A stretch of 64,000 nt of DNA. It comes from Acanthococcus lagerstroemiae. Its lineage: Eukaryota; Arthropoda; Insecta; Hemiptera; Eriococcidae. The stretch covers positions 72,140,344 through 72,204,343 of the forward strand of contig CM063108.1 in NCBI GenBank assembly GCA_031841125.1. Direction: 5' to 3'. The notes beneath the pieces are model-generated. The model had not been told where the DNA came from and made no database searches. It saw nothing but the letters and a program-made list of their open reading frames with translations. Position 1 is the stretch's first letter, and the number at the start of each line of letters is the position of its first letter. Positions 1 to 64,000 of the stretch are shown here, one piece after another. The translations under genes and the position numbers were made by a program.

Positions 1-2274
1 TGAGTGAGCTGTGTTCGTATTGCCTTCGGCGCATCTACAATGGAAAGGTATGGTTGTAAAAGAAGCGAATATACGTTCGTTTTAGTATCATTATTAACAA
101 ATTCGAATAACCTAGTAAGAAGGCTATCTGTATGGCCCGAATGTTCGAGAGATTTCGCTAGAAAATGAACAATTTAAAAGAGTAGAGCTTATGGATGTAA
201 CATTTTCCCCTTGTGAGCAGAATTAAACGAGTTCGCGCAGGCCGGTGAGAAAAGGGCGAAAGTAAAACGCGTATATACGTTGAAGGGGGTAGTATTGCAA
301 ACATTACAGCTGCGAATAGCTGGTTGGCCGAGTGGATAGCGCGCTGGCCTCAGAATCTGGAGGTCCCGGGTTCGAGCCCACGCAGCAACTCGCCGACCTA
401 GGTCAGTTTTTCGGCAAGAAGAGAAGAGGGCTAAGACAGTCCTAACGGTCTCCCCGATGTATCTGAGGTAATGCAGAGCGGATTTCAGGGATCGGGTTGA
501 GAGCAAAAATGAAAAAGAGTCTAGTCTAAAACGAAACAAAGTTAGATCAAAATGTATTTTGATGAAAATGGATAGTAAAGTACCAGATGGGGAACACTGT
601 TGTGATCATTAGGTGTCTTCTGAAAATAACCGCATCTATGTAACATCTGTGGGTAAAGTATCAACTGCGGATCAGCGCACGATAGCATTTTCTGTATGGA
701 AAACTAAAATTGACAGGAGAGTATTTTGGTATCTCGTATGTACAATTTTGATCAGGACTTGTGCCGTAATCAAGGTTGAAAGGGTCTTATAATGAGTCGT
801 AAACGAATTTTGCACAGTTTCAGCGAGTCTTAAGTAAATTTGGAGACGTATTACAAAGTTTCAAACTATAATATGGGAGACATCGGAAGATTATTACACG
901 AATTTTTAAGGACTATACCTCGCCCTATTCGAGGAGAAAAGTATAATGGTATTCTAAAGAATAGTAAAACAAAAAATTTTTACCCAGTCTCAAGGTCGTT
1001 ACCATCAGCTTTTTGTCAGGGAGGTGAAAGGGGCCAAATCAAATTTTTGGAAAAACGAACTTCAATAAGTGGAGGGGTGACTACGAATATTCCAGCAAGG
1101 AGCGGGGAACAGAATATTTTCTCTTTTGTTAGGAGACAGACTAAATGAGTTGCCAAGGGGCAATATGCTCCCGTTTTTCCTTTCCTGGGACACGGCCTTG
1201 CCGGATAGTAAATTGAAAAAATGTGACAGAACACTTTGAAAAATACCATAAAATTATTACACATTCCGAACTGCCCCCTTATTTCAGAATTATGCTTCCT
1301 GGATCCGTCGCTGGTAAAATCGAATTATATAAATGTACTTTTGAATGTCGCGTGGATTGCGATTGTGCGAATAATTAACAGTATTTTGGTAGCAGCCATA
1401 CTGTACATATATGCGGTGTACGCCGAACCCGATTTTCGGTAGAATATTTTCTCTGTTTCACGGGTTAAAAGTCACCCTAATGGAGCGCGCGATGATAATG
1501 AATGCGAGTAGCAGAATCGACGTCGTGTTCGTGACGTTCGAAAAGACGCCTGGAGTTGGCTCATTTAATTTCTGTATTGTGTGTTAGGTATACGATAAGT
1601 CTAACAATGGTTACACTCAATAAGCAAATTCGGAAGTTTGGCTCCATGCAAGAAAGTATGATAGCGTTTCTCGATTCAGAAATATCCGTAGCAATTGCTA
1701 GTAGCTCAGGAATTAGAAAAATATCAGAGGGAGAAGTGAAAAGTCAGGCTCGAACTGCATAAACGAAAACTTAAGTTTCTGTTAGGCACTCTGTAGCAAT
1801 AAAGCAGCCGGAAAAACCGAATGCAACCCGTGAGCTCGATGAAAGCTTACAATTGAGGCAAACGTTTTCGTACGCTGTTGTCTTATTAATGTGACGGCGA
1901 AGACTGCCGCTAATCTAGAACAAAAGTTCTCTGTCTGGAAGGCGAAACGTAAACAATGGAAACAAAAAACGAAAATATATTAGAAATTTTTCGAACAAAG
2001 CGTAAAAAATAAACGAAAACTGTCTGGAAATAATTTTCTTATTAAGACGTACTACTAGTAAGCATGAAAAATAAGAACGCTTCCTGTGTGCGGGGAATCG
2101 ACCAGTCTATTTGTAGCAGTGCGTATCGTGGATGAGATTGGAAATTTGTAATTACACATCCCCTCCCCGAGGATTTTAGAATACAGATACAGCCATTACG
2201 CTTCCTATTTGTTCGTCTCGTAAAAGACAATTTTTTTGTTGTACTGGTAAAATACGGTGTTGTCTTGATTTCAG
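1..2274 (+). other. Probable DAT intron, no coding exon recognised
   Basis: Upstream of the first recognised DAT exon. Open frames here are short and resemble no SLC6 segment. The only structure I can defend is the tRNA-like SINE at about 318-520. The acceptor at 2274 (TTGATTTCAG) is good, so the stretch is most likely part of an intron. Confidence 0.6.
318..520 (+). repeat. tRNA-derived SINE (tRNA-Leu-like head)
   Basis: A polymerase III A box (TGGCCGAGTGG, 325-335) and a B box (GGTTCGAGCCC, 369-379) lie 44 nt apart, with a Leu-CAG-like anticodon-loop sequence between them (CTCAGAATC). The acceptor and T stems do not pair properly, and unrelated sequence follows without a break, so this is a SINE head rather than a working tRNA gene. 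The 3' limit is uncertain. Confidence 0.6.
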
Positions 2275-5200
2275 GTGTGGGTGGACGCTGCAACTCAGGT
2301 TTTCTTCTCACTAGGTCCAGGCTTCGGGGTCCTGCTAGCTTATGCCTCCTACAATAAGTACCACAATAACGTGTACAAGTAAGTTATCTTACAATATATC
2401 CTAATAAAGCTACCCTTCTCTTTTTGAATTTGTCGAATAGGAAGAGAGGCTTTGATTTACCTCTCCCAAGTCGAACTATTAGAAGGGCAAAACAATTTTT
2501 AAACTTCGATGAGACGCACTGAATCTGTGGGTTGGGGTAATTGCTCCCTAGCCATTTTCTTTTTGCCATGACTTCCGTTGCAGCTTTAGCTGTATTATCG
2601 ACTTCGACTTTGCAGATGTTAAATTCTGAATATTGGTAGATCGCCAATCCTGTCTTGCTGAAACCTTTTAATGCAGTAGCCATGCCTCCTTTGTACTAAT
2701 AATTTGAACATTTTCCGAGTTGATGAATTTTTCATCGGTAATTGTCGAAACTGAATAATTGAAAACTTTTTTTTCTAATTCTTCTGTATGATTTCAAAAA
2801 TGTCCATCAATTGACGAAATCGTTACCTAATCACTGGAGTTGAAAAATCACATGACCGTTGGCAAAATTGGAAAATCAAGAAGCTTTTCCGCGTTCATCT
2901 GTACAAACATTGTTAAAATTCCTACTTTTCTGTTGGAAAAATATAAACTATTAATCTCCCCCTCCAACCGAAAAAGTCCCTTTGCTACGATCCTGCCTTT
3001 TGCTAACCGCCATTGCCATCGTAATATTTGAACGTTATATTCCTGTGTTACAGAGACGCGTTACTTACCAGTGTGATAAACTCATGCACCAGTTTTATAG
3101 CCGGTTTTGTAATATTCGCCGTGCTCGGGTACATGGCTCACGCGTCTAAGAGACCCATCCAAGAGGTGGCCACTGAAGGACCAGGCCTCGTGTTCATAGT
3201 GTACCCGGCTGCCATCGCCACGATGCCCGGTTCTACCTTTTGGGCGCTCATTTTCTTCATGATGCTGCTGACACTCGGACTGGATAGCTCGGTAAATCGG
3301 TACAACCTAAATTACTCGAAAATTCTATACTGTCCGAAATAGAGCGCGAATTTTGGATAACCCTTCTGTTTGTACCGTGTTGTAGTTCGGAGGCTCAGAA
3401 GCGATCATCACTGCCCTTAGCGACGAATTTCCATTGATCGGGAGAAATCGAGAGATATTCGTTGCTTGTTTGTTTACGTTGTATTTCATAGTAGGGCTCG
3501 CCTCTTGTGCTCAGGTAAGTGTGTTAGAATTATTACCTACCGTGGTGGATATAGGAAGCACAGGGGTTATACTCCCCTCCATGTTCGAGTTTACTCCAGA
3601 GAAAATTGAAAATAACCCAAAAAGTAGTTAACATGGCTGACCACGGGCTATTTTATGGCCAAAATTAGTAAAAGGGATGTATTTAACCGCACGCTTTAAG
3701 AAATAGAAAAAAACGCTAAAAAAACATACATCATGATAAAATGATACTTTGCCCATTTAATGAAAATATTCACGTTAAATAATCAGAATCACCCTAAACT
3801 GATCGATCAGCACGATATTAAAAATACTATCACGTTCTATTTATTACTTAACGATAAAGAAATTCATATCGCACTACAAAAAATATTATCACGATGTACT
3901 TATTAAATAACGATGAAAAAATCTATATCGAGATGAAAATAAAAATGGAAGTACCGTGTAATGAGTTGATCTGGACTAAAAGAGCTCTTCTCGCTTTTGT
4001 CAGTCGCTTTCGTTTTTGTCCAAGTGGTACGGACTTCAGGGACATAGCGATAGGGGGGCAACTTACCTCCCGCCCCGTAGAAACTTTTCACTCAGCAGTT
4101 GGGAAAAGCCAACAAGTTAGAAAGGTTTTTTTTTTTGCTTCGATACATATGGGAATTAAGTTGAGAAGTTGGGAAACCCAACAAGTCAAAAGATTTTTTT
4201 TCGCCTTGTTGCTTTTGCCTTGATACTTGGGAATTCTGAGTTGAGTTAGTTGAGACTTTAATAATCCCCCCCCCCTCCCCAGGAAAAACTCTTCGGTACG
4301 TCCCTGACGGACTTCGCTTCTATCGGAACGTCCACTTGGTGCGTCCTTTTTTCATACCTAGAGAGTGTTTGCATATCAGGTGCTTCGGAAAATAAGGACA
4401 GGTACAGCTGCAGCTCGAATTTTCAGGGTGTAATGTTATCGTCTATGTACCGTAATGAACAGTCTTAACGTCAAAATTTTTCCATTCGCCTTCTTAACTG
4501 TGAAATTCTGAAAGCTTTCATTCAACGGTTATGGGAGGGCAGCCACTCGCACTAACATAAAATCATCGAACTGATGCATGTTGTGACGTGTAGAAAGAGG
4601 AAAAATATCCTTTCTGTAATACACAATGATTGACGTTCATGACTTAGTGTGCATTTCTATCAGAAATTGACATTCATGAATTAGCGTGCATTTCTATCAG
4701 AATTGACGTTCTACCCTATTAATCTGCTGTTCAGAATTTCGCGTGCAAGTCTATTTATCGTGACTGCAAAACGCATTTCCCTAACTTCCGATAGTATTTT
4801 CCCCTTAGTAAAAGGAAACGTTTGCTTGGTCCGCTCCTGACTCCTCCCCCTTTGCTACATTCTTGATTCGCCACTGGATAACCCAAGCACCTGTAACTGA
4901 TGTCAATCCATTTTTTTTTTTTTTCCCTTGCAGGGCGGATTCTATTTTTTCCATTTATTAGATCGCTACGCAGCCGGATATTCAATGTTAATTGCTGTGC
5001 TTTTTGAGTCGATTGCCGTATCTTGGATTTATGGTGAGTACATAACCGTACAGCAAATTGTAGCCTAGAAGCAACTCGTATTAAAGAGGCATAGCAGTGA
5101 GATATCAAGTCTCAGCTAATCGAACAAATAGAATTGGCTTACAAAAGATGAGTACAACTCACTGCAAACTATTTCGAAAATGCCCGATGCGCAAAATCCC

Positions 5201-8200
5201 ACCAGTTACCCGGGTAACTAAAGGGGAACAAGAGTAATCTGAGGGTAACCGAGGGTAACAAATGGGTAACTTTGCCGCCGTGGGTAACTAGAGGGTAACT
5301 AATTACGTAGTATTCTGCCACTTACCCGGGTAACTAAAGGGGCACAAGGGTAGTCTGAGGGTAATCTGTGGGTAACCCATGGGTAACAAATGGGTAACTT
5401 TTCCGCGGGTAACTGGGTAATGAAAGGGTAACCGATTGCGCATCAGGTGAGTAGATGGATTACTAACTTGATCCAAATACATACAGTTTCACTTGAAAAA
5501 AATTCAAGCTGAGTTTAAATTCGGTATAATGCGGTGGATCACCGTACAAATGATTGTATAGGTGTTATATAAGTCTTTTCATGCTTCCAATGCTTGCTCA
5601 AGACACAATGACCATCATCATGGAAAAATGACGTTCAATTTCAGTTTTTCGCTTGGAACTTGTTTTATATTAATAATTAGGTACATGGAAAAATTAAAAG
5701 AGAGCAATATTAAAAAATTTTTAATTGTACATGAAAAATGTTCTAAATATTTCATATTAGAAATGGGAAGGGGAAATGGGAGGTTGATACAACCTACTGT
5801 ACCTACTCATTTCTACTACCCCTATGTACGTACAATAAAATGTTCTAATGGAATGCGTGCCCATTTAGTTTGGATCGAGGAACATCAAAGCAGGATCTGT
5901 ATGTGATAATATCTATTTTTTCTGGCAGAACTGATACATTCTAGCAAACAGTAATCCCCTTATTGTTCCATTTCTCATTTTAGGTAGTTGATGAGTGGGG
6001 ATTATTTTACTCTGCGACCATTTTGAACAGATTTTCAGTTTTTTAATTCCTCTTTCGAAGGGTCAATAAACAACAATAAACTATGTGGAAGAGTAGGTAT
6101 AAGTTGCATTCTGATGATTAATAATTTTCTGATTTTTTCTATTAATCAACTGATCGAGAAGGCAAACGAGTACGGAAAAGAACTTCACCTCGCCTTTGTC
6201 GACTACAGGAAAGCTTTCAACTCTCCTGGTTCACGGCACTCATAAATCAGGGAACCCACCCTCGCTTTGGTCGAACTTATAATCGAACTTTATAAGAATT
6301 TTGTTGCTCGTATTATACCGATATTGAAGGTCCGTATTTCATTGTTGAAAAGAACGTAGAACAAGGGGACCCACTGTCCCCAATAATTTTTTGTTGCGCT
6401 TTGGAAGAAATTTTTCGTAGGCTAAACTGGGAGGAAAAAGGAATTAATATAAACGGTAAAAAATTAAGCAATCTCAGGTTCGCAGACGACATTGTACTCT
6501 TTGCTAGTAGTATCCAGGAGCTAAAGGAGATGCTGGAAGAACTTGAAAGAGAGGGGCAAAAAGCAGGTTTGATTATGAACATTTCTAAAACTAAAATCAT
6601 GTCAAATAGCCATCAATCTTTCGATATCAAAATTGGGGATAAAACAATTGAAAAAGTTGATTAAATTGCATATTTAGGCCAGTTGATTTCTTTGGAAGGG
6701 AGCAGGGAGAACGAAATTAACAGGAGAACAGCAGCAGCTTGGAATAAATAAGTATTGGCCCTGAGTTACATATTCAAAAAGCCCTACAAAAACCACCTGA
6801 AAGCCTCGGTATTTTACAAATGCATTCTCCCAGTTTTAACGTACGGTACACAAACATGGACTCTAAATAATAGACTGAAAAACAAATTAAATTCAACGCA
6901 GAATTCAATGATTCGCTCAAGGCTGGGGGTTACAAAAAGGCAAAAAATTAGAAACTCTATTCTGAAGAAAAAAATAAGAAATATATCAAATGTCGTCTGC
7001 GAATCTAGAAGACTTAAATGGTCATGGGCGGGCTACATTACGAGAGTAAACGATTATAGGTTGGGGTATACTCTTTTGGCCTGGGATCCAGAGGGTAAGG
7101 GGCGACCTGGAAGGCAGAAGGCGAGGTGGGAAGACGACATCGTGAGTTTCCTGGGGGAAATAGGCACTATAGCAGGGTAGCGCAGGACGGGGCCGAATGG
7201 GCTCGGTTGAAGGAGGCCTACGCCCAGAATTGGGCTAAACATTAATGTTATAAATAGGCTAATAATAATAACGTACTTATTCTACGTACTCGACACATTT
7301 GGCGTGAGAAATAAGCTATTCAACATCTCTCAAATAAAAATGTCGATTGAACGCGTCGAATTCAGTTGGCATATTGGATGCGCCCATCCCTGTTGCTGAC
7401 TCGAGTTTATTATTATTTCAGATAGGTGAAAGTTGAAAATGAAATGCTTCAAATATGTATATAGAGAATCAAATAACTACGTCTTGATTCATCGTGTTTT
7501 TTTAGGAACTCAACGATTCTGCGATGATATTAAAGACATGATTGGATTTGCGCCTGGTATCTATTGGAGATTTTGTTGGAGATTCGCAGCGCCCCTATTT
7601 TTAATGGTAAGTACGTTTTAACTGAATTCCGAAGACGTGACAAAACGCGCGAACTTGGGCTGTGCAACCCACAAACTAGGCAACTCAAACTAAAGCAGAA
7701 ACAAATGCAAATAGATACGAGAGATGCAATGAAGGAAATTGCTCTTTTCATGGAAAAAATTGTAATTGAGAATGTTTCAATAATGGAGAAGTCTTACCAA
7801 GTCTTAAACAAGCTTGCAGAAGTTTTGAAGAGTCTCAAGGGAAACATATGGGTCATATTTGAGACGTAACAAAAATTGTGACCGAGAGAGTTTTAGCCGA
7901 TCAGACAGCAAATTTATTTTTTGTACTTTCCTGATTGCTAAAATATCGCGAACGAATTGTGGCCGAAATGTGACGGCATCGAGATGAATGGGAAAAGTGA
8001 ATAAAATTAAACTCGCTTTCTGATTGGCTGAAAACTCTTACGTTCAATTTCGATCACCGTTCAGTCATGTCTTCAATTTGATCGATGCTTTCGTTAGTCG
8101 GAAAAGAGTATTTGAGAACCGTAAAGATGTTTAAACAACTTTAAGAGAGTTTTACCGAGTCTTAAACGAGTTTTAAAGAGTCTTCGACAAGTTCTGAAAA

Positions 8201-9622
8201 GTTCTGGTCGATTCTTGAAGAGTCCTAATCGGATATGGAAGAATCCTTTTAAGAGTCGTCTGCCAGTTTGGAAAAGTCATAAAGAGTCTCAAATGAGTCT
8301 TAAACATGCTCAGCAGATTTGAAGGAAGTTTAGAAGAGTATTAAAAAGCCTGTACTCGTCCAGAACAAATATGGAAGAATATGGGTCTTCAACGAATCTT
8401 GAAGAGTTCTAATGAAGTACGGCACTATAGAAAAATAGTACGAAGTTTTGTATTAGTTTTGAACAATCGGAGAATCCTCTACAAAATCTTGGAAAGTCTG
8501 GAATGAATATTGCGGAATTTTATTTAGTTTTAATGAGTCTTACATCAGTCTTATACGAGTCTTAAAACGTTTTAACTGTACTGGAAATTCTGGATCGTGC
8601 ATTGAAGAGCCGCATAATTGAGGCTGGAAAAGCTATGACGAGTTGTAAACTGGTCTTGTAGAGTTTCAGCGAGTCTTACCCAAGTTTGGAAAATCTGGAA
8701 GTTGTTTGAAATCAGGCTAGGAAAGTCTAAAAGATTCTTACGTGAGTACTGAAGGTTGAGGAGTCTGAACTAGTCTCAAGAATGTTCCTTGCTCCCCCTC
8801 CCTTCTTGAGGAAATAATTTGCTAGTGTTGTTATAAAAGTTTAAAATTCTTCAAAAATTATTGCCCATTGAGGATTCATCGTGAGTTGATAAAAATTGAC
8901 AATATTTTTTAGATAGCATTTTCATTTTACTTGTCAATAAGAAAAAAACTAGCAATACAAATCGTTCAAAACTCTATGTATTCTCGTCTACTCTTTCGAT
9001 TACCTTCTTTAGGGCAAACAAATGATTCACATATTCGGAAAGAGTGAAGGACGGGGGTTGTAAATTTTCACACATTCTTAGTTCCATTCCCAGGATTGCT
9101 TCCTCTTAATCCACCATTGAGTTGAAAATTTGTAAATCTAGCATTGCCTTGGACGTGATAAAAATATTGATTACTCGTAATGTTCAAGCAAACTCGACTT
9201 TCCAGTTTATCATCGTTTACGGACTAATCGGCTACGAACCTTTGAGGTATGAAAATTACGAATACCCGCAGTGGGCCAATATATTCGGCTGGTTAATCGC
9301 CTGCTCCAGTATAGCCACCATACCCGGCGTAGCGTTCTACAATTTGGCTACCACACCTGGCTCATTTTTGGAGGTAACTTCTCGTAAAATCCACTCGATA
9401 ACCGTTTTAAAAGCCGGAGCCGTTCGCACCCGTGTACTGACATTTTATACGTCTAATTCGCGTACTTTTTCTTCTTATTTTCCGCAGAGACTGGATGTAT
9501 TGATAACGCCGTGGCGAGATCACCATACGCGAAACACACGACCTATATCGCTGAATGGCATCGATGCTGTTGATTCGGCCCAGATTCGTTTGACCAGTCC
9601 AGAAGCGACCGATGAGGTTTGA
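2275..9622 (+). CDS. DAT: Dopamine transporter (SLC6 family), C-terminal half, 7 exons, 5' end outside window
   Basis: Plasma-membrane Na+/Cl- coupled symporter that returns dopamine to nerve endings. Exons I read with GT-AG borders and matching phases: 2275-2378, 3054-3291, 3386-3514, 4934-5033, 7506-7606, 9206-9373, 9488-9622 (TGA). They sum to 975 nt, 324 residues plus stop. The first exon opens in TM6 with [18 protein letters not shown], followed by [15 protein letters not shown]. Later exons give [17 protein letters not shown] (TM8; the Asp-Ser pair of sodium site 2), [17 protein letters not shown], and [10 protein letters not shown]. The C-terminal tail has TPWRD and ends in DEV. Against what I know of Drosophila DAT (fumin, about 630 aa) this is a near residue-for-residue match, much closer than to SERT or GABA transporters. 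About 300 N-terminal residues (TM1-5) are missing; I found no convincing exon in 1-2274, so they probably lie left of the window. Identity is firm; exon borders were checked by phase. Confidence 0.95.
3690..3945. repeat. Diverged tandem duplication in DAT intron
   Basis: Two or three diverged copies of a roughly 65-70 bp AT-rich unit, each containing a form of TATCACG...TTATT-A-TAACGAT-AA, run side by side. This lies in the intron after the 3386-3514 exon. Confidence 0.4.
4096..4250. repeat. Tandem duplication (about 75 bp unit) with T-runs
   Basis: GTTGGGAAAAGCCAACAAGT and GTTGGGAAACCCAACAAGT each precede a run of T and then a TTGATACTTGGGAATT-like end, marking two diverged copies of one unit in the same DAT intron. 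Each copy begins with a short GTTGGG/CCAAC hairpin. Confidence 0.5.
4625..4705. repeat. Short tandem duplication
   Basis: The phrase TTGACGTTCATGA-TTAGTGTGCATTTCTATCAGAA is repeated with small changes at about a 45-bp spacing, in the intron before the 4934 DAT exon. Confidence 0.5.
5205..5435 (+). repeat. GGGTAAC minisatellite
   Basis: At least ten GGGTAAC heptamers are separated by 2-9 nt. A higher unit starting TTACCCGGGTAACTAAAGGG occurs at 5206 and again at 5322 (period 116). It lies just downstream of the 4934-5033 DAT exon. Confidence 0.85.
6146..7250 (+). mobile_element. Decayed non-LTR retrotransposon (LINE) reverse-transcriptase remnant
   Basis: Frameshifted pieces of one reverse transcriptase read in order: [12 protein letters not shown] (motif A, about 6195), [12 protein letters not shown] (motif B, about 6355), [13 protein letters not shown] (catalytic FADD, about 6480), then the thumb and C-terminal region with YGTQTWTL and [13 protein letters not shown] followed by [14 protein letters not shown]. 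Frame breaks and stops between the pieces (for example TAA near 6662) show it is dead. The 5' endonuclease region is absent. It sits in the large DAT intron, in the same orientation as the gene. I cannot assign the clade with certainty. Confidence 0.85.
7787..8775 (+). repeat. Degenerate AGTCTTAA minisatellite
   Basis: About 1 kb in which GAGTCTTAA, AGTTTTAA, GAGTCTT and AAGTCTGGAA variants recur every 10-20 bp. It lies in the DAT intron between exons 7506-7606 and 9206-9373. A second tract of the same family lies at about 43115-43480 in the opposite genomic orientation. Confidence 0.7.
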
Positions 9623-9948
9623 ATCACGAGGGTGTTAAATGAAGGCGAGAGGTAGTCGTTTTTCTCGTAAGTATTGGGGAAGAAATCAGTTGAATTTGAT
9701 ATGAGGGTGGAAACTGGTGGTGACAAGGACATGCAGTAAACTCTGTCTTCAAACTAAAGGGCACATCGTTTTTAAATTTAAATAGAAAAAAAACGTACCG
9801 TGTTCAGTAGCTTCCTTCCTTTTCAAAATAAGGCAGATGATTTTGCTAGGGGTTTTCAGTTGCAAAAAAAAAATTGTGGCATAGGCTCCTGAAAGAACAG
9901 GTCGGACGTCGAAAGAGTTCTTCTAGAAGCCTTTAAGTGCAATAAGAA

Positions 9949-9951
<3 letters not shown>

Positions 9952-10012
<61 letters not shown>
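9952..10012. repeat. (TC)n microsatellite, about 30 copies
   Basis: An uninterrupted run of CT dinucleotides of about 60 bp, 330 bp downstream of the DAT stop codon. Its purity suggests a polymorphic locus. Confidence 0.98.
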
Positions 10013-10015
<3 letters not shown>

Positions 10016-10088
10016 GTCTTTCTGTTTTTGTATTTCCATCTATTTATCGATCATCGGATCTTGAAATTTTTCTGTCTTTCAGGTTGTT

Positions 10089-10840
10089 TCATTGTTTTTG
10101 ATTTTGAGGGTTCCCAATGGGGTCGAGGGAGCAGCTAATTGTCTCATTTGCCTCTTCTTCGGTTTCATGGAGCAGTTCGTTCGTAGGAGGGTCAAGCCTT
10201 AACATCAGAAATGGGCCATCCAATTTGAGTTGATGTTTATAGATACGGCTACCCTTTTTTCCGAATACAAATTTCTGATGATTGGGGTGAAACGGCAATA
10301 AAAGCAAACATGGGAGACAGTCGCGACTATCGTGGACAAACTAAAGTCGTAAAAAAATTGAGTGTGTCGAACATTTTTTACTTAGTAAAATCTACGTACC
10401 ATGGTTCCGTAGATTTTTGTGTATGCGGTGGGTGTATTGTTGTCACCGTCGTCTGCCTTCTTAATTTCGGGGGTCACTGAAACAAATCTCTTGGCCCTCA
10501 GCTATGCCACCGGTGATGAATTACAAAAATAAAAACAATATTACAGCGCCTGGTCTTGTTAACGCGGAACTTTTATACAAAAAGAACTCTCCCTTCTTGA
10601 TATTGTTACAATTGGTGACTAATGATTTTCCAGTGTGCATAATTAGGATGACGTTGATGAATGTTTTCTGCACAGGTAAGTTGCTGTACTCCAGTTTCCC
10701 TACGTGGTAATATGTACATGAAGCTTTTTCAGTGACCAGACTACTTACTCGTATATAGTTTATTATTAGAACTCCGGCAACCATGACCGGCATCGTCGCA
10801 AAAGCGCTTATTGTGGCAATAATATTGTGTAGTTTTATAA
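10089..10840 (-). CDS. Candidate terminal exons of an unidentified minus-strand membrane protein
   Basis: I do not recognise this gene. Read on the minus strand, a hydrophobic segment TISAFATMPVMVAGVLIINY ends at a consensus donor (CGA|GTAAGT, about 10755). Further down are possible exons at about 10615-10670, about 10401-10481 (TPEIKKADDGDNNTPTAY, donor ATG|GTACGT) and about 10089-10340 (acceptor CGACTTTAG; 80-odd residues ending DPIGNPQNQKQ and TGA). Joined, the last two keep frame. The second piece needs a weak donor. If real, it would be the 3' end of a gene convergent with DAT. The set could equally be chance open frame. Confidence 0.25.
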
Positions 10841-10844
10841 ACAA

Positions 10845-11859
10845 ATACCTACCTATACGAACAAATATTTAAGACAATTGATAAATTACCTATAATTTCG
10901 AGGTGTATACGTTTTTATGTATTATGAAGCTTACATGTGTTGATGTACTCTTTTGTACTAGTCATTGTAATATTAAGAAGAACTTCGAGGATTCTCATTA
11001 TAATCGTAAGCTCGAATCTGTGGTCTCGTACACTTCGTATTTGTTTGAAAGTTATGTCGAAATACTTTCGGGTAGTGGGTAGCTTCCAGAACTGTATGAA
11101 TATGATGAATACAGGAATGCGCGAATTGAATACAATATGAGAAAAGGGCGCATTTTCTTCCTTCATAGAAAGAACCGTACATCGACTCCGTGAGAGTGTA
11201 ACTACAAAATGTTGTCGAGTATGGGAACGTAAGTGAGGCACGAGCGATATGGACAAAACTAAAGTTAAGTATTTTATTGTTTTATCACTATTTTATCATT
11301 TTGTTTATTCAATACTTATTGTTTAACCGTAATCTCTAAGTATTTTCAAAAATATGTTTTTACCAACTGCCTAAGTATACGAAACTTTCGCTTCATGTTC
11401 CTTCATCCAAATGAGTTTTGTAATTCGTACCTAATTTTTAAGTCATAGAAGCTTTGTATTTTTATTAGTTAAGAGGAAATAAATTATCATTATTGTTGTA
11501 TCCCTTTAAGTTTGATCCGATGATCCTGATATTTCAAAAGTTCGGCTGGCATAACAAGGTGTGACTAATGAATTCTTCTGTTCTGAGTTAGGTAAAAACG
11601 TTGGAGCTGCGACGTAAATAGGAGGGGGTATACATTCCGTCCCAGAGCCAAGGGGAGAGGTAAAGAAATCTTAGAGCTTTTGTCAACCAGCATTTAGACT
11701 CTAAGTTTGTGTGTGTGGGGGGGGGGGGATTTTCAATCCTGGACTTTATTTTTATCAACATTTGTACATTTTCTAGATCTGCCATTATTATAAGATCATA
11801 ACGGTATAGTAAATAATGAACATTCGAATGCTAGAGTGACAGACACAAACACACCATAG
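10845..11859. other. Intergenic, nothing recognised
   Basis: AT-rich sequence with overlapping short open frames on both strands and a poly-G run near 11717. No family resemblance or splice-supported exon was found. Confidence 0.6.
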
Positions 11860-14372
11860 AAATTAGCGATTTCGAAAACGTCGATTCGTGTAGGTTGGGC
11901 TGCATATTCGTCGTACTGAAGGCGTGAATAAAATACTCCAAAAAGTCGAGACGCCAAATGACGTTTTCGAAATCTTCAATTTCCTGGGGCGAACTAATAA
12001 AATGCAAAAATCCGTGGATTAGGGGCGGCTACAGCGAAACGGGTTGACACTTTCGAAAGAGAAGATCATTTCGCTCTCAAAATTTCAGACCGTTTTCATC
12101 TAGCTTGCCCCAGTCCGGAGATTTTCGCGATTTATTAGTTCCCCCCAGAGAAATGAGCGATTTCGAAAACGTCGATTGATGTAGGTTGCGTTGCATATTC
12201 GCCGTACTGAAGGCATTACCAGCATATTCAAAAATTCGAATTAATACTGCGACGCCTTCAAAGTATCGAATTGCTATTTCACATACGCCAATTGACGTTT
12301 TCGAAATCTTCAATTTCCTGGGGCGAACTAATGAAATGCAAAAATCCGTGGATTCGGGGCCGCTACAGCGAAACGAGTTGACACTTTCGAAAGAGGAGAT
12401 CATTTCGCTCTCAGAATTTCAAACCGTTTTCATTTAGCTTGCCCCAGTCCGGAGATTTTCGCGATTTATTAGTTCCCCCCAGAGAAATTAGCGATTTCGA
12501 AAACGTCGATTCGTGTAGGTTGGGCTGCATATTCGTCGTACTGAAGGCGTGAATAAAATATTCCAAAAAGTCGAGACGCCAAATGACGTTTTCGAAATCT
12601 TCAATTTCCTGGGGCGAACTAATAAAATGCAAAAATCCGTGGATTAGGGGCGGCTACAGCGAAACGGGTTGACACTTTCGAAAGAGAAGATCATTTCGCT
12701 CTCAAAATTTCAGACCGTTTTCATCTAGCTTGCCCCAGTCCGGAGATTTTTACGTCGATTGATGTAGGTTGCGTTGCATATTCGCTGTACTGAAGGCATT
12801 ACCAGCATATTCAAAAATTCGAATTAATACTGCGACGCCTTCAAAGTATCGAATTGCTATTTCACATACGCCAATTGACGTTTTCGAAATCTTCAATTCC
12901 CTGGGGCGAACTAATAAAATGCAAAAATCCGTGGATTCGGGGCCGCTACAGCGAAACGGGTTGACACTTTCGAAAGAGGAGATCATTTCGCTCTCAGAAT
13001 TTCAAAACGTTTTCATGTACCTTGCCCCAGTCCGGAGATTTTCGCGATTTATTAGTTCCCCCCAGAGAAATTAGCGATTTCGAAAACGTCGATTCGTGTA
13101 GGTTGGGCTGCATATTCGTCGTACTGAAGGGGTGAATAAAATATTCCAAAACGTTGAGACGCCAAATGACGTTTTCGAAATCTTCAATTTCCTGGGGCGA
13201 ACTAATAAAATGCAAAAATCCGTGGATTAGGGGCGGCTACAGCGAAACGGGTTGACACTTTCGAAAGAGAAGATCATTTCGCTCTCAAAATTTCAGACCG
13301 TTTTCATCTAGCTTGCCCCAGTCCGGAGATTTTTACGTCGATTGATGTAGGTTGCGTTGCATATTCGCCGTACTGAAGGCATTACCAGCATATTCCAAAA
13401 ATTCGAATTAATACTGCGACGCCTTCAAAGTATCGAATTGCTATTTCACATACGCCAATTGACGTTTTCGAAATCTTCAATTCCCTGGGGCGAACTAATA
13501 AAATGCAAAAATCCGTGGATTCGGGGCCGCTACAGCGAAACGGGTTGACACTTTCGAAAGAGGAGATCATTTCGCTCTCAGAATTTCAAAACGTTTTCAT
13601 GTTACCTTGCCCCAGTCCGGAGATTTTCGCGATTTATTAGTTCCCCCCAGAGAAATTAGCGATTTCGAAAACGTCGATTCGTGTAGGTTGGGCTGCATAT
13701 TCGTCGTACTGAAGGCGTGAATAAAATATTCCAAAAAGTCGAGACGCCAAATGACGTTTTCGAAATCTTCAATTCCCTGGGGCGAACTAATAAATGCAAA
13801 AATCGTGGATTAGGGGCGGCTACAGCGAAACGGGTTGACACTTTCGAAAGAGAAGATCATTTCGCTCTCAAAATTTCAGACCGTTTTCATCTAGCTTGCC
13901 CCAGTCCGGAGATTTTTACGTCGATTGATGTAGGTTGCGTTGCATATTCGCTGTACTGAAGGCATTACCAGCATATTCAAAAATTCGAATTAATACTGCG
14001 ACGCCTTCAAAGTATCGAATTGCTATTTCACATACGCCAATTGACGTTTTCGAAATCTTCAATTCCCTGGGGCGAACTAATAAAATGCAAAAATCCGTGG
14101 ATTCGGGGCCGCTACAGCGAAACGGGTTGACACTTTCGAAAGAGGAGATCATTTCGCTCTCAGAATTTCAAAACGTTTTCATGTACCTTGCCCCAGTCCG
14201 GAGATTTTCGCGATTTATTAGTTCCCCCCAGAGAAATTAGCGATTTCGAAAACGTCGATTCGTGTAGGTTGGGCTGCATATTCGTCGTACTGAAGGGGTG
14301 AATAAAATATTCCAAAACGTTGAGACGCCAAATGACGTTTTCGAAATCTTCAATTCCCTGGGGCGAACTAAT
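11860..14372. repeat. Satellite-like tandem array with 583-bp dimeric (higher-order) unit
   Basis: Two related monomers alternate. Type A carries CGTCGATTCGTGTAGG at 11879, 12504, 13087, 13672 and 14253. Type B carries CGTCGATTGATGTAGG at 12170, 12753, 13336 and 13919. B-to-B spacing is exactly 583, 583, 583; A-to-A is 625, 583, 585, 581. Both monomers share a block with TTCGAAATCTTCAATT, GGGGCGAACTAATAAAATGC and CTTTCGAAAGAG. Copies are almost identical, implying recent amplification or homogenisation. Open frames inside are repeated shadows without independent coding evidence. The array resumes at 15945 after a LINE insertion. Confidence 0.95.
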
Positions 14373-15944
14373 TTTTTTTTTTTTTTTTTTCTTCACATTA
14401 GTTTTATTGGACTGCTAAAAGCATTTACAATATAATTCATTAACAGTAGATAATCACGAGGTTTTATTAGACTAAATCAGAGGGTTTGAGTCGTTTTAGT
14501 CTGCGAGTTTCGTTGGTGACGTCCAGAAGGTTGATAGCCAGTGGATTAGGATGCGAATGTAGTCTTCGTTCGTGGCTGCGAGCTAGTGACTTTATTGTCT
14601 CGTCGACACTGGGAACCATGAGATCAAAGTGGATGGCACTGTTCCGGACGAACCAAGGTGCGCCGGTTATAGTTCGGAGTGCCTTACTCTGGAAGCGCTG
14701 GATCACTTGTCGGTTAGACGCAGCAGTGCAGCCCCAGACCTGAATGCCGTAAGTCCAAACGGGTTTTAGGATAGATAGATACAGCAGTCGCTTGTTTGAG
14801 ACGTTCAATGATGAATTCTTTCCCAGCAGCCAATACAGTTTGCGAAGCCGCAGGTTGAGTTCTTCTCTTTTTTTACGGACGTGGACCTTGTAGTTAAGTC
14901 TTTTGTCGAGGAACATCCCCAGATATTTCGCATGGTCGGATCTGGGGATTATCTTATTGTCTATAGCGATTGGTTGGTAGCCGTGTGGCCTCAGCGCGAA
15001 ATCAACGTGGACTGACTTTGTTTCATTTATTGCGAGTCTCCATTTTTTGGCCCAGGAGACCACCTTGTCAGTGGCCTGCTGCAGCTTGGAGGTGGCTACA
15101 TCGTATTGATCGCTCACGGCCAGGATCGCTGTATCGTCTGCGAACGTTGCTAGTTCAGTTTCTGTGCCTGGCATGTCCGGTGTGTCGGCTGTATAGAGGG
15201 TGTATAAAATCGGGCCCAGAACACTGCCTTGTGGCACCCCTGCCAATATAGGGTACACCCTTGAGTGGGCGGAGCAGTGCACGACCTGGAAGCTACGATT
15301 CATGAGGTAGTCAGCTATTACTCTGCAGTACTTAGCAGGGAGTACTTTTGCCAGTTTATAATTTAATCCCTCGTGCCAGACTTTGTCGAAGGCCTGAGAG
15401 ATATCAAGGAAGATTGCCGAGCAAAATTTCTTTTCCTCTAGCGCTTCTCGGATTTCCCTTGTTACTCGGTGCAGCTGATCGACTGCTGAATGCTGCTGTC
15501 TGAAACCAAATTGGTGATCTGGTAGGCAGTCACCAATTTTAGCGCGCAGTCGTTTAACGAATAGTTTCTCAAATAGCTTTGAGGCTATTGACAGAAGAGA
15601 AATTGGTCGGTAGGACGTAACTTCTTGTGCTGGCTTGCCAGCTTTAGCGATCAATATTACTTTAGCGATCTTCCAGCAGGATGGTACGTGCTCTACTTTC
15701 AGAATTGCGTTGAATAGATATGTGAGGAAGACGATTCCCTTTTTGGGTAGTTCACGTAGCATTCTTGAAGTTATTTTGTCAGCTCCGGGAGCCTTTTTCA
15801 CGTTTAATCGGTCAATTTCTGCCGCAATTTCAAGGGGTGTGAATGCTCGAATCCTACCTTCTTCTGTATACTGCGGTGTCAGTATATTAGTGTGGTTGGA
15901 ACTATTCGGTGTGAATACCTTGGATAGACGGGTTGCGAATGCTT
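14373..15944 (-). mobile_element. 5'-truncated Jockey-type LINE inserted in the satellite array
   Basis: The minus-strand element ends in a poly-A tail (T-run 14372-14391 on +). The satellite sequence CGAACTAAT appears on both sides (14364-14372 and 15945-15953), a 9-bp target-site duplication. The 5' end is truncated within the reverse transcriptase, as is usual for incomplete target-primed reverse transcription. The open frame is undamaged, so insertion was recent. Confidence 0.93.
14467..15942 (-). CDS. Jockey-clade reverse transcriptase, C-terminal fragment (N-terminus truncated)
   Basis: Open for about 490 codons from the truncation point to the stop at 14467; the first in-frame Met is at 15801, but the frame is open upstream to 15942, so no native start is present. 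Motifs in order: KKAPGADKI and YRPISLLS (fingers), FGFRQQHSAVDQLHRV, IFLDISQAFDKVWH (motif A Asp), GVPQGSVLGPILY (motif B), LATFADDTAILAVS (catalytic FADD, near 15140), HAKYLGMFLD (motif D/E), and the thumb with LKPVWTYGIQVWG. This order is typical of insect Jockey-group ORF2. The AP endonuclease and ORF1 are missing, so the copy cannot move by itself. Confidence 0.92.
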   Translation of the reverse strand, partial: AFATRLSKVFTPNSSNHTNILTPQYTEEGRIRAFTPLEIAAEIDRLNVKKAPGADKITSRMLRELPKKGIVFLTYLFNAILKVEHVPSCWKIAKVILIAKAGKPAQEVTSYRPISLLSIASKLFEKLFVKRLRAKIGDCLPDHQFGFRQQHSAVDQLHRVTREIREALEEKKFCSAIFLDISQAFDKVWHEGLNYKLAKVLPAKYCRVIADYLMNRSFQVVHCSAHSRVYPILAGVPQGSVLGPILYTLYTADTPDMPGTETELATFADDTAILAVSDQYDVATSKLQQATDKVVSWAKKWRLAINETKSVHVDFALRPHGYQPIAIDNKIIPRSDHAKYLGMFLDKRLNYKVHVRKKREELNLRLRKLYWLLGKNSSLNVSNKRLLYLSILKPVWTYGIQVWGCTAASNRQVIQRFQSKALRTITGAPWFVRNSAIHFDLMVPSVDETIKSLARSHERRLHSHPNPLAINLLDVTNETRRLKRLKPSDLV

Positions 15945-16250
15945 CGAACTAATAAAATGCAAAAATCTTTGGATTGGAGGCTACTACAGCGAAACGAGTT
16001 GACACTTTCGAAAGAGGAGATCATTTCGCTCTCAAAATTTCAAACCGTATTCATCTAGCTTGCCCCAGTCCAGAGATTTTCGCGATTTATTAGTTCCCCC
16101 CAGAGAAATTAGCGATTTCGAAAACGTCGATTCGTGTAGGTTGGGCTGCATATTCGTCGTACTGAAGGGGTGAATAAAATATTCGAAAAAGTCGAGACGC
16201 CAAATGACGTTTTCGAAAACTTCAAGTTCCTGGCGCGAACTAATAAAATG
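15945..16250. repeat. Continuation of the satellite array beyond the LINE
   Basis: After the target-site duplication the sequence goes on as an A monomer tail (AATAAAATGCAAAAATC) and a further A monomer (CGTCGATTCG at 16125). It matches the monomers left of the insertion but carries more changes. Confidence 0.9.
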
Positions 16251-16560
16251 AAATTGAAAACTTTTTGTGTTAGCGCCTTCGACACGTTGAATATGCCTCA
16301 CCTCGCACACCAATTCAACTCATTGTACCTTCTATTTTCCTGGGGCGCACCGACAATTCGCGAATCATTTTGGAACGGAGGCAGTTAGAGCAGTGCGGGT
16401 TGAAATTCTGGACAGAGGAGAACATTTCGAATAAAATGTATATTTCAGTTTTCCCCTAGCAGTCTCCAATCCAAAGTTTTTCGCCTTTTAGCAGTTCACC
16501 CCAGGAAATTCGCAATCTCGCAAATGCATATTGGTGCGAATTGTATCGCAGATCCAACGA
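16251..16560. repeat. Diverged edge monomers of the satellite array
   Basis: Recognisable but strongly changed monomer phrases occur in order: CCTGGGGCGCACCGACAATT, ACGGAGGCAGTTAGAGCAG, ACAGAGGAGAACATTTCG, and CAGTTCACCCCAGGAAATTC. This looks like an old array edge that escaped homogenisation. Confidence 0.7.
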
Positions 16561-18433
16561 GTTTAAGTTTTCGCTACATTTTTGAAAAGTTGGCAAAATT
16601 GCCGAGATATGGGTTCATTACCCTGCCCCTCCCCCCCTCAATTTGATTTTAGACTCGATTTTGGGTTATGGGAAATGTACCCGAAATGTACCCAAATGTA
16701 CCGCTAATTTTACAAAATGTACCTCCTCCCCTTGCAATAAGCTGTCACGTGCTTTCCAAATGTCGTGAGAACGGGGAGAGATGGAGTAAAATGGAGCTCA
16801 GAAATTATGAGAGGGAATAAAGAAGCGAGCTTTTGCATTTCCCACACACTGACACCAAATTTGCCCCGGCCCCTTGCAACTTCTCAACGGGAGGTGACAA
16901 CCCCAGTACGGCGTCTGTTTCGTTATGAATACAATATTTATGAGCAGTTTGCTAGGCAATAAGGAAGCGTGCACTTTTTTTTGTTGTTATATTATAACTT
17001 ATCTCGTGCAGGGACGAAGGAGGAGCTTTTAGGGCATGGTGAAAATCTTATTTGGACACCACAACATTTTTTAAGCTTCCGGTATTCTGCAAAGTGCCAA
17101 GTTCTCCATCACAAGTTCTATTCTATTGAAGATCTTGTTTATCAGACAATATTTCCGAGTCTGTAACTGGGACAAGGCCAAGTAAGATAAATCAGGATAG
17201 AATTTTCATTTCACATTTTCCAAAAGATCGAAAAACTCTGAAAAATATACAACTCGTATATTTCGTAAACAGAATATTATTTCGTTTAACAAAAATAACA
17301 ATAAGTCACGCTCGCAACAATTTAAAGATTATACGTTACAGGTAACAGACTAAAGACGTATATAAGATTTGTAAACTTTTTCCCCTAAATTAATAAAACC
17401 GCACGCCGAACAGATATCAACGTGTCACGATTCGCATCGTCCGAATGAATAAATAATATACAGTACAGGAGTTACAAGAACGCCAATTAAATTACGATTT
17501 CAGTTTACACGTTTCGGAGTTTAGTACTCAATAATTATATATCAGTGTAGCGTATGTAGAATACAAGAATATCACAGTACGTTTACTTACACAACTAAAC
17601 GATTACTAGAAATGTTTTCTCTTCGTGTTTATTGCAGAAAATAATAAGTAATAATATAAACGAAATAAACGTGTACGAAATCCGTGGATACTATAACTAC
17701 ATAAACGAGAACTACAAAATAATGAATACGCGTACTCGCAGCTCGTGGGTAAGGACAGCGGTCGTCCCTGCTCATCGACTCATTACGCCAAATTTGCTAA
17801 TTATTGTTTCCCGACGAACTAAATAGGTTAGTTGTGAGGACGCGGCAACTAGTTTTGACTAGAATTATTTATTATATTTCTGTAGAAGTCGGTATTTTGG
17901 GAAGCGACACCTCGGAGTACATCTTACTACCGTACTTCATCGGCTCGAGTAGAGCGGGACGAGGGAGACGCGACCGCCCGCTAACTCGCACGAGCCACGA
18001 GCAAACATGACCGCTGAGTACCAAACTAATGTAACTGCGAAAGCTCGTCTCGCCAATTCGGTAAACGTGATAACAAATAATACACAGTAAATCAAAATAA
18101 CCACGATAATATCAACGATTTATACAAAATAATTGTAGACTGATATAGTCCGCGAAATAAATATGTAACGAAACAAAAATACGAGTCATGAAAGTCAACC
18201 TCGACTCGATAACAAAAAAAAAAAAATATTCCCAACGAAACGACCAGAAAACTCGAGTTCCATTAGTAGACGGCATGGCGCCGGGGTGATGTCCAGCGTC
18301 GTATTCGCATAATTTCTGAACCGACTGAAAACGATATAGGAGACTTCGATACTGAAGCAAATAAGTAGGACACGGGGAGGGGGTTGAAAACAGCCAACAA
18401 GCTTATGGAAGTTCAAAGTACGTAGCACTGGAC

Positions 18434-18690
18434 AAGTGGACGCTATTCAGCGTAAGGGAACCAACCAACAAAATCTGTTTTTTGAGAATACGTGATTCAG
18501 AGTTCAAGAGCCATGTAGAAACTATATGACATAGCGTTTACTGATGAGCTTTTTCCAACGTGAGTACACATTTTTTAATCGGGAGCCCAGTTTTGAAAAA
18601 TTCTACGTTTTACGCTCTTTCCAACGATACTAATAACTCATTCTGTTTACAAATGTTAGTTGGTTCCCTTACGCTGAATAGCGTCCAAGT
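18434..18690. mobile_element. MITE with 28-bp terminal inverted repeats
   Basis: The left end GGACGCTATTCAGCGTAAGG (from 18438) is mirrored perfectly by the right end ending GCTGAATAGCGTCC at 18686; the inverted repeat extends about 28 bp. AAGT flanks both sides (18434-18437, 18687-18690), a candidate 4-bp target duplication. The body is 249 bp and non-coding. A second, interrupted copy lies at about 35059-35606. Confidence 0.9.
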
Positions 18691-19529
18691 AGTACTTCCG
18701 TGGAGTGACACGAAATGCTATGTTTAAATACGTGACCACGTGATGCATAATTGGCCAATTTGTGATTACCAACCAATTTTCTCACTTTAACATGTGATAA
18801 AGCGCAAGATACGACTAACCGACTGCATGAAACGTGACCGAATCAGAAAAAGCTTCTACCATCGATTGTGTTCTTAGGCAATGACACCATATCAATGGCA
18901 TGCCGGTTGCATAACAGGGTGTTTCACAAGTTAGCCTGCAACTGCTCTTTTGATCGTGAAGTTGGATACAAGATATAAGGACGCAGTGATGAGGGGGGGG
19001 GGCAAACATCTTCCAAAGTTGGAAAATTTATTAGAACTGACTTTCAGTCGGCAAACAATCGACAGTTGACCAACTGTCAAGGTTGAACATTTTCGGGAGG
19101 CTAGATGATTTCCAAAATGTTTGTCAGTTGGCAAAATTTACATTTTTAGTTGATATCAAGTCTTGACAAAAACTGGTTTTTTCAGTCGGCCGATAATCAA
19201 CTTCTCCGCTCTCGCAAAAAAGTTGCTTTGGTGCGGATCTGGTCGGATCGAGCTGGCACCAAAAAGGAAGCTTCAAGGAGTAGGTTTTGGTTGAGTTTCG
19301 GAAAACCGCATTTTACAATTTTCGTTGACATGATTAAGCCCACCCCCTCCCCCTTGAAAAAGTTTTTTTATATCCCTAGTTAAACTGACGAAAAGGATCA
19401 AGTTGTAAGGTCTGGTTTCTTTTCAAGTGGAAACATAATCTTTCCCCGATTAAAGGGAATTCAAACGTAACACCAACTTCGTAATTTCAAACAAAAACTA
19501 TCGAGCAGACTAATGACGTGAGGATTTTT

Positions 19530-20297
19530 CGAATGGCTGATATCGAATATATTATCAGATTTTTGATCCGGTCCAGATTTGAGCTCCAAATTTGACACGT
19601 CTTCCTTACAGAGGGCGAAAACTGATTTGCCTCAAATACTCAAATGTATTCGTAATATCAAAAATAAAAGGTCTGGGTTGCTGATTTCCGAATATTGTAG
19701 TACACAGAATAGCACGAAATACTTCTCCATATTTTTAACGTGAAATTGGATCGATGAAGATCTTCAAGTAGTAAGATTTAGGATCTTTAAGTAAGAATAT
19801 TTCCTTACCCATTCAAGGAGGCCTACCCCCCCCCCACACACACACACACACATCACACACATACTTTGTAATTTCATATGGAAAAACATCGAACAACATG
19901 TCGAAATAATGGCATTTTGGCTCGCTGATTACAAATATCGTATCAGCGGTTTGATCCAGACCTGATATATGGACAACATTGACTTGGCTTGAAAAATCAA
20001 CTTATTTTTTGCGGCCCAGTTAGAACCACCGAACAGACTAAAAGAGAATTTACAGGATCGCTAATTTCAAATAACGCATTCAATTTTCGAATATAGCTCC
20101 CATCCGGGTTTTAAAACCAAAGTTGGACCCTTCATAGCCAAACATTACTTGGCTTGAAAAACTGAAAAATTATCGTAATAGGCCTGCTGATTTTCAAAGT
20201 TAAACTTCGCTTCGATTTTAAAGCCTAAAATCAAAAGTACACGTTCAACCCCTAGGCCGAGGAATGCAGTTAGAGTGATGCCGGCTGGGTAGTGGAC

Positions 20298-20338
<41 letters not shown>

Positions 20339-20460
20339 GAAAGTGGAGATAAAATTGAGGTGACTCGGAAAGTTGAATCAAGTATCACAGGATCAAAATT
20401 TTTTGGGTCGCTGATTTCGAATATTTAATTAGATTTCCCATTCGTTTCGATTTGGTTTTT
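19530..20460. repeat. Diverged dispersed repeat phrases (TCGCTGATTTCGAATAT type)
   Basis: Variants of GCTGATATCGAATAT-NN-ATCAGATTTTTGATCC, each followed by CCAGATTTGAGCTC-like text, recur near 19537, 19680, 19918, 20066 and 20408, and again at 23137 and 23490. They look like several decayed copies of one family; borders were not resolved. Confidence 0.5.
20299..20337. repeat. (AAT)n microsatellite
   Basis: Thirteen uninterrupted TAA/AAT triplets. Confidence 0.97.
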
Positions 20461-21181
20461 CCAAATATCTAACTTACAAAAGTTGTGTAACTGGTCTATA
20501 TTCTGCTTGACATATGCTTTCCAATGACAAATAAGAAAATGACCCCGAATTTCAAACAGTTGCAAAGTAAGCACAAGCATTTTCAGAATTTCCTGAAACC
20601 TTCTAGAAGATCTGTATGTACCCCCCCCCCCCACACACACACACATTATAATCGCCATCAGCGATACCGAATTAAAAACTGTCAATTATCATTATGATAT
20701 TATTACGATTCCTGGACGCCAAATGAGGTCACATGCGAAATAGGATGAGATATTCGAATTTGGCGACCCAAGAAATTCATATTTCGATACTTCGATTTTT
20801 CAAGCAACGCGAATAAGGGTCTAGTTTTTGGTTCATCTGGATCAAATTAAAATCAAACAAAGCATTCAATATCAGCAACTTCCCTCTCCCCTCCGCAACG
20901 TACTCAGAAATGACATACAGATAATTCATCTGACAGATTTCCACTAAGAATTTCAAAGTTGGGGTTAAGTACTGTCTTTTAAAAGTAAGAACATATTTTC
21001 ATTCAAAAGACTAGCATTTAACACTAAAATATCCTTTTTTGTCCAAGGTTTTTTGTGTTATCAAGATGAGGGGAGAAACTAATTCGCAAAAAACTATGGA
21101 GAGCTGCTAGACGAAAAGTCAACTCGCTCGTATAATTCTGTGCTATCTACTAGTAACATACAGCTAAAGCACCTATAAGCA

Positions 21182-21282
21182 GAGCATCTGGAAACACCCG
21201 AGTACCGTCATCCGTCATTTTTCGTCGGGCACCAAGCGACGGAAAATGGCGGATGTCAATACTCGGGTGTTTCTAGGTGTTC
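21182..21282. repeat. Long imperfect inverted repeat (hairpin)
   Basis: GAAACACCCGAGTA at 21191 is mirrored by TACTCGGGTGTTTC at 21260-21273. Inner arms also pair (CCGTCATTTTTCGTCG against CGACGGAAAATGGCGG), leaving a loop of about 9 nt (GGCACCAAG). It could be a small MITE or a structured RNA; no target duplication was identified. Confidence 0.75.
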
Positions 21283-21769
21283 TACTATATAACTAACTAC
21301 TACTACAAGTATTCTCGTCAACCATTTTGGTTTTATTGATATTACACTATGCAGAATCACTTCGGTACTCTCGCTAATAAGACAAAAAAAAAGTCTGATG
21401 GAGATACCTTCTGTAGACCTTAACATAGCTAGGCTGTTTTCAAAAATTCGCTAACATGTAGTCCGCACTTCTCGCTACAAGTGGATACTAAAAACTGGTC
21501 AAAAATGCCAGTTCTCGCTGCTCGTCAGCTAAGAACTGAATAAAATGCGAGGAAAATAATTAAATCGTAGGGCTGAAGTTTTAGAACACGAAACTATCTA
21601 CGAGCTGCAAGACCTTTTCTTCGACTTTCTAAAGCTGACCACCTTCGACTGGAATACCCCCCCCCCCCTCCAAATGAATGTCGACAACGCGACCGAATTG
21701 CCAATTTATTCGAACAGGACGTCTTCGAGCGAACGACTTTACTTTCCATATCCCGAATAATGTGAAGTT

Positions 21770-22306
21770 GTGAACTATGAACACGTCAGAAGAAGAGTCT
21801 ATATGATGATACCGGTGATTCGAAATCGGGTCATTAGTCGGAAACTAGTTTCGACAAATCGCACAAACGTGAACGTCTCTTTCGGCGAACTTTTCTTTTC
21901 ACTTTCTGCAGCTCTTCGAAAAAGGCGAAGCCTCGGTCCTTACACGAATGAGGTATCAACGATCACCCGTACTACAACATACATTTCGTGTCACACGAGA
22001 ACGCACCAAAGTACCCACCAATCCGATGTAAACGGTCATTACCTCACTAATCATCGAATTAGTTTCCGCCGGGGCCGGGGGTGCGGTGTCTCAGGTGCAC
22101 GTCCCACCAGACATAATTCCTCTAATCGTAGTCAATCGGTATCTTTGAAAGAACACAGAGAACAGGATAAGGTCCAGCTTGTTCGTCAAGCAGCACTCGC
22201 ATTTCAGCGCCAGTCGGTAAGTTGTACCGTGAAACTCGAGCGAGTAACGAAACAAAAGATAGGCGAGTCTCGTCGGTACAGCAATATACGAACAAAATTA
22301 ATCTAA
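21770..22306 (+). other. Unassigned 178-codon open frame with one consensus splice donor
   Basis: An unusually long open frame for this region, with no recognisable domain. The piece 22096-22216 is bounded by a CAG acceptor and a strong donor (TCG|GTAAGT) and would read KEHREQDKVQLVRQAALAFQ near its end. No partner exon was found on either side, so coding status is open. Confidence 0.2.
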
Positions 22307-25300
22307 AAAAGAATAATAAACGTACAACGAAAACAAAAACTGTGTGAAGAAGTTCGAGCACGATACTTTCTGGTTCACAACCTGGCACCTAGGTTCGTAT
22401 ACAAAAATAAGCGACTCTTCTAACACGAATGAAAATATGCGAACTCGAAGGAGCTCGAATCGAGTCCAGGCACCGTCGCAGTTTGCATTCAGCAGTACTC
22501 TTTGGCAATAATCTCTATCTCGAACAATAAACGGGCGGTGGTTTCATCGAGTTCACAAGGAATCTCGACTTCAGTGAAAAAAGCTCTCTCAAAATATCCT
22601 AAACGATAACGCTAGAAATTTCTCAAAAATTATGGGAGAGGGGGCGGAGTGGGAAATGTCAACTTCAAGACGCGACGATAATATTTGAAGTTGCTGCTGC
22701 GGAAAAACAGCCTTTCGGACGCAAAGGTTAATCGAAGAAAAAAAAAAAACACGAAGAAATGATTGCCCTATGAGTGCTAAACTCTCATTTTCATACTACT
22801 AATTGCTCTAATGACATAAAAAAAAAAAAATCGGAGAAGCCAAATAGCAAGTGAAACGTCACGAAAAATTGTTCAAAGTTACTTGATTATTAAATCGAAA
22901 GTCTCACCCTCACTTCTATTAATTTTTTTTGGCGAGGGTCAACCTTACCCGGCATGAACAGATTTTTCCAGAAATTTCGAGAATTATCGCACAAACGAAA
23001 CACATTTTCAAACCAAGACCATTTTAGACCGGATTTCCACAATTTTTTTCGTATCTGCTTCGGAAACCGTAATTAGTGGGCTGGAGGTCAGAATACACTA
23101 CAGCACACACCTTATGGAGGAAAAGGGCGGCTTTTCAAGTCGCTGATGTCGAATATGCCATCAGATTTTTGACTAAAATCCAAGTTGAAAACATAAAGCC
23201 AGGGTGGCACGAAGAACAGTTCTAAGGGAGGAGGGAGGGAACCCGACTAACTTTCTAATCTTATTCATGTTTCCGATTGAGTCCCGGAATTAGCCGACTT
23301 TCCCGAGCTTTTGATAAACAAAGACAGAAATGTTACAAGAATCTTAATGACAACTGAGTGCTAAAATTTCCCGACCGTAAGAATTTTTCGAATGGGAGCA
23401 GGAAGAATTCCCTTCCTACCAGCTCTTCTTATGACAGACAAATATCACTCGACTTCAAGACGATAAGATCCGAAATTCGGAGTTTTTGGGTCGCGTACAT
23501 CGAATATTTTGTCGGATAAAATTTGAATTTCAAGCGTGAAATTTCAATCATGGGTAGGAATGGCAAGATCATTTGTGGACAGGAATTGGCAAAATTATGT
23601 GAACTTGAGGTTGAAAAGATCGTGAAAAAACGTGATCTCATTTCACCAAATTTCATTAGAGGAACTTACGTAATATTCTTTTCATCTAAATGATCCACGA
23701 TCAAAAGGATTACAAAATTAAAGCAAAATTGTGATCTAAAAATCGAAAAGATCACAACATCGTGATATCTTTCATAATTTAAGATTTTTTTTTCAGCTGA
23801 TCTTTAGAGTCACCCGCACTTCCACCATCATGTTCGCAGTCGGCAAATTCCACTAACCAATCATTGAAAAAATGGAGTAATTTTTTAGGTTTCAACAGAA
23901 TTTTTTACAATTCAGTAGACATGCTTGTAGTCTTACCCCCCTTCTAATCAAAATTTGTTAGATACAACCCTAAGATCCGCCAAGTCCCGTTTCGTCATCC
24001 GTTGGTCCTTTTAATTTCCTAATTTGCCTAAGTTACGTACGCGTGGCCCGAAAGGCGGTTTTTCATTCCACAATGGCAGCACTAACGGCCTAAGTTCGTT
24101 AAACACGGAACCTTCTTCCATCGTTGATCAATTAAGTTGTACGAAGTGTCACGAGGATTACAAACGACGATGTCTGTCTGGAAATGAAATAATGAAATAC
24201 CGCTAATGGACTCACTTTAGCGTAAAATTCGATGGTCCTCGACTGAAACGGACTACGATCGACTACACCTACCAACCTTCGACGGTCGAAGGTTCAGAGT
24301 CTAGGCCGAAGGTACCTTTACCTGTCTGTCAGCGTGGTCTTGACCATATACAGCGCCATGTTTCACGGTTTACAAATCGTTCGCCGCATTTCTACAAACT
24401 CGACCGTACAAATACCGATACGGCGGTAAAAATAATAAAATAATAACAATAACAACGACGAAGAACGAACGATACGTACGACTAATGACGCGTAATGATT
24501 AATAAACAAATAATTACTCAGATTTAAAATTTAAAAAAACACAAAACATAACGGTAAACTGAAATAACGGGTGAAACAATAGAAGTTCGCAACGAATTAC
24601 ATATAACAAGGATGCTTTTGTACAACCCAACGAAAGAACCGAACATGGACTCGTCTGCTTGACTTATTGGGCAGAAGAAAGCCTAGTGTAATGAGTCTGA
24701 AATGAATGGCGTCATCAGCCACGAGTGCAACCAACATCGAGTAAATTGAGGTAGGTCTTAGTGCACTCAACACGGGCGCTGTCGAACAATGTGTTTCTTC
24801 GAAAATAAAGTAGCACGGTCGGTAAGGTGGAGCGAAAAAGTCAAAATAATACGCGACTTCAAATATTTTCAACCAAAGAACTTTCTTCGGTTGTCTCATA
24901 AGGAGAAAAAAAAAAGGTGCAAATTTTCAGTCCAAAATTTTAATACTTTACATTCCACAACTATCGTCTAGTCATGATACTAGTGGCAAAGACTGGGATA
25001 CCCCGCATTTATTGAAGAAAATGTGCTATTTGGCATACCTGTCGGAAATAATATGGAACATGAATTCGACAACCCTCAAAACCTGACATTCGCTACCCAC
25101 GTCGAGTTTACCAGTTTTTTATTTCGGCAGATGCCCTTTCCCCGCCATATTATGCTGCACCAATTTTATGCAAATAATCAACGTAGTATTAAAGTACCAA
25201 CTCAGCAATGTTAGTGATCGTTTTAGGAATGTCCATTCGAATTTTTCGACCCCCTCATCTTCCTCAGCAATCTGAAGAACCGATAAGATACCCATAATTA

Positions 25301-27683
25301 TAATTCACGGTATTTTTATTGTCAGCTTCCTATCTTAGTCTCACAATTTCTATCTTTGGGTTAGTCTAATACAGAAAAAGAGCTTCGCGAAACTGAGAAC
25401 CCCCAAAATGACATCCGTGTTGTGCTTCTCAAGTTTTCTCATTATAGTCCCACCCTCCGCCTCAAGTGCCACAATTCTGAAAGTTGAATCAAATTGATAT
25501 CAAAATCGAGTTGAATAACCTTGAAAACCTATGAAATAATGTTCACGCTGTACTTGTGACGCAGCACAGGAAATCATCACATTTACAGAGAAAGTTGATT
25601 CACGACCCCCCGTCTTCTTCATTCCCATCACCGAGCTATTTTTGCTTCAAGACATTTTTGGGAAAAATGCGCAAAACCGATTTCGGAGACCTTTGCATCG
25701 CAATTGGGAGACTCGAGCGTTGCACAGGGAGGTTTTCCTTGTTATTCGGAAATACATTCGGAGGAATAAAAAATAAATAAAATTTCATCCGAGAATTGTG
25801 TACAAATTCAGCCGTTATTTGACTGAACTGTAATCACTTGAAACTAACTGATGAAACAATAGTTTGAATTTTCCTAAATTTTTGTCTCGGGTAGGCTGAT
25901 ATTCTACAGAAAATCTCAAGTACGAATAATTAGAATGAATAAATATAATGATTTCCTCGTGATTCCCCAGGCAGGGTACATTTGAGACGTAGAACCCACA
26001 ATATCAACGTTTTGAAAAAGATAGTAGTTCTCGAGATTCGACAGATTTTTGAACTAAGCATCTGCAATAAAAATAGCGGATCGATTGTACTCGTGTGAAA
26101 CTAAAGAACACTAACTTTAGATAGAATTACAATTTCGAAAAATGATTTGATATTCTTCGAAACCTACTACCGGATATATCTACATATTTATCCATATTCA
26201 ATTTTTCGGACTTTCTAATTTAAATCCTAACTCTTTCTTTGCATTCTCGGGCATACATTTTATACTTCCGATTAGCATAACATATGAGCGATTTTGGTGA
26301 CCCTATATTGGATATTCGTCACGTATTTTCGATTTTCTTCACCTTCGATCCTTGTCCAAGCCGGTGGCTAATTTTCAACCTACGTACCGTTATTTTTATT
26401 TCATTCAGTCGAAACCCGACCGTCCAAATCTTAATCTCTATTTTGTAGTCACAAATGTACCAATAGTTCTGCTACTTAGGGTCCGTTCTGCAGTAGTCAT
26501 TTACGTTTTATTCCAGCTAATGACTCGTCGATTCTGACGGATACATCCGCGTTCAACTCGAGTTTAAGCGATAGCTTTAAACTGGCCATCTTCAAAACGT
26601 CGAAACATTTACAGAATAACAATTTTACTAGTTCATACCTGAGAAACTGTCGCCGAGTGGACTACGTTCCCCGAGAAAAGGTTTTGGCGGTGCAAAAGCG
26701 ATACCATGAGGACTAGACATTCGCTCTATTCGTATTTCTGCACGTGTAAGGTTTAGAACCTCGAGAACGCCAGCATCGCCGAAACAAATAAGGATAAAGT
26801 GAGATCATCGTCTATTTTCGTACTTCAGTCTCACTTGTCCAGATAATGATCGCGTTCTTGAGGTCTCGGACCACCATGTGGCACTTCGATGCAGGGAAGT
26901 GGCCAACAGATGAGAGCAGAAATCTCTTGTGTGGGCTAATTTCGTGAAAAATGAGAAAAACCTACCGACAGCATCTGTTCTCCTACAGTCAACACTCACG
27001 GCCAAGGGTCATTCTAGGTAGACATCATTTAGGACTACCTTCGACATTATTACTCGCGTTAACGGTAGTTCATCGTTTTTTCGTCCAGAAATAGGCTGTC
27101 AATCCCATTATTAATGGATTGTGTTTTCTAGTGTATATACTGTCAAGTAACTTTATCAAATTGTACATTAGTAATAGTGTTGGTAATTAGTTTTTAATGT
27201 CCCTGTCTTCGTATCTTTCATTTGTGACTAGAAACTAGAAAGAGATGGCGTAGCTTTGAGAGGGCAAAAAGTTGACTACGAAACAGGATTTTGGTGCGAC
27301 GTCGTGAAATTTGGTATCAGGCTGAGAAGTGAAAATAGGGCTGCAACCAACACCTATCGTGCACTGTCACAATTCATTGTACTCATCGAAAACTGCAATC
27401 CAACACGATTAAAAACTAAAAATTACAATACAATCGATCAGTAGTGTAAACAAGAGGGGGGGGGGGGGACAGGGATACATCTATGTTACGTTTAAAGCCA
27501 GAAACTTTTTTTTTAAAGCACATATACAACATTATTTTGGGAGAGCCAAGGCTTTTTTTTGGCTGGTCACGTAAAAATCTATGCGATACCTTCTCCCCCT
27601 CCCGAACTTCCTATTTATACTACGGCAATTAATCCTCCAGACACTCCCCGCTGCAAAAACAGAGGAGAGTGCAATTCATCTGC

Positions 27684-27770
27684 ATTTTCAAGCACGGACA
27701 GCTACATGGTGGATAACTGCATTTTCAAGCACGGACAGCTACATGGTGGATAACTGCATTTTCATAATAG
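27684..27770. repeat. Perfect 37-bp tandem duplication
   Basis: The unit starting CTGCATTTTCAAGCACGGAC and ending GTGGATAA is present twice without mismatch, followed by a partial third copy (CTGCATTTTCA). Confidence 0.9.
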
Positions 27771-28693
27771 ATTCGTAGTACATATATTAGAAACAGATGT
27801 GGAAACATCGATAATCTATCATTTAATTCCCGCATCACATTTATCGATATTTTTGGTTTGGACCCCCACCTCTAACTGTAGATGCTCCAATTTTCACCAT
27901 ATATCCCAAAAATAAGGCAGCGGCCTAAGAACCTAGTTGTGCCCAAATTGTACTTTCTCACAATCTTAATCATCAACCCATCCTCGATGCCATAATTTTA
28001 AACATCGGGTTAAATTTATACAAAGAATGATTTTGACGGCTTGGAAACTTCCAATGTGCAAAGTACAAGGAGGGGCAGGAGCAGAAACAGAGACAAGATT
28101 CTTACGGATGATAAATTATGGCGGCAGGAGAATAATTCTAGGCAAAACTTGCATCCGTACTATTGATTGAATTCCATTGAATGATACAAACACATGAAAA
28201 ATGACTTTTGCACCATAAGACCTGCGCTGAATTATCCTACTATATGCAATTATTTTGGACCTCCTGTTTACAAGTCTTCTAAGACGGCTATGAAACAAGA
28301 ACGAAAGACTATTTTTATGTAAAATTTAGCGTACTTTCATTCTGCAAGTTGAACTACTAATGTAAGACTTACGAATAAAAACTTCCAGAACAAAAATGAA
28401 GAAGAGCACTTAAGTCTCCATGGGGGCTTAACGCGGCCGTCGGCGGTGTCCACAATTCTTAAAATACTACCCCGAGTCTCGACAAGAAACTGGGGTCTTT
28501 GCTATGAAGGAAGAGCTAAGCACAGGGAGGGAGGGGGTGTTACAATGAAAGAAAGTGAAAAATTTGACGAGGATGTTAATCAGACAACTTCGTAAGTTTT
28601 AATAATAATAATTTGTTTCCCAAGTAGAAAATTTGTTCAACCGTCGCGAAAGAAGGAGAGGAGTAACGAAACTAAAAAAGACTGTGATGTGAA

Positions 28694-28888
28694 TTGTCCT
28701 ACGTAGTACGTTTTGAAGATTGCTACATTAGTGTTCCGCATTACTTTGATCCAAAGATAAAAACTGATGCACCGGCTATGATAGCGGATGTTAAGTTATC
28801 TGGACTGAGTCACATACGCTATGAGTACAACGGGGCACTGTATGATGGCCCAAGACCTCGGAAACGAAATCCTTACCAGGAAAATTAA
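28694..28888 (+). other. Unassigned short open frame
   Basis: The 64 codons contain VRFEDCYISVPHYFDPKIK and end KRNPYQEN. The composition looks protein-like, but I recognise no family and see no partner exons. Confidence 0.15.
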
Positions 28889-30924
28889 GGTTCGAATGAA
28901 CAAACAAATGGTGATGTTATCACTAATACGTACACTTCTTGACCCTTCACTCTTAATTTATTGCACGGAGGAATTTCTATAGCTCACTATGGCTAGAGTG
29001 GAGATCACGCAATGCGTCGATACATGAAATCTTTTGGAAACATTCTGAGCAGAACAGGTCACTCAGATGTCAATCAGTACAGTAACATGACCACGTGTAT
29101 TAATAATCAGCCTTTCACCCACTTTTTCCGTTTCACTAAAAACTTTTGAAGCACTGTTTCTCTGATGAACGGAAAATACTCTCGTCAAATTTTGACAAGA
29201 AGTTGGCTGGGCCAATAACTCTCATCACTGAAACCTTTCTCACCAATTTGGTAAAATTGAAGGAGTTAAGACCCAAGATTTGTCGAACTAACACGTAATG
29301 ACCGTTATGTAAATCAAATGTACTATAAAATTTTACTTTTCCTGTACATCGAGTTAGAGTAATTCAGTAACCTTGAAATTAGGACCGTAATCAAGGAAGC
29401 ACGAGAGAGGACGTTGTTTCTTGACAAACAGAAACGTTCCCAAGCAAAACAGAAAATCTAAATACGACCCCTTCTCCGTCCCAATTCGCTCACTGATACA
29501 AAAGGCTAGTTATAGGTCCTCTTGACATTCTGCACAGATCAGAGCACATGAAAAGGTTGATCTAAAAAAAAAAAATCAAAATCTACTAAAACAAGAGTAA
29601 TTTGATTACGAATCCTCATTGTTTCGTCTTTACCTCTGACCACGAAAAATAATAAATTCTGGCAGTAATAACTGTGAGCTTTTGGAATGGTGCACCCTGG
29701 CCATACCCCAGTTGAAACAATCCTTACCCGGGTAACGATAACTGTGAATCATAGAATCGTGAACCCTCATCACTGATATCGGAAACCACAGAAGTTATGA
29801 ATTCTCGAAACTGTAATTCATGGTAATGGTAATTAAAAGCATTAAAACTTGCGAAGGCTCTAAATTGTGAACCACGATTATGAATAACTGCGAACAACAA
29901 AACGTAGGAACAAGGTAAATGTGATCCCTCATCGTTAATTAAGCCTGAGCACACGAGCTTATCTACAATTTTTAGGAATCGTAAATAAATATGTAAATAG
30001 GAAACAGATGAATAAACGAATAAACAGAAAAGCAAAAAGTTTACAACATTGGGCCAAAGAAACGAATCCCTTTTCCCCCCTATAAGATCTCGTTCTAATA
30101 GATGGGTGTGTTTCCAAACGATCAACAGATTATCTAATATCAAAGGCCGTGGGTAATATCACTACCTTCAGTGATCTTGCCCAGCCTTGATTTGATCACC
30201 GATACAGTTAGTTTCTCACATCATTTGAAAAATCGGCAGCGCCCAGTTACGGCAGAGGCCCAATAAGCGACGAGCACCATCCAGTTCTGGAGATTGTCAC
30301 AACACGAAGTGAACGAGGCACACTCGAAGGCAAGAAACAGTATGCACCGAGCAAACCGATACTCCGCCAGTATCGGAAACCGATGTAAGAATTACGCTAC
30401 AAAAACGACGACGGATATCACGACATCCGCGCTAAGCTCGACGATTTCAAATATCTCACGGTTAGTCTTCCGATACGATTCTTAAGAAAATAGCTTTTTC
30501 AATCGTAAGTCACCGAAAATAGGGAGATGGGATCATTAATCACAGAAAATTTCCGAACAAGCTCTAAATTTTGTAACAATCCGTAAAATACGATTCGATC
30601 GTAACGTGTAACCTAGAACAGCCGATAAAAGTACGCAGTCTTATTACCTAGAATTTTCGAAGACTTTTAAGTATTTATTCTTCTCAAGCCGACGGAGAAG
30701 AGAGGATACGACTTATGAACTTTTGAAGCGGCCTGATTTTGCAAATCCGAAATACTTTCATCCGAACACCTCAAGTTCTCATACCGAACGACTCTACAAC
30801 ACGACTTAATTTTTACAAAAAATGACATGAAATTCCAAAAGAATGAGGAAGGCAAAAAAATCGGGGAAAAAAATAGATAACATAAAAAATTAATCACAGC
30901 AACGTTAAATTAATCCGGCGAAAT

Positions 30925-31989
30925 TCAAAAATCTTCGAATTCCGAACCGTATAACTCTAGACGAGAATATAATAATGGAGCCTCTTCGTAATCTGGAAAA
31001 TTACTGGTATCGATGGGTCCATTTAACTTTGGTATAATCGGGGCCGGATACTTTTTCTGCAACATTGCTATCCAATCGATGTTGTGAAAGAAAGGATGTC
31101 GTTTCACGTCATCTACGCCGCTACTTTTGCTGCCCAAACGTTTAGTAACGTCTGTTTTTAGGAATTCCGAGATAATGCAACGTAATGTCCGACTCATATG
31201 AGAAGGAAAGCTTACCTTGCCGGCGATGATCTTCGTGTATACATCCTCCGGATTCTTATCCTTAAACGGCGGCTGCCCATTAGTCATCTCATACAGCAGA
31301 ATTCCCACCGTCCACCAGTCGACTGAGTAACTGTAACCCTTTCTGAGTACCACTTCCGGAGCCAGATACTCGGTGGTACCGCATCTGGTCCAAGTGCGAC
31401 GGGTGTCGATCTTCTTCGCGAATCCGAAATCAGTTATCTTGAGATAGCCTCTGGAGTCGAGCAGCAGATTTTCTGGCTTCAGGTCTCTGTAGATGATGCC
31501 CAGATGGTGGAGGTATTCGAACGAGAGTACTACTTGAGCCGTGTAGAAACGAGCCATCGTTTCGTTGAACTTTCGACACGTCTGCAGGTGCGAAAACATT
31601 TCACCACCAGGTACGAAGTCCAAAGCCATGTATAGGTTTGCGTTGTCTTTAAAATAAAATTTCATCGTGACCAGGAACGGAAAGTTGACGCACTGCAGTA
31701 TTTTTTTCTCGTTTTTCACGTGCTGCAGTTGGTTCGAATTTATCACCTTTGGCTTTTCAAGGATCTTTAGAGCGTAATACTTTTTGCTGGGTTTGTGTTG
31801 AGCGAATACGACCCTGCCGAAGTGCCCGGTACCGACCGTTTTGATGGGTTCGAAGTCGTCCGTTTTGGCCGTCTTAGCACTCACATTCTTGGTCCACTTT
31901 TCTTCAAATTTCTTTTTCGCCTTGCGAAGAAATGTACGCATGTCGGAGACCGCCGAAGGTCTGTTACTGTGCGAAGAGCCGGATGCCAT
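30925..31989 (-). CDS. cAMP-dependent protein kinase catalytic subunit-like, single exon, divergent
   Basis: A Ser/Thr kinase of the PKA-C1 type, 354 residues, uninterrupted from ATG (31989) to TGA, matching the usual family length of about 350. Motifs: GTGHFGRV (glycine loop, about residue 52), YALKILEK (catalytic Lys), PGGEMFSHL, YRDLKPENLL (catalytic loop), DFGFAKK (Mg-binding DFG), WTRCGTTEYLAPE (activation and P+1 loop), VDWWTVGILLYEM, DTSNFPDYEE, and a C-terminal FEDF hydrophobic motif. The activation-loop Thr and the acidic residues that read substrate arginines are present. Differences: no Gly2 for myristoylation (MASGSS start), and Leu198 to Arg and Pro202 to Thr (mouse PKA numbering). 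One exon plus divergence suggests an old retrocopy, though Drosophila Pka-C1 also has an uninterrupted coding region. I see no poly-A tail or target duplication. All catalytic residues survive, so it is probably active. Confidence 0.92.
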   Translation of the reverse strand: MASGSSHSNRPSAVSDMRTFLRKAKKKFEEKWTKNVSAKTAKTDDFEPIKTVGTGHFGRVVFAQHKPSKKYYALKILEKPKVINSNQLQHVKNEKKILQCVNFPFLVTMKFYFKDNANLYMALDFVPGGEMFSHLQTCRKFNETMARFYTAQVVLSFEYLHHLGIIYRDLKPENLLLDSRGYLKITDFGFAKKIDTRRTWTRCGTTEYLAPEVVLRKGYSYSVDWWTVGILLYEMTNGQPPFKDKNPEDVYTKIIAGKVSFPSHMSRTLRCIISEFLKTDVTKRLGSKSSGVDDVKRHPFFHNIDWIAMLQKKYPAPIIPKLNGPIDTSNFPDYEEAPLLYSRLELYGSEFEDF

Positions 31990-33880
31990 AGTTGGATCCG
32001 TTTATTGAAAGACGAATGGTAGCGTTTTATCACGCCTTAGTTGAGAAGCGAATTTTACATAAACCAGAGGTGGATTACCTGCGAGTGTCGTCGTCGACGC
32101 ATATAAACGGCCTAGAAAAAATTAAAGAGTTTCGACATAAATCAATTTTCACAACTAATTGGTTAATTTGGACGTCCGAACGGTATTTCCGTTTTGCTTC
32201 GCATGTCATTTCTCGAAAATTTCGAACTGTTTACAAATAGTAGAAAATTTAACTTTCTAACCCGCTTTCAACAAGCAGAGGCTTGTTCTTGGTATCTTGT
32301 TCACGTTGCACTTCATACGCTGTTGCTGGGGTTTACAGTTGGTGCCGATAATGACGAAAGTAGAGATAAAAAGCTGAACCTTGTCCTAATTTGGTATATT
32401 TCATCCGGATGTCCAGTGTAGTCAGCTGATTGCAAACGGCATCGTCGGAGTAACTGTGGACCGAAAAAATGCGAAAAATTTTGAGTTTTGTAACTCCCGG
32501 GCGCGTATTAATTGAGAATTAAGATTAAATTAGCGAGCTAGAGAATTCACCTACCTACTTAATAACATTGGTGCATCACGCTATTCACGCATGCGCATCC
32601 CATCCGGATTCTCTGGGTCCTGATTGCTGGTTACACTTTAACTTTTTTTGCTGTTCTGGCCGTCAAATGAAGCTTCTAAATTTGAAATGAACGTTGAAAA
32701 CTGCGCATTTCGGATTCAATTGCCTCTATAAAACAAGGCGATAAGATTATAATTAATTAACGAGTTGTAGACGACACAAAAACCAGGGTAGTAGAAACGG
32801 TACAAGAAATAAAACTAACAAATTTCTGTGAAAGCGGGACGGCTGAGTAGGTTGAGATGTCATTAGCGCTCGGGTAGTCTGGTGAAGAAATAGAAAAACT
32901 ACTCGTCCTACTCCGTCTCCTCCAAGCAGTGCATTGCAGCCAGCCGAAAGCTGAAAGCCAAAAGCCAAATTCAGGTCGAATTTTTACTGATAAGAGAAAA
33001 GCTGAAAGCTAGCTTTATTTGTACCTTCACAAGCCAAAAGCCGAAAGAAGCCAACATTTTCCAGCTTTCTTTTGGCTTCTCAAAAACCTATAAATTCGTG
33101 AGCTTTACGGCTCTTATCAATTTTTTATGTGTGTGATATTTTTGAGAACTGTATTTTCCCTCCTTAAGCCTTAAGAGTTAAGACCTCAGCTCAAGTGTCA
33201 GTTGACGGCAAATTTTAGCTCAAAATATCAGCACCGACTGCAATTTGTTTGTACGTTTGGTCTTTTGGGTATTGGGCAACGGAAATTTTAGCAACGAAAA
33301 ATCATCATCATTTTTTCTACTCTTTCTTTCATTCAGCTCGTGAACAGAATTGTAAAACTTATTTTATTACCTTGAAGCTCAAATCCTCTACCCTTCTGAA
33401 CTATTCTTGAAAAAAATAATTATTTAATTACAATTTTTAGCGCAAATTTATATGTGGCATCGCGTAGACACGCTCTAACATAATGCTTCTGAGAAAGATA
33501 GAAAACAAGTTTCTGCCGTAGCCTACTCACTCTCTCTTTCTAACACACAGTTTCGGCCTTGCGATGAGCGCGCACATTCCAGTTAGTATATTATTAAGAG
33601 TTCACTGGTTAAGAATGCTCGTCAATCAAAGAGACGTTCACACTGTTTAGCATCCCTACAAAATTGCCGAGGAAATATTGATGTGCAGAACTCCTTCTGC
33701 CAGAAAAGTACTAATTTTCAATCGTTATCAACAAACTTGGGAAAGTGAACTGGGAATCTATTTCATTTGAAAGACTCCATTTTAATCTGCTGCACTGCGT
33801 TGCATAGTGTGAATCGCCATATATCAAAACACCTACTGGATTTTGATGGATGGGCATTCTTAACTCAAATGGAGTATTAA
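31990..33880. other. Upstream of the PKA-like gene, nothing recognised
   Basis: Short open frames only. The region between the kinase start and the repeats at 33890 may contain the promoter and 5' UTR of the kinase gene; I see no firm core-promoter element. A low-complexity stretch of GAAAGC/AGCCAAAAGC words lies at 32945-33090. Confidence 0.5.
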
Positions 33881-33889
33881 GTGGGATTT

Positions 33890-34215
33890 AAACTTAGAGT
33901 TCCAAGTTTTGGCAGCCCTGCATATGTGTGAGTGATCACATACAATTTACTGTATATAAGCGTGTAGCAAACTGAAACTTCAACTATCATCAAGTAAATT
34001 AGAAATTCACTTTCAAAGAAAATTTGTCCTAAATTCAACTGCATCATCACCAAAAAATTAAATTATAAAATTATAATCAGTTCTACTGGCAGAATAATTT
34101 TTACTTGATTTTTTCCCTACTGAAGATAGCAGTGTTTCTATTTGAAGATCAATGATCCACTCACTCATTTTCACCCGCTAACACCCGCGCAGATAATTTT
34201 GCTGCGCACTCTAGT
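33890..34215. repeat. Dispersed repeat copy (CACCCGCGCAG family)
   Basis: This shares ordered phrases with 59100-59435, for example GGCAGCCCTGC, GTGATCACATACAATTT, GATAGCAGTGTTTCTATTT, CACCCGCGCAGATAATTTTG and CTCTAGTGCAGGTTAT. A third partial copy is at 34684-34790. No coding capacity; the class is unknown. Confidence 0.65.
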
Positions 34216-34527
34216 GCAGGTTATCCCAAAATTATTGACATGTACGAATGTACTGTAAACGTGGGTTGACAGGAAGAAAGAGACCTCAAGCAAAAATGTA
34301 AATTTTACAGGAGAGCGGATAGACAAAATTGATAACGTTTTCACATTATGGAGTCGGAGACACTCAACTTTGAAGACTTATAGCCGTTTGGGAAAATTTT
34401 TTAGAATTTTTTCGACAACACCAGGCAAAAAAACGGCCAAAAATTAGTCAAAAACAGTTGTTATCACAAAAATGGTTTTTTGCCCTGAGGTCCCTTTCTT
34501 CCTGTCAGCCCAGTCGGTAAATGTATG

Positions 34528-34682
34528 ATGAGGATTAGTGATGGGCAGTATCGATACATTTATACATCGATGTTTTCGATACTTTGGAAATTGTGTATCG
34601 ATGCATCGATACACCTTCTTTTTGAAAAATATATCGATGTATCGAGCGATACATCGATACATGGCCCACCACTAATGAGGAT
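34528..34682. mobile_element. 139-bp hAT-type MITE
   Basis: The element runs 34536-34674. Its ends TAGTGATGGGC and GCCCACCACTA are inverted repeats, and the 8-bp sequence ATGAGGAT lies directly on both sides (34528-34535, 34675-34682). Eight-bp duplications and TAGTG/CAGTG-type ends are hallmarks of hAT transposons. The interior is mostly short inverted runs of TATCGATACATCGATG, so the whole element can fold. No transposase. It sits at the edge of the repeat at 34684-34790. Confidence 0.92.
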
Positions 34683-34683
34683 G

Positions 34684-34790
34684 AGGATAGCAGTATTTCC
34701 ATTTAAAACTATCCGTGATCACCCGTTCAGTTTCACCCGCGCAGGTGATTTTGTAGTGCTCTCGAGTGCAGGTTTTATCGCCTATATGAA
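34684..34790. repeat. Partial copy of the CACCCGCGCAG dispersed repeat
   Basis: AGCAGTATTTCCATTTAA, CCGTGATCACCC, TTTCACCCGCGCAGGTGATT and GAGTGCAGGTTTTATCGCCT match the copy at 59335-59435 closely. Confidence 0.75.
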
Positions 34791-35058
34791 CCTGAATGAA
34801 AAAGCTTCCATCTGGACCCGACCTCCAACCTGGCTTTATAGTTTATACTTACTTTGCTTCCCCCCTTCCGCATCAGATTTTTTAGCTTTTATATTTCATT
34901 GTAATTCTTACTGGAAATTACTCCCTCCCCCCTCGCTGTCTACGTCTCCACCCATCCTCCTAGATCCTGGCCCCAAATAATTCTCGGTTCTCGGCATCTG
35001 CTGGAAGCTTTCGCGGAATTCTCAATTTGACTTTTTAGTCACCAAGTTCACTACAACT

Positions 35059-35606
35059 GGACGCTATTCAGCATAAGGGAACCAACCAGCAAAATCTGTT
35101 TTTTGAGAACACATGGACGCTGTTTAACAAAAGGGAACTAACCCACAAAATCCGCTTTTTGAGAACATATGTGATTTTAAGTTCAAGATGAGCCATTAAA
35201 AGTCTGGTGCTGTCCAGTGTACAGTTAAGAAACATAATTTTTTCACGGCGCTGATAACGTTTTCTCGAACTCGTCTTTCCCCTCCAAGTCCAAAATACCA
35301 ATATTTGAGGAGTTATCTGTCAAAAGCCTTTTGACTGATAACTCCTCATTTTGATGTGTATTACGGGTAGCCACTAGCCAGTTATGTTTCTTAACTGGAC
35401 CAGACTTTAGTAAGACTAGAAGTTTCTATAGTTATATGGCATTGCGTTTACTGATAAGTTTTTTTCAACGTGAGTACACATTTTTGAATCAGGGGCCCAA
35501 TTTTGAAAAATTCTACGTTTTACGCTCTTTCCAACGATACTAATCTAATAATAACTCATCTTGTTTTCAAAATACAAATGTTGGTTGGTTTCTTTACGCT
35601 GAATAG
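35059..35606. mobile_element. Second copy of the 18438 MITE, interrupted by another element
   Basis: The left end (GGACGCTATTCAGCATAAGG) and right end (TTTACGCTGAATAG) match the MITE at 18438-18686, as do internal phrases (TTCAACGTGAGTACACATTT, ATTCTACGTTTTACGCTC). A second left-end-like segment starts at about 35114 (GGACGCTGTTTAACAAAAGG). The body is split by the nested element at about 35197-35410. Confidence 0.85.
35197..35410. mobile_element. Nested MITE-like element with its own inverted repeats
   Basis: CAGTTAAGAAACATAA (35222-35237) is mirrored perfectly by TTATGTTTCTTAACTG (35382-35397). Outside these, AAGTCTGGT and ACCAGACTT also mirror one another, the left side carrying about 13 extra nt. 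A central palindrome (GAGTTATC...GATAACTC) makes it fold on itself. Confidence 0.8.
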
Positions 35607-35832
35607 GAATCCGACTCCCCAGTGATCCAATAAACGGATGGTCCACACCGATGTACCAAAAAAGTTACCAAGGTAAATAAACACTTTTTTTGAAATTTCG
35701 AGATAAGATTAGGGAAAGAGTTGCTATTTCCTATTGCACATTTCGAGATACATTTTCCAATATCGTCTGAAATTCGGCCAGTTTGAAAATCTGAACTAAT
35801 TTTTGTCAATTCAATCACCGTGAATTTCCGTT

Positions 35833-38221
35833 ATGGTAACCGTCATGAATGGCAAAACAGCTGAAACGATACCAGAATGCAAGGATAATGAGCCGCGAGA
35901 AAACATCGAAAATCTGGTGTTCAAGTATATTTCGGAGAATAATTTCGACGCAGTGAAAAACTTGTTCGTTCAGTATAAACTAAAACCCAATTTGTACGAT
36001 AAGGATGGCATGACACCATTACAGCATGCCTGCTTCAAAGGCAATAAGCAAATCGCCGAATTTCTGATCGAACAGGTAATGGTGTTAGTTGAAGCTTTTG
36101 AATTAGAAATCACTGCAGTTTTTAGCCAAAACTGGTTGATTATGTATTTTTCCCAGGGCGCAGATGTGAATAGTACTCGCCACGAGCATAAATACACTGC
36201 TTTACACTTCGCCGCCTTATCGGGTTGTTCGGATATTTGTTTGTCATTGATGAGTGCCGGCGCCCAGAGCCATGTAACAAATACCGTTGGGAAAACCGCA
36301 TCTCAAATGGCCGCTTTCGTTGGTATGCCAGCTGAATTTCTGTGTGGACGCTGTTGAATAAACATGTTCAGTCGAAAATACTGAACAGATTGACACTGCG
36401 GAACTGAAATTGACGGTATTCTGCTTCCTGTACTTTGTCATTCGAAAGTGCCTTTACGCCGATCTTTTGTTACAGGCAATCATACTTGTGTTACAATTAT
36501 AAATAATTACGTACCGAAATCGGATGTTGAATACTATACCATTCCTCGAGGGGTAGAAACGAAACCAAAGTTACTTCCAATACTAAGTGTTCCTTTGTAT
36601 TCGTACATCATGCAGGTAACGCGACTGATTCCTGATCGCGCATCTGCACTTGAGTCGTACAATCGTTCTTCAGAATATACGATGATTTCTTTGTATTTCA
36701 GGTTAATATACATCCAGTCAGACTGGCGATGAAAATGCCCATGATATTAATAGAAGAGTATTCGCAAGTTAAAAAAGTATTAGAACTCATGAGCGAACGC
36801 GAAATGAAAAAAGGAGCGGAATCAAATGAAGTTCTATCGTTCAAGTTTCATTATCTAGGTTTCATTCTATCAGAAATACACAAATGCGGGTAGATTTCAT
36901 GTTTAGTTTCATCATTTGATAACGATTTTTTGTCATAGGTGCTTCTTTGATGAAAATTTTGACTGTTACAGGGTATCCAAAAAAGAAACAGATCCAACAG
37001 AAACTTTCGCGAAGAAAATTTTGAAAGGTCCTCGTGGAGAGGAGTATTTAGACATGATATTAAGGGACTGTGTCAGGGAATTTCCATACAGGGAAGGATT
37101 ATTGTTTCAACAGGTAGGAAATATAGTTGATGTAATACCAGAGGATTTTATAGCTGCTTTCACACTTCATACCGCGCATTTACTTTGTTCGACAATGAAT
37201 CCACTAGCCTGCCTATCTGGCTGTGTCCGTCTCTGTCGGTCAGCTTTTCGATCTGTTCTATGTCTGGCACAGAAACCGACATATTTTTTGTAGGATATAG
37301 TTAGCAAGATGCGATCTTCGCTCTCAAATCAGTCTTATTCCTGGAAGAGTGGAAGAAAATTGTGGTAGCTTCTTCACTTATCAGCCCATCTTTTGCCATT
37401 TTTATGTTCAATTTACCTACTTGATTGTTTATGTGTCACACTCGCCGTTATCCCTTGTCTGTCTTGATGTGAGATTTTCTCAGCATTTTTCAAATTTTGT
37501 AGAGCAATACTGTGGGTGTATTCGGCAGTATGCGAAAAGGTAGAGACCAGAATTTTAGAACAGGGACAATAATGCACCGAATTATCGTAGGAGACGAATA
37601 TATTTATAGGCCGATGATTCTCTCGAATTTCTACTCCTTAACACTATGTAGGTTGTTTTCAAAGAATTGCTGAAAAAGTGCCTTAGTCGTGCACTCAATC
37701 CTGGATGTAGGCAGTTTCAGATAGTCGTGCAGAAGTTCGAAAAAGTATTCTGATGTCATAAAGAATTATCGGGTTTTCCGCTAATTGCTGCCTTAAAACA
37801 TCCACTCTCGAAGTAAACTTATTATCCTCACTACGATTACGTAAAAACGACCTCTACTGAACTTATCCGAAATCTTCTCGTTTAGATGGTGAAAAGTTTA
37901 GCCCGCAAAGAAGATTCACCACCGGCACTGAATGTCATTATCTGCGCCATTAACAGTCAATCTAACTTCAGCGATGAAAGTACTCCCTGCGTTACGTGTT
38001 CCGAGCCAAAAGCGATTAAAAAGTGTTCAAAGTGCAAAGCCGTTCAATACTGTGACCGTGAATGTCAGCGGTTGCATTGGTTCGTGCATAAGAAGGAATG
38101 CGCTCGATCGTCCACGTCCACTGTTTGCAAAGAGAAGAACTCGGAAAGTACACCGGAACGCAATACCGAGGAACTTTCCAGTGATGTGGAAAATCTTGGA
38201 ATCGCTGCGACTAACTCGTGA
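35833..38221 (+). CDS. ANKMY2: Ankyrin repeat and MYND domain protein 2, complete, 6 exons
   Basis: Exons with matching phases: 35833-36075, 36157-36322, 36476-36615, 36702-36889, 36972-37113, 37886-38221; 404 residues plus TGA (human protein about 441). Ankyrin repeats read DGMTPLQHACFKGNKQIAEF (about residues 58-77) then GADVN, and YTALHFAALSGCSDICLSLM. The last exon carries a MYND zinc finger (about residues 328-365) with all eight ligands in the pattern CxxC-x8-CxxC-x5-Cx3C-x7-Hx3C, followed by a Ser/Glu-rich tail. I took the first ATG as start; a second lies four codons on. In vertebrates ANKMY2 is linked to ciliary trafficking of adenylate cyclases and Hedgehog signalling; the insect role is inference. 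Its 3' end faces the WDSUB1-like gene, 675 bp away. Confidence 0.93.
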
Positions 38222-38896
38222 GTGTTGCGAGATGTTTTGACCAGACTCTGTTCGTGAATCCCTGATCTGGAATCATCGAGTGCGATGCGTAGCCCTACAT
38301 TCTTTCTTCAGCTTTAGTTTTGTGTGCGAATCCATTTGTGTGTGTACAGCGACGATTGTCGTTGTGTCTGATTTTTTTACATTTCTTATTATAATTTTAC
38401 TTTTACTTGTAAAGAATTTTAGTTTGTTAAGTTGCAATAAGCGACTAGTCCAAAGCTCTAGCAGCTTTTAGTTACTTAATCGAAACTTCGAAGTAGATTT
38501 TTTAGTGCAGTATTAATAATTGAAGATTTTTTGCAATTTAAGTTCTTTGTAACCATTTTAGAAAATTTTTGACTGGTATGTTATTTTTCTATGAATGAAA
38601 TCGAGAAAAATGCAAAAATCGTACCAACTTTAGCGTCTTATTTAATCCTCGCATGAAATGAAAAGACTAGTTTTCCTACATTTTGTATAATTTTTGTAAA
38701 AAAATAGGTAATTGATAGGCTATAAGTGGTATTTAACACAGAATAGTTGGTGAGTAACCACTAGAGTGATGAGCAAACGCGTGTAGGATCTAAAACTAAA
38801 ATGAAATTGATATAGCTGAACTTTCTGAATTTTTTTTTTTTTTTCTAAAATCATTCATTCATCACTTGTGCACTAGACTGATACATCTATTATTTC
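38222..38896. other. Convergent 3' region between ANKMY2 and the WDSUB1-like gene
   Basis: AT-rich, with a T-run near 38830-38845. It must hold both 3' UTRs, so the two transcripts may overlap. No open frame of interest. Confidence 0.6.
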
Positions 38897-41800
38897 TTAA
38901 GAAAGAATATTCGTCGGTTCAGCGGATTCGATGGTGGTTGAAGCTATCTTCAAGTCTTTTACGAATTGCGTGATTTTGTTCTGCAGTTCAGCATTAGGAG
39001 TCAGCTTGGTGATGTTTATTGGCTCGTTAGTCATTGGGCTGGTCACTTTGCCGGACGAGAACCATGAATCAATGGCAGATCGCTCGTACGTGTAACCATC
39101 TACAAAAAAGATACAGTAATTTGCTTCTATTGTCGATGAAATAATTATTTTAGACGTGCAATATAGAAGTACGACGTTTTGTGGAGGTCATTCGATGAGG
39201 AAAAAGTCAAGCAGAATTTATTTGTGACTTAGTAAGATGACGAGATGAACTATCAACACAGTTCACGCGTCTCAATGGCCTTGTTATTCCAGTAAAACTT
39301 CGATTTTGTTGGACGAGATATTCTGCCGAAAATGAGTTGAAATACTTACAATTCTTTAAAAAGGGGTTGCAATCTAATTGGAAAATTAACATGCCTAGGT
39401 AGCGCTAGTGTAACACACTAACACAAACTAAGTAACGCTCAACACATTGGAAACGCCTTGGGGATTATTTCAGCTTCCCTATTCTCCTACATCAAAAATC
39501 GCGATTTACAATTTCACGTAATTTCGTTTAAAAAATCCCATGGAGGTAATTCTTTTTTATCCTGGTAGCTTAAAGCTATTGCTGAAATTATTTCAACCAA
39601 CTTCCTTTCAAAAACTTTTTTATAACACGCCAAAGGCATTCAAAGATCACTCATTTAGCACGTTTTTTATATGAACTAGTAAAATTATCCCCCAGTTGTA
39701 GCAGCAGGGCTACCGACACAGGTACTTTTGGTTAACTACCCAATATCAACGTGCATACTTCTTCATTCGCATTCTGATAATCTGCTAAACAATAAAGCAA
39801 AGGAACAAACCTGCACACACCACTGGTTGCACCATCAGTTGCTGTGTTATAGGACAAATGAATTCGTGCGGCACATTTATGGAGTTGAAGTCACACGCGT
39901 TGAATTGACACAGAAAATCAGAAACTGTGAACGAAAAGAAAACGCCGCATTAAAGCGTGCCTGGGTAAAAGAAGGTCCAGGTATCGGTTCTTAGGGCAGG
40001 GTCGTAACTGCGAGGGAGGCGAATAGGATCACCACCTTTCTCAAAACAATTGGAATTCCATTGTCACCCCATCCAAATTTGCCTCTCCTGATATGAGGCT
40101 GATTATATACTGAGAAAACCTGATTTCTCATTTTTAATTTCCTATACCAGTAAGACCAGTAAATGAACTTTATATACTGAGGAATTTAGGATTTCAGTAA
40201 ATGACCTATTATTAAACCACCAGAATGCATGATTTTTTTCCAGTTTATTTAAATGTACTAAATGGTTTTCTTTTATTTCTCATAAGTTAATCCGTTAATT
40301 GATAACAATGTACGTGTAAACTTGGTACAATATAGGCAACTCCCTGTAGTTCTAGGCGCTAGAAATCGTATCATCAAGAACCTTTTAGATCTAGCTCAAA
40401 ATCTCTCATCGCTAAGATACTGCAAATGAGAGTGATTTTCAATTGGTACAGAGACTATACTACCTTCGTTATGTATATGTTCGATTACTCCATTAGCAGC
40501 CTGAAATAAAAATGAAAGTTTAATAAAAAGGAACTTCGAATTTTGAACGTTCGCATATGCACTAACTTAACAAAAAACGCAGGACAACAACAAAACGCAA
40601 AGCGGCTTACTAAATGTTTTGTCAACCTGTTCGTAGCCAGTTCTTCGAATTCATCCACATTCCTGCGAAGATCCCAAATGATGATAGATTTATCCAAAGT
40701 ACCTGAAACGAACATCGGTACGCATGAACTTTACTTCCTCTCTCCGTGAATATCAAATTCACCGGGATTTATCTAATCTTTACCAGTGGCTAGGAGTGAA
40801 TTGTCGAACGAAAATGCGCAGCTTGTCAGCATGGATTCCTTCGAATCGAGCACGTGCAAACATTCACCCGAACTCTGCGAATAAGAAAATATCGAGTCAC
40901 GAGTTTCACAAAAAGTATTATACAAATAGTCAATCAAAAATTCCGATTTACCGAATTCCATATTCTGGCTGTCTTATCAGTAGCCGTCGACGCGACTATA
41001 CTAGATGAATTCGGTGGAAACCTAACGCACGTAACATCGCCACCGTGCCCAACCAGTGAAAAATTCAAGTTAATTTTAGCTGTAAGCTCATTTATGACAT
41101 GTACAAGCCATAGTTTGACTAAGGAATCATTTCCGCACGTAGCTAACATGTATTTTTCTCCCTTACCTAGAATACGTAAAAGGTGTTCATTAATGCGCGT
41201 GAAATTAAGTAAAGATGATAGGTATCAACGAAACGTCACGTACTGGACGACATGTGATCGGTCAGACCAAAGTCCATGCTAGTTATGCCCAGGTCGTGAA
41301 CATTTTCCTCGCACATGATGCAAATGGTCATGCACGGCGAAACGCACCACAGACGAATGCTGCCGCCTAGACAGCCAGATGCCAAGTACCTGGAATCTCT
41401 CGTGAATGACAAACAGGATACTGCGTCCATGTGACCAGTCATATTGCTGTAACAAGGCAATACTCGTATTGTACACACGCGGAGACTACAGCAGATATGC
41501 ATACACTACACACATACTTAGGGTACCTTACTCACACTATTAGCTGTAAGTCGTGTAGGCTCCAAACGCAAACCATTTCGTGATCTCCGGCAGTGGCCAA
41601 TAATTGGGAGTTCGGCGAGAATTTACAACATTTTATTCCTCCCTCGACGCTATGGACGGTTCCAATTTGTTTGTATTCCTATAAAGACGTACGTACGTAT
41701 CACTCGTAAGGACTATTTTGATAACTGACAAAATATTTCTTCAAACAACGTTTATCGTGTGAAACAAGTTTGTAGCAAAAAAATAAATAAATAAAATAAT

Positions 41801-44800
41801 GCAAGGTAGATTTATATTCTGTTCTTTGGAGTTAACCATAAGTTATACACTTAGAATCGATACAAGTAATGCAAGAAGAGGAGTCCACGAACGGGCAATA
41901 AAAAAGAGAATTACTACAACGATATTCAATGCAGGGTCGTATCTAGATCATTGGAAAAGCAGAGGTTTGAAGTTGACAAGGAGTTAAAAACACTATTGCC
42001 GAACAAAACGAGTGAAAAATTCTGAATTTCTAAAACATGTAAACGCAAAAAATCATTTTTTTTCACGTAAGAGAGAAATTCTAATACTCCCCTCTCTCCC
42101 TATCCGTTCAGCCTAGTCAATACTAATGTTTTTCAACAACTACATAATTAAAATTTTTCAAGGAGTTCATTCAGCAACACATCGTTCTAATGTTTGAGAC
42201 CTGCTATATGCTTTAATTTCGCGATACTTGGTGTATAAATTACCGATAAATTCCACACAACGGCGGTTCCATCGACCGAACACGATACAAGATACATGCC
42301 GCACACACTAAAATCCACCTGATTGACGGTGTACTGATGACCTTCCAAAGGCGATACTGATACCTCAACAAATCTGTTGCCATTGCGATGCCACAGTCTT
42401 ACCAACTTATCCCTAAAGTAAAACACAAGAGGAGAAATTGAGGTCAAATGTGAGATAACATTTGAGAATATTCAACAAACACGAAAGTTACAACCCAGAA
42501 CAATAAAATAAACTTACGTTCCTCCGGCAGCAAGTAAATCATCCTTCGAAAAAGTGCAAGAATTGATAGCGTTTCCTAGATTTTCGATTTTTTGCATAAT
42601 GGTCGAAACATTCTTCACTTTGAACGGACTGGCAGGTTGAGAGCTTGATGATGGCACCTGAATATGAGTTTGAGACATATGAAAATTTGTATGGAAAAAT
42701 TAAAAAATACCTCGGCAGGTTTGGGTTTGAGAGGGAAGGGAGGACGGGGTAATATGTCCATCGTCAAATTTCAAGTGCATCGATGTCCAAACTAATTTTC
42801 CATACGTATGTAAGATAATTAACCCAAAAATTAACAATTTTGAAGAAACCGTCGGAAGCATTCATCCAACAATATTCATCGAAGTATACAGAAAAATCGT
42901 ATATCTTTTATTTTTTGCGAGGCACCGTCAAATCAACCACCACCATTCTTAAAACTAGAAAAGGTTTCGCCCTTCGCAGCCCAACCACTTTCGTCCATGA
43001 GACACTATGGAGACAAGAAAAGGAAAGAAAAGAAAACATGGACACTGAAAATAGCTCACAGAAAGGGGTACATCGTCTAGATTTCAAAGCGATTTGAACG
43101 CATGAACCACGCGTCACCTAAGACTCATTACGTCTCCTAAGTTCCATTAAGGCTATTTAAGACGCATTCAAACTAGCGAAGACTCCCGTTAACTCTGATT
43201 AAAGCTCACTGCGATACATACAGACTCAACTAAGACTCATGAATCTTCGATCAGGACCCATTAAGATATTTAAAGACCTTCTTAAAACTCATCAGAACGC
43301 ATTCACAATCATTAGGACTCGTTACGACTCACTCAAAACCCCTTAATTCGTTGAAACTTTGTTCACAGTCATCAGGATTCAGTAGCACTTTGTTAAGACT
43401 GGTCAAGATCTATACCAGTTCATATCGCTTGAGAATGTCTATTTGTATTCGAGTCAGAACTTGGTAACCTGGAAAGATCTTGGCTCTCGACTCACTTTTT
43501 TCAGGAGATTTGAATAAGCTAGGTCATCACTTATTACATACTTTCAAACACTTCTATTCAGTCTCTGAGTCACTTCGTTTTCGACGAAGTACAGAATCAC
43601 AGAAACATCAATTTTTGGTTTTTAGATTTCAGCTCGGAGGCTCATTTTTCTTCCAGAGAACGAGGAACTGCGTTCTCAGTTTAAATAGGCGGAAGATAGC
43701 CAACAATAAAACACGAACATAAACTTACTTTTCCTAAATATGAACTAGGCGTTCGCTCTCCCGTTAAGTCCCATATAATTACTGATCTATCATTAGATCC
43801 TGAAAATGAGGTAAATACGTACATCTACAGATTAGATAGGTACTTTGTACACGATTAGTTTTAATGTACACGAGTGCCGTCAAACATCCCGAGGAGAAGA
43901 CAATTCCACGGATGAAACATCATGATTTTTTAAAATATCGACGGAAGGGAGGAGGGCGGAAGTGAAGCAAATGCCAATTTGTGTATCCCTCATATCACTG
44001 AGAAAACCCTACCAAGTTTCGTGATAAGAACATGACTAAGAAAAGAAATAATAAAATTATCATGTTCATAAAGTCAGTGCCCTTGACGCTTATCTCGTTT
44101 TATGGTCCCATCAGAGATAAAATACGTATGAGCTAGTTCTGCAGTAAGAAAAATCATTACCAGTAGCCAATAACGTTCCATCGGGTGAAAATGAACACGT
44201 TGTAACATATCGTTTGTGACCTTTGAGTACCGTCAAGCACTGATAATTATACTCGTCAATCTGCCAACAGACAACAATTTGCTTTCAACATTTTTGGAAA
44301 AGCAACCATGATGGGTAGCCGTTGAAAAATCCATTGGTACGTACAGCCCATAGGCGAATCGTTTTATCCAGTGACGTTGACGCTACCATATTGCCAAGAA
44401 AATTAAATTTAACATCGGTAACTGCGGATCCATGACCCACGATAGTGAATAATAACTCGGAAATACAATAGCGAAGGTCTTCTTCTCGTTTTCGACAAAT
44501 CAGCTTCCACAATTTTAGCAAATTATCATTACCACCGGTTATCACACGGTATTCTTTTCCTCGATCTAAAAATAAAGACGTGGATTAATGTTCGGAAAAT
44601 ATCGATATTCGAGTCAGAAATATACGAATTAAAATTAGTTCACCAGTAACATCTGTAATGGGAGAAAAATCTGCTTGATTAATGCCTAGGTCGTGACAAT
44701 CAGGTATAGTGTGGTCTGGTAACAGTTCGGAGGTAACTTCAGAATCACAGAATGAGGAAACATGCCACACTTTAACGAAACCTGTTGTGTCACCAGAGAG

Positions 44801-46107
44801 GAATATTTTAGAATCGCAGGAAACGCACGCCACTGAAATAGTTTCATCGTGTAACTGCATCGACCTGAATACAAAATATAAAAGGAGGAATTGTACTTGT
44901 AACTCGATTCTGATTCGGCTGATATAATAAAAATTAGTATTTGGAATGCGGAACTCCGAGTTCAATACTCATAAGTTCAGTTCATTTCATCGAACAATCA
45001 CATGTTATTAAAGTCAACGGCTGACGTTCCAATAATTACACAATTAATATGTATGTTCTGGGACGGGTCGCTTTATTTCAGTCATCATCGGCTGTTGCAC
45101 CGACCCCCCATGTCATCATCACATGATCATCACAGCTCAATGTACTTCCTTTGGTAAGACAATAGTACCACAATAAGTTTATCATCTGCTATCAATAAAC
45201 GGATGTACTCGTCCACGGCCTACTATAACCGTTGTAGTTAGCCATGACGCATCTCTTTATATGTTTAGCAGATCTGAACTGAACTAATGAGGACTGACAG
45301 TTGACGATTCACTTTCTGTACTAGTTAATTCTGTTCTTACAATAATTATCAAGTTGCATTTCAGTAGAAAGATTCCACTGGTACTGATCACTTACACCGC
45401 AAGTTGACCCTCAGTTAACTCAAATAAACTGATTAAGAAAGAAAAAAAAAAAATTTAAAAAAAAAATGAGAATTCTCACTTTTTTAGTGTTTTTCTTGTT
45501 AAATCCCAAACACAGAGAGTTCCATCACCGCCAGCTGATAACAAATGCTTGTTCTCATGAATGTAACAGAAAGTACGAACACTGGCCAAATTGACGTGCA
45601 TTAAAATATGCAATAATTCGCCATCCTGAAACCAACAAATCAGAGAGTTTCGGTAAGTATAATATGCAGATGCTAAGCATTCGTGAAACAAATAGAATCG
45701 TCGAAAATAAATATACGTACTTCGATATTGAATATCGAGATGCATCCGTCCCAGGATGAAGTAATCAGCTCCTGATCCTCCGGAATGAATTTAACTTTGC
45801 TAACTCCATACTTGTACTCGGTAATAGGGGAATAAGATACTTGCGTATAGCCTGCCCCAGGCTTCCATTCGCTTATAACTACTTTTTTGTCGCTATAAGG
45901 GTGAAGTGAAAATACAGTTAAAGGTGTAAGCTAAATACTAATGGATACTTTAACCAGAGAAATTTCCCAAGAAAAAATTACAGGATGTTATTACCTGGAT
46001 CCAGAGGCGAACCGAAAGGTGTTATCGAAATCACAAGTGGTAATATCGCTGGAATGTACATTTAAAGTTTGCAGAATCTGCGATTTTTCGACACATAATT
46101 TAGGCAT
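38897..46107 (-). CDS. WDSUB1-like protein with two tandem WD40 propellers and a U-box, complete, 17 exons
   Basis: Exons in gene order: 45995-46107, 45721-45892, 45480-45625, 44644-44864, 44345-44565, 44161-44260, 43729-43799, 42518-42657, 42244-42412, 41536-41678, 41244-41446, 40952-41166, 40784-40874, 40611-40702, 40464-40500, 39811-39924, 38897-39099. They sum to 2,451 nt, 816 residues plus TAA, every phase matching. Exons 1-7 encode one seven-bladed propeller (348 residues: LTSSWDG-type blades, CHDLGI, LDKTIRLW, DRSVIIWDL). Exons 8-14 encode a second (351 residues: TDKLVRLW, HDLGI, TDKTARIW, LDKSIIIWDL). Exons 16-17 form a U-box (about 730-800: HEFICPITQQLM, DGYTYERSAIDSWF, SPMTNEPINI). 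Human WDSUB1 (476 aa) has one propeller, SAM and U-box; I see no SAM here. Probable role: E3 ubiquitin ligase binding E2 through the U-box. The start follows the WDSUB1 pattern. Confidence 0.9.
43115..43480 (-). repeat. Degenerate AGTCTTAA minisatellite in the intron joining the two propellers
   Basis: TAAGACTCATTA, AAGACTC, TTAAGAC and AGGACTC variants recur every 10-20 bp on the + strand; read in the gene's sense they are GAGTCTTA, the same family as 7787-8775. It lies in intron 7, exactly between the duplicated halves of the WDSUB1-like gene. Confidence 0.7.
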
Positions 46108-49100
46108 GGTTCTTCGTGAATTTCAAGCGAATTCGTTACTACATTGCTTAATATACTTTTGCGTTAACATGTCGCAAAAAAGAAATGTCAAACGCATCAC
46201 AGATCTATGGGATACAAGTTTTTCCTCATGTTTTCCTCCGAAAACTTACTAAGCGGATGCGGCGTAAGACGCAAAATATAAATGATAAAGCCACAGCCGA
46301 CTGAGGATGTAAGGAATAAGTACACAATGATAAACAGCAATGCACACCAACACTCGTATTGCGCTTCACGATTATTGACGAGTAACGACAAGTTATCACG
46401 TCACAATTTCCCGTCGTAGTCCGAAAAGTAAAATATTCACACCCTACCGTACGTTTCAAGTTTCAACCCAAGTCAACCTTTCAACAGCAGGTGGAAGTCC
46501 CGATGACGTCATTCGTAGTTTATGCAGTGTTACCAGATGTCGGAGCGAAATATAGAAATTATTCAACCTCATAAGTTCACAGTTTCACACCACAACCCTG
46601 AACTTGAACGAAAACTGGGATTACGACAATGACACGATCACTTATCAGACACATTATGTTTCACCTATCATGATGGCAGATTCATTGAAGAAATGAAGGA
46701 CAGGGTGCAAGAACCAAGAAGTAGTCGAGTTAATTTTTCTGCTGACCAACCTATTAGCATTGCCTATCACGGAAAACTTGAAATTGACTCCTTCCAAGAC
46801 CTCCCAATAATATTAAAATGTTCGAAATCGGGTGATTATAAATGTATCGTAGCATTAAATATCGAACCAAAAACTGGCTCGATCATTTCCTCTATTTTGT
46901 ACCCCATACTTGGAACCCGTCAATATTTCGCGGGAGTTTCGAGATTTGCCTGGAATCAATATAAGGAATAAATTCTACTCTTGGAACTCGAAATACACAG
47001 TCAGGGGCGCAACCAGAACTTTTTTGGCGGAGGATAGCATTTAGAAAAGAAACTTGCGACTGTGGTGAAAACTCGATTTGGTACCTACCTATTTTCATGA
47101 ATTGATATTGAAAGAATTTCGAATTTTTGGCGGGGGCTATAGCCCTCTTGCCCCGTTTTCCAATTTTTTTTTTTTTTTTTTGCAAAACTTGGAAAGGGCA
47201 AATACTGTTACTTTCAGCAGAAAATTCGCCGTGTTAGATACTAGAATCGTAAAATACATTTCTTTTCAAATTGCCACAGAACAATTTTCTCGTTGTAACA
47301 TAAAAGTGTCCGTGTCACATTGTGGAATTAAAAATGATAACTGAGTCGTCGAAAATTAAAGGAAAACAACGAATTTAGTAAAGTCATATGGAAACCACTT
47401 TTTATGTTTCCACTGAACTTTGTAAAAGCTCTCATGTGATTTCATTTGTCCAACACCACGAATCATGTTTCAAGTTCAAGTGTTTCGAAGTTCCACCCCT
47501 CATTCGTAAACACAAAACATAAACTTCTGAATATTTCACATGAAACCAGCGATCGATAGTCAAGAGCCACCGGATGAAAGGTCATTTCTTCGTACACGAA
47601 GGTTCATTAACAGAATAGCGCCCGAATCAAATTGAATAAAACGTTCATATCTGCTGACTTTGAAAATAACAATGTTTTGTCATTCGGAATCCAGTTGACA
47701 TGACAACCGCAATACGTTTATGTAATAACTGTCAACACTCATATTGGACATTGCAATAATGTACCTATATAAATAATTACTCGTCTCGATAAATCACCAG
47801 TATTTTCTTAGGATGAAAATGGAAATAAACGAACGCATTAAAACATTTATCTTCTTCGTAGTACAGACCACAGTTTATTAATAGTAATAGATAATGATAA
47901 TAATAAGCAGAAAATTAACAAATTAATTTTTGGTAACATGAGATTTTCTTTTCAGTGACCCGACGGTTAAGAATACCTACACATAAATTTTAAACAGAAT
48001 GTAGACTGATCCGATGATATATTGTTGTTGTACTTTATAACACAATGAGACTGCTAGGTTAGGTCTGTAAGTCATCGGCTTTGCCTAATTTGAAATGTTA
48101 ACTTCGTTAGTGATATAAATATAAATATATATAAATGCGACGTATACGTAAATAAATATACATAAATTAACCGATTCGATTAGAAAATTTGATAAATCAT
48201 ATTTCAATTAGGCATGCTCCGTAATTCATGAATTCATGGACACAATTTATACAGCTGTAAAATGAATGGTACGAACTGCTTTCAACCACCACTGATGAGT
48301 ACAGCCGTCTGATAATCCGGGTAGTACTTCGGTAATTCATACACCGAAGAACGACTATTCATATAGGTTGAAGGATATAAATGGTTCTCACATCCTCATT
48401 CATAAATAATAATTCCGAGTGGAACAGAAAACCAAACTATACACTTCTCCACACTCCATACATTTTTCACTTCAATTCACGTGATGAACTCATCGTGATT
48501 TTAAGATTAAGCCATTTACAACAACGGTTCAACATAAAGTCGTTATGAACTGGAATTGAAATTCCTCTTGCTAAGGAGCTAGAACACCCGAATATAGACA
48601 TATGCCATTTAGGGACTTCAAGATTCCGTTTCCAATGGAGCCAAAGTCAATGAGTTAGAATTTAAGATCAGTACCTATTACGCTTGACTGACTCCTACAG
48701 AGTTGTATTTTCAAAATATTTCAAGTTCTACTCGTATTTACCTGTCAGTAATAAACATTTTTTTTAGCACGAAATATTGTCTTGATGAAAGACTGGCTAC
48801 ACTGTTCAATAATTCGTTCATAGTGATCGGATAAAGAGATATTAGAGCTCAGAATGGTATTAACTGTACATTCAGAATTAGGTACCTACATAAATGGATG
48901 TGATTGAAGCGACGTACCGACGGTACCGAACAGAGTACGAAAATAGGCGATAAAATGTTAAAATTGTCTGGACCTCTGGACCCGCCACAAAGGTTTTGAA
49001 TGTGATCAAACTACCGACCACTGGAACGATTCAACCCTTGTTCAATTCAGCGAAGTAGTGACGAAAAAAGTAATTCGATGTTCTACAGGGATGACTCGAT

Positions 49101-51314
49101 ACAATCTCTTAGATGGGGTAGTACATCTTCTAAGAAATGTGAGAGAACAACAACATATCATACCCTAATCGATGTCTATAGAAATAATTTAAAATTAACT
49201 CTACAGTTTTGATCTATAAGAACTGATACTCGCGCTCGCCTTACAATTATTATAAATACCTTAACACAACGTATACAGTCGCCGTAAATAATTAAAAAAT
49301 AAAATTACTATCATTACATTGTTATATATCACAGTCTAAATAAAACGTAAATTAATTACGAATACTTCCAATACATAAACGTAATATGAGGACCACGAAA
49401 CGGCATAGGTAATCGTATTGGTCAATTTTTTTTTGAACCATGCAGTAACGTTAACAGGTTGGAAATGTTAAACCAAAGGATAGGAAAAGTTCAAATTACA
49501 CACGCATATAAATCCCGAAGCAAATTAATGAGGTCATTGTGCTGAGACTTAAGAGGCATAACAGAGAGAGACGAGCAAGACTAAAGTGAATGAATTTGTG
49601 CAGAGTGGTTGAATTTCTATTTTGGTTCATCTTCGATCCCAATTGGTAATATTTCTGGGACATACATGCCGCGGAAAGCGCTTAACATCGGTAATGTTTC
49701 TACCTATTTCAGATGAGATGTGCCTTACACACTCAACGCACTTCACTTCATCACCACAGGGATATATAAAATACATAATTTGCGAAACTAGTGACCACGT
49801 TTTCTGCCGGTAGAACGAGCATAATGCTTGCAAAATACAAATACCTACTCCTGATTTAAAAATCGAAATTAATAGGTGTGGGTAAAACTTCTATCCCCAA
49901 AAACGAAAAACGCAAATGAATTTATAATTCCAAGAATTAAAAGAAATAATGTTTTAAACCTTAAACCTGAACATGGCAAAAATACATTCAACATGTAATC
50001 AATAATATCGGTATGTTACTGGAATGTTTAGTTGATGATCTACGGAAATTTGAACATCCGCAAAACGAAGAACCATGTAAAAGTTTAATTCGAGGAACAT
50101 AGTAACCAAGAGAGAAACACGGAATGGAAAAATTCGTGTGCCATCAAGTACGGTCTGCAGTCATTAACCATATATGCAGCACCAGTGTGGAGGGCACACC
50201 ATCAGTCTAAACGTCCAGTTTAAAACGGTTGTATTGCTGTTTCGAGGAAGGTTAGGTAAAAAGATACGGTGATTTTACACGGAAAATTAAATGAAACTAC
50301 CCCCTGAGTAATACACAATAATTATTGAATGAGAGTTGGTAAATTTGGATCTGCAGTTGAAGCAAAATCACGCAAGTGCTGATTTTTTTCTTTTTTGTGC
50401 TAGTCCATTTCAAATATTTTCATAAATTGGAAAATTTTTGATCTACCCTCTCCCCCTCGACCAGAAAATTCGCTTCGATAGATGGGTGTTTAATACCGAT
50501 CAGCGCGCGAATTAGAAAGTAAATAACAACAATAACTAAATACGCAGAATGACGTTTATCAGCGCTGCAAATACATAAATACTATCACAGGGTAGCGCTG
50601 GTACAGGCGTACTGCATTTTCGTTGCTTTGAACTATCGACTATGAAGTAAATATTCAGACAATGCGCTAAACCCGATGCCTTAAAACACATCGAACCCAT
50701 CATGCTAATGAACAAAAGAGCATTACGGTTACCATTGTACTTCAATTCAATAAAGAAACCACCACCTACTACACTCTTATATCATTTGTCAAATTATCAT
50801 ACAAGTAAATTGAACTACCTAATGCTCTCGACTAGTTCAACTTTCCCAACCGAAACCTATTCGATTAAAAGCCGCGCAGGCGTCCTTACCCTGTACTTCG
50901 TATACGCTAAATTCAACTACACAACAAAATTCTCGAAAATTTTGCTACAGGAATGAACAGTGAATCGCATAAATCATAAGACCTTCACGAAAACGAAAGG
51001 AATGCTCAACTATCGACCTTAAAAATACAGTAATTATAATTACTAGATTTATGAATTGCTACAAGATGAGGAAGTTATAGGGTAGCTGTGAATCTGTCTA
51101 TGACCTTAATCACCTAGAGGCTTATGGAAGAATAAAAAGGAATGTGCGTGTACGTTAAAGTTCCAACGTCACCTTCGCTCGCTGCCACAGCCTGATGAAG
51201 CGATAGGTACCCCGTACGTACACAAAATGCGCTCGTTAGTGTAAATGCGAGTATTTTCAAAATGCAAATAATATGGCTGATATCGAATAAGTACTTGACT
51301 ATTTGTCTACTTCG
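46108..51314. other. Intergenic region between the WDSUB1-like start and the myosin V end
   Basis: This should contain the WDSUB1-like promoter (just above 46107) and the myosin V 3' UTR (below 51315). It includes an unassigned + frame at 46693-46971, a TE-like stretch at about 47003-47181 (CAGGGGCGCAACCAGAAC, GGGGGCTATAGCCCTCTTGC, then T-run), and otherwise AT-rich sequence with nothing recognised. Confidence 0.55.
46693..46971 (+). other. Unassigned 92-codon open frame
   Basis: It contains SIAYHGKLEIDSFQDLPIIL and ends FAWNQYKE. The frame is open a further 20 or so codons upstream of its ATG. It is divergent from the WDSUB1-like gene with about 590 bp between starts. I recognise no family; it could be a small gene or chance. 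Confidence 0.2.
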
Positions 51315-54300
51315 TTACACCTTCCGTAACATGGGCAAATTCAACGAATCTGGAATTTCAATATCTTCTAATCTTATACTGGACGGGTTGAACGGGAACC
51401 GAACAGGAAACTGGAACTTCGTGTCCATTAGTAGGTACGACTGCAACACAGAACCGTCGTTAGTGATATCAACTGTTAATCGCCATCGTAAGCACACGCA
51501 TATTCAGTTCCAGTTTTGAACAGGGTTATACAGTGAAGCATGTTATAAGCAACCAGACTGGTCTTCAAAGAAAAGAGATGGAAAGACTTAAAAGATGCAC
51601 AAATTCACCCCAGTTTCAGATGCGTTAAAGAGCGTACACATCTAACGCGAACGAGACAAGCAGAATATGAACAGATATATGTTCGGTTCGCGTTCAGACG
51701 TGTACGCGCATTTACAGTAAATAAACTGTTCATGTACAATGTATTTCCGATGTAAAAAATAACTGAAAAAGTAGGTAGGTACAGTAATTTATACTGTAAG
51801 TAAAAGTTAACTTTTAGGATACAAGCCAGTTTTCAATATAATTATACGTCTCGTTTATTTGATACCAAACGCTGGTTATTCGTACATTATTGATACAAAC
51901 CTGTTCGGTCGACTCGTTTCTCTCTTGTAATTTTAGCTGTACTTTTTTGATGAATGACATAGGTACTTTTTCTTCGTAATCATCACCCGGCGTGTACATG
52001 TTCAGAACTTTGATTATCTGAAATTAATTTCAATAATAATATTAAGTCTATTTTCAATTTAGTTACACGACAAAACGATGCAAAATTCTCGAAAAATGTC
52101 TAGCAAGAACTTGATGATTCTGTTCCACCACTTGAAGTCTCACACATAAAACTACGAGGCTTTACCCACAACTGTAACTCGCTTCATTCATTACAGCTCT
52201 GTTTTTGGTGTCTCGACCTTCACTTCTCTGTCTTTTTGATTCAACTAATTCGTTCTCTGGCTCCTTGGCTGCCTGACTAACTGTCTACCTAGTCATTTGT
52301 TTGTCAATTCATAGGGGATTGCAGTCTTCTTCAGCGACAACAGCAAGGGCACACCAAGTTTTTGGGATGGATTAAAATTCCTTAAAAGCTTGATAATATT
52401 CTTCAAGAGTAAGATTTCGACTCCTGAGTCAATTTTTTCAGCGGGAAGAGGCAGCCTGCCTCTGCCAGCCTGTATCTACTGATGTTTGTCTTTCAGAACA
52501 AATGAAGATGTAAATTGTTCAAGTGCATTAAAAAATCGAATTGAGGCAGAGTTTTGTGAGAGTGTGTTGAAAAAATCGAAACAAAAAATTTTGACTGGTT
52601 ACTTGACCCACAAATAATGTAAGTTTACACCTTGTACTTTATATTACTGTGGCACGTATTAAATAATGTTTACATTATTATTTTTGTTACGTCTATACTC
52701 TACAACGAGCTTTTCGTTATAACCAGATAAAGCGAGTTCCTTGTTACATCCCTTACAACGAGCAACTGGGTATTACGAGGAAAACTGCTGGTCCCTTGAA
52801 TCTCGTTACAGGCGGCATCTACTGCATTCTCACCTGACTGCTGGCATATTTTGCCGACTGGCTGCCTTACAGTTTAGTTGAATTTGTTCTCGTGATTTCT
52901 CTGACTTCAGATAGGTAACCGACTCAGCATTTTTTCCAGTCTAGACTCCATTTAGTATACAGAGAAACGTGGGAATGCAGCGAATGCAGAAAATTGTCTG
53001 ATGGAAATACTCTACTTTTCACTCATTACGAAGAACTATTGCCCTAGATTTTTTGAAATTCTCTACGCATCACTTCTAGTTTCTGTAAATTTGTATTATT
53101 TAGGCGAGATAATATCCGAAGGGAAAATAAATTTTACCTGATTCGATGACATTCGATAACACATATTGCAAATGCTATCTACATCTTCATCAGTCTTTCG
53201 AGCTTGTAGCAGCTGCGATGCTTGAATGATCGGCTGCAGCATATCCAGAAGGTCTGATTCCTGTCGAACAAAACCAGTTAATGTGGTACGAGTAATCTCC
53301 AGCCACGATAAGAAAGCGTGCTCACGCTGAAAGATTACCTGTGCTGTCAGCAAATTCAGATCCCTCGCCCATTGCTCAAGATAGGACAAATTATACCGTA
53401 TTTGCATACCCTTCGACCAGTGACACAATTCTTTTCTCAACAATAAATTGTTGAGAACGGTAGCGCAGATGAAGTAGAACAGCTGTAGACAAACATAATC
53501 TTAATAATGCGATTCGTAGTCAAGTACAGCGACCAAGCTGATACTGATTCGGAAACTGAGTACGCTATCGAGAGTGAAATTCTAACATTCAAGTTTCTGA
53601 GATACAGCAAACTAGCTGAGTTTAACACTAATTGAAAATCAAGCCTCTGATGATAATAGTGCGTACTGACCTGTTTGAAAACTTGTACTAAAACGGCGAA
53701 ATCTACGCCGAGGAAACAGAGCACGTTGTAAAAATCGCTCAACTGTTTCTGGAAGGCGTCCGGTGCTTCTGATATAGGAGTCGCCGCGCTGGATACCGAC
53801 ATCGACCGAGTTAAATGTTTTCCACCCGATAGCCCGGGAATTGCATCGAACTCCAAAATTGCCGCTAACGCCAAATCTTGTAACTGATTCTCCATTGTAC
53901 GGATCATACTCTAACGGATTGGGAACAAATTTATTATAAACTGTTTCTTACTATTCAGGAGCAGCCCGGAGGTGTAGCAAGATCAAAAAAAAAGAGACGC
54001 GGAGGTGGTGTCGAAGAGATAATGATTGAAAAACGCCATCTACGGGTGAACACGAACGGTAATTTTTTCAGTTTTAATGGCCATGTAATTTCATCAATAT
54101 TATAATAACATGTTTCATGGGACCCCACTTTGTCATTTTATAGCCGCCCAGCTGACATCGAGCTAATCTTCCGATTCGGCAGGCCACACCTTATGGTATG
54201 GCTGTCTATCCGACTATTAAACTCTTGTTTGTTGGTCTAGCTGACTGTTTTCCTCTCTACCTGATTTGTAGTTTAAAATTGGAATCCCAAGTTTTTTCAG

Positions 54301-57300
54301 AAAAAAGGAGAGAGGCGGCAAATAAAGGCACGAATGACAAACATGAGAATAGACATCAAGAACAGACACATACAGAGATAAAATATCTGCCCGTCTGTCT
54401 ACCTGTCCCGTCAACTAGTGAGACAGCTGACTGTTTTTTACCTGCCTGTCTGTCAATGTGACTAAATCTGGCAGTAACTGATGTACCCCTACACAATTTT
54501 TAAAAATCTTAATACGAAGCAACGGATTTCCAAGAAATGCAAGAAGCAAAAAGTACTTTCAAGTAAAGGAATGATTTTGACCTCCGTCCATATTGTTCAT
54601 TCACAGCTATGGTTGCAGGGCAGGCTACTTGAACCACGTGAAATTTCCAAACCTGGTAAATCCATACGGCGGTATCACTCAGAACTTGACGGTACTCGAA
54701 CAAATCGAAATACTGCAAACACTGAGCGTTTTGGGTAGGCGTGTTTTCTTCCTGGAACATTTGTTCGCCGCTGTACTGTTTCAAGGTGTGTAATAATCGG
54801 AGCGTATTCGAAAGCCACAGCACCGACGTTTCTAAATCCTGATTTCTACGTTTCACTGTTTTCTTTACGATATTTATAAAACTACACAACAGATCGCGAA
54901 CCTGAAACACAAATCAAACCGATACGAATGAAACTCGCCACAGATGATATTCAGTGATGTTTAACAATAATGCCTACTCTTTCTTCGTCGTTCGTTATGT
55001 CAGTGTGCCTTATACACATGAATATAATGTACGCTGGTAGTCCAGGCACTAGTGTTACAGCCACCGTCGGTTTCAGTTCTGCGAAAACAAAAAGGAAGAC
55101 AAAACTTAAACAGAATATACTTTCAGGGTGACATCGTGAAAATAATTTAAGTCACTCTCAGTATCTATAACAAGCCACCCATGATAGAATGGTAAAACAG
55201 TTGAACCATCGGGTGTACATCAGATACATTCTAGGAATAGCCACAAGTGAAGAAAAAAAGAAAACATCAAACCATAGTTATTACACTTACCAACAACTAA
55301 GACCTTGAGAATGGCGGGAATATCGTTCTTCGAGAACTCCAGCATTCCCATGTAGTCTCTTTCCTTCTTACGGACGGACGGCAACTCGCTATTGACTATA
55401 TTTGCTATGACGGTGGTATTCACCGCGTTATTTTCGGGGACTACAGACTGTTTACCTGAAGAGAGATCAAATTAGTAAGGACCACGTTAATTCCCACGCG
55501 GAATCTATTTCGTGAACTGTATTTTAAAACCAACTTTTTTCGTTACAGTCGACGAGATATTCTTGCAACTTTTTCTTCATTTCTCTGTACGCCTTCTGCA
55601 TTACGTCGTATTTCTCTCTTAATTCCTGAAACAAAATGCACGATGAATTTAAATGCAGTGCGACGAATCAATGAATTATCGCCCTAGAGCCCGCTCACAA
55701 TATGATGTTAGCAAAAATCCAAACTGACGAGAATAAATGCGCTTAACAAACATCAAAATAGCATACCTAAGGTACAAGATATGAAAGAAATTTATAGAAC
55801 AATAAAAAAATATTGTTAGAAGAGAGTGAAAAGAGAGAAAAGAAAAAAATAGAACTCCTACTTCGTTCGAACTACTAGAATACTTAGAACTACTTACGAG
55901 AATAAAATTTCGGAGGATACGGACAAATTTTTTTTTTCATTTTTTTATTTATTAAATACTGAACTGCCGATGGACAAATATGAAATTGAAAGTAGGTACG
56001 TTAAGTTCAGTTACAAACACGATAGAAATAGTGATTTTGAAAACCAATGAAGAATAATTCGACGTTAGAAATGGGAATTTCAATTTTATTAATACTCGGG
56101 TTTTAGTTAATCATTTTTTTTTTAACAATTTTGAAAATTGCTACATTCTATAAATTGTAGATATTTACTATCTTTTTGACAAGCTAAAAAAAGAAAAGAT
56201 GGGGAAAATATAACAATAAATCAATGAAAAATAACAATAATATTTGCAAGGAGAGTTTCCACAGAAGCCTGGCAGTAAGCTTATCGCCCCAAATTTCAAT
56301 ATCATTCTTGCTATATGAAACAAGTACATCATCATCGAAGTTCCTTAAGGTGAATTCACAAATGCACAACTGCCTTCCAGAATACACCATAAATAGCCGA
56401 TAATAACAGTTGTAACGGTGAAACGAGAAAGTTATTCCGATTCCATGTTTTAGCACCGGATTTGAAAAACAACACTCACCAGACTTTCAGACACAAGCCG
56501 ATTAACTTCGGACTGTAAGTATGCTTCACTCTGCGACTGCGGTGATTTGGACAAATTAACACTCAATAACTGCTGTTGCCTGTCGTTATCTTCTTTCAAT
56601 CGAGCGATTTCATCTTTTAAATCGTCCCTTTCGTTAGCCCGCAGCGTCTTCTCTCGTTGCAATTCTTCTTCTAAATGTCTGCAACAACGAATATAAATTG
56701 AACAATATAATTTTCGTACTAGAAGCAATACCACCTAACCTACAAAATAGTGATTTTTAGGTGTTGAATGTTTAGCGTCATTGACACACATCGACTACAT
56801 GAGCGATTCACGAAGAAAAGTTATTACTAGTCGCTGCGCTGTTAACTGAAACGATGGATCGGATGGAAAAGGTCCCTTGTGTCACAAATTTACAATTCTC
56901 AAGAAAACAACTTTTTTTTTTAACGCGAAACCCACCTTTACCGGCAGTTCCTATCAGTTTTTTGCTTCTCCTGTAAAATCAACTGTTTGGGGTTACGCGG
57001 TACTGTTTCTAGTACGACGATATGGTTTCTTTTGTTGTTAGATATTCAAGTAAAATGTTTCATTGAAATTATGTGTATTCTATACAAACCTGTTGATCTT
57101 TTTTTGCGTTTCGAAAGCCAGAACTAATTCCCCATCTTCATTGATACTGTCCAAATCCGCGTCGGGCGAGTAATTACTTTTTGCTATGCTTTTCAAGCCT
57201 TCGGTGTTATTAACCAATATATTACGTAATTCGCTACATTCTGCACGTCTGCGGGCTACTTCAGCCTGTAATTCGCGGAATTGAGCTGAAACATATTTAA

Positions 57301-60300
57301 AGCCAACATAAATATTACTAACTGAAACGAGAACAGAAGCCATCTTAGTACGTAATTGAGCTGAAATGGGTACAGTTTTTTTTTTTTTTTAATTCTCTTG
57401 CCAGGAATAAACATGAGAGACAACTCCACATAATGTTTATTACCTAACTGGTAATTGCTCGTCGTACACAAATTGATCGAACCGTAGAGGCAAAACCTTA
57501 TCGTTATCCATAATAAAACCCGACCCAATATTCCTCCCCTCTAAACTAAGCTTATTATCATAGGTAGTAGAAATAATTATGAAAATAACAACAAACAATT
57601 GGTTAAAAATATACAATGGTACCATTCGACTAAAACTTAACTTATAGGTATCACATTGAGCGATTGACAATGCTTCGTCAACAAGTTACATCCTAAAGGC
57701 TTGGTGAGAACATCCGCCAGTTGATGTTCTGACGGCACATATTCCAGCGTTACATTCTCCTTCTCGATTTCGTCAATTATAAATTTATAACGAGTGTCAA
57801 TATGTTTACATTTTCTGTTGTTGTCGCCATTTCTCGAGAATTGAATTCGTGTTATCATCGTACACAGTAAATGTTGAAGTAGGCAGAAAAACGTTATTTA
57901 GAATTTGTTTGATCCATAGACCTTCGGCAATGGCTGTTGATCAAGCGACATATTCCGCCTCTGCGGTAGAAAGTGCAACACTATTTTGTTTATTCGAACT
58001 CTATGACACACAGTCCCTCCCCCCCCCCATCTTAAATAGATATCCACACCTAGATTTTCTATCAACAATATCGCAGCCAAACTCTGCATCTGCGTATCCA
58101 GTCAAAAAAAATTCTGGAACTTTACAAAAGTTAACTAGTCGAAAATAAATATTTCGATATACGTTTGGCGTAATTATACATCTGATCGGTCGGATTTTCC
58201 TAAAATTGGCTAAGGTAGTTAACGGAATATGAGATATTAGGTCGAGTAATTGTAGCTATGTGTATAGTTCAAGCAACTAAGAAGTTCACGATAGGGCTTT
58301 TTAGTTTTTAAATTTGGATTTTCACTTATTTATTTTCAAATTCATCTCCATCGGAGTGCCAACAGTCTTGCATCCGAGCGTTCCAAATTTTTTTTAAACT
58401 TTTAAAATGTATTCTTTCTGGGACAACATTACTTTATTTTTACTCCATTCAAAATCAATGCCCAGAAATTTATTAGTCTCAGACAGATCATTTACTTCGA
58501 ATTTATTTGAAAATTTGTTCTTGAAAGTTTCAAAATCATACATCTTTTCGTAAAATAAGAGAATGTCATCGACATATAAAAGAATATAAAATGCACTACT
58601 ATTATTCTTCCGAGTATAAACACAAAGATAATAAATGGAGCGTCGAAAACCTGTCGAAAGTAAAAATTCATGTATAAGAATTTATTCCACTGTTTCGAAC
58701 TAGATCGTAACTCATAAATTGATTTTCTCAACAAATAAATTTCATTTTGAACTTTATAGCCTGGTGGTTGCTCCATAAGGAGTTCTTTACCTTCTTCTAT
58801 GTCACTATTAAGAAATGCTGTAGCGATATCCATAATACCCGTTTTCATCTGAAACTGATTTGCAATACAAAGTAATATTCTCAAAGTTGTCAATTTAGCG
58901 ACAAGGGAAAACATATCGGCATTCGTCTCTAACGCAAATTCTCGAGCTACCAATCGCGCCTTGAATAATTTCTGCCCGCCTTTATTCTTAATTGAGAATT
59001 CCCGACGATCAACTAATGTCCACACTTGATTTTCTTATTGGCCTGTCCAGCACTCACAAAGTCGCTAGTGAAAGCTGAAATGAGGTACGTGCTGATAATA
59101 ACCATAGGCACTAAACTCGGAGTTCCCAAAGCTGGTAGCCCTGCGTACTGAAAAGGTGATCATGTACAATTTTCCATAAGATTACAGCAAACTTTAAACG
59201 TCTTTAAATCAATTAGAAATTGATTTAAAAAAAAAATCTCGTCCTACATTTTATTATATTGTTACTAAACAATAAGGTTACAGTCAACGCAAGTGGGTGA
59301 AATAATTTTGGGACGTTTTTTGCCTTCCTATTAGATAGTAGTATTTCCATTTAAGATTATCCATGATCACCCTTTCAGTTTCACCCGCGCAGGTGATTTT
59401 GTAGCCCTCTCTAGTGTAGGTTTTATCGCCTACGGGGAAAAAACTTTAAATTCGTCTTATGAAGGTCTCCGAGAAGATTTATTTCTACAAATTAGTGTAT
59501 TTATAGCTCATTGTGTGCAATATTGATATACCTAATCAGAATTTTCAATTCAACTTTCATTATTTAGAAATCTCGATGCAACTTAAATTTTTTATGCAAA
59601 ACGACAAAACGAGCTCCAGATACCCCATTTCAGTTAGTTAGTGTAAAATCCACCAGATGTCAGCCACTCTGTTTGGACAGGCGAATAGCGTCTACCCATG
59701 ATTGAGAATGTTCAGACTGAATTGCTTCGTTATAATTATTCGGTACATTAATGTCACAACTTGTAAATAGAGAATGTAAAAGAAAGTCGTCAAAACGTTT
59801 AAGTAAATTATTAAGATGTAAATGCTGGGATCGTTCTGTATTTTGCTTCGATGTATTATCTACGTTTACGTTGTCATTATTAATATTATTCAAATTGTCT
59901 GACAATACAGTACTCGAATCATCTACGTTAATGTTTGAGTTATTGTTAAAGGTTGAATCTGCTACGTTATCGACGGAATTGCAGTCGTCAGAATCAAAAT
60001 TAAAGCTGAATGAGATAAGTATTTTTTTTCTTTTTCAGGTGTAACCCCAATACAATTCCAAATATTCTCCATTTCTTGAAAAATTACGTTACGACTATAT
60101 TTAATTTTGTTTGAATTTGGCTCCCACAATTTGCATCCAGTAAAGGTATATAACCAATAAAAATACATTTCTCACTTTTTCCAGAAAACTTATCTCAAAA
60201 TTGTTTAGAAATATATCGATAGGCTAACGATCCGAGTATTCTCAATTTTTCCACATTAGGTTTCTCATTGAAAAGCATCTCATACCACGGAGTTTTACTA

Positions 60301-63300
60301 CTATTCTTAATTCGCTGTATCTTTACTCATAACTAATTCCAATTGCTCGCTATTGATACGATCCGTCAAAATCATTTGAGCCTTTGCGTCATTTTTTATC
60401 CAGGCGTCCGTTATTTCTTCCGGTGGTTCATCTGTGATCATCTTGTATAAACTTTTCGACTTTAAAACTAGCTTCACACGATAGCTCCATTCTCGAAAAT
60501 TTGAACCGTCAAACTGGAACAGCACATTGGCTGCGGATTGCGGAGTGGCCGACATCCCGATTCATAATACGTAGAAATACCGACAGTCTTACAAAATTCA
60601 ATCTTTAACGACATTAAATTCACAGAACATAGAGACATAAAACATGGAAAACATTGCATATTATTTCACATGAGAATCACGCGGACTGCTACCATTTTTT
60701 AAATTCTCTTGCCAAGAATAAACATGAGAGACAACTACACACAGCATTTATTACCTAACTGCTCGTCGTACACAAATTTATCGAACTGTAGAAGCAAAAC
60801 CTTATCGTTAGCCTGTACGATAAAACCCGAACCCAATAGTTTTCATGAAATTGGTTTACACAAAGAAACTCTGCACTAATTTAGACTCGCCCAGTCCGTA
60901 ATACAACAAAACGTCGCACAGTCATCTCAGCGGTCCGATATCTCGTAAATACGAGCACTACTGGAAAAATTAAGGATGAAATTTGAAAATGATGACGAGT
61001 GTACCCATCCATAACGTCAACACTTTGAGGTCTCGGGTCATTATGCGGCGCTTTATCGATACGGGATTTTGTACGCGCGCGTACAAGTCAAATCACAAGC
61101 TCCATAACTATCACACGTACCTAATAATTCTTCGGCAGCGTCATCGCCTTGGTTCATCAAAACTGTTTTCCTTAATGACTCCAAATTACTACGTAGCTTT
61201 TCATTTTCTATTTCTAGTTCTTGAATCTGCAAAAAATTTATCAACCCATACAATAACGTGAGACAAACATTTACTTAATATAACTTTCACGAAGTACGAA
61301 GAAAATCATACCTTAATAGAGTCTTTAGCTCGTTCGTCGTATTTGTTACGTGATATGAACCGCTCAGTACTGTCGATCTTTTCCACTAGTTTATCTTTTT
61401 CGAATTCCAACGTTTTCAACTTATGCTGCAGTTTCAGCACCAAGCCGATATCCTCTTTCTGCTGGTAACCAAAAGATTACAGAAATGTTAATTAAAGGCT
61501 GGAGAAGACAAATCAGAATACAAAAAGAGCTTTTCACATAGTTAAGCACAACCAGATAATAGGTATCAATTCGATACGTTAGGCCACAGAACACCACTGA
61601 ACACAATCGGTAACTTTCACAGCAAAAGGGGGTGAGACGGAGGCAAAATTTGGACGACCACAATTTTAGACATCATAAGTTGCAAGCGGGGTGAGTGAAC
61701 ATTTTTTTGGTTTTGTGCAAAAAATGGGCCAAGATAAACCATTTACCAATACTTTTTGCAACAACTTTAATCTCATCCGATGCGAACTTGAATACGACGG
61801 GGGAGCCTTAGTCCTTATGCCACCCCTTCAAAGGATCCGCCACTAACTGAGAAATCAGTCGAGTCTACCGAGCTTCGAATTCCACGAATGTATAAGAACT
61901 CACCTCAACGTGGTTTACCGAAGCGACACCATCCGGGGAGCCTCGAGAATTGTCTTGAATAGAAATCGTGCTCGCGTCCGAGAGGGACCGATGGTGTCCG
62001 TGACCGCTCAAATCTCTTTCCAAAGACTCCAATCGAGCTTCTAACGAATGTTTTTCAGTCAACAATTTTTGATACGCATCTCGGTCTTGATCTTGCTCGC
62101 GTAGTAATATCAACTTTTCGTGTTCGATTTTCTGACGGATAATTTCTACACAAAAAACATCCACGTAAAATTAGAGAATGATATTTTAAACTGGCGATAT
62201 TACTGTGGCAAACTTTTGCTAACTAGCGCAATTTCATAACATACTTTTATACTGTCGTCTTCTGAAAAGTGTTTAGATTTCAGTTCAAATTAGATAATTA
62301 CCTTCCACATTTAATTTGTTCGCCGACATAGTTTCTTTCATGGTTTTCATGTCATTGATTAGGCTCTTGTTGGCTGCTTCCAGTTCTTCGCAACGTTTCT
62401 GAAACTGTCGGTACCGCAGAATCTCTTCGTCTTTTTCGGCGAGTAATTCGTCTCGCTTGCCTTTTTCTTCTTGTAACGCGTGAATGAGATCGTCGATTTT
62501 CACGTCTTTATCGTGTAACGCGGATTTCGTTGCTTTCAACTCAATTTCCACATGTTTTAGAGATTCAACTTTGAGTTTCATTTCATTCAGCTCTTGAGAA
62601 ATGGTCTTTTGTGCCAATAGTTCTTTTTGCTAATCAAAGTAAAATTATCTTATTATAGCGCCGGAACCGACTTGAAAATTAACGCCAAAATTACCGATGA
62701 TCTTGATAGTTACCATTTCGCCAATCCTCTGCTGCATCGAAATAATCTTATTCTCGAGACCTTTGTTGAGTTTCTTCATGTGTTCCATCGAACGAGCTTC
62801 TCGTTTCAATTCCTTGAATCGTTTCTTGGCCAAATGTCGCCGAACAACGCACTGACATTTGATAACCAATTGGACAAAGCGAAGATGTTTCTTTCGCGTC
62901 AACCAGCCGCGCACTACTGATTGAATGACAACGGCCTTGAAATGATTAGAAAACGAAACAAAATAAACGCTTAGTAATCGTACGTCAGCCTTGTACATCC
63001 AAACACATTTGGTTAGGTACTTACTAGTTCATAGTACAGATATGAACGCAGGAATGCGCTCGATTTACTGGTAACTACTATTTGGCGAAACGGTACACGA
63101 CTAATACACCACCAAGAGAAATAGTTCTTCATTTACTTACAGCTTTTTGTTCTTTCATATTCTGGAATTTCCTTCTGGCTAATAAAGCACGACCATGGCA
63201 CTGTATTTTCAAGACTGACCGTCGTATTTGTTGGTATTTGCGATACTGTAACCAACATCTGAGGTTCTTCTGCAGAATTATAGCAGCACGAATGCGCCTC

Positions 63301-64000
63301 ATGTGATAAACTTTTCTGAAAACATATCAATACGGAAATAACAAATCGTCCAACAAATTAGAGATGAGAATCGATAATGTAAGTTAATTTTCACTAAACA
63401 ATATTTCTCAAATACTCTAATTCTATTTTGAAAACACTCCACCAATTTTTCCTTCATTATCATCTGAGAACATGCGTAAGACTGTAAACCGAGAATCTCA
63501 GTTTCGGTAAAAACTTCGTATACGTTTGAATCATTTCCGGCGGCAGAAACAGCACAATATATTGTTATTGCGTCCAAATAAATTGTCTATTATTCGCCCC
63601 CCTAATGATGCCAACCGACCAACTGCCAACGCCTATTTTTTCCGAGTTCTTTTTGTACAATCGTTTAATTACCAAATTTGTTTACTTCGACGTACGTCAA
63701 CATCTCGTCTTTATTACTTGCAATCGTATTTTTAAACAATTTCTCCAATTTCGAAATTTCACAAACTCCGCTCCCGAATAACTGTACCCCTTTAAACTGA
63801 ATAACGGTTGTTAACTCGTCAGACATTCGTGTAACGCACGGGAGTTCCGTGTCAAACGAAATACATGAACCCCAACTATATTTAGTAAGGCGATAAGCCA
63901 CTGAAGAAAACTCAAAGCTGAATGTTTTGTCACTTTCCGGAGAAACCAAAAACTTGAAAAAAATTGCTAACCTTCGAGCGATATAACCTCGCGCGTAACG
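51315..64000 (-). CDS. didum: Class V myosin heavy chain, neck and tail, 17 exons, 5' (motor) part outside window
   Basis: Actin motor that carries vesicles. Exons in gene order: 63972->64000 (continues beyond), 63141-63315, 62714-62935, 62302-62629, 61904-62145, 61312-61461, 61121-61226, 57090-57285, 56480-56678, 55547-55625, 55291-55455, 54978-55078, 54653-54901, 53671-53910, 53138-53482, 51901-52017, 51315-51440 (TAA): 3,069 nt, about 1,022 residues, phases consistent. At least five IQ motifs ([75 protein letters not shown]) are followed by coiled coil and the DIL cargo-binding domain ([36 protein letters not shown]) and the conserved end [19 protein letters not shown]. Domain order and C-terminus match myosin V (Drosophila didum, about 1,800 aa). 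The DIL exon has an optional in-frame intron (see findings). Confidence 0.94.
57637..57858 (-). pseudogene. Copia RNase H C-terminal fragment
   Basis: Reads [20 protein letters not shown], the standard end of Copia RNase H, followed by a short tail and stop just before the purine tract and 3' LTR. Confidence 0.85.
58440..59036 (-). pseudogene. Copia reverse transcriptase fragment
   Basis: Reads [68 protein letters not shown] and EQPPGY, the start of a Copia reverse transcriptase; motif A (D-x-x-T-A-F-L) is visible. Frame and similarity break down after about 150 codons. Confidence 0.85.
59040..59670. repeat. Foreign insertion in the Copia element, including a CACCCGCGCAG repeat copy
   Basis: The Copia polyprotein remnant stops at about 59670 and resumes at about 59036. 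Between them, 59100-59435 matches the repeat at 33890-34215 and 34684-34790 (TTTCACCCGCGCAGGTGATT, GGTTTTATCGCCTA). The insertion therefore postdates the Copia element. Confidence 0.65.
59660..60300 (-). pseudogene. Copia integrase C-terminal remnant and INT-RT linker
   Basis: Frame-broken pieces read [20 protein letters not shown], then [20 protein letters not shown] and [11 protein letters not shown] (integrase C-terminal GKRKLW region), then an Asn-rich spacer and [15 protein letters not shown], the usual stretch just before the Copia reverse transcriptase. Confidence 0.75.
60307..60555 (-). pseudogene. Copia gag N-terminal fragment
   Basis: 82 codons with [20 protein letters not shown] and [16 protein letters not shown], the start of a Copia-type gag (UBN2/DUF4219-like). 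The rest of gag is missing. Confidence 0.8.
63299..63949 (-). other. Open frames inside the first visible myosin V intron
   Basis: Directly after the window-edge exon the minus-strand frame stays open across the donor for about 105 codons (including [20 protein letters not shown]) to a stop at 63665; a second frame occupies 63299-63577. I recognise neither. They may be retained-intron sequence, a decayed insertion or chance. Confidence 0.2.

Follow-up and report, generated by a model that had tools for sequence, protein, structure and literature searches.

The window, the whole stretch of 64,000 nucleotides of Acanthococcus lagerstroemiae DNA analysed here, carries on its minus strand a gene of the WDSUB1 lineage that extends over 7.2 kb and contains 16 introns, all of which (16/16) start with GT and end with AG. 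The preliminary description of this DNA had named 14 exons, whose lengths and phases were matched exactly in our exon check; three more exons, 15 to 17, fall outside the range that it covered and complete a single frame of 816 amino acids with its stop at 38897. The first propeller (H1, 43729..46107, residues 1-348) is encoded by exons 1-7 at 46107-45995, 45892-45721, 45625-45480, 44864-44644, 44565-44345, 44260-44161, and 43799-43729 (113, 172, 146, 221, 221, 100, and 71 bp), and the second (H2, 40611..42657, residues 349-699) by exons 8-14 at 42657-42518, 42412-42244, 41678-41536, 41446-41244, 41166-40952, 40874-40784, and 40702-40611 (140, 169, 143, 203, 215, 91, and 92 bp), with the phases at the exon ends being 2,0,2,1,0,1,0 in each. 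H1 gives a WD40 match with an E value of 2.5e-44 and matches an HMM of single-propeller WDSUB1 proteins over residues 13-335 (232 bits); H2 matches the same HMM over residues 372-679 (291 bits), and its WD40 match (E 1e-49) was obtained by scanning it within a 485-residue alternative product considered below. As had been proposed, exon 7 joins exon 8 in phase 0 across intron 7 (42658..43728, 1071 bp; donor GTAAGTTT, acceptor ATATTCAG), and the 816-residue frame leads to one U-box. Exon 15 (40464..40500, 37 bp) belongs to the linker between the second propeller and the U-box, the position occupied by SAM in other insects, exon 16 (39811..39924) encodes linker and the first part of the U-box, and exon 17 (38897..39099) supplies the remainder of the U-box, the C-terminus, and the stop. 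The U-box lies at the C-terminal end (residues 729-795 of 816; PF04564 in Pfam, E 1.2e-20), and the linker between the final strand of the propellers and the U-box CPIT comprises 54 residues and is free of a SAM domain.

The two propellers are clearly related to each other. In a BLASTP alignment, 112 of 339 positions are identical between H1 and H2 (33%, E 4e-44), the motif HDLGI is present in both, and in an alignment of all halves the seven intron pairs agree in phase without exception, five of them falling in the same column and two lying one or two columns apart beside gaps. We judge this agreement of introns to be far beyond chance. The seven matching phases and the shared HDLGI, both pointed out previously, were borne out by the exon check and the BLASTP alignment, and the identity of the halves together with their matching introns supports the proposal made from them that a block of seven propeller-coding exons was duplicated in tandem. 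The route may have been duplication of the exon block or tandem duplication of the whole gene with fusion, and both fit the data. A scan of the 1.07-kb intron 7 gave neither a SAM nor a U-box match, but this does not settle the route because the event is too old for a remnant to be expected.

Whether the halves are made as one protein deserves separate consideration, as the region between them could be read as the boundary of two tandem genes, the first stopping after exon 7 and the second beginning at the ATG at 42761. In fact, a candidate alternative first exon is present on the minus strand at 42711..42761 (ATG, 17 codons, phase 0, donor GTATTT); spliced in frame, it would give a protein of 485 amino acids, the usual size of WDSUB1, and intron 7 holds one AATAAA on the minus strand, at 42912. 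However, the orthologues, for which two independent genes had been named earlier as a refuting outcome, are single chains in 29 named insects, H1 on its own would have neither SAM nor U-box, and the linker immediately after the exon 7-8 junction is kept in a mealybug (SQPASPFKVKNVS in the window, NQPSSPFKQKNVS in Planococcus), whereas Planococcus has no counterpart of the 17 residues that the alternative exon would encode, and they were not seen in any of the orthologues read. Furthermore, P0003, the two-propeller protein of a relative, has 815 amino acids and is encoded on a contig of 2777 bases, so that introns and untranslated ends can take up only some 330 bases. As this contig, which we infer to be RNA-derived, is too short for the introns of the window gene, it supports one transcript. 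Taken together, these comparisons of sequences suggest that the window halves are probably made as one protein, and two separate genes are very improbable.

Among the matches listed (120 of 1986), the closest orthologue, from Planococcus citri, has 805 aa and is 67% identical to the query across 98% of its length, and that of Parthenolecanium corni (799 aa) shows 62% identity over 98%. The searches, whose listings held 120 of 1986, 45 of 45, and 120 of 169 matches, were limited to proteins 0.55-1.75 times as long as the query and may therefore miss short forms. Sixty-five proteins, hand-picked for taxon spread, were compared with the window by HMM after two named insects with damaged models containing pieces of both propellers, Habropoda and Phaedon, had been dropped. 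In this set, two propeller regions are present in 29/29 named insects, from mayfly to bee, although one half is partial or split in several, and a single propeller is present in 22/22 named non-insects. The architecture had been presented as one not met before; it is instead the rule in the insects examined, whose two-propeller proteins already have database entries, most of them named WDSUB1, and the missing SAM domain alone is special.

Seven WD40 repeats, a SAM domain, and a U-box are the canonical composition of the little-studied WDSUB1, the roles of which were totally unknown according to a 2010 survey (PMC3087547). The canonical animal proteins of crustaceans, molluscs, fish, and cnidarians share the propeller class and the U-box with the window protein and, in most, the HDLG loop, but have one propeller instead of two. 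By the canonical definition, the window protein has the required propeller class and U-box and departs from it only in the SAM domain and in the number of propellers; we class it as a derived form within the WDSUB1 lineage, outside the canonical members. In the proteins of Periplaneta americana (884 aa) and Pogonomyrmex barbatus (907 aa), a U-box follows two propellers of the WDSUB1 type, colinear with the window, and their halves fall into the same two tree groups as the window halves, but both proteins, unlike that of the window, retain SAM ahead of the U-box. The WDSUB1 proteins of Planococcus citri, Parthenolecanium corni, Adelges cooleyi, Daktulosphaira vitifoliae, and Macrosteles quadrilineatus have the same propeller-propeller-U-box order without SAM, and differ from the window by sequence divergence. 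The splicing ligase Prp19 also combines a U-box and a WD40 propeller on one chain, but its U-box is N-terminal and its WD40 repeats are C-terminal (PMC3087547), the reverse of the order in the window.

A gene tree of the halves, which had been suggested earlier as a check, indicates a single old duplication. All trees were built with LG+G4, after removal of Anabrus, Agrilus, Copidosoma, Blattella, Timema, and Gryllus (incomplete halves), of lgn1687, and of a 64-residue stretch without match in Frankliniella H1. In the full tree, which also excludes jgi2009, jgi2088, jgi1748, lgn2107, Ciona, and lgn2110, insect H1 (26 rows) and H2 (26 rows) form groups with support of 99/99 and 96/99, respectively; in the reduced trees the long-branched Bombyx and Macrosteles were additionally left out, and without the likewise long-branched ena6092 (as well as Penaeus and Bradybaena) the values are 100/99 for H1, 100/100 for H2, and 100/97 for the single propellers. 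Window H1 falls with the H1 of other insects and window H2 with their H2. As H1 and H2 form separate groups, one propeller duplication predates the winged insects, and comparison of the sequences places it after the split from malacostracan crustaceans and before mayflies parted from other winged insects. A duplication private to this genome is ruled out by the orthologues and the trees. The protein ena6092 (P0020), which has two propellers and no SAM domain, behaves differently in the full tree, where its own halves join each other. This may reflect an independent duplication, but forcing its halves into the insect classes was not rejected (p-AU 0.37 and 0.21), and their joining is perhaps a long-branch effect.

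The SAM domain was found before the U-box in 24/24 named non-hemipteran insects (weakly in Bombyx, 9 bits) and in 0/5 named hemipterans, as scored with a model built partly from the same proteins. Its absence from the window was implied by the architecture proposed before; the spliced protein has none, a feature common to the five named hemipterans examined, and no SAM match below E 0.2 was obtained in 335 open pieces of at least 15 residues from the six frames of 38500-46500. The pattern is best read, from these sequences, as one loss early in Hemiptera, on a sample of five named species in which true bugs, whiteflies, and psyllids are absent; the domain may also have diverged past recognition in the SAM-negative proteins. 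Of the single-propeller proteins examined, 31/33 have a SAM domain directly before the U-box. One single-propeller protein, P0220 (lgn1687), has no SAM domain, so that loss is possible without duplication.

It is noteworthy that the SAM domains that insects retain differ from those of single-propeller proteins. In all 23 SAM domains counted from the 33 single-propeller proteins (23/23), the start of helix 5 carries a Gly together with two basic residues, and the mid-loop an Asp and a Glu, a set that we read as probably marking a SAM-SAM contact face. Among 21 insect SAM domains, counted from 25 SAM-bearing two-propeller proteins, the Gly is kept by one, the Asp by four, and the Glu by none (one has Asp in its place), and none of those aligned (0/21) keeps the whole set. 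The mean charge at the start of helix 5 shifts from +1.35 in single-propeller proteins to -3.00 in insects, and at equal U-box identity the SAM domains are less similar among insects than among single-propeller animals. The duplication and the loss of the SAM face map to one shared stretch of the tree, for which wingless hexapods and branchiopods are absent from the sample, and may represent one event rather than a correlation.

As a whole, these observations are best explained by one two-propeller WDSUB1-lineage gene in which a propeller pair in cis replaces SAM-SAM pairing, a reading that we regard as moderately probable. In such a putative U-box E3 ligase, the U-box would recruit the E2, and the two propellers would bind substrate or adaptor, giving one chain two docking faces. 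Their joining in cis would replace the contact in trans between the SAM domains of single-propeller WDSUB1; after duplication the SAM face would be free to decay, and Hemiptera would then have dropped the domain. The more specific proposal that the covalent pair replaced a conserved multimerisation through the SAM end-helix and mid-loop, with the face dismantled in insects, the domain deleted in Hemiptera, and the window representing the end state, is put forward tentatively. An alternative, possible though short of probable, is that the second propeller has no connection with the loss of the SAM domain or the decay of its face, SAM having simply become dispensable as in some other animals. 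P0220 (lgn1687) is one such case, and the 2010 survey describes a sponge WDSUB1 form without SAM and the absence of WDSUB1 from Drosophila and Caenorhabditis (PMC3087547). However, the change from 23/23 single-propeller proteins to 0/21 two-propeller proteins with the whole residue set is a sharp switch, maybe one event, rather than scattered decay.

The two propellers could also bind different partners, such as a substrate and an adaptor, in which case the duplication would have widened or split binding without replacing SAM pairing. Mammalian WDSUB1 raises the ubiquitination of USH2A, and does so more with the adaptor WHRN (PMC10238197). Of 60 positions conserved in single-propeller proteins, H1 and H2 each retain 41 when counted without Bombyx and ena6092, yet only 29 are kept by both, with 12 kept by H1 alone, 12 by H2 alone, and seven by neither. 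The 41 positions retained in each half and the mammalian finding are also in line with the main reading. Against this reading, which we consider rather unlikely, only three columns show a different fixed residue in H1 and H2 at 85%, so that sharp class-specific faces are not evident, and the change in the SAM domain would be left unexplained on its own. Of the two functions suggested earlier, we prefer internal dimerisation to the holding of two substrates, and some of the sequence evidence fits it. If insects do run WDSUB1 as a fused propeller pair, mammalian results would not be directly transferable, and the family could offer a clean natural example of an oligomer in trans replaced by duplication in cis, with the hemipterans as the finished state.

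Structure models are consistent with the propeller assignment given earlier. The model of the mealybug orthologue contains two beta-propeller domains (mean pLDDT 85.0), the placing of which relative to each other is predicted with a pTM of 0.71, and a second model (mean pLDDT 82.1) still formed five helices at the SAM location. In a comparison with solved structures for a like arrangement of two propellers, the 50 rows listed by Foldseek gave TM values of 0.31-0.34 by query length; VIA-align rows mostly span residues 364-687, and 2ymu aligned across both propellers only at an rmsd of 19.5. The last blade contains a WDLR box, for which a DCAF-type reading may apply.

The WDSUB1-lineage gene of the window, rebuilt from its splice borders, runs on the minus strand from 46107 to 38897 and thus extends past the range of 40611-46107 in which the preliminary description had placed fourteen exons and an intragenic duplication. 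Those fourteen exons were reproduced exactly in both length and phase. Three further exons add a linker and the U-box, and the seventeen together encode one product of 816 residues, in keeping with the single frame leading to a U-box that had been described; GT starts and AG ends were found in 16/16 introns. The first half of the protein (propeller exons 1-7) is 33% identical to the second (propeller exons 8-14) over 339 residues (E 4e-44). On an alignment of all propeller halves, used as a guide for comparing intron positions, the previously reported matching phases hold for 7/7 intron pairs, five of which occupy the same column while two are shifted by 1-2 columns beside gaps. We judge this agreement to be far beyond chance, and it indicates that the introns are older than the duplication.

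A possible alternative first exon for the second half (42761-42711; ATG, 17 codons and a phase-0 donor) would yield a 485-residue protein, but there is little support for a separate second-half gene with this start. Orthologues, which might have appeared as two independent genes, are single chains in four hemipterans among the matches listed: Planococcus citri (805 residues), Parthenolecanium corni (799), Adelges cooleyi (798) and Daktulosphaira vitifoliae (789). The homologous protein P0003 has 815 residues on a 2777-base contig, so that about 330 bases remain for all else; as the window gene has 16 introns over 7.2 kb, this contig should, from its length, derive from spliced RNA. Another homologue, P0123 (871 residues on 3887 bases), points in the same direction less strictly. 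The linker directly past the exon 7-8 junction is kept in mealybug, and intron 7, which joins the two halves (42658-43728), contains no U-box match and no SAM match.

The distribution of the two-propeller form was assessed with a propeller HMM built from seven single-propeller proteins and scanned against the window protein and 65 others, hand-picked among the matches listed in searches limited by protein length; the damaged gene models of Habropoda and Phaedon were left out of the counts. Two propeller regions were found in 33/66 proteins: the window protein, 29 named insects (mayfly, cockroaches, termite, grasshopper, katydid, stick insects, cricket, thrips, beetles, silkworm, sawflies, wasps, bee, ant and hemipterans), two further contigs, each half of which clusters in the tree with the same half of the named insects, and the contig homologue ena6092. 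One half is partial or split in Anabrus, Agrilus, Timema, Gryllus, Copidosoma, Blattella, Frankliniella and ena6092. The 33/66 with a single propeller comprise 22 named non-insects (nine crustaceans, spider, tick, molluscs, crinoid, cnidarians, fish and sea squirt) and 11 others, and no insect WDSUB1 with a single propeller occurs among the matches listed. The architecture, which the preliminary description had not met before, is already in public databases, mostly named WDSUB1 and otherwise hypothetical protein, Notchless or alr-like WD protein, and is therefore not new as sequence.

In a first tree of 80 propellers (LG+G4), the insect first halves form one group (26 rows, 99/99), the insect second halves another (26 rows, 96/99), and the single-propeller rows fall together at 94/71. 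Without Bombyx, Macrosteles, ena6092 and two single-propeller rows, these values become 100/99, 100/100 and 100/97, respectively. The mayfly Cloeon has one half in each insect group. This gene tree of the halves, proposed earlier as a check, thus dates the duplication before the split between mayflies and other winged insects, on the order of 400 million years ago. Only a single propeller is present in the malacostracan crustaceans examined, which puts the duplication later than the separation of their lineage from insects. One old duplication lies behind the insect two-propeller WDSUB1, the named hexapods sampled all being winged insects. Only ena6092 (P0020) joins its own halves (97/92), and here the tree program flags long branches meeting; forcing the halves into their respective insect groups was not rejected (p-AU 0.37 and 0.21), and the pairing may be either an independent duplication or a long-branch artefact. 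This protein (653 aa, N-terminus missing) has two propellers and no SAM, and its best match in the protein set is termite (32% over 766 columns).

A SAM model, built in part from the proteins it scored, places SAM directly before the U-box in 25/33 two-propeller proteins, including 24/24 named non-hemipteran insects (Bombyx weak at 9 bits, Cloeon at 20 bits). The model gave no match in the window protein, 5/5 named hemipterans, ena6092, or lgn2777, a contig homologue that clusters with scale insects. Because the leafhopper Macrosteles is without SAM and the thrips Frankliniella retains it, the loss is best placed early in Hemiptera, as represented by the window and these five species. Among single-propeller proteins, SAM matches directly before the U-box in 31/33 (weakly in jgi1748); jgi2088 has the SAM helix-5 motif farther upstream, and lgn1687 (P0220, 433 aa) has no SAM by this model. 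The latter counts against a tight link between SAM loss and the duplication, as SAM loss needs no duplication; a sponge form without SAM is also recorded (PMC3087547). By eye, lgn1687 resembles chelicerate forms, and P0174 (623 aa), a single-propeller WDSUB1 relative, seems, likewise by eye, to have two SAM domains ahead of its U-box.

By the definition in PMC3087547, WDSUB1 combines seven WD40 repeats with a SAM domain and a U-box; that study in most cases aligned the final WD40 repeat together with SAM and U-box, and its consulted portion makes no mention of insects having a second propeller. In a survey of silkworm WD40 proteins (PMC5855749), the term WDSUB is absent from the main text, and no paper linking SAM polymers with WDSUB1 was found. 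Neither the insect two-propeller form nor hemipteran SAM loss was found among the papers listed on WDSUB1, U-box/WD40 double propellers or SAM end-helix/mid-loop contacts, weak evidence that both are undescribed.

In solved SAM-SAM complexes, the basic start of helix 5 (end-helix) docks on the acidic mid-loop of the partner, and in Eph receptors Gly is favoured at the beginning of helix 5 (PMC5993539 and PMC2755476). We counted these residues in 23 of 33 single-propeller and 21 of 25 SAM-bearing two-propeller proteins. At the helix-5 start, all 23 single-propeller proteins have Gly, Arg/Lys two places on and Lys/Arg four places on, whereas two-propeller proteins keep Gly in 1/21, the first basic place as Arg in 5/21 and the second as Lys in 7/21. 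Mid-loop Asp and Glu are each present in 23/23 of the former, compared with 4/21 and 0/21 of the latter (Asp at the Glu position in one), and the whole set in 0/21. The mean charge is +1.35 versus -3.00 at the helix-5 start and -1.65 versus +0.19 at the mid-loop, and a strict helix-5 motif pattern matches 28/33 single-propeller and 0/33 two-propeller proteins. Insect SAMs also diverge more at a given U-box identity than those of single-propeller animals; at a U-box identity of 0.6-0.7, SAM identity is 0.30 versus 0.44 (0.41 for single-propeller arthropods alone). Since a cockroach protein model keeps five helices at the SAM position, the fold seems to survive with the face residues gone. All of these changes may reflect a single event on a single branch, and we place no weight on the Mann-Whitney value for the comparison, which ignores kinship. 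By analogy, the face residues would make the SAM-SAM contact in WDSUB1 itself.

Beyond the anatomy, orthology, timing bounds and lack of SAM shown above for the species examined, the window protein is presumably a U-box ligase, in which the U-box would bind an E2 and the propellers a substrate or adaptor; mammalian WDSUB1 likewise acts on USH2A together with WHRN (PMC10238197). We propose that the covalent propeller pair took over from a SAM-made pair. The main rival explanation is that the two halves split the binding work between them, and conservation counts of each half against single-propeller proteins also fit such a division.

In exon 14 (40702-40611, minus strand), the second propeller's last blade terminates in LLATGTLDKSIIIWDLR, similar to the WDxR box known from WD40 proteins that bind DDB1; WDLR at this site is absent from the other proteins compared for the linker region except Planococcus and lgn2777. 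On the plus strand, the Pfam scan detected an ankyrin-repeat ORF (35824-36357) and, after it, a MYND-finger ORF (37886-38221); these are probably exons of one ANKMY2-like gene, which lies in tail-to-tail orientation to WDSUB1. On the minus strand are reverse-transcriptase ORFs at 14467-15948 (RVT_1, E 1.5e-35) and 58492-59034 (RVT_2, E 1.4e-17), the second of which we take to be of copia type, and three exon-like ORFs at 53096-54913 that by eye resemble a class V myosin tail, two of which were scanned and gave no Pfam match. An uninterrupted ORF of 358 aa, intron-free within the ORF (30925-32001, minus strand), encodes the catalytic subunit of a cAMP-dependent protein kinase (Pkinase, E 2.8e-68), and its best PDB match is PKA catalytic subunit alpha (E 3e-131).
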